Assembly (NCBI GenBank): GCA_018335035.1
Contig: JAGXKT010000022.1
Span: forward strand, 1-42,460
Direction: 5' to 3'
DNA length: 42,460 nt
Source of the DNA: Phycisphaerae bacterium
GTDB taxonomy: Bacteria; Planctomycetota; Phycisphaerae; SM23-33
In this document: piece by piece, positions 1-42,460 of the stretch
Layout: each line of letters starts with the position of its first letter
Position numbering within the stretch: position 1 is the stretch's first letter
Made by a program: the position numbers and the translations under genes
Notes under the pieces: model-generated
Databases searched by the model: none
What the model was told of the DNA's origin: nothing
What the model saw: the letters and a program-made list of their open reading frames with translations, nothing else

Positions 1-1
1 C

Positions 2-1405
<1,404 letters not shown>

Positions 1406-1426
1406 CGGTGGCGGTCAGCTTTCAGC

Positions 1427-1508
1427 GATCAGCGGCTTGTCCTCCGGCTTGTGCGGCGCAGCTCCGGCGACGCCGGAAGCTTCAGCGAAGGCGGATCAGC
1501 GGCTTGTC
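1427..1508 (+). repeat. Imperfect direct repeat with small hairpin, upstream of hicB
   Basis: The 15-mer GATCAGCGGCTTGTC occurs at 1427-1441 and again at 1494-1508, each preceded by a related AGCTTTCAGC or AGCTTCAGCG stretch. Between the copies a hairpin is possible (TCCGGC 1463-1468, GCCGGA 1472-1477, loop GAC), with no T tract. The second copy contains the -35 hexamer of the proposed hicBA promoter. It could be a dispersed intergenic repeat, an operator, or chance local duplication. Confidence 0.55.
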
Positions 1509-1532
1509 TGATGCGGCGGGATCAGGGATAAT
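1504..1532 (+). promoter_or_regulatory. Predicted sigma70-type promoter of hicBA
   Basis: TTGTCT at 1504-1509, a 17-base spacer and GATAAT at 1527-1532 form a good -35/-10 pair, 28 bases upstream of the hicB start. The -35 lies at the edge of the second copy of the 15-mer repeat. Confidence 0.5.
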
Positions 1533-1560
1533 GGGTGTTGCGTTGCGTGAGGAGCCGGCC

Positions 1561-1770
1561 ATGAGTGAAATCGTCTTCGAGGTCACACAGGAGGGCGACG
1601 GCGGGTATGTCGCCGAATGCATCGGTGAGGACATTTTCACCGAGGGCGACACGTGGGATGCGCTGCGTCACAACGTCCTGGAGGCGGTGCAGGCGTACTA
1701 CTTCGACGCCACGCCGCCACAGCGCGTCCGCCTCCACCTCGTGCGCGACGAGGTCGTCGCGACGGGATGA
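1561..1770 (+). CDS. hicB: HicB-like antitoxin (short form)
   Basis: A 69-residue protein with the HicB partial RNase-H-like fold: an N-terminal strand (IVFEVTQEGDGGYVAEC), an acidic turn (GEDIFTEGDTW), then a helix and a basic strand (RVRLHLVRDEVV). It is too short to carry a C-terminal helix-turn-helix or ribbon-helix-helix DNA-binding domain, so any autoregulation would need the toxin complex or another factor. The ATG at 1561 has GAGGAG six bases upstream; an in-frame ATG at 1531 overlaps the proposed -10 box and is rejected. It overlaps the next gene by ATGA. Family knowledge: HicB binds and inhibits HicA. The order antitoxin-toxin is the reverse of classical hicAB. Confidence 0.75.
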   Translation: MSEIVFEVTQEGDGGYVAECIGEDIFTEGDTWDALRHNVLEAVQAYYFDATPPQRVRLHLVRDEVVATG

Positions 1771-2012
1771 AACTCCCGCGCGATATGTCCGGACGGCAGT
1801 TGGCGCAGCGGCTTGAGCGTGCCTACGGCTACAGCCGCATCCATCAACGCGGAAGCCACATCATTGTCCAAGTCGACACACCAACGCGGCACCGCCTGAC
1901 GATCCCGGACCACACCTCACTGCGTCCCGGGACGCTGAACGCCATCCTGCGCGGCGTGGCGCGGGCGCGACAGAGCACCAAGGAGACAGTCCTGCGGGCC
2001 GTTCTGCGCTAG
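1767..2012 (+). CDS. hicA: HicA-like mRNA interferase toxin
   Basis: An 81-residue basic protein matching the HicA dsRBD-like fold: an N-terminal helix (SGRQLAQRLERAYGY), the conserved RGSH motif with the catalytic-type histidine at residue 31, strand HRLTIPDH, then a C-terminal helix (PGTLNAILRGVARA). HicA toxins cleave mRNA on or off the ribosome. The start overlaps the hicB stop (ATGA, 1767-1770), so translation is probably coupled, with antitoxin made first. The key histidine is present, so there is no sign of inactivation. About twelve residues after the last expected helix look like a short basic tail. Confidence 0.8.
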   Translation: MKLPRDMSGRQLAQRLERAYGYSRIHQRGSHIIVQVDTPTRHRLTIPDHTSLRPGTLNAILRGVARARQSTKETVLRAVLR

Positions 2013-2021
2013 CGCGGACAG

Positions 2022-2062
2022 AGCGTCCAGTTGACGCTACGATTCCACGTACAGACGTAGCG
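2022..2062. terminator. Overlapping hairpins between convergent hicA and argJ
   Basis: Two mutually exclusive stems share bases: AGCGTC 2022-2027 with GACGCT 2033-2038 (loop CAGTT), and CGCTACG 2035-2041 with CGTAGCG 2056-2062. They lie in the 79-base gap between convergent genes, where a bidirectional terminator is expected. There is no clear T tract, so the assignment is tentative. Confidence 0.35.
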
Positions 2063-2091
2063 CTGCTCGCTGAGTGATGCAAGCGAAGCGC

Positions 2092-3312
2092 CTACGTATG
2101 GTAATCGGCGTTGACGGCGACGTACTCGCGCGACAGGTCGCAGCCCAGCGCGGTGAACGCGGCCTTGCCGAGCCCCAGGTCGCAGTCGATGACCACCTCG
2201 TCGGCGCCGAGGGCGGCGCGAACGGCGGCTTCATCGAAGCCGCGGCCGCGCCCGCGGCTGAAGACCAGCGCATCGCCGATGCGCACGCGGAGTGCCTCGG
2301 GGTCGATCCTCGCGGCCGACTTGCCCAGCGCCATCACGATCCGCCCCCAGTTGGGGTCGCAGCCGTGGACGGCCGTCTTGACCAGCGGCGAGTTGGCGAC
2401 GCTCTTGGCGGCGATTTCGGCGTCGGCGGCGCTGGCCGCTCGGCGCACGCGCACCTCGACGAGGCGCGTGGCGCCCTCGCCGTCGGCCGCCATCGCGCGG
2501 GCCAGCGCGTCGCAGACCTCCGCCACCGCGGCGGCGAATTTGCGATAACCCGGCGAGCGGGTCGTCATCGGCTTGCCGCCGGCCGCACCGGATGCCATCG
2601 CCACAACCGTATCCGACGTGGACTGGTCGGAATCGATCGTCAGGGCATTGAAGCTCCGCCTTGCCGCGTCGCGCAGCGCGCGGTGCAGCGCCGCCGGCGT
2701 CACGGCCGCGTCGGTGGTCACCAGCGCGATCATCGTCGCCAGCGACGGGGCGATCATCCCGGCGCCCTTGGCGATGCCCGCCACGGTCACGTCTCGCCCG
2801 GCGAGCCGCGCCTGCACCACGGCGGACTTCTCGCGCGTGTCGGTCGTCATGATGGCGCGCAGCGCGGCGGCGTCGCCGCGGCGCGACAAGCGCCCGGCCG
2901 CGTCGGCGATGCCGGCGCGAATCCTGTCCATCGGCAACGGCTGACCGATCACGCCCGTCGAGGCGACGAGCACCTGCTGAGGCGCCACAGCCGGGCCGCC
3001 GCTAGCGGCAACGGCGTCGGCCGTCAGGCGGGCCATCGTCTCGGCGTCGCGCAGCCCCCGCTTGCCCGTACAGACGTTCGAGCAGCCGGAGTTGACCACG
3101 AACGCGCGGACCTTCCCCCGCCCGCGAGGCAGGACGCTACGGCACCACTGGACGGGGGCACCGACGACCTGGTTGCTCGTGGTCAGCACGGCCGCGGGCA
3201 CGGCGCGATCGGCGCAGAAGATCGCCACGTCCTCGGTGCCGCTGTGCTTGACGCCGCAGGCGACACCCGCCGCGGCGAACCCGCCCGGTACCGTTATGTG
3301 ATGCGTTCGCAT
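2092..3312 (-). CDS. argJ: Bifunctional ornithine acetyltransferase / N-acetylglutamate synthase
   Basis: Arginine biosynthesis: transfers the acetyl group from N-acetylornithine to glutamate, recycling acetyl, and may also use acetyl-CoA. The 406-residue protein has the full ArgJ pattern: an N-terminal GGFAAAGVACGVK, the oxyanion/active region GMIAPSLATM containing the self-cleavage Ala-Thr pair, DSDQSTSDT, and the C-terminal GCDPNWGRI. The start MRTHHIT at 3312 is chosen because it begins the family homology; the frame stays open upstream inside argC, but that part reads as an argC shadow. It lies 23 bases downstream of argC in the same direction, so the two form an operon. Whether it is mono- or bifunctional cannot be decided from sequence. 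Confidence 0.93.
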   Translation of the reverse strand: MRTHHITVPGGFAAAGVACGVKHSGTEDVAIFCADRAVPAAVLTTSNQVVGAPVQWCRSVLPRGRGKVRAFVVNSGCSNVCTGKRGLRDAETMARLTADAVAASGGPAVAPQQVLVASTGVIGQPLPMDRIRAGIADAAGRLSRRGDAAALRAIMTTDTREKSAVVQARLAGRDVTVAGIAKGAGMIAPSLATMIALVTTDAAVTPAALHRALRDAARRSFNALTIDSDQSTSDTVVAMASGAAGGKPMTTRSPGYRKFAAAVAEVCDALARAMAADGEGATRLVEVRVRRAASAADAEIAAKSVANSPLVKTAVHGCDPNWGRIVMALGKSAARIDPEALRVRIGDALVFSRGRGRGFDEAAVRAALGADEVVIDCDLGLGKAAFTALGCDLSREYVAVNADYHT

Positions 3313-3335
3313 GGCTTTACAACCGTGGCACGCGT

Positions 3336-4364
3336 TCAATAGAGCCCGGTGGTCTGGTCGAGTCCGAACATGAGGTTCATGTTCTGGATCGCCTGCCCGG
3401 ACGCGCCCTTGATGAGGTTGTCCAGGGCGCTGAAGATCACGACGCGGCCCTTGTTGAGCGTCACGGACACGTCGCAGAAGTTCGTCCCGGCGACGTACTT
3501 CGTCGCGGGCGTCACGTCGCGCCGGACGCGGACGAACGCCGCGTCGGCGTACGCGTCGTTGAGCACGCGCGTCAGTTCCTCCCGGGACGCATTGTTCGCC
3601 GGCGTGGCGTAGATCGTCGCCAGCATCCCGCGGTCCATGGGGCACAGATGCGGCTGGAAAAGCAGCTCCGCTTCCTGCCCCGTAATCATCGTCAGCGCCT
3701 GTTCCATCTCCGGCTGATGGCGATGGCCGGCCGTCGCGTACGGTTCGAAATTCTCGTTGCGCTCGGGGTAGTGGTTCTTCAGCGAGGCCTTGCGCCCGGC
3801 GCCGCTCACGCCGCTGATGGCGTTGACGAGGATGCCCGTCGGTGCGATCAGCCCGGCGCGCAGCAGCGGCGCCAGCGGCAGCACGGCGCAGGTCGGGTAG
3901 CAGCCGGGGTTGGCGATCAGGTCGGCGCCCGCGATGTCCTCGGCGAAATACTCCGGCAGCCCGTAGACCGCCTCGGCCAGGCCGCGCGGGTCCGTGTGCG
4001 GGCAGTACCATGCCCCGTAGACCGACGCGTTCTTGATGCGGTAGTCGGCCGACCAGTCGATCACTTTCAGTCCGGCGGTCCGCAGGTCCGGCACGTAGCC
4101 CATCGCCACCTTGTGCGGCACGCACAGCAGCACCACGTCCGGCGAAAGCTCCGCGACCTGCTCGACGTCGTAGAGCTCCTGGGCCTGCGGGACCTGCTTG
4201 CTCAGCAGCGGGTAGAACGCCTCCATGGGCCCGGTCTCGCCCTCGGGCCCGAAGACACCTGCCAGCGTCACGTTCGGATGCCGCGACAGCCAGCGGATCG
4301 CCTCACACCCGGCGTAGCCGCTACCGCCGACCAGCACCACGCGTATCGTTTTGTCCGTCGTCAT
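3336..4364 (-). CDS. argC: N-acetyl-gamma-glutamyl-phosphate reductase
   Basis: NADPH-dependent reduction of N-acetylglutamyl phosphate, the third step of arginine synthesis. The 342-residue length is normal. Seen: the N-terminal Rossmann glycine motif (VLVGGSGYAGCEAIRWL), the catalytic cysteine in ANPGCYPTC, the conserved GHRHQPEM, and the C-terminal dimerisation segment ending in NLIKGASGQAIQNMNL. GGGAGG stands about nine bases before the ATG. First gene of an argC-argJ operon; other arg genes are not in the window. Confidence 0.95.
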   Translation of the reverse strand: MTTDKTIRVVLVGGSGYAGCEAIRWLSRHPNVTLAGVFGPEGETGPMEAFYPLLSKQVPQAQELYDVEQVAELSPDVVLLCVPHKVAMGYVPDLRTAGLKVIDWSADYRIKNASVYGAWYCPHTDPRGLAEAVYGLPEYFAEDIAGADLIANPGCYPTCAVLPLAPLLRAGLIAPTGILVNAISGVSGAGRKASLKNHYPERNENFEPYATAGHRHQPEMEQALTMITGQEAELLFQPHLCPMDRGMLATIYATPANNASREELTRVLNDAYADAAFVRVRRDVTPATKYVAGTNFCDVSVTLNKGRVVIFSALDNLIKGASGQAIQNMNLMFGLDQTTGLY

Positions 4365-4437
4365 CAGGGCTTGCCTCCCGTCCGGCCGCTCGCGACGCGA
4401 GCCGCGGCCGATATCGAACCTCGAACCATAGCAGATT

Positions 4438-4506
4438 CATCGCACCGCTGCGATGCAAAACCGTCGCGCGGACGGCCTTGTCCACGCTGCGGCGTTCGGA
4501 TACGCT
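4438..4506. promoter_or_regulatory. Divergent argC/apt control region with hairpin
   Basis: The 182-base gap 4365-4546 separates divergent argC and apt. It holds a perfect 7-bp inverted repeat with a 4-base loop (CATCGCA 4438-4444, TGCGATG 4449-4455), a possible operator on the argC side. A weak plus-strand promoter for apt is possible at TTGTCC 4478-4483 and TACGCT 4501-4506 (17-base spacer). No classical AT-rich ARG box was recognised. Confidence 0.3.
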
Positions 4507-4546
4507 GCACGTCGCACACGCCCTCGGACGGGCGGGAAAGGACGCC

Positions 4547-5068
4547 ATGGACCTTGAACGGTACATCCGCGACGTGCCCGACTTCCCCAAACCGGGCATC
4601 ATCTTCAAGGACATCACCCCGCTGCTGGCGGACCCGGCCGCGCTGGCCGCCGCCGCCGACCACCTTGCCGAGCCGTATGCTGATGCCGGTGTGGACGTCG
4701 TCGCCGGCATCGAGAGCCGCGGATTCATCTTCGGTGCGCTTGTCGCCGAGCGCCTCTCGGCCGGCTTTGTGCCCGTCCGCAAGCCGGGCAAACTGCCCTG
4801 CGAGACCGTCGCGGCCAGCTACGAGCTGGAGTACGGCACGGACACCGTGGAGATGCACCGCGACGCGGTCGCCGAGGGGCACAAGGTGCTGGTAGTCGAC
4901 GACCTGATCGCCACCGGCGGGTCCCTGGCCGCGGCGTGCAAGCTCATCGGCCAGTGCAGCGGGCAGATCGTCGGCATCTCGCTTCTGATCGAATTGTGCT
5001 TCCTCAACGGGCGAGCCAAGCTCGACAAATACGACGTCCACACGCTCATTCAGGTTGCCGGCGAGTAG
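4547..5068 (+). CDS. apt: Adenine phosphoribosyltransferase
   Basis: Purine salvage: adenine plus PRPP gives AMP. The 173-residue length is typical. Seen: the N-terminal DFPKPGIIFKDITPLL signature, the GIESRGFIFGA loop, and the PRPP-binding motif VLVVDDLIATGGSLAAA. The ATG at 4547 is chosen over one 69 bases upstream because it has GGAAAGGA just before it and begins exactly at the family homology (MDLERYIRDVPDFPKPG). The next gene starts 38 bases downstream on the same strand and may be co-transcribed. Confidence 0.95.
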   Translation: MDLERYIRDVPDFPKPGIIFKDITPLLADPAALAAAADHLAEPYADAGVDVVAGIESRGFIFGALVAERLSAGFVPVRKPGKLPCETVAASYELEYGTDTVEMHRDAVAEGHKVLVVDDLIATGGSLAAACKLIGQCSGQIVGISLLIELCFLNGRAKLDKYDVHTLIQVAGE

Positions 5069-5106
5069 CCCCCTGGCTTGCGGGGCACACGGCGAAGGAG
5101 ATTGCG

Positions 5107-5322
5107 GTGACACGCAATGCCGCGTTGAAAGTGCTCAACCCGATTCTGGGGCTGCTGCTGGTCAATCAACTCGTCACCGGCATGAGCCACGAGTCGCTGT
5201 CGCACGAGACGTACGAGTGGCTGCACGTCGGCGGCGGGATCGTGCTGGCGTTGGCGGCCGTTGGGCACCTGGCGCTCAACTGGAAGTGGGTCAGCCGCGC
5301 CTATCGGCGTCGCGAAGCGTGA
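5107..5322 (+). CDS. Small two-helix membrane protein, DUF4405-like
   Basis: A 71-residue protein with two predicted membrane segments, about residues 8-25 (LNPILGLLLVNQLVTGM) and 42-58 (GGGIVLALAAVGHLALNW), and a basic C-terminus. The pattern LNPILGLLLVNQLVTG, then a tryptophan-leucine-histidine before the second helix and GHLALNW, resembles the cytochrome-b-like DUF4405 family, in which conserved histidines may bind haem. A GTG start at 5107 is chosen because AAGGAG stands seven bases upstream. It ends 10 bases from the convergent radical SAM gene. Function unknown; a link to purine salvage is not implied. Confidence 0.7.
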   Translation: MTRNAALKVLNPILGLLLVNQLVTGMSHESLSHETYEWLHVGGGIVLALAAVGHLALNWKWVSRAYRRREA

Positions 5323-5332
5323 TCCGCCCCCG

Positions 5333-6241
5333 CTACCGGCCGCGCTGTTGGGGCGGCACCTCGGCGCCGTAGAAGACCTCCACGGGCACCTCGGGCACCG
5401 CGGCGCGGACGCGCGCGGCGATCGCGTCGAGGCGGTCGTCGGGCAGGGCGGACGCGGCCGGCGAGGCCGGCGCCCGCGCGATCGTGTGGAGCTGCACGAG
5501 CTTGATCCGCCCGCCGCCGTCGAGAATCTCGCGCAGGCGGGCGGCGTAGGCGTCGATCTCCCGTTCCGGCGGCTCGGTGCCCTCCAGGCGGAACAGCAGC
5601 GTCTGGATCACCACCGGCCGCTCGCGCGCGACGCCGCGGATGTTCTCCAGCACGTGCCGCAACGTGATCCGCGGATAGGGGCGATTGACCCGCTCGAAGA
5701 ACGCCTCGGTGCCGGCATCGAGCTTGGCCCAGATCTCGCCGTTGTGCCGGTCCAGCGTCGGCAGGGCCCGCCGCACCTGGGGGGCGTCCAGGCGGGAGGC
5801 GTTTGTGATGACGACGATCTTGATGTCCTCGCGGCCGAACTCCGTCTTGGCGTCCACGGCCGCGCGGACGGCCTTGTCGAACTCGTCCACGCACGTCGGT
5901 TCGCCGTCGCCGCTGAAGGCGATGTCGTTGACGCGTCGCAACGCGTCGGGCACGCCGGCGAAGCGGTCCTCGTCCCACAGCGCGCCTTCGGTCGCCTCCA
6001 GCAGGGCGTAGCGCAGCTCGCTGCGCAGGCGCCGCAGGTCCAGGCCCGTCAGGTCGCGCCGGACGCCGCGGTTGATCTGGCAGTACAGGCAGCCGAAGGT
6101 GCACTGCTTGTTCGGGTTGAGGTTGACGCCGATGCTCAGCCCGCGGCTGCGGCGGGCGACGACGGGGTAGACGTACAGGCAGTCGCGCCATTGGCGGCGA
6201 TGGTCGCGCGCGGCGTTGTGTGATGGCTCATCGGTGCCCAT
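5333..6241 (-). CDS. Radical SAM protein, COG0731/wyosine-synthase-like
   Basis: A 302-residue radical SAM enzyme. The cluster motif is CTFGCLYC (CxxxCxxC) near residue 50, preceded by SIGVNLNPNKQ and followed by AFSGDGEPT, the usual SAM-binding GE-type motif, then VVITNAS and IWAKLDAGTE. The arrangement resembles the TYW1-like COG0731 group of stand-alone bacterial radical SAM proteins; the substrate is not known. The C-terminal 40 residues are proline- and alanine-rich. It follows addA in the same direction with 11 bases between them, so it may be co-transcribed. There is no clear Shine-Dalgarno sequence, but TAGAAT (6250-6255 on the complement) lies eight bases before the ATG. Confidence 0.8.
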   Translation of the reverse strand: MGTDEPSHNAARDHRRQWRDCLYVYPVVARRSRGLSIGVNLNPNKQCTFGCLYCQINRGVRRDLTGLDLRRLRSELRYALLEATEGALWDEDRFAGVPDALRRVNDIAFSGDGEPTCVDEFDKAVRAAVDAKTEFGREDIKIVVITNASRLDAPQVRRALPTLDRHNGEIWAKLDAGTEAFFERVNRPYPRITLRHVLENIRGVARERPVVIQTLLFRLEGTEPPEREIDAYAARLREILDGGGRIKLVQLHTIARAPASPAASALPDDRLDAIAARVRAAVPEVPVEVFYGAEVPPQQRGR

Positions 6242-6252
6242 GCGCCTTCATT

Positions 6253-9200
6253 CTATGCCGCGCCGTCGCGGCCGCAAAGCCGCCGATAGCGACACGCGCC
6301 GCAGGCGGCCGAATCGCACCGCGCGAAGCGCCCCGCGCGCCGTGCGGCCACCAGCTGGCCCGCGATCGTCGTGATGCGCTGCTCGGCCGCGGCCAGCGAC
6401 TCGCCCGACAGATCGATCACGTGCGTCTGACCCGTCCGCAGGAAGTACAGCGTGGCGTCGGCGACCGGCGGCGCCTCGCCGGCGGCGCCGTCGGCGAGGA
6501 AGCGCCCCGCGGCCGTGGCGTAGGCGAGCATCTGCGTCTCGTAGCGCCGGGCGTGCTCGGCGACGTTCGCGCCGTCCAGGCGGTCGGACTTGTAATCCAC
6601 GATGTGCCAGTCGCCGCCGGCGTCGCGGTAGAGCAGGTCGATCTGCCCGATCACGGTCGCCGGCCCGGCCGCGAGGGCGAAGTCCAGCTCGCGCAGCGCC
6701 TCCGATGCGCCGCGCAATTCCGTCCAGAGCGGCGCGTCGCGCAGCACGGTGAGCATGCCGTCCAGCTCCGCCGTCAGCGCGTCTGTGTCCGCGATCTCGG
6801 TGAGGTTCTCATCCGCCAGGGCGCGCCGCATGAGCGCCGCCGCCGGCTGTGGGTTCTCGAAATCGAGAAGCTCCATGCATGTGTGGTACACGGTGCCCAG
6901 CGTCGCCGCATCGAGTTGTGCCGCGGCGCCGTGGGGGGCACCAGTGGCGTCCGCTTCACGGGCAACGGGCGCGCGGAGTTCATAGCACCAGCGGTAGAGC
7001 ATCGGGCAATGCTCGAAGTCGCCCAGCGCCGTTGCGGCAACGTCTACGTGCCCGACGCTCGGCGGTATCGGGCCCAGCAGCGGCGGCGGGTCGGCGGACG
7101 CTTCGGCCATCCGTTCGGCCAGCGCGTCCGGGCCGCCGGCCTCGACGCACCAGCGCGCCCCGCGCGTCGCGCTGCGGCGGGGTGCGGGCGGCGCCGAGGG
7201 GGCCAGCGTCCTCACGGCCGCGGTGTACTGCCCGTGGCCGTAGCGGATGCTCCGGCCGGCGTCGGCGGCGTCGGCGATGCCCAGCACCGCGTCCAGCCGG
7301 CCGATGGGACTGCCCGGGCCGCCGTGGAAGCTCCCGTCGTCTGTGCGCCGGTCGGCGGCGACGAACGCCAGGTGGTCCTGCGCCCGCGTGGCGGCGACGT
7401 AGAGTTTTCGGACGTCTTCGGCGCGGGCGGCGGCGTCCTCGCGGTCGCACGCGATCCGGTAGCTCAGCGGCAGCGCCGTGTCGCGCTCGGCGGCGCGTTT
7501 TGCGTCGCCGTTCATGTCGGCATCGTCGTCCCCGCCCGTGATCTTGACCGTCAACCCCGTATCCAGCCGGTGCAATATCGCATTCCGTGGCGACTTGTGC
7601 GCGACATTCAAATCAGGCACGAAGACGACCGGAAACTCCAGCCCTTTGGCCTTGTGGATCGTCATCAGCCGCACGACGTCATCGCCCTCGCCGGCGACGG
7701 CGGCCTCCTCGTAACGCGACTGGTCGAGCGTCTGTTCGTTCATCGCGGCGAGGAACCGTGACAGGGACGTTCCCTCGGCCGCGGCGGTTCGCGCCAGATC
7801 CGCCAGGCGGCGGACGTTGCCGAGTTTGCGGCGCCCGTTGAACTGGGCCCGTACGGCGCCCTCGTAGCCGGTCTCGGCCAGCAGCAGGTCGATCATCGCG
7901 GCCGGGCCGAGGGCGTCCTTGCCGCGGGCCAGCCGTCCGAGCAACTCCACGGCGAACGACAGCGTTCGCGCGTCGGGATCGGACAGGTCACCGATCCGCG
8001 GGCGCGGCGCGTCGCCGGCGAGAAGCGCCGGAAGGTAGGGGGGGTCGAGGGCGTCGGCCAGGCGCATCAGCGACGCGTCGTCCAGCCCGAACAGCGCCGA
8101 GCGCAACGCGCCGAGGAAGGCGACGTCGTCGTATGGATTGTCGGCCGCGCGCAACGCGTTGAGGACGTCGTAGACCTCCTGCTGGCGGAAGAACTCCGTT
8201 CCGCCGACGACGTAGTAGGGCACGCCCCGAGCGGCCAGCTCACGTTCGTAGGCGCCGCTGTGTTTCATCCGTGCCAGAAGGATGGCGACGTCGCCGGGTC
8301 GGACGGCGCGCCAGTCGCGGGTGTGCGCGTTCCACACGCGGCGCTCACCTGCGGCGATCATCTCGGCGATCCGCTGGGCGGTGGCGGCGGCCTGGCAGAT
8401 GCCGGCAGTGGCGGCGTCATCCAGCGGGTAGTCCTCGCTGGCGGTCGCGAGGACGATGTCGACGGCCGGTTCCGCAGGCACCTCGACCCGGTGCGCCGTC
8501 AGTGGTGCGTACGCCTCGCCCATCAGTGGCGCGAACAGCTCGTTGACGAACGCCACACACGCCGGGTGTGCGCGGAAAGACAAATCCAGCGTCTCGCGGT
8601 GCCGCTCGCCGAGCCGCTCGCAGAGCTCCTCGAAGACCTCCACCTGCGCCCCGCGAAAGCGGTAAATGCTCTGCTTGGCGTCGCCGACAACGAACAGCCG
8701 TCCGTCGGCCGGAACCGTCTCCGCGTCCGGCGCCAGCAGGCCCCACAGCAGGTCGCGCTGGACGGCGCTGGTGTCCTGGCACTCGTCGATGAGCAGTTGA
8801 TCGATGCTTGCCGACAGCGCCCGGCGCACACCGGCATCGTCCGCGACCAAGCGCGCCGTGTGAGCCAGAAGGTCCGTGAAGTCCACGATGCCTCGGCGGC
8901 GTTTCTCGGCGGCGTAGCGCGCCTCGGCGTCGATCGCCAGCCGCGTCAGCGTCGCGAGCGCCTCGGCCGCGGCGGTGTCCGCGTCGCCCAGCGCCTCGGC
9001 GAGGTGCGCCAGCGCCGCGACCGGTTCGGCGACGGCCTTCAGTGCCGCGCGGACATCCTTCGTATCGCAGCCCCAGGCCTTCTTGCTGCCGACGTTTCGG
9101 GGTTTGGCGGCGGCCTCGATCGGCTCGAAGGTCTCCGGCGTCCAGGCGTCCAGACCGCCTTGCAGGCGTCGGATCGCGGCGATGGCCGCATCGCGCTTGA

Positions 9201-9930
9201 CGGCGAGCTTGTCGTGCGGATCGTTGCACGCAACGGCTTCCAACTCGTCAACGTTGCGCCGCAACCTGTCGTCGGTCGTCAGGACCTCGAAAGCGCGCCG
9301 GCGCTCGGCGGCGAGCAGTTCCTTCCAGCGTGTCAGGGTCGCGGCGGGGCGCGCGTAGTCGCCGTAACGCCAGTCCGTACGGTGCGTCACGAGCCAGTCG
9401 ACGTTGTCGGCGACCCGCTTATAGGACAGCGCGGTCAACAACGTCAGCACGTCGTCGTCCCCGGCCTCGATGGCGGAGAGGACGGCCTCATCGGCGGCTT
9501 CAGCCGACAGGCGCGAGGTTAGCAGCGTGTCGGAGCAGACGGTGAAGGCGGGATCGAGCCCGGCCTCGACGGCGCGGGCTCGCAGCACGCCGGCGCAGAA
9601 GCTGTGGATGGTGGAAATCCGCGCCGCCGGCAACTCGTCCAGCCATGCGAGCAGGCGGCGACGGTCCGCGCCGGCCGCGCGATGCGCACGGTCTGTCAGG
9701 AAACGCCGCACGCGGTCGCGCATCTCCAGCGCCGCCTTATCCGTGAACGTCAGCGCCATGAAGCGTTTCAACGGATCGTCGGCGTCAGGACGGCCCAGCA
9801 GCAGTTCGGTGAAACGCCGGGCGAGCACGAAGGTCTTGCCGCAGCCGGCGCCGCTGCGCAACGCGAGGTTCTCCCCGAGCCGATCACGGGCGGCCGCACG
9901 CTGGGCATCAGTCAGTGGCCGCTCGCTCAT
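6253..9930 (-). CDS. addA: AddA-like helicase-nuclease subunit
   Basis: A 1225-residue UvrD/RecB-type (superfamily 1A) helicase fused to a PD-(D/E)XK nuclease, which with AddB resects double-strand breaks for recombination. Helicase motifs in order: Walker A SGAGCGKT (Lys32), ALTFTDKAALEMR, Walker B LLIDECQDTS, VVGDAKQSIYRFRGA, MTIHKAKGLEFPVVF and YVAATRAQDHL. Nuclease: GQIDLLYRD with the DYKS catalytic motif at about residue 1112. Cys975 (HCP) and Cys1205, 1210, 1213 and 1219 at the C-terminus form an iron-sulfur-nuclease-like set, unusual for AddA. The ATG at 9930 overlaps the addB stop (ATGA) and begins at the Q-motif region; the frame remains open upstream, but that is addB sequence in another frame. 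The family name is secure, the AddA-versus-RecB label less so. Confidence 0.88.
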   Translation of the reverse strand: MSERPLTDAQRAAARDRLGENLALRSGAGCGKTFVLARRFTELLLGRPDADDPLKRFMALTFTDKAALEMRDRVRRFLTDRAHRAAGADRRRLLAWLDELPAARISTIHSFCAGVLRARAVEAGLDPAFTVCSDTLLTSRLSAEAADEAVLSAIEAGDDDVLTLLTALSYKRVADNVDWLVTHRTDWRYGDYARPAATLTRWKELLAAERRRAFEVLTTDDRLRRNVDELEAVACNDPHDKLAVKRDAAIAAIRRLQGGLDAWTPETFEPIEAAAKPRNVGSKKAWGCDTKDVRAALKAVAEPVAALAHLAEALGDADTAAAEALATLTRLAIDAEARYAAEKRRRGIVDFTDLLAHTARLVADDAGVRRALSASIDQLLIDECQDTSAVQRDLLWGLLAPDAETVPADGRLFVVGDAKQSIYRFRGAQVEVFEELCERLGERHRETLDLSFRAHPACVAFVNELFAPLMGEAYAPLTAHRVEVPAEPAVDIVLATASEDYPLDDAATAGICQAAATAQRIAEMIAAGERRVWNAHTRDWRAVRPGDVAILLARMKHSGAYERELAARGVPYYVVGGTEFFRQQEVYDVLNALRAADNPYDDVAFLGALRSALFGLDDASLMRLADALDPPYLPALLAGDAPRPRIGDLSDPDARTLSFAVELLGRLARGKDALGPAAMIDLLLAETGYEGAVRAQFNGRRKLGNVRRLADLARTAAAEGTSLSRFLAAMNEQTLDQSRYEEAAVAGEGDDVVRLMTIHKAKGLEFPVVFVPDLNVAHKSPRNAILHRLDTGLTVKITGGDDDADMNGDAKRAAERDTALPLSYRIACDREDAAARAEDVRKLYVAATRAQDHLAFVAADRRTDDGSFHGGPGSPIGRLDAVLGIADAADAGRSIRYGHGQYTAAVRTLAPSAPPAPRRSATRGARWCVEAGGPDALAERMAEASADPPPLLGPIPPSVGHVDVAATALGDFEHCPMLYRWCYELRAPVAREADATGAPHGAAAQLDAATLGTVYHTCMELLDFENPQPAAALMRRALADENLTEIADTDALTAELDGMLTVLRDAPLWTELRGASEALRELDFALAAGPATVIGQIDLLYRDAGGDWHIVDYKSDRLDGANVAEHARRYETQMLAYATAAGRFLADGAAGEAPPVADATLYFLRTGQTHVIDLSGESLAAAEQRITTIAGQLVAARRAGRFARCDSAACGACRYRRLCGRDGAA

Positions 9931-12900
9931 GACGCGCCCTCCTCGCCGCGGCGTTTGCGCTCGGCGCGCCAGGGTGCGTAGTGGCACACCTGGCGATACG
10001 CGCACCAGCTCGGGCACTCGTGGGTTGGCAGGGCGTCGAACCGGCCATGGCGGATGCGCGCGACGAAGCGCGCCGCGGCCGCGAGGGCCTCCTCCCGCTG
10101 GGCCGCGTAGTCCTTGTTGCGTTGGTAGCCCGCGCCGCGGCGCGTGAGCGGCGCGAAGGTCCGCTCGTCCGGCGCGCCGGCGACACGGTGGAACGCGCCG
10201 CCGAGCGACGGCGCGTCCAGAAGCGTCTCGGCGGCCGCAGCGTACAGCGGAAGCTGCAAGCTCCGCCCGGCGGGAATGTCCTTGGCTTGCGGCAGCCGGC
10301 CCGTCTTGTAGTCGACGACGAACACGCCCTCGCGCCCGTCGATGCACACGCGATCGACACGGTCGATTCGCCCGCGGAGCTTCAGGGGCCCGTCCGGCGT
10401 CTCGACGACAACCGGCTCGTCGCGCTCGGCGTCGTCGCGCAGTTCCTCGACGCGCCGCTCACCGAGGCCGAAGCCCAGCTCAAAACGCACGCTGGCGGCG
10501 TTCAGCACGGCTGGCTGTGCGGCTTGGTGCAGGTAACGCGCGAGGTCGGCTGCCAAGGCGTCGCGTTGCACGCGCCACAGCTCCGGATACGGCGGGCGGC
10601 GCGCCCCGACGGCGGCATCCTCGGCGGCGACGGCGTCGGCCAGCACGGCGTCGATCCGCTCAGGGGGCAGCTCCGACAGACGGACCGGACCGTCCAGCGC
10701 ATCGCGCAGGGCCGTCATCGCCCGGTAGAGCACGTTGTGGCAGAATACGCCGCGCGCGACCGGCTCCAGGCGGCGCTGCGGCTCGGCAACCGGCTCCAGG
10801 CGGAGCACGTACGCCGCGAAGAACCGCCACGGGCACTGCCCGTAAGCGTTGAGCTGCGCGGCGGAGAAGACGGCATCGTTGCCATAGCGGCGTGCGAGCC
10901 GGGCCCGGAGGTCGCCGGCGGCGATGCGGCCGTCGTAGGCGTCGCAGGGCTCCGCGACGGCGCGGCGATGGAGCGTCCACAGCCCGCGGGCGGCGCGGGC
11001 GGGCGTGTGCGGTTCGTTGGCGGCCAGCCACGCCAGCGCGCCGTCGGTCGCGTCGTAGTCGGCGGCGAACGCCCCGGCCGCCGCGGCGACGCGCGCATCG
11101 CGGCGGCTGGCGAGTTCGTCTCGCGCGCACAGGAAATGACCGGGTCCGATCCGCTCGCTTCGCGCGGCGACGGCGGCCGCCTCAAGTCCGCGCCCGGTCG
11201 CGTCGTCGCCGACCGGCTGGACCAGGCGCCGCAGGAAGCTGCCTGGCGCGCCGGCGCGTCCGGTGGCGTCGGTGTCCATGTAGCTCAACGTCAGGTGCCG
11301 GTCGGCTCGCGAGACGGCGAGGTAGAACAGCAGCATCTCGCGGGCGTCGAGGTCGCGGCGGCTGTCGAGCACGACGCCGCGGTCCGCCCAGGCGTCGCGC
11401 TGCGGCTCGCTGAGCACGGCGCTGTCGACGAAGCCCCGCGGGAACTGCCCCTCCCCGCAGCCGAGCAGGAAGACGTGGTCGTACCGCAGCGGACGGGCGT
11501 CGAGCACATCAAGCACGTCCACCAGCGCCTCGGTTCGCGGGGGTGGTACGGATAGTGGCTCCAGCGCCTCGCGGACGTCGGCCGGGTCCGTGGCGCCGTC
11601 CAGCTCGCCGGCGGCGGCCTCCAGCGCCGACACCGCGCGCAGGTCGCGTGCGGCCAGGTCCGGGGAGGCCTGCTGCGCAGCGACGCGGCGCAGGCCCAGT
11701 GCGTCGATCACCGTGACCGGGCCGTCGCGCCGGGCCCGCTCGGCGACGTCGAACAACCGCTCCAGCATCGCCGCGGCGTTGTGGAACTGCTCGGCCGAGC
11801 CGCGGGCTGTGCGGGCGTCCTCGTCGTCATCCGCTGCGGATGCGGCGGCGCGGTCGGCCTGGCGGGCGAACCGGACGGCGGTCCGGCCGTAGGCGTCGCG
11901 CCCCTCGAGCACGTTGCCGTCGCGGATCAGCGTTTGGGCCGCGGCGACGGTGTCGGCGTTGAACCCGCCGAGCGCCTCGGGGCGGAAGTAGCTGCCTGCC
12001 AACACGCTCAACACGTCAGCGAACGCGAACGTCGGCGCCAGCGACGCGACATCCAGGGCGAAGCGGACGATCGGCTCGTCGGCGAGCGCGCACGGGGCGG
12101 CGGCGACGGGAATGTCGCACTCGCCGAAGATCCGCTCGATCGGCTCGCGGTACGCCGCCAGATCGCGTGCGATCACGGCGATCCGCTCGCCGGTGCCGCT
12201 CAGCAGCCGCCGCTTGATCCGTCGCGCCACGGCGGCGACCTCGGCATCGACCCCGGCGGCCGCGATGATGTCCAGCGCTTCCGGCATCGGCCGGGGCGCC
12301 GCATCGAAGTCGAACAGCGCGTCGACCAGCCCGCTCAGCAAGCCCGCCTTCCGGTCGTCCAATGCGATTTCGGACAGCCCGTCGCCGAACGTCCGCCGCA
12401 GGGCCGCCAACGTCCGCTCCGTCCAGTGCCACAGCCGCCCGCGTCCGTCCCGGGCGTGGGGGAGCGTGATGAGCAATCGCCGCAGCCGCGGCGCCAGCAG
12501 GGAGAGGATGGCCAACTGCGTCGGCGTGAAGTCCGTAAAGCCGTCCACGGCGACGGCCTCCACGCCGGACAGTGCGCCGAGACCCTCGCTCGCGCGAAGC
12601 CGCTCGCGTGCCTGCCATAGCTGCCCCTCGACGTCGTAGACACCGCCGGCCTGCATCGCCTGCTGGTAGCGGGCGTAGACAGTCGCCAGGTCGCGGCCCT
12701 TGCCGTCGTCGTCGGCGACGGCGCGGGCCAGGGCGTCCGGCTCGACGGCGGCGCGCTTCAACTCCGCGATGGCGCGGTCCAGCGCGGCGGTCATCCCCGG
12801 CGTGTCCGCCGCGGGCGCCAGAGCCGGCAGGTCGCCGGCGGTCGTGCCCTCGTCAACGATCCGTCGCAACAGACAGCGTCGGGCGACCGGCGACAGCAGC

Positions 12901-13193
12901 CGTGCGGCATCGTCGGCATCGGCAAGAATCGCCGCGCCCAACTGGGCGAACGTTCGGACGCCCGGGGCGACGACGACGCCGGCCGGCGCCTCGACCAGCA
13001 GGCGGCGGCGCAGATCGCGAGCGGCCGCGGCATTGGGGGCGATCAACAGGCAGGCCGGACGCCCGGTCCCCCCGACGAAATGCCGGTACAGATCGAGCGC
13101 GGCGGCGGTCTTGCCGCAGGCCGCCGGGCCGCGCAGCACCACCGCCGGTCCATTCGCGGTCAGAATCCGTTCGCGAAGGGCGTTCGAGTCCAT
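9927..13193 (-). CDS. addB: AddB-like helicase-nuclease subunit
   Basis: A 1088-residue partner of AddA. The N-terminal P-loop RGPAACGKT (Lys28) is intact; the middle resembles an inactivated UvrD-like helicase. A C-terminal PD-(D/E)XK nuclease shows GRIDRVDRV and VVDYKTGR, then SLQLPLYA. Cys787 (GQCPWRFF) with Cys1060, 1064 and 1070 (ECPSWCAYRQVC) matches the AddB 4Fe-4S staple that closes the nuclease domain. First gene of an addB-addA pair, overlapping the next by four bases. The ATG at 13193 begins the P-loop region; there is no Shine-Dalgarno sequence, and a -10 box ends six bases upstream. The 56-base leader gap also contains a GGGCGG-ACG-CCGCCC hairpin at 13231-13245. Confidence 0.88.
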   Translation of the reverse strand: MDSNALRERILTANGPAVVLRGPAACGKTAAALDLYRHFVGGTGRPACLLIAPNAAAARDLRRRLLVEAPAGVVVAPGVRTFAQLGAAILADADDAARLLSPVARRCLLRRIVDEGTTAGDLPALAPAADTPGMTAALDRAIAELKRAAVEPDALARAVADDDGKGRDLATVYARYQQAMQAGGVYDVEGQLWQARERLRASEGLGALSGVEAVAVDGFTDFTPTQLAILSLLAPRLRRLLITLPHARDGRGRLWHWTERTLAALRRTFGDGLSEIALDDRKAGLLSGLVDALFDFDAAPRPMPEALDIIAAAGVDAEVAAVARRIKRRLLSGTGERIAVIARDLAAYREPIERIFGECDIPVAAAPCALADEPIVRFALDVASLAPTFAFADVLSVLAGSYFRPEALGGFNADTVAAAQTLIRDGNVLEGRDAYGRTAVRFARQADRAAASAADDDEDARTARGSAEQFHNAAAMLERLFDVAERARRDGPVTVIDALGLRRVAAQQASPDLAARDLRAVSALEAAAGELDGATDPADVREALEPLSVPPPRTEALVDVLDVLDARPLRYDHVFLLGCGEGQFPRGFVDSAVLSEPQRDAWADRGVVLDSRRDLDAREMLLFYLAVSRADRHLTLSYMDTDATGRAGAPGSFLRRLVQPVGDDATGRGLEAAAVAARSERIGPGHFLCARDELASRRDARVAAAAGAFAADYDATDGALAWLAANEPHTPARAARGLWTLHRRAVAEPCDAYDGRIAAGDLRARLARRYGNDAVFSAAQLNAYGQCPWRFFAAYVLRLEPVAEPQRRLEPVARGVFCHNVLYRAMTALRDALDGPVRLSELPPERIDAVLADAVAAEDAAVGARRPPYPELWRVQRDALAADLARYLHQAAQPAVLNAASVRFELGFGLGERRVEELRDDAERDEPVVVETPDGPLKLRGRIDRVDRVCIDGREGVFVVDYKTGRLPQAKDIPAGRSLQLPLYAAAAETLLDAPSLGGAFHRVAGAPDERTFAPLTRRGAGYQRNKDYAAQREEALAAAARFVARIRHGRFDALPTHECPSWCAYRQVCHYAPWRAERKRRGEEGAS

Positions 13194-13199
13194 GCTCGC

Positions 13200-13228
13200 A
13201 TTGTGCCATCGGCCGCCGGCGGCGACAA
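13200..13228 (-). promoter_or_regulatory. Predicted promoter of addBA, leaderless geometry
   Basis: On the minus strand, TTGTCG (13228-13223), a 17-base spacer and CACAAT (13205-13200). The -10 ends six bases before the addB ATG, so transcription would begin at or next to the start codon. This suggests a leaderless mRNA and fits the lack of a Shine-Dalgarno sequence. Confidence 0.45.
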
Positions 13229-13249
13229 GCGGGCGGACGCCGCCCACCG

Positions 13250-14722
13250 CTACTCGCCGAGTGTCATCTCGACGACGTCGAAGTAGCCCAGCGTCGGCAG
13301 CATGTCGAAGAACGAGTCCGGGTCGCCGTTGCCCCCGGCCAGGGCGATCCGCGCCGCGTCGACGCCGTCGGCAAACGCCGCGTCCAGCCCCACCCAGGTC
13401 TCGCCGATCAGGACACGGCACCAGGCGTGCGGAATCAGCACGTGCTCACGCCCGCCGAAGCGCGGCACGTAGACGACGCCGCTGACGACCTCCGCCGGCA
13501 TACCCGCGGCGCGGCACAGCCCGGCGGTCAGCACCGCATGCTCCGTGCAGTCGCCCTCGCGTGCTTCGGCCACCTCCGCCGCCGAGGCGTACCCAACGGA
13601 CAGGGTCTTCGCCTTGATGTGCGTTCGCACGAACGTCTCGATACGCCGCGCGGCCTCAGCCGCGTCCGTCGCGTCGCCGACGGCCTCACGTGACAGGGCC
13701 ACTACGGTCTCGGCGTCCGACTCGACGTACTGCGACGGCTTCAACGCCGCCTGTGCGCGTTCGCCGTCGCCGTCATAGCCCGGCGCGACGCCGTCCGGCG
13801 CGGCAACCGGACGCACCGTGACGACCACGGCTCCGTCGTCGCGCGTCTCGATCCGCTGGCTGTCCGTCTCGGGAAGCGCCAGTTTCCGCTTGCCGCTCGG
13901 CCGCAGGCGGAAGGTGACCGCGCCGGCGGAGCGAGGATCGTCGTCGGGCTCCGGGCAGGCGACCGTTACGCGTTTGAGCAGGTCGGGCGGGTTGTCGGCG
14001 GCGAGGGCGACGGGCTTCGGGCAGGCGACCATGACCATGTTCATGCCCAACGCCGGCACGGTCGCCTTCAGCGACGTGAAGCTTTCGTCGACGTAGCGGA
14101 CGGTCGTGATCTTGCCGAACTGCGTCTGTCGTGTGGCGGTGACCTCCGTCAGTTCGACGACGCGGCCGAACAGGTCGAGCGTCTTCTTCTCGCCGACGTG
14201 AAAGCTCACCTCGCGGGCGGCGCTTGCGGAGATGTCAAAGATGCTGGCGGTGTAGGTCGTACCGGGCTTGAGCCCTTTGCGCTGTTGGAGTTGCCGAAGC
14301 CCCTCGCTGAGCAGGGCGCCTTCGGGCCAGGCCATCGTGCGCGTGGTCTTCCGTCCGCCGTGCGTGGCGGTCAGCGTCAATTGCCCGTCGCGGATGCGGC
14401 CTTCGGTGGTCGTCGCCAGGATGCCGAGGTCCTGCGACACGCGGAAGGACAGCGGCTCGCCGTCCGGCGTCTCGATGACCGTTTCGGCGATGCGGATCTT
14501 CAGGCGAGTCCCGGAGCGGATCACCGTCATCGTCACGTCAGCCGTCGAGGTGACCTTGCCGTCGGCGACGGTCCGCGTCTGCTTCCTGTAGCCGACCTTG
14601 GCGTCGTCCATCATCACGGCGTACCAGAGGGCGTCCGGCGGCGTCGCGCCGTCGGCCGGGGCGGCGCCGGCGGCCAGCAGCGCCGTGGCGAGCAGGGCGG
14701 TTCGGCTCGTTCGTGCGGTCAT
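13250..14722 (-). CDS. Secreted transglutaminase-like protein
   Basis: A 490-residue protein with an N-terminal signal peptide (TALLATALLAAGAAPADGA). A long N-terminal beta-rich region (about residues 30-330) has alternating strands resembling the DUF3857-like part that often precedes transglutaminase domains. The C-terminal transglutaminase-like fold carries the expected triad: Cys392 in EGDCTEHA, His432 in IPHAW and Asp447 in GLDAAF. Such bacterial proteins are proteases, amidases or crosslinkers of the cell envelope; the substrate is unknown. AGGAGA lies about six bases before the ATG. It sits upstream of addB in the same direction, but addB appears to have its own promoter. Confidence 0.8.
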   Translation of the reverse strand: MTARTSRTALLATALLAAGAAPADGATPPDALWYAVMMDDAKVGYRKQTRTVADGKVTSTADVTMTVIRSGTRLKIRIAETVIETPDGEPLSFRVSQDLGILATTTEGRIRDGQLTLTATHGGRKTTRTMAWPEGALLSEGLRQLQQRKGLKPGTTYTASIFDISASAAREVSFHVGEKKTLDLFGRVVELTEVTATRQTQFGKITTVRYVDESFTSLKATVPALGMNMVMVACPKPVALAADNPPDLLKRVTVACPEPDDDPRSAGAVTFRLRPSGKRKLALPETDSQRIETRDDGAVVVTVRPVAAPDGVAPGYDGDGERAQAALKPSQYVESDAETVVALSREAVGDATDAAEAARRIETFVRTHIKAKTLSVGYASAAEVAEAREGDCTEHAVLTAGLCRAAGMPAEVVSGVVYVPRFGGREHVLIPHAWCRVLIGETWVGLDAAFADGVDAARIALAGGNGDPDSFFDMLPTLGYFDVVEMTLGE

Positions 14723-14787
14723 GTGGCGGTCTCCTGTGACGGGGACGCCGTACGCCCTTTGGCGACGATACCATCTCGGCTGGCGGA

Positions 14788-14817
14788 TTGCGAAACGCCA
14801 AACCGCTTTGCTACGAT
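14788..14817 (+). promoter_or_regulatory. Predicted promoter of rimO, leaderless geometry
   Basis: TTGCGA 14788-14793, an 18-base spacer and TACGAT 14812-14817. The -10 ends six bases before the ATG at 14824, and no Shine-Dalgarno sequence precedes the gene. Confidence 0.4.
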
Positions 14818-14823
14818 TCCCGG

Positions 14824-16146
14824 ATGGAACACGCGTCCGGTCAGTCCGTGGCGATTATCTCGCTGGGGTGCGCGAAGAATCTCGTCGACAGCGAGCGGAT
14901 GCTGGCGTTGCTGGCCGAGGCGGGCTACGCCGTCGCCGCGCCGCTCGACGAGGCCGACGTGATCGTGGTGAACACCTGCGGCTTCATCGCCCCGGCGCGC
15001 GATGAATCACTGGCGGCAATTCGGCAGGCGGTCGCGCTGAAGGGCACTGGGCGGGCCCAACGGGTCGTGGTGGCCGGCTGCCTCGTCACGCGGCAGCGCG
15101 AGGCGCTGCGACGGGCCGTGCCGGGCATCGACGCGATCGTCGGCGTGGACGACCGCGAGCAGATCGCCCGCGCCGTCGCCGGAGACGGACCGGCGACGCG
15201 GCTGTCGCCCTGTACGGGGCGGATCGGCGGCGATACGCCGCGCTTCCGGCTGACGCCGCGTCACACGGCCTATCTGCGGATCGCCGAGGGGTGCTCGCAG
15301 GGCTGCACGTTCTGCACGATTCCCGCCATCCGCGGACCGTTCCGCTCCCGCCCGGCGGCGCAGGTCCTCGCCGAGGCCGAGCAGCTTGCCCGCGACGGCG
15401 CCATCGAGTTGAACGTCATCGCCCAGGACACCACCGGCTATGGCCGCGACCTTCCCGGCGACTGGACGCTCGCGAAACTGCTTCGGGCGCTGGACGCGGT
15501 CGACGGCGTGCGGTGGATTCGCCTGCACTACGCCTACCCGCGCCGCTTCGACGACGCGCTGATCGACGCAATGGCCGGCTGCGAGCGCGTCGTGCCGTAC
15601 GTGGACCTGCCGCTTCAGCACATCAGCGACACCGTCCTGCGCCGCATGGGTCGCGGCGTGACGCGCGCGCAGACCGAGCGGCTGCTGGATCGCCTGCGAC
15701 AGCGCCTGGACGCTCCGACCATTCGCACCACGTTCATCGTGGGCTTTCCCGGGGAGACCGACGCAGAGTTCGCCGAGTTGCTGGACTTCGTGCGACAGCA
15801 GCGGTTCGACGAGGTGGGCGCGTTCAGCTATTTTGCTGAGGACGGCACGCCTGCGGCGGAGATGGACGGGCAAGTGGACGCCGAAGTCATCGACGCCCGT
15901 GCGGCCGAGTTGATCGAGACGGTCGACGGCATCGCGCGACGCAGGGCCGCCGCGCGCGTCGGGCAACGTCTGGACGTGCTCGTCGACGGCGTCGGCGCCG
16001 ACGGGCGTCCGTTCGCCCGGCACGCGCGCCAGGCGCCGGAGGTGGACTCGATCTGCCTGCTGGACGGTCCGGCCGAGCCGGGCACGGTCGTCCCCGGGGA
16101 GGTCACCGGCGCCGAGGGCGCGAACCTGCTGTGCCGCGCGCGCTGA
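14824..16146 (+). CDS. rimO: Ribosomal protein uS12 methylthiotransferase RimO
   Basis: Methylthiolates the conserved aspartate of ribosomal protein S12 using two 4Fe-4S clusters. The 440-residue protein shows the UPF0004 cysteines (SLGCAKNLVDSE, VVNTCGF, VVAGCL), then the radical SAM CxxxCxxC in EGCSQGCTFCTIP, then GFPGETDAEF and a C-terminal TRAM-like domain (GQRLDVLVDG). The SLGCAKN start and GRxL-type spacing favour RimO over MiaB. The ATG at 14824 is preferred over one 36 bases upstream because of the -10 position and because homology begins at VAIISLGCAKN. Confidence 0.92.
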   Translation: MEHASGQSVAIISLGCAKNLVDSERMLALLAEAGYAVAAPLDEADVIVVNTCGFIAPARDESLAAIRQAVALKGTGRAQRVVVAGCLVTRQREALRRAVPGIDAIVGVDDREQIARAVAGDGPATRLSPCTGRIGGDTPRFRLTPRHTAYLRIAEGCSQGCTFCTIPAIRGPFRSRPAAQVLAEAEQLARDGAIELNVIAQDTTGYGRDLPGDWTLAKLLRALDAVDGVRWIRLHYAYPRRFDDALIDAMAGCERVVPYVDLPLQHISDTVLRRMGRGVTRAQTERLLDRLRQRLDAPTIRTTFIVGFPGETDAEFAELLDFVRQQRFDEVGAFSYFAEDGTPAAEMDGQVDAEVIDARAAELIETVDGIARRRAAARVGQRLDVLVDGVGADGRPFARHARQAPEVDSICLLDGPAEPGTVVPGEVTGAEGANLLCRAR

Positions 16147-16156
16147 CGGAAAGGCA

Positions 16157-16185
16157 TCGACAACGCCGCGGCGGGAGTCGACAAT
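16157..16185 (+). promoter_or_regulatory. Predicted promoter of pgsA, leaderless geometry
   Basis: TCGACA 16157-16162, a 17-base spacer and GACAAT 16180-16185, ending six bases before the pgsA ATG. The two hexamers sit in an imperfect direct repeat (TCGACAACGCCGC and TCGACAATGCCGC). The GGGAG at 16173-16177 is too far away, at 14 bases, to act as a normal Shine-Dalgarno sequence. Confidence 0.5.
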
Positions 16186-16191
16186 GCCGCC

Positions 16192-16839
16192 ATGAACTGG
16201 AAGCTACCGAACCAGTTGACCGTCGGGCGGATCGTTCTGGCGGCCGTGTTCTTCGTGTTGCTGGGGCTCTATGATGCCGGCAGCCCGAGCGGCCCGGCGC
16301 TGCTCAACGTCGCCTTCGTGCTCTACATCGTCGCAGGCGTGACGGACATTCTCGACGGCTGGGTGGCCCGCAAGTTCGGTTGGACGAGTGTCTTCGGGCG
16401 GATCGTCGATCCCTTCGTCGATAAGATCCTCGTCGTGGGGGCGTTTGCGATGCTGGCCGGGCTGAACTATGCGGCCGATCCGGGCGCCACACCCGCCTGC
16501 GCGGGGGAGCTGCCGGACTGGCTGACCGGGGGGATGGCCTCGGCGGTCCAGGCGTGGATGGTCGTCGCGGTGGTGGCGCGGGAGTTCGTCGTCTCGGCCG
16601 TACGCGGCTACAGCGAGTCGCGCGGCGTGGCGTTCGCCGCCACTTGGGCGGGCAAGCTGAAAATGTTCCTGCAGTCCGTGGCGATCTGCACCGTGCTGTA
16701 CCAGCTCGCCAACGTGCCGCAGGCGCCCTGGGCCGTCTACACCAAGATCGCCACCGTCTGGGTGGCCGTGGTCGTGACCGTGCTCAGCGGGTTCATTTAT
16801 GTCGGACGGGCGCGGAATTTGCTCCGAAGCGACGCCTGA
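16192..16839 (+). CDS. pgsA: CDP-diacylglycerol-glycerol-3-phosphate 3-phosphatidyltransferase
   Basis: Makes phosphatidylglycerol phosphate from CDP-diacylglycerol and glycerol 3-phosphate at the inner membrane. The 215-residue protein has four to five hydrophobic segments and the complete CDP-alcohol phosphotransferase motif DGxxARx8Gx3Dx3D, seen from DGWVAR to DPFVD near residues 60-85. NQLTVGRIVLA at the N-terminus is typical of PgsA. It is followed by pgpA, the next enzyme in the same pathway. Confidence 0.93.
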   Translation: MNWKLPNQLTVGRIVLAAVFFVLLGLYDAGSPSGPALLNVAFVLYIVAGVTDILDGWVARKFGWTSVFGRIVDPFVDKILVVGAFAMLAGLNYAADPGATPACAGELPDWLTGGMASAVQAWMVVAVVAREFVVSAVRGYSESRGVAFAATWAGKLKMFLQSVAICTVLYQLANVPQAPWAVYTKIATVWVAVVVTVLSGFIYVGRARNLLRSDA

Positions 16840-16872
16840 GACGCCGCCACGCGTGCGGCGCGGGAGATGCCC

Positions 16873-17373
16873 ATGAACGCGTTCCGAAAAGTCATCGCCA
16901 GCGGGCTGGGCACGGGATATCTGCCGGTCGCGCCGGGCACGTGGGGCTCGGTCGTCGTCGTGGGATTGTACCTTCTGGCGCTGTGGGCCGGACAGGGGGG
17001 GCAGCTCGTCGCGTCGCTGGCGATGGCGGCGGTGGTGGTCGCGGCCTCAATCGCGTGTGTTGCGCTCGGGGGCTTCGCCGAGCGGGCCTGGGGCGGCAAG
17101 GACCCGTCTCGCTGCACGCTGGACGAATGGGCCGGGCAGGCGCTGGCGCTGATCTGGCTGCCGCTGGGCACCGGCTGGCCCGACTGGCTCATCGCCGCGG
17201 TCGCGGGCTTCGTCACGTTCCGCGTTTTCGACATCGTCAAACTGCCGCCCGCCCGCGAGTTCGAGAAGCTTTCGCGCGGCTGGGGTATCCTCGCCGACGA
17301 TCTCGTCAGCGGCCTCTACGCCAACGCGACCAGCCAGATCGTCGTGCTCTGCGCCCTGGGCGAGTTGTGGTGA
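16873..17373 (+). CDS. pgpA: Phosphatidylglycerophosphatase A
   Basis: Removes the phosphate from phosphatidylglycerol phosphate, the step after PgsA. The 166-residue protein carries the PgpA signatures GTGYLPVAPGTWGS, a conserved TLDEWAGQ, FRVFDIVKLPPARE and GILADDLVSG, with three to four membrane segments. Two ATGs are possible; 16873 is preferred because GGGAG (16862-16866) lies six bases before it and directly abuts the alternative ATG at 16867. It ends 12 bases from the convergent ABC exporter gene. Confidence 0.93.
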   Translation: MNAFRKVIASGLGTGYLPVAPGTWGSVVVVGLYLLALWAGQGGQLVASLAMAAVVVAASIACVALGGFAERAWGGKDPSRCTLDEWAGQALALIWLPLGTGWPDWLIAAVAGFVTFRVFDIVKLPPAREFEKLSRGWGILADDLVSGLYANATSQIVVLCALGELW

Positions 17374-17385
17374 CGCCCGCCGCCG

Positions 17386-19143
17386 TTACGGAGCGGGCGA
17401 CTCGGCGGGGTTCGACGGGAACTGGATACGGAAGTACCGCGCGTACTGCCCGTCCCGGTCGAGCAATTCGGCGTGCGTGCCGTTCTCGACGATCCGCCCG
17501 TGGTCGACGAAGAATATCTGATCGGCGCGGAAGATCGTGCTGAGCCGGTGGGCGATGGCGAACGTCGTCCGCCCCCGGCGGAGGCGCTCCATCGCCCGCT
17601 GGATGAGTCGCTCGGTCTCCGGGTCCACCGAGCTTGTCGCCTCATCCAGCAGCAGGATCTTCGGGTTTTTCAGCAGGGCTCGCGCGATCGACAGTCGCTG
17701 ACGCTGGCCCTCCGAGAGCTTCACGCCCCGCTTGCCGATGACGGTGTCGTACCCGTCCGGCATCTGCTCGACGAACGGGGCGGCGTTGGCCATCTTGGCC
17801 ACCTCGATGATCTGCTCGCGCGTCGCCTCGGGCAGGGCGTAGCCGATGTTCTCGGCCACCGTGCCGGAGAACAGGAAGTCGTCCTGCATGACCATGCCGA
17901 TGTGCGACCGAAGCGAGCGCAGCGCGACGTGGCGCACGTCGTGTCCGTCGATCAGCACGCGCCCGTCAAACGGCTCGTAGAATCGGGGGATCAGGCGCGT
18001 GACGGTGGTTTTGCCCGCGCCGCTGGGCCCGACGAGGGCGACCATTTGCCCCGGCTCGGCCGTGAAGCTGACACCGTCGAGGATGACCTCGCGGTCGTAG
18101 CGGAAGCGGACGTTGTCGAACTGGACGCGTCCCTCGCAGCGCCGGAGCATGACCGGCTCGGGCGTGTCGCGAATGTCCGGCTCGATGTCCATGTACTCCC
18201 AGAAGCGCTCCAGCGACGCGAAGAACCGCCCGGCGTGCTCCAGCATCATCACCAGCCGCATGATTGGATGCAGAAAATGACCCAGGAGAAATATAAACGC
18301 CGTCAGTGTTCCGACAGAAATCTCGCCGGCGACGGCCAGGTATCCGCCGTAGAACACGACGATCGCCAGGCCGAGGTTGTTGATGAACAGCGCCCCGGGA
18401 AACAGCCGGCACATGTAGCGGATGACGGACATGCGGCTGTGGTAGTGGTTCGTGTTCTCGCCGGCGACGACCTCGAACTCGCGGTCCTCGCTGCCGAAGG
18501 CCTTGATGACCTGAATGCCGCTGAGATTCTCCTCCAGCACGTCGGAGAGGGATTCCTTTCGCTTGCGGACCTCGCGGAACTGCTCCCACATCCGTCCGGC
18601 GACGCGGACGACGAACACCGCCAGCAGCGGCACCATGGCCAGCACCGCCAGCGCCAGCTTCCAGTTCAGAACGAACATCAGCACGGTCGTGCCGCTGACC
18701 ATCACGATTGCCAGCAGGACCGCCTCGGGCCCGTGGTGGGTCACCTCCTGGACCACGTTGATGTCGTCGACGAGGCGCGACAGCAGCCCGCCGGCCTTGC
18801 TGCGGTCGTGGAAGCTCATCGAGAGCTTCTGGAAGTGCCCGTACAGGTCGTTCCGCAGACGCGACGTGATGCTCTGAGCGACCTCGTGGCCCCAGTATTC
18901 CTTGAACGCCGCCAGGAAGAAAAACACGACGAACACGCCCACGACCGCGCCGGCCGACATCGCCAGCAGCCCGACATCGCGCGCCGGAACGGCCACGTCG
19001 ATCAGGTGGCGCACGATCATCGGCGGGACAAGAAACAACAGAATCGCCAGCACATGCATGACCTGCACGGCGGAGAACATCCCCGCACGGGGACGGACGT
19101 ACACGCGGGCGAAACGCCGCAGGGATTCGCTGTTACGGCTCAT
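17386..19143 (-). CDS. ABC exporter half-transporter, MsbA/MdlB-like
   Basis: A 585-residue type IV-fold ABC half-exporter. The N-terminal membrane domain (about residues 20-310) has around six helices; the C-terminal ATPase has Walker A GPSGAGKTT, the signature LSEGQRQRLSIARALL, Walker B ILLLDEATSSVDPETE and the switch histidine AIAHRLST. The signature reads LSEGQ rather than LSGGQ, a tolerated variant. It is divergent from kdsD-kdsC and an LptC-like gene, which makes lipid A-core flipping (MsbA role) a reasonable but unproven guess; multidrug export is the alternative. The start MSRNSE at 19143 is chosen; an in-frame ATG ten codons upstream would add MVPQAGVEPT. Confidence 0.85.
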   Translation of the reverse strand: MSRNSESLRRFARVYVRPRAGMFSAVQVMHVLAILLFLVPPMIVRHLIDVAVPARDVGLLAMSAGAVVGVFVVFFFLAAFKEYWGHEVAQSITSRLRNDLYGHFQKLSMSFHDRSKAGGLLSRLVDDINVVQEVTHHGPEAVLLAIVMVSGTTVLMFVLNWKLALAVLAMVPLLAVFVVRVAGRMWEQFREVRKRKESLSDVLEENLSGIQVIKAFGSEDREFEVVAGENTNHYHSRMSVIRYMCRLFPGALFINNLGLAIVVFYGGYLAVAGEISVGTLTAFIFLLGHFLHPIMRLVMMLEHAGRFFASLERFWEYMDIEPDIRDTPEPVMLRRCEGRVQFDNVRFRYDREVILDGVSFTAEPGQMVALVGPSGAGKTTVTRLIPRFYEPFDGRVLIDGHDVRHVALRSLRSHIGMVMQDDFLFSGTVAENIGYALPEATREQIIEVAKMANAAPFVEQMPDGYDTVIGKRGVKLSEGQRQRLSIARALLKNPKILLLDEATSSVDPETERLIQRAMERLRRGRTTFAIAHRLSTIFRADQIFFVDHGRIVENGTHAELLDRDGQYARYFRIQFPSNPAESPAP

Positions 19144-19260
19144 CGTTGGTTCGACTCCGGCTTGTGGTACCATGCAGACCGGGCAGGGGGCGCTGCGAAT
19201 CGCCCCAGTGTACCGCATGAATCGTCGCCGCGGGGAAAATCCCTGCCACGACGGCCGCAC

Positions 19261-19289
19261 TTGACCACCCGGCGCGGCGCGGGCATAAT
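19261..19289 (+). promoter_or_regulatory. Strong predicted promoter of the kds operon
   Basis: TTGACC 19261-19266, a 17-base spacer and CATAAT 19284-19289. This is the best sigma70-like match in the window. The -10 ends six bases before an ATG at 19296 that opens a ten-codon ORF, not before the kdsD start at 19325. Confidence 0.6.
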
Positions 19290-19295
19290 GCCGCG

Positions 19296-19328
19296 ATGGA
19301 CCCGGTGGACACCGCGAGCGGCCAATGA
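19296..19328 (+). CDS. Possible ten-codon leader peptide upstream of kdsD
   Basis: ATG at 19296 followed by nine codons (MDPVDTASGQ) and a TGA at 19326-19328 that overlaps the kdsD start codon as ATGA. The ATG lies six bases after the -10 box, so it would be at or near the 5' end of the mRNA. The kdsD ATG itself has only a weak Shine-Dalgarno sequence. The arrangement suggests leaderless initiation followed by re-initiation on kdsD. Nothing in the peptide indicates attenuation. It could be chance. Confidence 0.35.
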   Translation: MDPVDTASGQ

Positions 19329-20326
19329 ACGCGGACAAAGTCGATCTTAACCTGGCCCGTCAGACGCTCAAGCTCGAAGGGCAGACGGTGGCCGCGCTGG
19401 CCGAGACGCTGGGCGAGGCGTTCGCTTGTGCGGCGCGGGACGTGTACGCCTGCCCCGGGACGACGATCCTGACGGGCATCGGCAAGGCGGGCATCGTCGC
19501 CCGGAAGGTTTCCGGCACGCTGGCGTCGACCGGAACGCCGAGCATTTATCTCCATCCCGTCGAGGCGTTGCACGGCGATCTCGGGCGGGTGCATCGCGAC
19601 GACGTTGTCATCGCGCTGTCCCACAGCGGCGCGTCGGAGGAGATCATCCGCCTGGTCGACCACATCAAGGCGCGCGGGGCGAAGCTGATCGCGCTGACCG
19701 GCTCGCAGGCGTCGCCCCTCGGGCGGCACGCGGACGTGTGCCTCTGTTACGGGGACGTCGATGAGGCCTGCCCGCTGGGCCTGGCGCCGACCGTCTCGAC
19801 CACGTGCATGCTTGCCGTTGGCGACGCGTTGGCGCTGACGGTGATGCAGATGCGGCGGTTCAGCCCGGACGACTACGCCGCGTTCCACCCCGGCGGCTCG
19901 CTCGGGCGGAAGCTGATGAAGGTCGAGCAGACGATGACCGCCCGCCGGGGCGAGCGGCTTTGCCCGGTTCGCGACACGCTGTCGCTCGGCGAGGCCCTCG
20001 CCGCCGCGGAGAAGGCCACCCGACGCGCCGGCGCCATGCTGCTGGTCGACGGCGACGGGCGGTTGACCGGAATCCTGACCGACGCGGACCTGCGCCGGCT
20101 GCTGGTGACCTCCAACGGCGACGTGCGGTCCGTGCCCGTCGCCGAGTGCATGACGCGCGACCCGAAACACGTTCACCTGGGCGACCTGGCCAGCGAGGCG
20201 CTGGCGATCTTCAACGAGTACCGCATCGACGAGTTGCCCGTCCTGGACGAGGAACATCGCCCCGTCGGCGTGATCGACGTGCAGGACGTCCTCGGGATCA
20301 AGACGGTGAATCATGTCCGCGACTGA
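19325..20326 (+). CDS. kdsD: D-arabinose 5-phosphate isomerase
   Basis: Converts ribulose 5-phosphate to arabinose 5-phosphate, the precursor of KDO in LPS. The 333-residue protein has an N-terminal SIS domain (about residues 45-175) with TGIGKAG, ALSHSGASEE and the conserved HPGGSLGR, followed by two CBS domains (about residues 205-330) ending in GVIDVQDVLG. This is the KpsF/KdsD/GutQ architecture; KdsD is favoured because kdsC follows with a 14-base overlap. Confidence 0.93.
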   Translation: MNADKVDLNLARQTLKLEGQTVAALAETLGEAFACAARDVYACPGTTILTGIGKAGIVARKVSGTLASTGTPSIYLHPVEALHGDLGRVHRDDVVIALSHSGASEEIIRLVDHIKARGAKLIALTGSQASPLGRHADVCLCYGDVDEACPLGLAPTVSTTCMLAVGDALALTVMQMRRFSPDDYAAFHPGGSLGRKLMKVEQTMTARRGERLCPVRDTLSLGEALAAAEKATRRAGAMLLVDGDGRLTGILTDADLRRLLVTSNGDVRSVPVAECMTRDPKHVHLGDLASEALAIFNEYRIDELPVLDEEHRPVGVIDVQDVLGIKTVNHVRD

Positions 20327-20849
20327 CCCGGCCGACATCACGGTGCTCGTGCTGGACGTCGACGGCGTGTTGACCGACGGCCGGGTCACGTACACGGCCG
20401 GCGGCGACGAACTCCACGCCTTCAGCGCTCGCGACGGGGCGGGCATGAAATACTGGAAGCGCGCCGGCGGGCGGTTGGCGCTGATCAGCGGGCGCGGCTC
20501 GCCCGCGGTCGAGCGCCGCGCCGCCGAACTCGACGTCGACGCCGTGCGGTTGCAGGCCAAGGACAAGGACGCGGCCTTCGAAGAGGTCCTGTGCGAGCTG
20601 GACGTTCCGGCCGAGCGGGTCGCCGTCGTGTGCGACGACCTGACGGATATTCCGATGCTTCGGCGATGCGGGTATCCGGTCGCCGTCGCCGATGCCGTGG
20701 AGGAGGTCCGGTCCCGCGCGGCGTACGTGACGCGCGCCTGCGGCGGGGACGGCTGCGTCCGCGAGGTGATCGAGCTGCTTCTGAAGGCCTCCGGGCGATG
20801 GGGGCGGATTCTGGAGCGGTATCTGCCGGATGGGGAGGCATACGCGTGA
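20313..20849 (+). CDS. kdsC: 3-deoxy-D-manno-octulosonate 8-phosphate phosphatase
   Basis: A HAD-family phosphatase releasing KDO from KDO 8-phosphate. The 178-residue protein shows the nucleophile motif VLDVDGVLTDG (Asp15, Asp17), ISGRGS as motif II, a conserved lysine region (AKDKDAAF) and CDDLTDIPML as motif III/IV. Its length matches the capless C0-type KdsC. It overlaps kdsD by 14 bases and the next gene by GTGA, so the three genes are translated as one operon. Confidence 0.92.
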   Translation: MSATDPADITVLVLDVDGVLTDGRVTYTAGGDELHAFSARDGAGMKYWKRAGGRLALISGRGSPAVERRAAELDVDAVRLQAKDKDAAFEEVLCELDVPAERVAVVCDDLTDIPMLRRCGYPVAVADAVEEVRSRAAYVTRACGGDGCVREVIELLLKASGRWGRILERYLPDGEAYA

Positions 20850-23800
20850 AACGCCGCGTGTTGCTGCTTGTCGGAACGTTTGGCGCGCTTCTGGCGGCCT
20901 TGTTGGCCTACCAGGTCGTGGTGCGGTACGACATCGTCCGGCCGGATGAGACGCCCGGGCTGCGCGACGGGCCGCAGCACGCCGCGCCGGCCGGCGCAGA
21001 CGACGTCGGACAGCTCGAACCGCGCCACGGCGAAGGGCTGGACATCACGTTGGGGCAGGACGAGCCGGTCGGGCGGCGGTTTCAGTGCGATCGCTATGAG
21101 AAGGACGGCAAGTACGGGTATGACCTGGGCAACCCGAAGCTGACGTTCTTCTTCGCTGACGGGCAGGTTGCGACCATCCGGGCGGACCGCGGGTACGGGC
21201 GCTTCGCCGGGTCCATCATGGAGGTGGATTTCCAGGAACTGCGCCTCTCGCAGAACGTGGTACTGACGCTGGACCGCGGCAAATCGCCTCTGCAGGCGCC
21301 GCTCGACCAGCGCCCCGCCGACCGCGTCGTCATGCGCATGGACAGCGTCCTGTTCGACCGTCATCTGCTGCGGATCGAGACGAACAGTCGCGTGGAGCTG
21401 CACGCGGCCGAGGGCGACGTCTATGGGCGCGGCATGGAGGCCACCTGGACGGAGAATCCGCGCCAACTCAAGCTGTTGCGCATTGTCGAGGGCGAGCGAA
21501 TTGTCCTGCACGACGTTCCCGAGGGGATGGACATGTTCGCGCTGCCCGGCGCTGAGGCGACGTCGTCGGATTCGCGAACGCCCGAGGCGGCGGACGAACC
21601 GGATGCGCCGGACCCGCCCCGGGCGGCGCGAACCGCGCCCGCCGAGCCGCCTGCAACGCGCCCCGAGCAGGGCGACGCGCCCGACAACGTCTATCGCATC
21701 GAGCTGTTTGATGCCGTTCGGGTGATGTCTGCCGACGGGCGCATGGACGGTGCCGACAGCTTGGCCGTCCGCGTCGAGTGGGATCGGTCCATGCTGGGCG
21801 AGGACGAGGCGCCGTCCGATGCGCCTCGAGAAGCGCAGCCGCCCGCCGACGCGACGCGCCCCGCGACGCGCCCGGCGACACGCAAGCAGAACGCGGTTAT
21901 CCGCTGGAAGGGGAACCTGGTCATTCGTCCCGTGGGCTGGACGCCTTCGCCGTCGTCGGATCGCTACACGGCCGCGGCGCGGGGCGCGCCTCTACGCTTG
22001 ACGGACGGGCAAACCAGGGCGACCTGTCAGTCGTTTGCGTACTGGCAGGACGCGGCGCCGGACGGGACGGGGCGTCGCCAGCGCGGGCAACTGACCGGTA
22101 CGGCCGACGAACCCGCCACGCTGAGACTGGACGACGGATCGCGCGTCGAATGCGCAGTCATGCGATACGATCGGCTGGCGGCGCGCGCCGAACTGCAAGG
22201 GGCGGGGCGCATGACGCGACGGGGCGCCGCGCTGTTCGACGGCGAGGGCGCCGAGGCGGACGGCGAGGACAAGCCCCAACAGATCGCGTGGCGCGACTCG
22301 GGCATGTTGGTGCTTGCCGATCGCTCGGAAGCGGACGGGGGCACCGGCTTGGAACGGGTCGAGCGGGCCTTGTTCCGCGGGGAGGTGCGCCTCAGGCAGG
22401 GCGAAGGCGACGAGGCCGAGTTCGTCCACTGCGACGAGCTGCGCCTGCGGCGGGCCCCGCCGCCGCACCGACGTCATCGCCAGGCCGAAGCGATCGGAAA
22501 CGTGCACGTCCGAGCCATGGGGCTGGATGCGCATGCGCGACGCGGGCTGTTGACCGCCGAGCCCAAGGACGAGCCAAGCGGCGAATCCGGCCTGGAGGTG
22601 ACGCGCATCGAGATGCACGGGGACGTGCGGAGCAGGACGATCGAGACGGACGAACCGGTCACGGCGACAGGCGACCGCGTGGTGGCCGACGTGCGACAGC
22701 GCAATGCCGTCCTTTACGGCGACAAGGCGCCGACGGGCTGGGCGGAGCTGCGCCAGGGGGCGAGTCGCCTCCGGGGCGAGCAGCTTCGCTTCTACCTGGT
22801 TGCCGATCCACGCGGCGACGGCAACGAAGTGGAGGTTCGCTCCAAGGGCCCGGGGGCACTGGATTTCGTGACGCGGCGCGGCTTCGGCGGTCAGGATCTG
22901 TCCGAGCCGCGTGCCATTCGCGTCACCTGGGCCAAGAGCATGAACTACCAGGGCCCGCGGGACGTGGCGGAATTCGTCGGCGACGTGACGCTCGACAGCG
23001 GCCCGGACCACGTAACCGCGGAGGCGATGCGCGTGCGCTTCCGGCGCACGGAAGACGACAAGACCGAAGCCCCCGCGCCCTCGCGCGAAGAGGACGCCGA
23101 TGCATTGCCCGTGGCGCTGAGCATGGAGGATTTCTCGTCCAAGCGGATCCGCATGATTCGCGCTCAAGGCGCCGACCCGAAAGACCGGAACGTGCTGTGG
23201 GTCCGCCGGGAGGTGGACGATGACGGCAAGCTGCTGCGCCGCGTGCAGCTTCGCAGCACGGATTTCCACTACGATGTCGATCTGGCCCGCGCGATCATCA
23301 CGAGTTGGGGAAAGGCCATCGTGGAAGACTACCGCGCGCCGAAGCCCGCCGACACTACCGACGAGGACGGCGAGGCGCTGGGCGGCATGCGACTGCAGCG
23401 CCCCTCGCAGAGCGTGCTGGAGTGGCAACCGGCCGAGCGGACGCCCGGCGAGCCGGTCGCCGGGCCGGCCTGCTACATGGAATTGCTTCAGAAACAGCGC
23501 CAGGCGACGGTCCAGGGCGACGTGACGGTGCGGCACCGAAGCGGACGCAAAATGGTTCGGCGCGCGGCCTTGCCGGATGGACGATGGGAGACGCTGCCGC
23601 CCGGCCAGGCCTTCGATCTTCGTTGCGGGCGTGCCGTGGTCTGGTTCGCCGAACCGGACGACGATGACGATGCCGCCGACGGCGGCGACGGCCTGCAGAT
23701 CGGGCCGCTCAAGCGCTTCAGCGCCACGCGCCGCGTCAATATGCGGTACGCGCCCTGGCAGGTGCTCGGCGAGCGCGTGTGGTACGACCGCAGCAGGGAC

Positions 23801-23971
23801 ATCGTCACGGCGCAGGGCTTCCGACCCGGGCAGCCGCCCGCCGACGCTCAGATCATCTACGAGGACCCCGAGACCGGACGCTCGCAGACGTGGTCAAATC
23901 CCAAGCTCACCCTGTTTCCGGGAAAGCAGCAGGTCCTTTCCGAGGACGCCTCGGCCACGGGCGGACGGTGA
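20846..23971 (+). CDS. Giant LptC/LptA (OstA-like) periplasmic protein
   Basis: A 1041-residue protein with one N-terminal membrane anchor (VLLLVGTFGALLAALLAYQV) and no further helices, so it should project into the periplasm. An LptC-like part near residues 75-150 is followed by an acidic, proline-rich linker (about 230-290) and many short beta-strand units of the OstA/LptA type, marked by G-[END]-V motifs at Gly512, 551, 592, 712 and 891 (RGEVRL, IGNVHV, HGDVRS, VGDVTL, QGDVTV), each followed by strands such as RGEQLRFY and TAEAMRVRF. LptC and LptA are each about 190 residues. The position directly after kdsD-kdsC is where lptC-lptA lie in enterobacteria. A GTG start is supported by GGGGAGG seven bases upstream. 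I infer an LPS-transport bridge; no LptB is adjacent. Confidence 0.7.
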   Translation: MKRRVLLLVGTFGALLAALLAYQVVVRYDIVRPDETPGLRDGPQHAAPAGADDVGQLEPRHGEGLDITLGQDEPVGRRFQCDRYEKDGKYGYDLGNPKLTFFFADGQVATIRADRGYGRFAGSIMEVDFQELRLSQNVVLTLDRGKSPLQAPLDQRPADRVVMRMDSVLFDRHLLRIETNSRVELHAAEGDVYGRGMEATWTENPRQLKLLRIVEGERIVLHDVPEGMDMFALPGAEATSSDSRTPEAADEPDAPDPPRAARTAPAEPPATRPEQGDAPDNVYRIELFDAVRVMSADGRMDGADSLAVRVEWDRSMLGEDEAPSDAPREAQPPADATRPATRPATRKQNAVIRWKGNLVIRPVGWTPSPSSDRYTAAARGAPLRLTDGQTRATCQSFAYWQDAAPDGTGRRQRGQLTGTADEPATLRLDDGSRVECAVMRYDRLAARAELQGAGRMTRRGAALFDGEGAEADGEDKPQQIAWRDSGMLVLADRSEADGGTGLERVERALFRGEVRLRQGEGDEAEFVHCDELRLRRAPPPHRRHRQAEAIGNVHVRAMGLDAHARRGLLTAEPKDEPSGESGLEVTRIEMHGDVRSRTIETDEPVTATGDRVVADVRQRNAVLYGDKAPTGWAELRQGASRLRGEQLRFYLVADPRGDGNEVEVRSKGPGALDFVTRRGFGGQDLSEPRAIRVTWAKSMNYQGPRDVAEFVGDVTLDSGPDHVTAEAMRVRFRRTEDDKTEAPAPSREEDADALPVALSMEDFSSKRIRMIRAQGADPKDRNVLWVRREVDDDGKLLRRVQLRSTDFHYDVDLARAIITSWGKAIVEDYRAPKPADTTDEDGEALGGMRLQRPSQSVLEWQPAERTPGEPVAGPACYMELLQKQRQATVQGDVTVRHRSGRKMVRRAALPDGRWETLPPGQAFDLRCGRAVVWFAEPDDDDDAADGGDGLQIGPLKRFSATRRVNMRYAPWQVLGERVWYDRSRDIVTAQGFRPGQPPADAQIIYEDPETGRSQTWSNPKLTLFPGKQQVLSEDASATGGR

Positions 23972-24110
23972 GCTTGCGTCGGGCGGGGCTCCAGCGCCGT
24001 GTGGCGCCAACGCCCGCGCTGTGCACCGGCAACGCCGTCTGAGGGGCGGGCTGCGGATGCAGCGGCTATGACGCAGTCCTTTCGCGTGTGTGCGGCTTCG
24101 CGGCGCGGCG

Positions 24111-25247
24111 TTACTCGAACAAACTGCCGGCCGGAGGGGTCGGCACGTAGTCGTGCTCGTGGAAATACGCGACCGCCTCGCTGACGGATCGGAATACGGC
24201 CGTGGCCGTTTGCGTGATGAACGGTGACGGCTCGGCGTCGGGCTTCCAGATGACGAACACGTCGCGCGTGGCCTCATGGGCGTGTTGCAACTCGCGCTCG
24301 ACCCCGCTGGACAGGCCGGGGCGACCGTCGGGAAGCCGCGGAATCAGCGAGATGACCATCTCGGCCTGGTCGATGAGCTTGAAGTCGCGGGCGTAGATCT
24401 GCCCGTCGATGTCGGGCAGGATGTCCAGCACCTGTGAGGTCTCCAGGCGGACGCGGGCGTCTTCCGGGCCGACCTCGAAGCTACGGTGCCCGGCCTCGGC
24501 GGCCTCGATCGCCGGAGCGGCGAGGTACTTCTCCTCCACGTCGCCGGGGTCGAAGCACACGAAGTGATGCTTCATCTCGCGGCGGAAGCCGAGGATTTCG
24601 GCGATCTGCTCCGAGCCGGCCGGCACGTGCGACATCGGGTAGCTCAGGTAACACTTGCGCAGTTCCGGGCGGCAGATCAGGTTGACGAACGTCTGGATCG
24701 TCGTGTCGTCCTGGCCGCGCGCGAGGATGTAGAACCCGTCGCGCCGGCGTGCGGCGCCGCGGTCGCCGGCGGCCCGGACGATCTCGCTGAGCAGCTCGGT
24801 TGCCAGCGTTTCCTCCTCGCGCCAGACCATCAGGTCCTTCAGCGTGTGGTCGTCGTGCCCGTCGCGGGTCAGGCGGTAGTGCACGCGGTCGATGTTGTCG
24901 ACCAGCACGACGTACAGCTCCGCGTCGAGCCGGACCATGTGATCGTAGTCGAAGGCGTAGAACAGCCCGTGTCGCCAGCGGAACGTCGCGTGCGTGTTGA
25001 CGACCACGTCCGTCCGCTCGCGTCCCTCCGAGAGGATGTCCTTGAACACGCTCCGCCGCAGACTCGTCAGCCGGCTCAGCGGCAGGTCCAGAATCCTGCC
25101 CGCCGCCACGTCGGGCGCCTCGGCGTACATCCGTGTGCCGACGTGGTACACCGTCCAGTCGTGCCCCTGCTCGCGCGCCAATTCGGCCGCACGCGACAAA
25201 AAGGGCTTCTTGTCCATCCCGACCTGTCCGGTCACCACCACGCGCAT
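24111..25247 (-). CDS. P-loop kinase-like / nucleoside deoxyribosyltransferase-like fusion
   Basis: A 378-residue protein with two parts. Residues 1-190 look like an archaeal-type adenylate kinase or AAA-type P-loop fold: RVVVTGQVGMDKKPF, a VVVNTHATFRW strand and a DNIDRVHYRLTRDGH segment. The P-loop is degenerate, with DKKPF instead of GK[ST]T. From about residue 200, KCYLSYPMSH, then a C-terminal IDQAEMVISLIPRL, a glycine turn and SSGVERELQHAHEATRDVFVIW resemble the nucleoside 2-deoxyribosyltransferase fold, where the acidic residue of the GxxxE segment is catalytic. Function unknown. The start at 25247 is preferred to 25256 because the earlier ATG overlaps a TAGAAT box that ends seven bases before 25247. 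Convergent with the LptC-like gene. Confidence 0.6.
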   Translation of the reverse strand: MRVVVTGQVGMDKKPFLSRAAELAREQGHDWTVYHVGTRMYAEAPDVAAGRILDLPLSRLTSLRRSVFKDILSEGRERTDVVVNTHATFRWRHGLFYAFDYDHMVRLDAELYVVLVDNIDRVHYRLTRDGHDDHTLKDLMVWREEETLATELLSEIVRAAGDRGAARRRDGFYILARGQDDTTIQTFVNLICRPELRKCYLSYPMSHVPAGSEQIAEILGFRREMKHHFVCFDPGDVEEKYLAAPAIEAAEAGHRSFEVGPEDARVRLETSQVLDILPDIDGQIYARDFKLIDQAEMVISLIPRLPDGRPGLSSGVERELQHAHEATRDVFVIWKPDAEPSPFITQTATAVFRSVSEAVAYFHEHDYVPTPPAGSLFE

Positions 25248-25288
25248 GGGCGGCATTCTACCGCCGCGCGGGCGGTACGAACAGGGGG

Positions 25289-26401
25289 CTACTCCGCGTC
25301 GGCCGCCAGCGCCCTGTCCAACGCGTCGGCGATGTTCGCGCGGAGGCTATCGGCGACGACCTTGCCGTCGGCACCGATCACCCACACGCTGGGAATGCTT
25401 GAGACGCCGTATTGCTGTGCCGTCGGGTCTTGCCCGCCCTTGTCCGAGAACGTGACCGCCCAGGGCAGATCGTTCTCCTCCAGCCAACTCGTCAGGTCGC
25501 TCTTGCGCCGGTCGAGACTGATGCCGATGAACTCGACGCCCTTGGGATGGTATTTCTCGTACAACTCGCGCATGTGTGGCATTGCCCGGATGCACGGGGC
25601 GCACCACGTCGCCCAGAAGTCGATCAGCACCACCTTGCCCTTCATGTCGTCCGGCAGGGCGATCGTCTCGCCGTCGAGTGTGGTCAGTTCGGCCTCGAAG
25701 GGCAATCGCCCGGCGATGCGCAGGAACCTTTCGGCGTTGGGCATGTCGGCGTGCTTCGCTTCGATCGTGTCCAGCAGCCCGTCGAGCGTGTCCGACAGGT
25801 CGAGACGCTTGGCGAGCATGGCCGAGGTGAGCACGGCATTGCCCGCGAACTCGCCATCGGCGTGCCGTGCGACAAACGCCTCGATGTGCTTCCGGGCGTG
25901 GGTCCGGGCGTCGGCGGGGCGGGTCGTCGTCGCGCGCAGGAAAATGTCGATTGCCGTGGCGTTTTCGTCGGCCTGGTAGCGCAATTGCGGCGGCGCGGTC
26001 GGCGTCTCGGCGAGAGATCGCGCGATGCGCACGAACTGGCGTCGCGATTCGCGCGTGCCTTCCAGCCGCATCAGCATGCCGGCGGCCTCCAGCATCGCGC
26101 CGCGGACAGCATGCAGGTTGGGCGCGTCGGGGTAGTCGCGTTCGGCCTTCGTGCCGATAGCGAGAATCTTCTCGCTGGCGTCCGTGTAGTGGGTGATCTG
26201 CGTCTGGCGCGAGGCGTCCTCGCTCGGCGGGCGTTGCGCTTCGCGAATGGCCTTGAACACGTCAGGCGGCACCGGCGCCGGTTTCGTTGAGGTGTCGGAT
26301 GCTTCGGCCTCGCCGTCGGCATCCGGCGCTTGGGCCCGGAGCGTCCCGATCGGAAGGAGCATCGCGGCGGCGGTCACAAGGGCGAAAATCCAGCGGGTCA
26401 T
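25289..26401 (-). CDS. TlpA-like periplasmic thioredoxin protein
   Basis: A 370-residue exported protein with a signal peptide (FALVTAAAMLLPIGTLRAQA), a helical N-terminal region of about 200 residues with no recognised domain, and a C-terminal TlpA/AhpC-type thioredoxin domain. The redox motif is WCAPC (Cys267, Cys270) inside VVLIDFWATWCAPC, followed by VSSIPSVWVIGADGKVV with the cis-proline. It probably reduces or oxidises envelope proteins. The ATG at 26401 has AGGAG seven bases upstream. It follows the pilin cluster in the same direction after 106 bases, but a likely promoter lies in the gap. The frame is open far upstream, but that is the shadow of the pilin gene. Confidence 0.87.
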   Translation of the reverse strand: MTRWIFALVTAAAMLLPIGTLRAQAPDADGEAEASDTSTKPAPVPPDVFKAIREAQRPPSEDASRQTQITHYTDASEKILAIGTKAERDYPDAPNLHAVRGAMLEAAGMLMRLEGTRESRRQFVRIARSLAETPTAPPQLRYQADENATAIDIFLRATTTRPADARTHARKHIEAFVARHADGEFAGNAVLTSAMLAKRLDLSDTLDGLLDTIEAKHADMPNAERFLRIAGRLPFEAELTTLDGETIALPDDMKGKVVLIDFWATWCAPCIRAMPHMRELYEKYHPKGVEFIGISLDRRKSDLTSWLEENDLPWAVTFSDKGGQDPTAQQYGVSSIPSVWVIGADGKVVADSLRANIADALDRALAADAE

Positions 26402-26418
26402 GGCGAATCTCCTAATGG

Positions 26419-26439
26419 GGGTCATACCAGTATAGACCC
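26419..26439 (-). promoter_or_regulatory. Palindromic site overlapping a -10-like box upstream of the TlpA-like gene
   Basis: GGGTCATAC (26419-26427) and GTATAGACCC (26430-26439) form an imperfect inverted repeat with one missing base. On the minus strand it contains TATACT (26434-26429), a good -10 hexamer, 27 bases upstream of the ATG. No convincing -35 was found, so an activator-dependent or repressed promoter is possible. Confidence 0.35.
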
Positions 26440-26452
26440 ACCAGCTTAGGGG

Positions 26453-26468
26453 ATCGCCCCCCGGCGAT
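26453..26468 (-). terminator. Hairpin downstream of the pilin cluster
   Basis: ATCGCC (26453-26458) and GGCGAT (26463-26468) with a 4-base loop lie 40 bases after the last pilin-like gene and before the next promoter-like site. There is no T tract, so a weak or factor-dependent terminator at best. Confidence 0.3.
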
Positions 26469-26507
26469 GCACGGATTCTTGTGAGATCGCCCTCGCTGCG
26501 CGGGCGT

Positions 26508-27908
26508 CTACTGAGCCGTGGGCGTCGGTTCGCAATACGTATCGGCCACCGGCTCCAGCGCGATGGACTTCTGGAAGCCGGCGTGGTCGGCTTCTGACGT
26601 AGTGCGGTCGATGCGGATCGAGACGCTGCCCTTGATCTCGCTGGGCAGGTCGGCCAGGCCGACGACCGAGCCGTTGATGCGTCCGGAGGCATTGCCGCCG
26701 AAAGCGAGGCGGTCGGCGGCGATGGCGCCGTTGATGGTCTGCAGATTTCCCTCGAAGACGGCCTCGAACCCCGGCGCCAGCAGGAACGTGCCCGTGTGTT
26801 GCCTGACGTCGGCGAATTCCGCGGTATCCGGCAGCGCCTCGACGCCCGAGACGGTGGCCGTTCCGGCGAACCGGAGCCGGCAATCCTCCAGCGGCAGGTC
26901 GTTGTTCTCGGTGACCACCATGCCGTTGAGCGTGCAGGAGCCCTCGAAGGACACAACATTGGGCGCCTCGACGTAGACGATGCCGTTGACGAGCGTGTCG
27001 TTCGCGAACGTAGGATTCGTACCGGCCGCGATGCGGATGTTGTTGTACGTCTGTCCCTGCTGCGAGGTGTCCGTGCTCGCATCGACGACAGTCGTTGCCA
27101 GCGCTTCCAGCGGCGCCGTGTCCAGCTCCGGGAAGTCCGGCGGATGGGCGTCGTAGTGCAGGTGGTCGGCGATTTCGGCCGGGTCGCTCGTGCCGCCGAT
27201 GGTCGGCTGCCCGCCGATCGAGATCGCACCGTCGCCTTGCGTGACGTAAAGGTCGCCGCTGACGTAAGCGCCGCTGCCCTCGACCGTAATGGGATACTGC
27301 GCCGACGTGTCAGCCGAGAAGACGTGCGCCTCGCCCGGCCAGTCGACACCGGCGACCTCGACACTACCGCCGATGAGCAGCTCGCCGCGCGACGCCAGAC
27401 CGTAGTCGAATACCAGCGGGTTCCGCGCCTCCATCGCCAGGTCGATGCTGACGGCGTGCGTGGCGTTGCCCGCGGTGCCCTCGATCGTCATGTGGCAGCA
27501 GGTGGCGTCCACCCAGGCGATTTGCGCGGTGAACGCGCGCCCGTCATTAAGGGCGATCGTCGGCACCGCGGCGCCGTCGGCGGTCGCGGCGACGGTCTGT
27601 CCGTCGAGGTTCGCCGTGCCGTCCAGAAGGTCTCCCAGGCAGTCGCTCAGATTCGCCGGGAAGTTGTCGGCGTCGGTGCTCAGCGGCAGGCGAATCTTGT
27701 GCAGCGAGCTGACCATGAACGCCAGGCCGCTCTCGGCCGCCAGACGCGCCTCGGCGCGGTCGTTGAGGTTCTCGCTGACCAGCAGGCCCATATCGCTGAC
27801 GGCGAACATCGCCGCGCCGAGCGTCACGAACACGACGAGCAGGACCACGGCCAGTACGGAGGCGATGCCTCTGTGTCGCGCCGGTCCTGTGGATGTCTTC
27901 GGGGTCAT
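26508..27908 (-). CDS. GspK/PilX-like protein with beta-helix-like repeats (paralogue 2)
   Basis: A 466-residue protein with a short basic N-terminus, one hydrophobic helix (about residues 14-36, RGIASVLAVVLLVVFVTLGA) and the ARLAAESGL motif typical of PilX/GspK N-termini. Position 5 after the glycine is not Glu, as in GspK. The remainder is beta-rich with degenerate GS/GN turns (IGGSVEVAG, FEGSCTLNG, FAGTATVSG, FEGNLQTING). It is clearly paralogous to the product at 28524-29975: both share GANP/GTNPT, VYxEAPN, GVEALPD and FLLAPGF in the same order. AGGAGGTG lies five bases before the ATG at 27908. Probably a minor pseudopilin or pilus-tip protein. Confidence 0.7.
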   Translation of the reverse strand: MTPKTSTGPARHRGIASVLAVVLLVVFVTLGAAMFAVSDMGLLVSENLNDRAEARLAAESGLAFMVSSLHKIRLPLSTDADNFPANLSDCLGDLLDGTANLDGQTVAATADGAAVPTIALNDGRAFTAQIAWVDATCCHMTIEGTAGNATHAVSIDLAMEARNPLVFDYGLASRGELLIGGSVEVAGVDWPGEAHVFSADTSAQYPITVEGSGAYVSGDLYVTQGDGAISIGGQPTIGGTSDPAEIADHLHYDAHPPDFPELDTAPLEALATTVVDASTDTSQQGQTYNNIRIAAGTNPTFANDTLVNGIVYVEAPNVVSFEGSCTLNGMVVTENNDLPLEDCRLRFAGTATVSGVEALPDTAEFADVRQHTGTFLLAPGFEAVFEGNLQTINGAIAADRLAFGGNASGRINGSVVGLADLPSEIKGSVSIRIDRTTSEADHAGFQKSIALEPVADTYCEPTPTAQ

Positions 27909-27993
27909 GGGGCACCTCCTGCTGTGCGTCCTTTGAGGCATTGCGCCGTCGTGGCGCGGCCTGCGGGCCCCCTGTGGGTGTCCGACAGGGCAA

Positions 27994-28521
27994 TCAGTAG
28001 GTCTGATTGCGGCGAGGGGCCGCCGAGGCGGTTACCGTCAAAGACTCGCCGTCGACCTCGAAGGTCAACGCAAACGTCGTGCTGCGGATGTACGTCTCCT
28101 CCCCGTCGTCAGCGATCTCGTGATCGACGACAAACGCCGTAACGTCAATGCCGTCGTCGCCGCCGAGCAGGACGTGATCGGTCTGGCCCGCGCCGTCGGT
28201 CACGCAATATAGCAGTTGCTGCTCGTTGGCGTCGTGGACGTAGTCGATCTGGATCGCGTCGACGTCCTCCGGGGGGACGAGACGCAGCGTGCCGGTGCCG
28301 GCGTACGGGTCGACGCTGGCGGCCGTGCGGATATCGTGGCAGATGCGCTGCAAAGCGACGCGGGCGCCTTGCGTTGCCGAGGCGAGGTCCGTGTTCTCAG
28401 CGTGGCTGTCCAGCGCGCCGTGGACCGCCGTGCCCATTGCCGCCATCAGCAGGGCGAACAGCGCCAGTGCGATGAGCACCTCGACGAGCGTAAAGCCGTG
28501 TTGTCCCGACCCACGGAACAT
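27994..28521 (-). CDS. Prepilin-type minor pilin, PilW/GspJ-like
   Basis: A 175-residue protein with a prepilin signal: short leader, cleavage glycine, then FTLVEVLIALALFALL with Glu at position 5, followed by an amphipathic helix (ATQGARVALQRICHDIRTAA) and a beta-rich tail. The RxxLxRIxxD pattern after the helix is typical of GspJ/PilW. The ATG at 28521 is two bases after the stop of the preceding gene; a TTG two codons upstream is an alternative. It would be processed by a PilD-type peptidase, not encoded here. Placed between two GspK-like genes. Confidence 0.8.
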   Translation of the reverse strand: MFRGSGQHGFTLVEVLIALALFALLMAAMGTAVHGALDSHAENTDLASATQGARVALQRICHDIRTAASVDPYAGTGTLRLVPPEDVDAIQIDYVHDANEQQLLYCVTDGAGQTDHVLLGGDDGIDVTAFVVDHEIADDGEETYIRSTTFALTFEVDGESLTVTASAAPRRNQTY

Positions 28522-28523
28522 AT

Positions 28524-29975
28524 TCAATACTCGCAGTAGCTGTCCGGCACGGCCGTCAGCGGACCCGGCACGACGAAGCCGGGCGGCACGGCTGGTTCGC
28601 CCTCGTAGTCCGTTCCGTCGCTGCGGTCCACGTCGTCCGAGCGGTCAAAGACGAGCGTGGAGTTGCCCACCAGCTTGAACTCCGAATCGCTGTAGTTGAT
28701 GATCATGCCCTTGACGGTCCCGCCGGCGTTGCCGGCGAATTTGAACTCGTCGGCCGCCATCGTGCCGGCGACCGTCCCGAAATTGCCCGTAAACTGCACG
28801 CCGAAGCCCGGTGCCAGCAGGAACGAGCCGGGCATCTGCCGCAACTCGGAAAAGGTTTCGTTGTCCGGCAGGGCCTCGACGCCCTGGACGGACGTGTTGC
28901 CCGTGAACTTGATGGTGTTCGAGTCGTAGACCCCCTCGCCGGCGTCCTCTGTGACGATGACACCGATGATGTCCACGTTGCCGGAGAAGTGCACCTGGTT
29001 CGGCGCCTCGATATAGACCACGCCGCGGACGGTGGTATTGCCCGAGATCGTCGGGTTCGCCCCGGCCGGGATGCGGATGTTCTCCAGCGTCTGGTTGCCG
29101 CCTCCGCCGGTGTAGGTATTGACGGCGAACGGCTCGAAGACGTCGGGGTTGACCTCGGGAAAGTCCACCGGCCCGATGCCCGTGTGGACGTGGTCCCAGA
29201 CGTCGTCGTCGCGCCCGGAGACGCCGCCGATCGAGACGTTTCCCGTCAGCGTCGCGTAGGCATCGGGGTTGGAGAAGAACGCGTCGCCTTCGATGTCGGC
29301 GTTTCCGGTGAGTTTCATCGCTTCGTCATCCGAGTACGTCGCGGACAGCACCTGCGCCTCGCTGGGCGAATTCATGCCCTCCACGCTGGCGTTGCCGGTG
29401 ATACGGACCTTGCTGCGCGAGGCGATCCCGTGACCGAAGAAGGCCGCCATGCTCGGGGGGATGTCTTCCGGGTCGGGCACATCGTCCAGCGCCTGCGCCT
29501 CGTAGTCGAGCGAGACCTTCCGGCTGACGTCGCCGCGCTGCCCGACCACCTCCAGCCGGACGGTCTCGTTGTCGGCGAGCCACAACTGTGCCGTGAACGC
29601 ACCGACACCGGGCGCGCTGATTTCGGGGATCGTAATCGTCGTGTCGTCGGAGCTAACGGTTCCACCGTCAAGATTGCCCGTGCCGTTGAGTGTGTCGGAT
29701 AGGTAGGAGGCCAACTCGTCGAGCAGGCCCTGTCCTTCCGTCGCCGCGGGGGTGCAATCGCTCAACGCATAGTTGACGAAGTTCAACCCGCTCTCGGCGA
29801 CCAGGCGGGCTTCGGCTACCTCGCGGGCGTTGTTGCTCTGTTGCTGGGCCATGTCCGCCGTGACGGCGATGCCGACGGCGATCGTGCTCAGCACGACCAG
29901 CAACAGCAGCGCCAACACCGCGGCGATGCCTCGGCGCACCGTACATTGTCTCATATGCAGTTCTCGTATGCGCAT
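28524..29975 (-). CDS. GspK/PilX-like protein with nine GN repeats (paralogue 1)
   Basis: A 483-residue protein with one N-terminal hydrophobic helix (RGIAAVLALLLLVVLSTIAV, about 15-37), then AEARLVAESGLN as in PilX/GspK; no Glu at position 5. The motif [hydrophobic]-[TSAV]-G-N recurs nine times, ending at Asn195, 225, 246, 313, 333, 360, 398, 416 and 438, often continued as xx[IV]xG (TGNASVEG, TGNADIEG, TGNVSIGG, TGNTSVQG). The spacing suggests turns of a beta-helix or solenoid similar in style to bactofilins. GGAGAGG before the ATG at 29975 supports this start over one at 29999. Probably a pseudopilin tip or surface protein; no function is proven. Confidence 0.7.
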   Translation of the reverse strand: MRIRELHMRQCTVRRGIAAVLALLLLVVLSTIAVGIAVTADMAQQQSNNAREVAEARLVAESGLNFVNYALSDCTPAATEGQGLLDELASYLSDTLNGTGNLDGGTVSSDDTTITIPEISAPGVGAFTAQLWLADNETVRLEVVGQRGDVSRKVSLDYEAQALDDVPDPEDIPPSMAAFFGHGIASRSKVRITGNASVEGMNSPSEAQVLSATYSDDEAMKLTGNADIEGDAFFSNPDAYATLTGNVSIGGVSGRDDDVWDHVHTGIGPVDFPEVNPDVFEPFAVNTYTGGGGNQTLENIRIPAGANPTISGNTTVRGVVYIEAPNQVHFSGNVDIIGVIVTEDAGEGVYDSNTIKFTGNTSVQGVEALPDNETFSELRQMPGSFLLAPGFGVQFTGNFGTVAGTMAADEFKFAGNAGGTVKGMIINYSDSEFKLVGNSTLVFDRSDDVDRSDGTDYEGEPAVPPGFVVPGPLTAVPDSYCEY

Positions 29976-30008
29976 GTTTGCCTCTCCTTTGTGCCGCATC
30001 GTCAGCGT

Positions 30009-30581
30009 CTACTCGCCGCTTCGGCGCGCCACGATCCAGGCCGTGCTCAGCACGTCCCGGCCGTTGTGGGCAACCGTCACCTCGACACGCACCATGTCGC
30101 TGCTGCCGTCGGCGACGGTTTCGGACAGGTCGTCCGGGTTGAGCCACGTCAGCGTCAGCGTCTGCGACCAGTCCGTCATGTCGTAGATCGCCTGGCCTTG
30201 CGCGTCGCGCGGGGGGCTGTAGGTAATGCCGCTTCCCTCGCCCAGCAGGTCGTCCAGATCGTCAACGAAATTCTCCGGGTCCGAGCCGTCCGGCCCCGGC
30301 GGGTTGTCCATGTCGCCCTCGTCCTGGTCCGAGAACGGCAGGGCGAGCGTCCATTCGCGGATCTCGCCGGCTAGGTACACCGCATGCGTCATTTTGCGGC
30401 TGGTGCTGTTGACGCGCGTTGTCGAGCCGGCCGCCATCATCAACGCGACGACGCCGACGCCGACGATCGCCACGGCAATGGCGATCTCGATCAGCGTAAA
30501 GCCGCGCTGTGTCGCGCGCGCCTGGCTGCCCGGCACACCTGAACGCGTGCCGGGAGCGGTCTTGGCGTTTAACAGGGTCAT
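30009..30581 (-). CDS. Prepilin-type minor pilin, PilV/GspI-like
   Basis: A 190-residue prepilin with a long 32-residue leader before the cleavage site RG-FTLIEIAIAVAIVGVGVV, Glu at position 5, then a globular domain. The pattern GxxVALMMAAGSTTRVNST is typical of GspI/PilV. AAGGAGGTG lies ten bases before the ATG at 30581. The 91-base gap to pilC is unusually AT-rich for this window and may hold a processing or promoter site, but no clean -35/-10 pair was found. First of four pilin-like genes in the order I-K-J-K. Confidence 0.8.
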   Translation of the reverse strand: MTLLNAKTAPGTRSGVPGSQARATQRGFTLIEIAIAVAIVGVGVVALMMAAGSTTRVNSTSRKMTHAVYLAGEIREWTLALPFSDQDEGDMDNPPGPDGSDPENFVDDLDDLLGEGSGITYSPPRDAQGQAIYDMTDWSQTLTLTWLNPDDLSETVADGSSDMVRVEVTVAHNGRDVLSTAWIVARRSGE

Positions 30582-30672
30582 CTCCGCTCCGCACCTCCTT
30601 CCTCTTGGAACTGTACGATTCATCCCCGCACAAAGCAGATTGTTTGCCCCTTTTAACAGCCAAGCCGGCGCG

Positions 30673-31896
30673 CTATTCCTTGACCAAGCTGGAGAGCTTG
30701 AAGATCGGCAGGATGATGCTCATGGCGATGAAGCCCACCAACGCACCCATCAGGACGATCATGAGCGGCTCGATCATGGCCGTGACCGACTTGATCGTGC
30801 TCTTGAGCTCTTTGCCGTAGAACTCCGAGATGTCCTGGAGGACGTCGCCGAGATTACCGGATTCCTCCCCGGCGGCGATCATCTGGACGACGTTCGTGGG
30901 CAGCAGGTTTTGACGCCAGAGAGGTTCGGCGATTTTGTTGCCCTGCTCGACGGCGTCGCGCACGCGTGTCCACATCCGTCTGTAGACCACGTTGCCGCTG
31001 ACGTCGGCGGTGATGTCGAGCGTCTCGAGCATCGGCACACCGGCCGAGATCAGCTCGCCCATCGTGTGCAGCCCGCGGGTGATGTACAGCGCCCGCAGCA
31101 TGCGTCGAAACAGCGGAATTTGCAGTTTCGCGCGGTCCCAGTACTCCCGCCCGACGCGCGTGCGAATGGCCTGGAAGAAGCCCACGCCCAACGCCGCGAC
31201 GCCGATCAGCAGCACGTACCAGTAATTGCGCATGAAGTCGCTCAATGCCATCAGCGCCAGTGTCGGCGTCGGCAGCAGCGCCTCTTTCGAGGCGAACAGC
31301 TTGGTGAACTGCGGCAGAACGAACGTCAGCAGAAAAACCGTGGTCACCACAGCCATCACGGCGATGATGGCGGGGTAGATCATCGCGCCGCGGACCATGC
31401 GGCGCGTCTCGATCTGCTGGTCCAGGTAGTCGGCGATGCGTTCGAGCATGTGCCCGAAGCTGCCCGACATCTCCGAGGCGCGGACCATGTTCACGTACAG
31501 CGGTCCGAAGACCTTCGGGTGCTTCTCCAGGGCTTCGGAAAACGGCTGGCCGGACTCGACGTCGTCCTTGATCTGGTTGACGATCTTTTGGAACTTGAGG
31601 TTTTCGAGCTGGTCGGCGACGCCGCCCAGTGCGGCGCGGATGTTGATGCCGGCCTTGATCATCACCCCGAGCTGATTCGTGAAGTTGTAGACGTCCTTGA
31701 GCCCCGGGCCGGACTGGATGTTGACGCTGTGCAGGGCGTCGAGGATGTTCTGGGCAGTTCCGGCCGGGGCGACGTTAAGCACGAACCCGCCCTGGTCGCG
31801 CAGCGCGGCCGTGGCGTCCTCGACCGATTGGGCGTCGATCACGCCGGACGAGATGCGTCCGCTTGTCTCGCGAAGTTCGTACTTGAAGCTTGCCAT
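30673..31896 (-). CDS. pilC: Type IV pilus / type II secretion platform protein
   Basis: Inner-membrane platform protein of the GspF/PilC family, which couples the cytoplasmic ATPases to pilin movement. The 407-residue length is standard. Two GspF domains are seen: the first with FTNQLGVMIKAGINIRAALGG and ESGQPFSEALEKHPKVF, the second with LHTMGELISAGVPMLETL and AAGEESGNLGDVLQDISEFY. Three hydrophobic segments lie near residues 165-195, 215-235 and 375-400. It follows pilT after 95 bases. Confidence 0.93.
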   Translation of the reverse strand: MASFKYELRETSGRISSGVIDAQSVEDATAALRDQGGFVLNVAPAGTAQNILDALHSVNIQSGPGLKDVYNFTNQLGVMIKAGINIRAALGGVADQLENLKFQKIVNQIKDDVESGQPFSEALEKHPKVFGPLYVNMVRASEMSGSFGHMLERIADYLDQQIETRRMVRGAMIYPAIIAVMAVVTTVFLLTFVLPQFTKLFASKEALLPTPTLALMALSDFMRNYWYVLLIGVAALGVGFFQAIRTRVGREYWDRAKLQIPLFRRMLRALYITRGLHTMGELISAGVPMLETLDITADVSGNVVYRRMWTRVRDAVEQGNKIAEPLWRQNLLPTNVVQMIAAGEESGNLGDVLQDISEFYGKELKSTIKSVTAMIEPLMIVLMGALVGFIAMSIILPIFKLSSLVKE

Positions 31897-31991
31897 CGTT
31901 TTCTCTCGGCTTACGCAACGCGGACGGCGCGTCCCGCGGCCACGGCAATCACTTTGCGTTCACTGCGCTGCCTGCGTTGGATGTTATCTTG

Positions 31992-33056
31992 TCATGCGGC
32001 GCGGATGGCCCGGCTGAGCGAGTCGGGGTGGACCGCGCGCGACAGGGCCTGCTCCTCGCTGATCAGCCCGTTGAGGAACAGCGCCTTGATCGATTCGTCG
32101 AGCGTCTGCATGCCGCTGCGGCGGTTCGTGGCGATGATGTTCGGAATCTCGTGAACACGGTTTTCACGGATGCAACTACGTACAGCCGACGTGCAGAGCA
32201 TCACCTCGCAGGCCGGGACCATGCCCGGCACGTCCTGGCGCTTGAACAGCACCATCGAGACCACGGCCTGAAGGGTGTTCGACAGCATCGAGCGGATCTG
32301 GTTCTGCTGTTCGGCGGGGTAGATGTCGACGATTCGCTCGATCGTCTGCGAGGCGTTCTGCGTGTGCAGCGTGGACAGCACGAGGTGCCCGGTCTCGGCG
32401 GCGGTGATGGCGGCCGAGGTCGTCTCCAGGTCGCGCATCTCGCCGACGAGGAGGATGTCCGGGTCCTGTCGCAGGGCGTGCCGCAGGCCGCTGGCGAACG
32501 CCGGCACGTCGCTGCCCAGCTCACGCTGCTCGATAACGCACAAGTTGTTGCGCAGCTCGTACTCGATCGGGTCTTCCACCGTGATGACGTGGTAGCGGTA
32601 CTTCTGGTTCATCGCGTCGATCAGCGACGCCAGCGTGGTGGACTTGCCGCTGCCGGTCTGCCCGGTGACCAGCACCAGCCCGCGCGGCAGATCGACGAAC
32701 CGCTCGATCGCCGGCGGCAGGTTCAGCTCCGCCAGTGGCGGCACGCGGTCGGGGATGGCGCGGAACGCCACGGCCAGCGTGTCACGCTGGTAGTGGGCGT
32801 TGACGCGGAATCGCCCCAGCCCGCCCACCTCGATCGAAAAGTCGTGATCGCGCAGCTCAACGAGCTTGGCGTAACGCTTCTCGCCGAGGACCTCCTTGCA
32901 GAAGGCCTCGATGTCCTCGGCGGCCAGGGCGTCATAGCCCTCGGCCGGTTCCAGGACGGTATGCACGCGGAACAGCGGGGGGATCCCGGCCAGCAGATGG
33001 ACGTCGCTGGCTTCCGTGGTCAGCGCCTTGGTCAGGAGCTGCTGTATCTCGATCAT
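31992..33056 (-). CDS. pilT: Twitching-motility retraction ATPase
   Basis: Hexameric ATPase that disassembles and retracts type IV pili. The 354-residue protein has Walker A GQTGSGKST (Lys138), an ITVEDPIEYE Asp box, Walker B DPDILLVGEMRD and the His box GHLVLSTLHTQNA. The C-terminal retraction motif AIRNLIRE appears as AVRSCIRE. Presence of a PilT favours a retractile type IV pilus over a pure type II secretion system. The start overlaps the pilB stop by ATGA. Confidence 0.93.
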   Translation of the reverse strand: MIEIQQLLTKALTTEASDVHLLAGIPPLFRVHTVLEPAEGYDALAAEDIEAFCKEVLGEKRYAKLVELRDHDFSIEVGGLGRFRVNAHYQRDTLAVAFRAIPDRVPPLAELNLPPAIERFVDLPRGLVLVTGQTGSGKSTTLASLIDAMNQKYRYHVITVEDPIEYELRNNLCVIEQRELGSDVPAFASGLRHALRQDPDILLVGEMRDLETTSAAITAAETGHLVLSTLHTQNASQTIERIVDIYPAEQQNQIRSMLSNTLQAVVSMVLFKRQDVPGMVPACEVMLCTSAVRSCIRENRVHEIPNIIATNRRSGMQTLDESIKALFLNGLISEEQALSRAVHPDSLSRAIRAA

Positions 33057-34849
33057 GCTTCGGTCTCCGTGACGCGCATCAACTCCTCAACGGTCGTCAG
33101 GCCGTGGCGGATCTTCTCAAGTCCGTCCTCGCGGAGGGTGCGCATTTTGTGCTCGCGGCTGGCTTGCTTGAGGGCGCCAAGCGACGGATTCGTCGCGACG
33201 ACCTCGCGAATGGCCTCGTCGATTTCGAGAAGTTCGTAAAGCCCCAGGCGCCCCTTGTAGCCCGTTTGCCGGCATCGCCCGCAACCGGCGCCCTTGTAGA
33301 GTTGATCGGCTTCCATGCCGTACCGCTTGAGGTACGCTGCTTCCGTTTCGCTGACATCCGTGACGGCCTGCTTGCAGTGCTCGCAGGTACGCCGCACCAG
33401 GCGCTGGGCGACCACGGCGTTGACCGAGGCACTGATGAGATACGGCTCGATGCCGATGTCGATCAGCCGCGTGATGCTGCTCGGCGCGTCGTTCGTGTGC
33501 AGCGTGGACAGCACAAGGTGCCCCGTCAGCGACGCCTGCACCGCGATGCGGGCCGTGTCCTGGTCGCGAATCTCGCCGACCATGATGATATCCGGGTCCT
33601 GTCGCAACAGGGACCGCAGGGCGGCTGCGAAGCTCATGCCGATCGACTCGTGCACGTTGACCTGGTTGATGGTATCCAGCTCGTACTCGACCGGGTCCTC
33701 GACCGTGGAGATGTTCAGTGTCTTGGCGTCCATGACCTGCAGGGCGGAATAGAGCGTGGTGGACTTGCCGCTTCCGGTGGGGCCCGTCACGAGCACGACG
33801 CCGTGGGGCTGGAAGATCTGCCGTCGAAACGCCTTCAGCGTGTCCGCCGCCATCCCGAGGTTCTCCAGCCCGACGGAGATGGAGCGATTGTCCAGAATTC
33901 GGATGACGCACTTCTCGCCGTGCGTGGTCGGCAACGTACTGACACGCAGGTCCACCGTGCGCCCGTGGACGGTCGCGCGAATCCGCCCATCCTGGGGCAG
34001 GCGGCGCTCGGCGATGTCCAGGTTGGCCATGATCTTCAGCCGCGAGACGACCGCCGCGTGCATCGACAGCGGGGGGGGCTGCTGCTCGAAGAGCACGCCA
34101 TCGATGCGACAGCGAATGCTCAACCGGCGCTCCCGCGGCTCGATATGGATATCGCTGGCGCCGTCCTTGACCGCAGAGGAAACAAGGAAGTTCACGTACC
34201 GGATGACCGGGCTCTCACCGGCGATCCGCTCGAGGTCGGTCACCTCCTCGCCGCCGCTGTCGACCACCTCGACGGCGTCCTCGGCGATGTCCTTGATGAT
34301 CTCCTCGACCTGTTGGCTCGGTCCGGCCGAGAGTTCCTCGACGGCCTGGAGAATGTCCTGCCCCGGCGTGACCACGAGTTGGATGTTCGCCCCGATGCGA
34401 CGCTTGAGGTCGTCGACAAGGAAGATATCGGCCGGGTCGCGCAACGCGACGATCACGTCCTCATTGTCACGCCGCAGGGGGAGTGCAAGATTGGACTTGA
34501 TGTAGTCGGGCGGGAGCAACTGGAAGATGTCGGGGTCCACGTCGCCCGGCGTGACGCGCTCGAAGGGCAGCAGGAAGTACTCCGCCACGGCGTTCAGGGC
34601 GTCCGTCTCGGCGATGCTGCCGTCCTGGACGAGGGCCTCGAGGACGCTGAGCTTAGGGTTGTCGGCCTGGGCCTGGACGGCGCGGTCGATTTGGGCACGC
34701 GTGACCTGTCCGGACTCCAGCAGGACGCGCTCCGGGCCACGCGGATGCGAGCCGGCATCGTCCGGACGCCAGAGCTCGTCGAATTCCGCGGGCTCGGCGT
34801 ATGCGCCCTCCGGCGCGTCCTCCGGTTTGTTGCGGAGCTTGTCCGCCAC
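33053..34849 (-). CDS. pilB: Type IV pilus assembly / secretion ATPase
   Basis: Extension ATPase of the PilB/GspE family, 598 residues. An N-terminal MshEN-type domain (about residues 40-170) precedes the ATPase core with Walker A GPTGSGKST (Lys362), STVEDPVEYE, DPDIIMVGEIRD and HLVLSTLHTND. A zinc site is seen as CEHC (Cys489, 492) and CGRC (Cys523, 526). A run of eight identical bases (34071-34078) codes for three prolines and is a possible slippage site. It begins 14 bases after the PilP-like gene and overlaps pilT by four bases. MshEN domains can bind cyclic di-GMP, so such control is possible. Confidence 0.93.
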   Translation of the reverse strand: MADKLRNKPEDAPEGAYAEPAEFDELWRPDDAGSHPRGPERVLLESGQVTRAQIDRAVQAQADNPKLSVLEALVQDGSIAETDALNAVAEYFLLPFERVTPGDVDPDIFQLLPPDYIKSNLALPLRRDNEDVIVALRDPADIFLVDDLKRRIGANIQLVVTPGQDILQAVEELSAGPSQQVEEIIKDIAEDAVEVVDSGGEEVTDLERIAGESPVIRYVNFLVSSAVKDGASDIHIEPRERRLSIRCRIDGVLFEQQPPPLSMHAAVVSRLKIMANLDIAERRLPQDGRIRATVHGRTVDLRVSTLPTTHGEKCVIRILDNRSISVGLENLGMAADTLKAFRRQIFQPHGVVLVTGPTGSGKSTTLYSALQVMDAKTLNISTVEDPVEYELDTINQVNVHESIGMSFAAALRSLLRQDPDIIMVGEIRDQDTARIAVQASLTGHLVLSTLHTNDAPSSITRLIDIGIEPYLISASVNAVVAQRLVRRTCEHCKQAVTDVSETEAAYLKRYGMEADQLYKGAGCGRCRQTGYKGRLGLYELLEIDEAIREVVATNPSLGALKQASREHKMRTLREDGLEKIRHGLTTVEELMRVTETEA

Positions 34850-34863
34850 CGTTTGCTACTTCC

Positions 34864-35517
34864 CTAACGAAGGTTCAGCGTATGCGTCCTGTCACGCCAT
34901 CGCAGCACCACGCGGTCGGCCTCGATGCGGACAACCGTCCAGCCGGCAATGACCTGACCCTCCGTCAAGAGGTTGTTCGAGATCATCGCCATGGTTTGGC
35001 CGCCGGCATCGGTCAGAACGGTCTGCAATTCAAGCCCGCGCACCTCGCCCAAGGCCCGCTCATACGCGCTATCGAGTCGTGCGGCGGGCTTGTCGCTCGC
35101 CGGCTTCGGATCGTCCGAAGCGACGGACTTGCCGCTGTCGTCCGCGGGCGGCGCTGCGAACTCGAACGGGTTGGTCTTGAGGTTATCGGGCGGGATCTGC
35201 CGTGGTGCGGCCGCGAAATAACGCTCGTTGATCACCGCACCATCGCCCGGGTCCGTGTCGGATGTCTGCGACAGGTGGGTCAGCAACGCGTCGGTCTTGC
35301 GTTGCGCGCCGGAATCACCCGAGGCCTCGGACGGGCCGGTTCGCATGCCCAGTACCCAGACGACGACCAGCCCGGCGACGAGCACGCCCCCCAACACCAG
35401 GTTGCCCGTCCCGGCCAGGCGCAGCGTGCCGGCCGCGCCGCCGGTGCGGTGCGACTGTTCATCCGTCTGGGCCTCGTCCGACGGCGCCTGTTGGTGGTCG
35501 CTATGGAGCATGGTCAT
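34864..35517 (-). CDS. PilP/GspC-like alignment-complex protein
   Basis: A 217-residue bitopic protein: cytoplasmic N-terminus, one membrane helix (LVLGGVLVAGLVVVWVLG, about 40-57), a flexible polar linker and a C-terminal beta domain (LELQTVLTDAGGQTMAMI, then LLTEGQVI and DRVVLRWRDRTHTLNL). The final part resembles the homology region of GspC/PilP that contacts the secretin. The position between pilO and pilB fits PilP, although it is not a lipoprotein as classical PilP is. Overlaps pilO by ATGA. The family is not assigned with certainty. Confidence 0.6.
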   Translation of the reverse strand: MTMLHSDHQQAPSDEAQTDEQSHRTGGAAGTLRLAGTGNLVLGGVLVAGLVVVWVLGMRTGPSEASGDSGAQRKTDALLTHLSQTSDTDPGDGAVINERYFAAAPRQIPPDNLKTNPFEFAAPPADDSGKSVASDDPKPASDKPAARLDSAYERALGEVRGLELQTVLTDAGGQTMAMISNNLLTEGQVIAGWTVVRIEADRVVLRWRDRTHTLNLR

Positions 35518-36077
35518 GGTTTCGCCTCGGCGGACTCGAAAAACACGGTCATCTCGAAGGTCACGGCGACATGGCCTTCGGGCATTTCCTTGGAGTCGGC
35601 TTTCTCAACTTCCATCTCGCGCAATCGCGTGATTCTCGGCTGATTCTCCAGCGCCTGCAGGAACGCGTAGAACCCGCGGAAGTCGCCGACAAGCTCGACG
35701 CTGATCGCGTGGGCCTGCGGGCCCACAGTGCCCTCGGCATCGTCCTGGCGTCGTGGCGTGCGGATGCTGGTGGTCGTCAGGTCGTTCGCGCGCGCCAGAC
35801 GCCAGATTTCCTGGATGACCTTGTCGATTTCCTTCGCGCTGGGCAGGCGGGCGCGGAAGTACGCCAGCGCCTGTTTCTGCTCGGTGATCTCCGCTTCCAG
35901 ATCGCCGATGCGCCCGGTCAACTGATTCAGCTTCCGGAGCTTCGCCTGGTGGGCCTCGATCTTCTCGGTCAACTGCGCGCATCGTGCGTCGTGCGGGCGG
36001 AAGACCAGCAACCACGCCGCGATCGGAATCGCCCCCAGCAGGGCCGTGAAGGCCACCTCGCGCAAGCCGAATTTCAT
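35514..36077 (-). CDS. pilO: Type IV pilus inner-membrane alignment protein PilO
   Basis: A 187-residue bitopic protein with an N-terminal membrane helix (VAFTALLGAIPIAAWLLVF), a coiled-coil stretch (LTEKIEAHQAKLRKLNQLTG onward to about residue 70) and a C-terminal ferredoxin-like domain (VELVGDFRGFYAFLQALENQ). These are the PilO features; PilO pairs with PilN in the periplasm. Four-base overlaps on both sides show tight coupling with pilN and the PilP-like gene. Confidence 0.85.
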   Translation of the reverse strand: MKFGLREVAFTALLGAIPIAAWLLVFRPHDARCAQLTEKIEAHQAKLRKLNQLTGRIGDLEAEITEQKQALAYFRARLPSAKEIDKVIQEIWRLARANDLTTTSIRTPRRQDDAEGTVGPQAHAISVELVGDFRGFYAFLQALENQPRITRLREMEVEKADSKEMPEGHVAVTFEMTVFFESAEAKP

Positions 36078-36772
36078 GGCTGGCCTCCTGCGTACGACAC
36101 GGTGTTTTCCGCCGGTGCAGCATCGGTTGCGACGACGTCCGCGGCGTCCACGTTGCCGTTGAGCACCGCCTCGACCTGGAACTCGCGGACGGGCACATCG
36201 TTATAGACCTTGGCCTCGCTGTAGACGAATCGGGCCGAGCGGATGATCCTGCTGGCGTTCAATCGGGCCAGAAACTGTCCTACGTCCACGTCCGTCTTGG
36301 CCCTGCCGGTGATGTAGAGCGTTACGATCTCCGGAGGGGCCGCTCCGCTGCGTTCGCGCGAGACCCGCGCGAACTTGGAACGCCCGGCGGCGCTGGAGGC
36401 CTTGGCTTGCTCGGTTTCCAGCTCGAAGCACTCCAGCGAGGCGTACTCCGGCAGCCAGTTGGTCACCAGCGCCAGCAGCGTGCTGCGGGGGAGGCGTTCG
36501 ACCAAAGCGGCTGTGTCCTGGGCCTTACGATCCAGACGCGCCTTCTCGTTCTCCAGCTGCTGCATTTGCTCGATGCGTTGGGCGGCGCGCTGGTATTGCT
36601 GTTCCACGTCCCGGGCGACCTGCTCGGCGCGGGCGACCCGTCGTTCGGACAGCAGGACGGCCGCGACAACGCCCGCCATCACCACCGCGAACAGCACCAG
36701 GCACAGCGTGTTGGCACGCTTCTGGCAGCGTCGCTTGTAGTAATCATCCGGTAGCAGGTTTATCGACGGCAT
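36074..36772 (-). CDS. pilN: Type IV pilus inner-membrane alignment protein PilN
   Basis: A 232-residue protein beginning with the PilM-binding motif INLLPDDY, followed by one membrane helix (LVLFAVVMAGVVAAVLL), a coiled coil (about residues 45-90) and a periplasmic domain with VTLYITGRAKTDVDVGQFLARL. It is somewhat longer than usual because of an insertion near residues 125-145 and an extended C-terminal tail. It lies nine bases after pilM. Confidence 0.88.
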   Translation of the reverse strand: MPSINLLPDDYYKRRCQKRANTLCLVLFAVVMAGVVAAVLLSERRVARAEQVARDVEQQYQRAAQRIEQMQQLENEKARLDRKAQDTAALVERLPRSTLLALVTNWLPEYASLECFELETEQAKASSAAGRSKFARVSRERSGAAPPEIVTLYITGRAKTDVDVGQFLARLNASRIIRSARFVYSEAKVYNDVPVREFQVEAVLNGNVDAADVVATDAAPAENTVSYAGGQP

Positions 36773-36781
36773 GGTGGTTCC

Positions 36782-37864
36782 TTACGCGGCGTGGGCGGCG
36801 CCGAGACTGAGCCCCACGGCGACGGCCCATTGCGGCTGCGGACCGTGATGATCGCCCGCCGTGGCGTCGGCGGCGGTGCGCTTGATGTGCACCAGCGGGT
36901 CTCCGATCTGTGCCGGGAGGTTCAGCCGCTTGGCAAGCGACTGGCAGAGCGTCTTGTCATAGGCCTGCCCGCCCACGAAGATCGCACGCTCGATGCTGCG
37001 GTTGCGAAAGACCGATTCGTAGTATCGCAGGCACTGGGTCATCTCAGCGGCCAGGGCGTCCAGCGGCGTCTCGCACGCCGCGTAGACGCGGTCGGCCTGG
37101 TCGTCACCCGGTCCGCCGTCGCGCAGTTGCGCACGCAAGGCACGGGCCTCGTCGACGCTGGTGTTGCGGTCCTGGGCGATCGCCTGATCGAGGTCATCAC
37201 TTCCGCGCGACAGGTTCCGCGCAAACGCCACTTGCGTCCCGTGGGCGAGCACGACTTGCGTACTGGATGCCCCAAGGTCCACGAACAGCGTCGTGCGTTC
37301 CGTGTCCGAGGCGCGGTGAAACAGGCGGGCGAAGCACTCCACTATGGCGAACGGCTCGATGTTGATGGCGGCAACGTCCAACTTTGCGCGGCGGCTCATG
37401 TCGAGGTAGGCGTCCAGCGTGCTGCGAGCGGCCGCCACGGCGATCACCTCCTGGCGCGGCTCTTCGTCGCCCAGAACCTCCCCGGCGAGAATGTGGCGGA
37501 TCACGGCACTTCCGGCAGGGAAGGGCAGCTTACCGGACAGCTCCTGGCGAACGGTCTGGTCGATCTCGCCGGTGGGGCCCTTGGGGATTTTGATGTGCTG
37601 AACGACGGTTTGCCTGGCGGGAATGGCGATGACGGCCTGGCGCCCGTGGAAGCTGCGCTGCTTGAGCGTCTCGCGGATGAAGCGCCCGGCGGCGCTGAGC
37701 CGCCGGGAGAACTTCTGCCGGCCGTTGTCGGGCATCTCGCCCGACACGGCGGCCAGCAGTTCCGTCTCGCCGCCGCCATGGCGCAACTGAGCCATCTTGA
37801 TCGAACTGGTGCCCAGGTCGATACCGATCGGCAACGTTCGGCCTTTGGCGATTTTCAACGTCAT
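36782..37864 (-). CDS. pilM: Type IV pilus assembly ATPase-like protein PilM
   Basis: Actin/FtsA-like cytoplasmic protein that binds the PilN N-terminus. The 360-residue sequence shows the SHS2/actin pattern: GIDLGTSSIKMAQL (phosphate 1), VIAIPARQTVVQHIKIP, LFVDLGASSTQVVL (phosphate 2) and IFVGGQAYDKTL (adenosine). First gene of the pil locus; GGAG lies six bases before the ATG. Its 5' leader contains a 9-bp inverted repeat. Confidence 0.92.
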   Translation of the reverse strand: MTLKIAKGRTLPIGIDLGTSSIKMAQLRHGGGETELLAAVSGEMPDNGRQKFSRRLSAAGRFIRETLKQRSFHGRQAVIAIPARQTVVQHIKIPKGPTGEIDQTVRQELSGKLPFPAGSAVIRHILAGEVLGDEEPRQEVIAVAAARSTLDAYLDMSRRAKLDVAAINIEPFAIVECFARLFHRASDTERTTLFVDLGASSTQVVLAHGTQVAFARNLSRGSDDLDQAIAQDRNTSVDEARALRAQLRDGGPGDDQADRVYAACETPLDALAAEMTQCLRYYESVFRNRSIERAIFVGGQAYDKTLCQSLAKRLNLPAQIGDPLVHIKRTAADATAGDHHGPQPQWAVAVGLSLGAAHAA

Positions 37865-38158
37865 CTCATGCTCCGCAACGCAGCAGCGGTCGGCGCGCGG
37901 CAGGGGGCATGCGAGTCACCCGCACACCGTCGCGCGCGTCGCTCGCATGCTGCTGATCCCGACCTCTGCTCCGCTGCCTGCTCGACGGCGGTAGAACTTT
38001 GCTGCCCGCCCAAAACATACGTTATGGCTTGACTTCCGGGCCACACTGGCAGTCCCGGGACGCCTTCGCATGTGTTATCGGGACGATGTGAGCGCGGGTT
38101 CAGTAAGGATTTGCCGGGACCAGAAACGCCCGAAAAACCCGTATATTCCTTGCCATAT
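37865..38158 (-). promoter_or_regulatory. pilM upstream region with inverted repeat and GTCCCG repeats
   Basis: This 294-base gap between hemW and pilM carries no credible gene. It contains a perfect 9-bp inverted repeat, GCATGCGAG (37907-37915) and CTCGCATGC (37942-37950), with a 26-base spacer, 43 bases upstream of pilM. Further up, a 10-bp palindrome GTCCCGGGAC (38052-38061) and two more CGGGAC copies (38079-38084, 38115-38120) are possible regulator sites. I found no convincing sigma70 promoter, so an alternative sigma factor or distant start is possible. Confidence 0.4.
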
Positions 38159-39358
38159 TCAAGGCCGCGGACGTTCTTGACGGGCTTCGGCGAGGATGTC
38201 AGCGAAAATGGTGTCACAGACGAAAAGCGCCGCCGGAGACACCCGCAGGCGGTCGGGCGTCAACGCAAGAGCGCCGCAGCGAACGTGGCGACCGATGCTG
38301 TACGGCAAGGCATCCAACGGGTCCGTGCCGTACCGGTCCGCGAACCGCCGGCGACCCACGCCCTCGATCAGCCGCAACCCCAGCATGAGCGCCTCGGCCA
38401 TGGCAGCCCGGCCGGTGAGCCGCTCGCTGGCGTGGGGCGGCGTCTCGCCGCGCGTCAGCGCCGCGGTGTAGGCGGCCAGATCGGCCTCGTTGACGGAACG
38501 GACGCCGTCGACATAGCTGGCCGCGGCGGGGCCCAAGCCGATGTAGGGGCGATTGAGCCAGTACGTGAGGTTGTGTCGGCACGTGCGGTTGGGGCGGGCG
38601 AAGTTGGACAGTTCGTAGTGGTCCAGCCCGGCCGCGGTTGCCGTGGCGATCGCCTCGTCATAGCAGTCGCGCTGCGTCTCGTCATCCATTGCGACGACTC
38701 GCCCGGCGTCGCGTGCGGCGGCCAGGGGCGTTTGCGGCTCGTAGCTCAGCGCGTAGACGCTCAGGTGCGACGGGTCGATCGCCAGCGCGGCGTCGAGGGT
38801 GCGACGCCAGGACGCCGGCGTCTGCCGCGGGATGCCGTAAATCAGATCGAGCGCGACGTTGTCCATGCCCGCGCGGTGCAGGGCGGTGACGGCCCGGGCA
38901 ATGTCGGTAGCGCTGTGCGAACGCCCCAACTGCTCGAGTTCTTCCTGCTCGAAGGATTGGGCGCCGACCGTTACGCGATTAACGCCCGCCGAGACGAGCT
39001 GTGCGGCGGTGGCATCGTCCAGCGTGCCCGGATTGACCTCGACTGTGAACTCGGTATGCGGCCCGATCCATGCACCGGGCAGGCCCAGCAACTCGTCGAG
39101 CGCCTCGGGCGCCAGGCAGGTAGGCGTGCCGCCGCCGACATAGATGCTCTCCAGCGGGCGCCGCAGCCGTCGGCAGCGCAGATGCAACTCGGCGGCCAGC
39201 GCGTCAAGATAGTGACGGGCCCGCCCGGCGTCGTGGGGAAGGGAATAAAAGTCGCAATAGCCGCACTTCGCTGCGCAGAAGGGCACGTGGACGTACAGGG
39301 CGTCCGCCGGTCCCCGCGGCCGGTCGGGCCATTTTTCCTTGCAGGTGGCGTGCGGCAT
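38159..39358 (-). CDS. hemW: HemW-like haem chaperone (HemN-related radical SAM)
   Basis: A 399-residue radical SAM protein of the coproporphyrinogen-dehydrogenase-like family. The cluster motif is CAAKCGYC within YVHVPFCAAKCGYCDF, followed by SIYVGGGTPT, EVNPGTL and RVTVGAQSF, then the HemN C-terminal domain. The third-cysteine context ends in CDF; classical HemN has an extra cysteine after it (CxxxCxxCxC), which is lacking here, so this is HemW rather than HemN. HemW transfers haem and binds SAM. The ATG at 39358 begins the family homology; no good Shine-Dalgarno sequence is visible. Confidence 0.87.
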   Translation of the reverse strand: MPHATCKEKWPDRPRGPADALYVHVPFCAAKCGYCDFYSLPHDAGRARHYLDALAAELHLRCRRLRRPLESIYVGGGTPTCLAPEALDELLGLPGAWIGPHTEFTVEVNPGTLDDATAAQLVSAGVNRVTVGAQSFEQEELEQLGRSHSATDIARAVTALHRAGMDNVALDLIYGIPRQTPASWRRTLDAALAIDPSHLSVYALSYEPQTPLAAARDAGRVVAMDDETQRDCYDEAIATATAAGLDHYELSNFARPNRTCRHNLTYWLNRPYIGLGPAAASYVDGVRSVNEADLAAYTAALTRGETPPHASERLTGRAAMAEALMLGLRLIEGVGRRRFADRYGTDPLDALPYSIGRHVRCGALALTPDRLRVSPAALFVCDTIFADILAEARQERPRP

Positions 39359-39495
39359 CTTAGAATAACAGCATACGAATGGACGGCATGCAATCCATCC
39401 CATCCGCCGTTTGACATAATACACACGGGTCCGTGTTCCGGTGGCCGATGTCGCCGGGCGGGCCGGATACACAACGCAGAGCAGGGGCAAATGCT

Positions 39496-40017
39496 ATGGA
39501 TGTGAAATTGGTCGTCTTCAAGCCCAACGGGCAGCGCAAGGATTTTGCCCTGCCGAAAGATCACACCGTGATCGGTCGCGGCGAAGACTGTGAACTCCAG
39601 GTGCCGCTGGCGAATGTGTCGCGGCGGCATTGCGAGCTGACCGTCGAGGGAACGTCGCTCAAGGCGGCGGATCTGGGCTCGTCCAATGGGACGTTCGTCA
39701 ACAACGAGCGCATCGTCGAGAAAACGCTGCAGGCCGGCGACCGGCTCGTCGTCGGACCCGTGGCCTTCACCGTGCAGATCGATGGCCAGCCGGAGAACGT
39801 ACAGCAGGTCAAGACGCGCGGTCAGAAGATGGCCGAAGCCGGCGAGGGCGAGGGCATCGTGGACCTCGAGGCCGACGTCGTCAGCCAGGGCGACGAGGGC
39901 GATGGCATCGATCTGGCGGCAATGGCGGATGATGCGTCCGAACAGGACGCCGATCCGATCTCGGCCCTTGAGGCGCTGGCCTCCAAGAGCGACAAGAAAA
40001 AGGAAGACGGCGAGTAG
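39496..40017 (+). CDS. FHA-domain protein with acidic tail
   Basis: A 173-residue cytoplasmic protein. Residues 1-100 are a forkhead-associated domain with the phosphothreonine-binding residues in VIGRGEDCELQVP, NVSRRHCEL and GSSNGTFVNNERI. The C-terminal 70 residues are highly acidic and low in complexity, ending in a lysine cluster (SDKKKEDGE). FHA domains bind phosphothreonine peptides, so a serine/threonine kinase partner elsewhere is likely. AGGGG lies eight bases before the ATG at 39496. It stands alone between divergent hemW and convergent ruvX. Confidence 0.87.
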   Translation: MDVKLVVFKPNGQRKDFALPKDHTVIGRGEDCELQVPLANVSRRHCELTVEGTSLKAADLGSSNGTFVNNERIVEKTLQAGDRLVVGPVAFTVQIDGQPENVQQVKTRGQKMAEAGEGEGIVDLEADVVSQGDEGDGIDLAAMADDASEQDADPISALEALASKSDKKKEDGE

Positions 40018-40040
40018 CTCGTCGTCGCGCGCGGCTCGAT

Positions 40041-40089
40041 CAGCAGCCGAACGGTCGCCGGACGATTGCCGACGGCGGTTCGGCTGCTG
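40041..40089. terminator. 12-bp inverted repeat between convergent FHA gene and ruvX
   Basis: CAGCAGCCGAAC (40041-40052) and GTTCGGCTGCTG (40078-40089) are perfectly complementary over 12 bases, with a 25-base loop. It fills the gap between two convergent genes, so a bidirectional terminator is likely, although neither side has a long T tract. Confidence 0.5.
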
Positions 40090-40100
40090 TTCTGCGCCGG

Positions 40101-40541
40101 TCAGTCCGCCATCTCCGGACGCGGTGCGGCGTCCGGGCCGCCGGCCGACAGGAAGTCCTGCAACATCGCCGCGGCGGCGACCGCGTCCTGGCGGGCCTTC
40201 TTCTGCTTGCGGGTCATGGTCCCGGCCAGCCGCTGGTCCGCCTCGAAGCTGCTGAGCCGCTCGTCCCACAAGCGGACGTCGCAGTCTAACGCCGAGGCGA
40301 TCGCGACGGCGGCCTGGCGAGCGGTCCGGCCTTGGGCGCCTTCCGTATCGTCCATGTTCAGCGGCCAGCCGACGACGATGCCGTCGGCGCCGTACTGATC
40401 GCGGAGTTGCGCGATATCCGCCAAGGCACGCTCAAGCGGCTCGGCCGACAGAACCGTCACCGGCGTGGCGACCCCGTCGGACGTCGACCCGACGGCCACG
40501 CCGATACGCTTGCTGCCGTGATCGATACCCAACCAGCGCAT
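40101..40541 (-). CDS. ruvX: Putative pre-16S rRNA nuclease RuvX/YqgF
   Basis: A 146-residue RNase-H-like nuclease of the YqgF family, implicated in 5' maturation of 16S rRNA. Seen: RWLGIDHGSKRIGVAVG at the N-terminus (catalytic Asp), VVGWPLNMDDTEG, WDERLSSFEA and the final DAVAAAAMLQDFL with the C-terminal Asp. Two consecutive ATGs (40544, 40541); the second is preferred because AGGAG lies five bases before it. Confidence 0.9.
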   Translation of the reverse strand: MRWLGIDHGSKRIGVAVGSTSDGVATPVTVLSAEPLERALADIAQLRDQYGADGIVVGWPLNMDDTEGAQGRTARQAAVAIASALDCDVRLWDERLSSFEADQRLAGTMTRKQKKARQDAVAAAAMLQDFLSAGGPDAAPRPEMAD

Positions 40542-40638
40542 CATCGCTCCTGCAATTCACGGAGCAGACATTCGGCACGCCGGCGGCGCCAGGGCCGGAC
40601 CGGCGCCCCTCAAGCGGTCGCCCGTCGTCTCGCGGCAT

Positions 40639-41853
40639 CTACGCGCCGAACTTCTCCAACTTGCCGGCGTGGGCCATCGCCAACGGCAGCAGCTCCTTGG
40701 CGGTGACGGTTCCGATCTGTCCGGCGCGGCAGGTGACGTCGTCGAAACCCTTGCCGGCACCGTCGCCGCCGCGCAGATACGGGCCCGCCATCAGGACCGG
40801 AACCGGGTGCCACGAGTGGGCCGCGATGCTCGGTGGGGTGGAGTGGTCGCCGGTGATCAGCAGCACGTCCGGCCTGACTTTCAGCAGCGTCGGCAGGGCG
40901 GCGTCCATCTCCTCGATCCGCGCGATCTTCCCGGGCAGGTCGCCGTCCTCGCCGGTCTTGTCGGTGTATTTGAAGTGGGCGAAGATGAAGGTATGGTCGC
41001 TCAGCGCCTTGCCCGCCTCGGCGCAGATGTCCGCCGCAGACGTCGGCTGGGCGACCACGTCGATGCCGACCAGCCGCGCCACGCCGCGGTACATCGGGTA
41101 GCCGGCCACGGCGCCGGGCGTGAGCTGATAGCGTTCGGCGAAGCGAGGCCAGTCGGGAAACTTCGCGAAGCCGCGTGCGAGAATCATATTCGCGTGCGGC
41201 TCGTCGGCGAGGATGTCGTGAACCTGCGCGGCGAGGTCCTTGACGAGCCCGGCTGTGCGGGAATCGCTGTGTGCCGTCGGGTCGATCGGCGGGGCGCCGG
41301 TGCGTTGCGGGTCGGTGTCCGGCACCTCATCGTCCAGCCCGTCGCCGCGGAGGACCATCAGCGCGCGGTGCTCGCTGACGGTCTCGAAGAGCACCTCGAC
41401 GCCGTCCGGGGGCGTCAGCGCGGCGCGGATTTTGTCGAGCACGCGGTGGTTCTCGTCGTCGCCGATCCGCCCGGCGCGGCGGTCGGTGACGTTGCCGTCG
41501 TCGTCCAGCGTGCAGAAGTTCAGCCGGCAGGCGACGTCCTTCGGCGTCAGCGGGAACTCGATGCCCAACGCCGACAGCACGCCGCGCCCGACCTGGTAGA
41601 CCAGCGGATCGTAGCCGAACAGCCCCAGGTGGCCCGGACCGCTGCCCGGCGTGACGCCCGTGGCGATCGGCACGCTGAGCCCCAGCGCGGACGTCTCGGC
41701 CAGCGCGTCGAGATTCGGCGTCTTCGCCTGTTGCAGGGCGGTACCGTTGCCGTCATTGTCGCAATCGCCGATGCCGTCCATCACGAGCAGGCAGATACGC
41801 TTGTCGTTGGGCTGGGCCAGCGAGCTGATGAGATTTCCGTAAGCGTCTTGCAT
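40639..41853 (-). CDS. apgM: 2,3-bisphosphoglycerate-independent phosphoglycerate mutase, archaeal type
   Basis: Glycolysis: interconverts 3- and 2-phosphoglycerate. The 404-residue protein belongs to the ApgM branch of the alkaline phosphatase superfamily: metal-site VMDGIGDC, KTPNLDALA, the nucleophilic serine in TPGSGPGHLGLFGYDP, HFKYTDKTGEDGD, and metal ligands in LLITGDHSTP and HSWHPVPVLM. The ATG at 41853 begins a family-like N-terminus, with GAGGACG upstream. It lies 92 bases downstream of tRNA-Glu; a hairpin in the gap may separate them. Confidence 0.92.
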   Translation of the reverse strand: MQDAYGNLISSLAQPNDKRICLLVMDGIGDCDNDGNGTALQQAKTPNLDALAETSALGLSVPIATGVTPGSGPGHLGLFGYDPLVYQVGRGVLSALGIEFPLTPKDVACRLNFCTLDDDGNVTDRRAGRIGDDENHRVLDKIRAALTPPDGVEVLFETVSEHRALMVLRGDGLDDEVPDTDPQRTGAPPIDPTAHSDSRTAGLVKDLAAQVHDILADEPHANMILARGFAKFPDWPRFAERYQLTPGAVAGYPMYRGVARLVGIDVVAQPTSAADICAEAGKALSDHTFIFAHFKYTDKTGEDGDLPGKIARIEEMDAALPTLLKVRPDVLLITGDHSTPPSIAAHSWHPVPVLMAGPYLRGGDGAGKGFDDVTCRAGQIGTVTAKELLPLAMAHAGKLEKFGA

Positions 41854-41918
41854 GGTGGCGTCCTCGGCGTTGGCGGCTGTAGGAATCGGGCGCGAGCGGT
41901 GCGGCGCCTCATGCGGCC

Positions 41919-41940
41919 GCGGCGCACCCACGCGCGCCGC
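41919..41940 (-). terminator. GC-rich hairpin just after tRNA-Glu
   Basis: GCGGCGC (41919-41925) and GCGCCGC (41934-41940) with an 8-base loop, five bases beyond the tRNA 3' end on the minus strand. It could end the tRNA transcript or guide 3' processing; there is no T tract. Confidence 0.4.
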
Positions 41941-41945
41941 CGTAT

Positions 41946-42020
<75 letters not shown>

Positions 42021-42031
42021 GCGTCGTGGGC

Positions 42032-42059
42032 ATTGTACCCGACCGACGGCGGGGCTCAA
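42032..42059 (-). promoter_or_regulatory. Predicted promoter of tRNA-Glu
   Basis: On the minus strand TTGAGC (42059-42054), a 16-base spacer and TACAAT (42037-42032), with the -10 ending 11 bases before the mature tRNA 5' end. Confidence 0.55.
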
Positions 42060-42161
42060 TGCTCTTGATCGCCTCTTGCGATACGAAAGGGCCGCGCGGC
42101 GCAACGGCCTGCAATTAGCACTCGACCGCGACGCGCGTGTCGCCACGGCCGGCGTGCAGCA

Positions 42162-42234
42162 TGAGGGAGCTGGGGCTCGAACCCAGGACCTACGGCTTAA
42201 AAGGCCGTTGCTCTACCAACTGAGCTACTCCCTC
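42162..42234 (-). tRNA. tRNA-Lys (anticodon TTT)
   Basis: A 73-base cloverleaf on the minus strand: acceptor GAGGGAG/CTCCCTC, D-arm GCTCAGTTGGTAGAGC, anticodon stem ACGGC/GCCGT with loop CTTTTAA (anticodon TTT), T-arm GGGTTCGAGCCCC-like. CCA is not encoded. A -10-like TATGCT (42250-42245 on the complement) ends ten bases before the 5' end. It lies 141 bases upstream of tRNA-Glu; that gap holds small GC hairpins only. Confidence 0.95.
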
Positions 42235-42271
42235 GCGACGGTACAGCATAGCAGAACCGTACCGGCGCCCG

Positions 42272-42460
42272 ATGGGGCTGTCAGGACGGTACCGCCTTCG
42301 GCCGAATGTAGCGGGGGGCATCGCCGCGGTCAAGCCGGCGCCGGACGCGGTCGTGACCGTCTGCGACCACGCGCGCGAGGCGTGCCCGATCTTCCCCGGC
42401 CGCGCGCGGGTCGTGCATGCGCGCTTCGACGACCCGCCGACCCTGGCGCGCGCCGCCGCG
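42272..42460 (+). pseudogene. ArsC/low-molecular-weight phosphatase-like fragment (open at window end)
   Basis: From about 42329 the plus strand reads KPAPDAVVTVCDHAREACP, then IFPG and RVVHARFDDPP, a close match to the C-terminal half of thioredoxin-type arsenate reductases (VTVCD, ECPVFPG, HWxFxDP). The P-loop half with CxxNxCRS, which should lie upstream, is absent; upstream are intergenic bases and tRNA-Lys. The only in-frame ATG is at 42272, giving about 19 residues of uncertain relation first. The frame is still open at the last base. Either a truncated remnant or a diverged C-terminal-domain protein. Confidence 0.45.

Follow-up and report, generated by a model that had tools for sequence, protein, structure and literature searches.

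A single gene downstream of kdsD and kdsC in a Phycisphaerae genome encodes a 1041-residue protein that, in all likelihood, is a natural fusion of LptC with a series of LptA modules, LptC–LptA(n), and hence a covalent Lpt bridge whose module number is set by the gene. The window analysed here (42,460 nt of contig JAGXKT010000022.1) contains the following features around this gene:

19261–19289, + strand: putative sigma-70-like promoter directly 5′ of kdsD (10/12 match, called from the consensus match alone)
19325–20326, + strand: kdsD, arabinose-5-phosphate isomerase of the Kdo pathway, SIS + CBS (domain profiles)
20313–20849, + strand: kdsC, Kdo-8-phosphate phosphatase, HAD hydrolase (domain profile), in GTGA overlap with the next gene
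20846–23971, + strand: probable LptC–LptA(n) fusion protein, 1041 aa (ORF, model, profiles, structural alignment)
20849–20923, + strand: predicted N-terminal transmembrane (TM) helix, residues 2–26, the sole membrane anchor (model and hydrophobicity)
21023–21520, + strand: LptC-like jellyroll module, residues 60–225 (6mit_C, Z 11.2 over 59–222; TIGR04409 below cut-off)
21521–21685, + strand: predicted disordered acidic/proline-rich linker, residues 226–280 (model and composition)
21689–23959, + strand: tandem LptA-like beta region, residues 282–1038, ~5 LptA-sized units with short linkers (model, structural alignment, repeats)
22331–22795, + strand: PF03968 (LptA/LptD_N) match, residues 496–650 (32.6 bits vs. 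cut-off 20.4)
22649–23212, + strand: best structural match to LptA, residues 602–789 (2r1a_C, Z 15.2, rmsd 2.5, 130 aligned)

The GTG start of the fusion gene sits within the kdsC stop codon, is preceded by a ribosome-binding-like GGGGAGG stretch and opens a frame whose translation contains no internal stop. Both upstream genes and the overlap had been proposed in the initial annotation of this DNA and were recovered here, as was the single anchor: the best 19-residue hydrophobic window starts around residue 8 (KD 2.08), and no 19-residue window past residue 40 exceeds 1.6 KD. G-[END]-V triplets occur at Gly190, 512, 551, 592, 712 and 891, six in total compared to a mean of 1.2 after shuffling (six being reached by 0.1% of 2000 shuffles); the last five positions are exactly those given in the initial annotation, while Gly190 is additional. 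The linkers, previously described as acidic and proline-rich, are acidic (D+E 18–38%), alanine-rich and mostly, rather than always, proline-rich (P 0–21%), and the predicted pI of the whole protein is likewise acidic (5.4).

The fusion is class-wide and not peculiar to the source genome, with related fusions found across the phylum. A match is present in 45 of 60 relatives; 41 homologues were aligned, 30 of which have an intact N-terminus and measure 1040–1283 aa. In 33 loci of the class, kdsC lies directly upstream. In one further locus (L058) kdsD is adjacent, two others (L054, L067) have neither kdsC nor kdsD within the retrieved stretch, and the remaining loci end at contig or stretch edges. 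Conservation across the family alignment is low, too low for a back-translation search. As 41 homologues align and kdsC directly precedes the gene in 33 class loci, 20846–23971 constitutes a real gene. GC-rich windows do yield many long spurious ORFs, yet the chance that this frame stems from read-through, mis-assembly or a fortuitously open frame in GC-rich DNA is negligible: the artefact reading is refuted by the comparative data, namely 30 homologues of 1040–1283 aa that retain the anchor and share this synteny throughout the class, and by a confidently predicted fold.

With respect to sequence families, the fusion protein exceeds the gathering score of PF03968 (32.6 bits vs. 20.4, residues 496–650), the fold family it has in common with the N-terminal jellyroll of LptD. 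Against the curated models, it scores below the cut-offs both for LptC (TIGR04409, 21.7 bits vs. 38; E 1.1e-4 at residues 92–203) and for LptA (TIGR03002, 21.5 bits vs. 71.7), with the two sub-threshold matches standing in the right order. Among the 41 homologues, matches were obtained to PF03968 in 36, to TIGR03002 (LptA) in 33, to TIGR04409 (LptC) in 31 and to PF06835 (LptC) in 21, and the LptC match is N-terminal of the LptA match in every homologue in which both could be located. A search of the PDB with the family profile retrieved LptD and LptA chains, at E 2e-4 and weaker. Non-overlapping slices of the alignment match one another at 93–97% HHalign probability (pairs include residues 345–460/600–740, 476–600/655–790, 476–600/850–1038, 600–740/760–900 and 655–790/850–1038), whereas none of 81 reversed-profile controls exceeds 17.6%; beyond its LptC part, the chain therefore consists of repeated LptA-like modules. 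Dividing residues 282–1038, minus the linkers, by the ~130 residues of an LptA suggests about five LptA-sized units.

An AlphaFold2 model built on the 41-sequence alignment (mean pLDDT 80.6, pTM 0.64) places a TM helix at residues 2–26, followed by beta strands spanning 63 to 1038; the low-confidence stretches (27–60, 240–275, 320–343, 461–474, 494–503 and 838–847) correspond to linkers. Residues 59–222 align to LptC of LptBFGC complexes (6mit_C, Z 11.2, rmsd 3.3, 135 aligned), so that a single N-terminal TM helix and an LptC-type jellyroll, the hallmarks of LptC, are both predicted. Vibrio LptC including its TM helix aligns to residues 1–214 (Z 10.9) with an rmsd of 21, and the placement of the helix is therefore unmatched. 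Residues 602–789 superimpose on LptA (2r1a_C, Z 15.2, rmsd 2.5, 130 aligned). Hence the beta-jellyroll fold of LptA is present, but not its organization as a soluble periplasmic protein of one module with head-to-tail oligomerisation, as the modules are joined covalently behind a TM anchor. Experimentally determined LptD structures match the model as well, and structural matches other than Lpt proteins have Z ≤7.8. The prediction thus contains the tandem jellyrolls that the initial annotation required. Odd/even hydrophobicity alternation along the strands was without significance; permitting a kink in long strands raised it to z 6.2, which is no proof of a groove because any beta protein would give it. 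The disordered linkers break the beta chain, meaning that the groove may be discontinuous, and a pTM of 0.64 leaves it uncertain how modules far apart in the chain are positioned relative to one another.

The identity of the family becomes clearer from a shorter homologue, L165 (660 aa), encoded in a genome of another planctomycete class and likewise located after kdsD–kdsC. This single chain surpasses both curated cut-offs (LptC TIGR04409, 72.8 vs. 38; LptA TIGR03002, 80.9 vs. 71.7), and a second homologue, L166, also exceeds that of TIGR04409 (45.6). The L165 model (pLDDT 78.7, pTM 0.69) comprises a TM helix, an LptC module (56–199) and three LptA modules (239–365, 384–511 and 527–650) with the same strand pattern in each. 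Structurally it matches LptC with Z 13.9 at rmsd 2.3 and LptA with Z 12.2 at rmsd 2.0; as MORN-repeat proteins match the model comparably (Z 12.9), Z alone cannot identify the repeat region, which is identified by sequence instead. In profile alignments, the LptC module of L165 matches residues 60–225 of the 1041-aa family at 97.3%, and its LptA modules match later slices of that family at up to 96.6%. On the level of sequence, L165 settles the identity of the fusion family as LptC plus LptA modules. The LptC-like N-terminus and the at least five LptA-like units claimed previously hence find support in structure and family profiles, complemented by the internal repeats exceeding reversed controls and by L165 passing both curated cut-offs, with ~5 LptA-sized units fitting the chain.

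Profile searches of the contigs of the source genome, a 2.74-Mb draft (97% complete, 82 contigs), revealed LptB, LptF, LptG and LptD together in this one genome. LptB scored 336.8 bits (cut-off 240), and lptF and lptG adjoin each other, with a kdsB-like gene nearby. The Pfam models PF04453 (LptD) and PF19838 (LptD_2) found no LptD in the genome; this is a failure of sensitivity, given that an alignment of the relatives' LptD as query identified a 956-aa protein with a signal-peptide-like start at 1091 bits. The reading as a fragment of such an LptD was rejected; the fusion protein lacks an outer-membrane barrel, carries an inner-membrane anchor instead, and coexists with the separate 956-aa protein. 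PF06835 (LptC) had no match elsewhere in the genome, PF03968 and the fusion-family profile each had the fusion protein as their only match, and a local check of the neighbourhoods of lptB, lptFG and lptD disclosed no LptA or LptC. Accordingly, lptB, lptD, lptF and lptG are present elsewhere in the genome, whereas a stand-alone LptA or LptC was undetected in these searches, as was the conventional lptC–lptA–lptB set that the initial annotation had named as counter-evidence.

The strongest competing explanation, which we nevertheless regard as unlikely, takes the protein for an elongated LptC whose bridge is completed only by self-association or with the help of a separate LptA that escaped detection. 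PF03968 has limited sensitivity here, having missed the N-terminal domain of the genome's own LptD, and a stand-alone LptA of highly diverged sequence could therefore go unnoticed. In addition, a short two-module protein follows kdsC beside a separate LptA-like protein of ~170–190 aa in some other planctomycetes (L168/L202 and L183/L201, in genomes G068 and G153). However, the family profile detects these separate LptA-like proteins and yet finds none in the source genome. PF03968 matches occur exactly once per genome in the 28 relatives that have one, 27 of them being the fusion protein and the 28th (G046) falling in a 1192-residue frame. Moreover, the chain already holds ~5 LptA-sized units.

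It is far less probable still, to the point of being remote, that a bridge of the same fold serves another lipid than LPS, akin to the TamB/YhdP/LetB-like phospholipid conduits. Precedents exist for phospholipid conduits that are long, hydrophobic and made of one chain; TamB, YhdP and YdbH (AsmA-like), for instance, resemble the fusion protein as very long single-chain beta conduits with an inner-membrane anchor, but belong to other families and carry other cargo. Transenvelope MlaD of Veillonella parvula provides a further precedent, presumably comparable to the fusion in that one chain crosses the envelope, a task divided in E. coli among inner, shuttle and outer components; MlaD, however, is a phospholipid-handling MCE hexamer of unrelated fold that brings its own outer-membrane barrel (PMC10665443). 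Scans of Pfam and NCBIfam gave no AsmA/TamB match, an absence that by itself does not exclude an AsmA/TamB-like conduit. The families matched by profile and fold are LptC, LptA and LptD_N rather than AsmA/TamB or MCE. The gene follows kdsD–kdsC, is itself followed immediately by lptD in two further planctomycete genomes (L181, L191) and lies within a few kilobases of lptF–lptG in one relative. A TamB-like conduit was rejected as the explanation.

If the protein is an LptC–LptA(n) fusion, residues 1–225 (helix and first jellyroll) would occupy the place of LptC on LptB2FG and receive LPS from it, and the LptA-like modules that follow in the chain would carry the hydrophobic trough onwards to the other side of the periplasm, with the C-terminal one docking on the LptD jellyroll. 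LPS pushed by LptB2FG would then slide along one covalent track, a single molecule could span the periplasm unaided, and it would be the gene, not LptA oligomerisation, that determines bridge length. From beta-sheet geometry (16 strands per LptA, 4.8 Å per strand, two sheets), each module would contribute ~4 nm, and LptC plus ~5 modules might span ~23 nm. Such a fixed-length bridge might work only where the membranes lie at the right distance. The arrangement is similar to the proteobacterial kdsD–kdsC–lptC–lptA–lptB locus in its genomic place, the order of the jellyroll folds and the N-terminal anchor of the LptC part; it differs in being one gene and one chain, with ~5 LptA-sized units joined covalently through acidic/proline-rich linkers, and in having lptB elsewhere in the genome.

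In E. coli, the number of LptA molecules per bridge is stated as unknown (PMC10094684; PMC5575297), the jellyrolls of Lpt proteins have been compared to lego bricks (PMC5575297), and LptC is dispensable given LptF suppressors (PMC9972910). For planctomycetes, a 2012 survey reported LptD and BamA in the genomes, leaving LptA and LptC unmentioned (PMC3422733), and a survey of outer-membrane genes described the Lpt system as largely reduced (PMC8871954), a description that would be partly explained by LptC and LptA being fused and divergent. An earlier description of an LptC–LptA fusion was not found in the open-access literature, to which our search was confined; both domains are probably already annotated on proteins of this kind in domain databases. 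Gene-counted modules would make the question of bridge copy number measurable, with one protein per bridge and a known module number. The fusion would also mean that not all bacteria follow the seven-part Lpt scheme, in parallel to transenvelope MlaD for phospholipids.

In a phylum-wide sample of 119 genomes, 45 had a family-profile match; of 40 loci, 30 place the gene beside kdsC or kdsD. The proteins encoded at this position make up a length series of 350–445 aa (n = 6), 582–664 aa (n = 5), 793–883 aa (n = 4) and 994–1232 aa (n = 17), figures that are frame lengths with some starts untrimmed. Among the shortest forms, L167, L168 and L183 have a start resembling a cleavable signal peptide. 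It is conceivable, although we lean slightly against it, that in Planctomycetota the whole periplasmic LPS bridge is one chain of LptC plus a lineage-specific number of LptA modules (~1 to ~5 or more), with the gene serving as a molecular ruler that measures out the gap between the two membranes and LPS export being confined to sites of matching periplasm width. In planctomycetes the periplasm is variable and may be strongly enlarged, while crateriform pits always touch the cell membrane (PMC5394234). Envelope spacing in these bacteria can be imaged, and the length series allows bridge length to be set against periplasm width.

As to the history of the locus, Goldiibacteriota possess kdsD–kdsC–(acyltransferase-like gene)–lptC–lptA–lptB and an Elusimicrobiota MAG kdsD–lptC–lptA–lptB, all as separate genes. 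As these outgroup phyla have separate lptC–lptA–lptB after kdsD, one gene occupies the place of both lptC and lptA in the planctomycete locus, and lptB has, judging from gene order, moved away. The short forms that coexist with a separate LptA-like protein may represent intermediates.

In two other planctomycete genomes, lptD lies directly downstream of the gene for the LptC-LptA fusion protein (L181:4519-10000 and L191:1658-6996), extending the cluster to kdsD-kdsC-fusion-lptD. The source genome (G000) encodes its own LptD, recovered with a profile of its relatives:

G000:C20:30439-33231, LptD of 956 aa (1091 bits)

Neither of the two Pfam LptD models matched this protein, and standard models are not sensitive enough for the LptD of planctomycetes. 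One relative carries lptF-lptG ~2.4 kb past kdsD, divergent from the kds-fusion cluster (L077:4217-13999).

Three homologues (L167, L168 and L183) are short two-module forms, with frames of 350-437 aa and N-termini resembling signal peptides. In the planctomycete genomes G068 and G153, such a form occurs alongside a separate LptA-like protein of ~170-190 aa (L201, L202). Short two-module forms are possible intermediates between separate genes and the long fusions. One further homologue, on a MAG contig, spans two frames of 143 and 1075 aa (L084:6459-10143), a split that probably reflects an assembly frameshift.

The window also encodes the following on the reverse strand:

17386-19338 (-), MsbA-like ABC exporter, oriented divergently to the kdsD-kdsC-fusion operon and carrying membrane and ATPase domains
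6253-13421 (-), two large overlapping genes with UvrD helicase and PD-(D/E)XK nuclease domains
30673-37864 (-), type IV pilus/type II secretion cluster

The MsbA-like exporter could serve as lipid A flippase. The helicase/nuclease genes form an AddAB-type pair, and the pilus/secretion cluster comprises a PilC-like T2SSF protein, PilM and two T2SSE ATPases (PilT/PilB-like).

Follow-up and report, generated by a model that had tools for sequence, protein, structure and literature searches.

The window analysed here, a stretch of 42,460 nucleotides from a Phycisphaerae bacterium, carries on its minus strand a gene in which an adenylate kinase-like domain is fused to a deoxyribosyltransferase-like domain (Table 1). 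The open reading frame is real, and its letters agree with the earlier reading of this DNA. The P-loop of the encoded protein reads VTGQVGMDKKPF, and SSGVERELQHAHE is also found in it.

Pfam matches were obtained for 14 of 20 chosen reading frames of the window, and all are to metabolic, envelope, redox or secretion/pilus families. The LptA-like reading frame, which matches LptA/LptD_N, sits downstream of SIS-CBS and HAD genes, which we take to be KdsD/KdsC-like, and may encode a long LPS-transport protein or an LptC-LptA type fusion. These SIS-CBS and HAD genes and a set of type II secretion genes lie further out in the window. Within the type II secretion/pilus cluster, the minus strand encodes two similar-looking proteins of 477 and 491 residues (26508-27941 and 28524-29999), each with an N-terminal hydrophobic stretch as judged by eye; neither has a Pfam match at E 0.001.

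We surveyed the neighbours of the gene in 111 sequences, namely the window and 110 loci (one from the window's own genome; one locus lost the target), with genes called by a home-made codon score. Members of the protein cluster of the window's thioredoxin-like gene lie upstream of the fusion gene in 13 of the 111, usually two genes away. The commonest neighbour, encoded on the other strand at a distance of one to three genes, occurs in 25 sequences, and no conserved operon or constant neighbour was found across the 111 sequences. Neither this survey nor the Pfam scan of the window revealed a biosynthetic cluster around the gene. The earlier note had described the gene as sitting alone, which holds for its operon context only, as the gene itself is class-wide; the survey of homologues that it had proposed brought up no conserved housekeeping operon in the 111 sequences.

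Table 1 The fusion gene, its domains and motifs, and the adjoining genes (positions in the window)
Feature	Position	Strand	Basis or remark
Whole gene, two-domain fusion	24111..25256	-	381 aa plus stop; ORF, 88-sequence alignment, AlphaFold model, structure comparison
N domain, residues 1-196	24669..25256	-	AdkA fold with altered catalytic motifs; 3h86 Z 21.2
Altered P-loop GQVGMDKKP, residues 10-18	25203..25229	-	D15, K16, K17 where kinase has G-[KG]-[ST]
NTH, residues 87-89	24990..24998	-	DTH in archaeal adenylate kinases
WREEE, residues 145-149	24810..24824	-	Invariant 88/88; no clear counterpart in kinase alignment
C domain, residues 197-381	24114..24668	-	Deoxyribosyltransferase/DNPH1 fold; 7o62 Z 15.7; DNPH1 9i57 Z 13.9
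Y203	24648..24650	-	Putative counterpart of DNPH1 Y24 / DmtZ Y6; inferred mapping
FDP, residues 235-237	24546..24554	-	Proposed counterpart of DmtZ [FY][DEN]P57; mapped from strand order, not hhalign
D291	24384..24386	-	Putative counterpart of DNPH1 D80 / DmtZ N77; aligned to N77 by hhalign
SSGVEREL, residues 316-323	24288..24311	-	S316, proposed 5'-phosphate Ser (DNPH1 S98); E322, putative nucleophile (DNPH1 E104 / DmtZ E103)
S344, before helix 345-350	24225..24227	-	Proposed counterpart of DNPH1 S128' / DmtZ S123
Thioredoxin-like gene (AhpC/TSA, redoxin)	25289-26401	-	Directly upstream of the fusion gene, 32 bases apart, same strand
LptA-like ORF, 1126 aa	20591-23971	+	LptA/LptD_N match; converges on the fusion gene from the other side

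Two folds and an altered kinase domain

We aligned 88 full-length sequences, comprising the window protein and 87 relatives that are 52-72% identical to it, and predicted the structure from this alignment with AlphaFold (pLDDT 89.8, pTM 0.89). For residues 2-197 the matches are adenylate kinases from methanogens and Aeropyrum, with Z 20.5-21.2 over 182-186 residues, the best being 3h86 (Z 21.2, rmsd 2.0, 182 aligned residues); the fold of the whole domain is thus common to the N half and AdkA (3h86, 6pjw, 6ln3; NCBIfam PRK04040). Residues 197-373 match the deoxyribosyltransferase 7o62 (Z 15.7 over 128 residues) and DNPH1 (9i57, Z 14.1 over 131 residues). When modelled alone (pLDDT 92.0), the C domain gave Z 15.4 and 13.9 with the same two structures, and the designed phosphodeoxyribosyltransferase 4hx9 was also among its matches (Z 12.4). 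In the model of the whole protein the N domain is confidently placed against the enzyme domain. For the predicted structure, this comparison settles both folds, and the invariant positions across the 88 sequences make the two-domain observation more than chance.

Sequence profiles gave far weaker matches. The N half of the single window sequence reached E 1.6e-4 with Pfam AAA_17, below the family cut-off, and 20.4 bits with the NCBIfam archaeal adenylate kinase, for which the cut-off is 155. The C half of the window protein has no Pfam match; Nuc_deoxyrib_tr (PF05014) hits 8 of the 88 family members, with a best E of 0.05 and under the curated cut-off. A search of the PDB with the C-domain sequence profile returned nothing relevant and no solved structure, and a PDB sequence search with DmtZ of phage Ghobes likewise returned nothing relevant.

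The P-loop of the N domain is strictly conserved in its altered form. G10, Q11, G13 and D15 are invariant in the 88 sequences and K16 is present in 87, while position 17, which is [ST] in the kinases, is Lys in 83 and Thr in one. In a held-out set, D15 is Asp in 39 sequences and Asn in 4, and K17 is variable in the held-out families (Lys in 30 of 43). The aspartate of DTH is replaced by Asn in all 88 sequences. Comparison with five solved archaeal kinases showed that V-T-G-x-x-G, H89, R93 and G97 are retained, and the N half shares with AdkA the GxxG, [NH]xGxxM-like, TH and [KR] positions; by contrast, G-[KG]-[ST] and DTH of AdkA are DKK and NTH here. The DRDx[IM]R stretch of the kinases is not recognisable, and neither is the lid motif TRxRD, in a region where the alignment is weak. 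The TRxRD lid arginines of adenylate kinases have a catalytic role, and two invariant arginines of the N half, R128 and R146, might stand in for them. New invariant blocks have appeared in the N half, the THATFRWRHGLF stretch and WREEE. Mean column identity is also a little higher in the N half than in the C half (61% versus 57%, 48 sequences each), which suggests that the N-half pocket does something besides ordinary kinase work, or that its use has been modified.

The N domain thus appears, from its sequence, to be an archaeal-type adenylate kinase by descent whose kinase machinery has been lost. Methanococcal adenylate kinases also lack the P-loop lysine (GVGGTT) but retain the threonine, so the loss of a single motif would still be compatible with kinase activity. 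Adenylate kinase (PF00406) was found in 24 of 24 genomes of the class tested and thymidylate kinase (PF02223) in 23 of 24, the single miss being a genome that is 87% complete, and both were found with and without the fusion gene. The N domain is therefore not needed as a stand-in kinase, and a role as a replacement kinase was ruled out on these counts. dUTPase (PF00692) was found in 15 of the 24 genomes, with no pattern against the fusion gene. By the tests made, the window protein is not a regular adenylate kinase.

Both domain assignments of the earlier note, an archaeal adenylate kinase-like half with DKKPF in place of GK[ST]T and a deoxyribosyltransferase-like half, are borne out by the folds and by the alignment. 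The profile searches that it had suggested for each half gave weak AAA_17 and adenylate kinase hits for the first and no Pfam match for the second half of the window protein.

Putative active site of the C domain

DNPH1 is a 2'-deoxynucleoside 5'-phosphate N-hydrolase in which Y24, D80 and E104 are described as catalytic and the phosphate is held by S98, six residues before E104, and by S128' (PMC10603095). The C domain shares its fold (9i57, 8rpt, 4kxl; Z 13.9-14.1 for 9i57), the Tyr-Asp-Glu triad, the Ser at nucleophile -6 and possibly a Ser at the extension helix. Y203, D236, P237, D291, S316, E322 and S344 are each present in 88 of 88 sequences, and SSGVEREL is invariant. In the model, Y203 lies on the first strand, D291 in the long helix and S316 six residues before E322. 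The Y203-D291-E322 triad is assigned by alignment and spacing. S344, which is Lys in a distant paralogue, was matched to S128' by secondary structure only (DNPH1 extension 128-133) and aligns to S123 of DmtZ only in a forced long hhalign alignment. R30 and H56 of DNPH1 have no counterpart that we could see in the C domain, and its LTEHV motif contrasts with FDP, which follows the second strand; position 209 is Ser or Thr and there is no conserved Arg at 203-213.

These positions also persist in the held-out set of 45 loci, which come mostly from families thin in the main alignment, include fragments and the distant paralogue, and may share species with that alignment. Y203 is found in 43 (one X, one gap), P237 in 43 of the 44 with a letter, D291 in all 41 with a letter (four gaps), S316 in 41, E322 in 40 with gaps in the rest, and S344 in 39 of the 40 with a letter, the exception being Lys.

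Profile comparison with hhalign related the C domain to six phage DmtZ sequences (probability 92.7, score 48.4), with E322 on E103 and D291 on N77; the best of 60 column shuffles scored 20.6, and none reached 48.4. Comparison with 15 planctomycete nucleoside deoxyribosyltransferases (NDTs) gave probability 36 and score 31.1, again with E322 on the nucleophile, and here the best shuffle scored 20.7, none of 60 reaching 31.1. The glutamate of the deoxyribosyltransferase motif, a check of which the earlier note had proposed, is thereby confirmed as E322. Judged by profile, phage DmtZ is the better fit to the C domain of the two families compared. In structure, the NDT 7o62 remains the best match (Z 15.4-15.7; PF05014, 7o62 and 1f8x), with the nucleophile Glu aligned. 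The NDTs have Asp at nucleophile -6 in 15 of 15 sequences, a set drawn from 30 loci by a motif that admits no letter but D or G at that position, and an Asn motif further on in 14 of 15; both positions, which contact the 5'-OH of the sugar in NDTs, are Ser in the fusion family. The serines in place of Asp and Asn point to 5'-phosphorylated substrates. In DmtZ, too, the Asp/Asn with which NDTs hold the 5'-OH are described as missing, a feature it has in common with nucleotide hydrolases (PMC12884076). By the tests made, the window protein is not a standard NDT.

DmtZ is reported to be both a dAMP hydrolase and a deoxyribose-5-phosphate transferase, and is called the first natural enzyme with 2'-deoxyribose-5-phosphate transferase activity; its Pro57 is given as conserved in all known transferases (PMC12884076). 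The C domain has in common with DmtZ (Gordonia phage Ghobes AOE44404.1) the Tyr, the nucleophile Glu and the [FY][DEN]P motif, which is found in 6 of 6 DmtZ sequences and as F235-D236-P237 in 88 of 88 members of the fusion family. The local hhalign alignment leaves out the FDP region, so the equivalence of P237 and P57 rests on strand order and motif. Since DmtZ has Pro57 yet hydrolyses dAMP, the proline does not exclude a hydrolase. The families differ in that Asn77 (6 of 6) corresponds to Asp291, and 20 residues separate Pro from Asn in DmtZ whereas 54 separate Pro from Asp in the fusion family. The lid residue Trp124 of DmtZ falls opposite the invariant Phe346 in the forced long alignment, with gaps nearby. 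Tyr203, at the position where MilB has Phe, would fit a deoxyribose (PMC10603095).

Distribution and relatives

The gene is a feature of one class, that of the Phycisphaerales. Profile searches covered the planctomycete phylum, and GTDB species were covered by one peptide-pattern scan (one genome per species), which found 103 relatives; 80 of them were kept, all titled as planctomycete or as 'uncultured bacterium'. The gene is present in 50 of 60 genomes (the window's own and 59 relatives). In a phylum sample of 392 genomes, with class membership counted by order of listing, 38 of the 41 class members carry it (the window's own genome among them), against 1 of the 351 genomes of other classes. 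In a sample of the class it was found in 355 of 396 genomes, 289 of 314 better genomes and 236 of 266 genera; among the misses listed (20 of 41), 16 are in families f3, f11, f12, f14 and f116, although f14 is not uniformly without the gene, as two of its genomes carry a copy. About nine tenths of the class genomes thus carry a gene without a match over the curated threshold in Pfam or NCBIfam.

The phylogenetic tree places the window's order in one clade of 33 rows with support 100/100 and the remaining 77 rows in a second clade. The sole hit outside the class (genome G277) nests among Phycisphaeraceae and is a contamination or a recent transfer. Most genomes gave a single match. Among 24 genomes selected in part because they gave double matches, three have two full-length copies, G699 (L188, L209), G515 (L186, L210) and G628 (L193, L211); these pairs may show copies that have diverged, or contamination, which is listed at 2-8%.

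Searches of 72,556 plasmid records and 50,697 phage records brought up no relative, and none was confirmed on viral contigs. PADLOC and PHROGs each returned 0 families for the window protein. The presence in 355 of 396 class genomes, the lack of plasmid, phage and viral relatives and the lack of a conserved operon indicate that the gene is probably class-wide housekeeping rather than defence.

A search for other fusions of a P-loop domain with a deoxyribosyltransferase in the phylum covered 44 loci (L141-L184), among them 13 PF05014-match regions and the region of G277; apart from the G277 orthologue, none of them gave a hit to the family profiles at E 10. Of 294 genomes in the phylum sample, 87 have PF05014 itself; the window's own genome has no match to it. 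One distant two-domain paralogue was found in genome G736 (L214 1243-2508, minus strand), with E 1.2e-18 and 75 of 359 aligned residues identical (21%). With the family profile it scored 72.4 bits, whereas 200 shuffled copies reached 2.1 at most, and it is likewise absent from the plasmid, phage and viral-contig searches. Its P-loop reads GPSGINKR. The paralogue keeps G10, G13, K16, H89, D120 and R128, the W145, R146 and E149 of WREEE, and six of the seven putative glycosidase residues (Y203, D236, P237, D291, S316, E322), and lacks D15, N87 and S344. Since it shares the two-domain plan and the core residues, the plan is older than the orthologue family, and the core retained at this distance is, to judge from the residues, a glycosidase site plus a reduced nucleotide pocket. 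Its gene adjoins HEAT-repeat and GGDEF genes.

Proposed function and its alternatives

Folds, conservation and distribution are computed results, from which we infer how the protein works: its catalysis, the kind of substrate, the acceptor and regulation by the N domain. The protein would be a deoxynucleotide N-glycosidase or base-exchange enzyme of nucleotide metabolism with a pseudokinase regulatory domain, a reading to which we give somewhat better than an even chance. The C domain would bind a 2'-deoxynucleoside 5'-monophosphate; E322 would attack C1' while D291 helps the base to leave, and the resulting deoxyribose-5-phosphate-enzyme intermediate would be resolved either by water, as in a DNPH1-like N-hydrolase, or by another base, as in DmtZ-like exchange. 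Because of the invariant F-D-P motif, base exchange seems slightly likelier than hydrolysis. The N domain would most likely be a nucleotide-binding regulatory domain. That the protein is specifically a cellular 2'-deoxyribose-5-phosphate transferase, with which most species of the class swap the bases of dNMPs under the control of a built-in nucleotide sensor derived from adenylate kinase, is a tentative and rather doubtful proposal. If the C domain does act as a nucleotide-level glycosidase or transferase, it would open a route of nucleotide salvage or sanitation unrecognised in these bacteria, and the phage DmtZ enzymes would have a relative in cells. The N domain would plainly illustrate how a metabolic kinase can become a strictly conserved pocket that serves a different purpose.

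The conservation of the N half could also be read as a sign of retained activity, in which the domain would still be a phosphotransferase or phosphohydrolase using its D-K-K P-loop and would feed its nucleotide to the C domain. The persistence of G10, G13 and D15 in all 88 sequences and of K16 in 87, the slightly higher identity of the N half, the invariant R128 and R146 as candidate lid arginines and the existence of archaeal kinases without the P-loop Lys are all consistent with such a bifunctional protein. A substrate-making partner also has a precedent in the DmtZ-DutZ of phage Wayne, in which, as described, a fused dUTPase-like domain, in place of the kinase-like one seen here, makes the substrate for DmtZ (PMC12884076). 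Against this, the P-loop [ST] is Lys in 83 of 88 sequences and the DTH aspartate is Asn in every one, DRDx[IM]R and TRxRD are not recognisable, and the genomes have Adk (24 of 24) and Tmk (23 of 24) in any case, and we consider a bifunctional protein unlikely. The altered kinase motifs, together with the lack of a pathway partner among the neighbours in the 111 sequences, would suit a protein in which neither half is catalytic and which binds nucleotides and signals to a partner. A pure sensor of this kind is distinctly improbable, since none of the 88 sequences departs from the active-site set of the C half, and the paralogue with 21% identity still has six of these seven residues.

The preferred glycosidase or exchange reading leaves room for a different substrate, a ribonucleotide or a modified nucleotide intermediate of a class-specific biosynthesis. 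MilB, a member of this fold family in which the phosphate Ser is retained as S97, is described as acting on (hydroxymethyl-)CMP (PMC10603095; PMC4081090), and the base-recognition residues of the C domain differ from those of DNPH1. However, Phe17 of MilB is reported to admit ribose (PMC10603095), where the fusion family has Tyr203 in 88 of 88 sequences. No biosynthetic cluster was seen around the gene, and we regard a MilB-like substrate as improbable. The chemistry of the C domain could also deplete nucleotides, and deoxyribosyltransferase-like effectors occur in some retrons, which would agree with an anti-phage or toxin-type protein. We rate the chance of such a role as close to negligible: the absence of PADLOC and PHROGs families and of mobile relatives, and a class-wide rather than patchy or mobile distribution, led us to rule it out, and the tree keeps the window's order together. 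The phage defence suggested in the earlier note accordingly falls away, while its account of the domains, the P-loop and the glutamate stands, and the protein is still best read as a nucleotide-sensing or nucleotide-acting enzyme.

Among the papers listed for such fusions, pseudokinases, class signature proteins and defence, no title or opening of an abstract describes such a fusion, and none of those listed for fusions and pseudokinases presents a transferase of this kind with a pseudokinase regulator. Part of a 602-residue protein of Tupanvirus soda lake (A0A6N1NX88 in BFVD), which is named adenylate kinase, matches the C-domain fold with E 7.1e-4. Its name and this fold match, by which it is known here, suggest that a fusion of a kinase with a deoxyribosyltransferase-like domain may exist elsewhere, possibly of independent origin.
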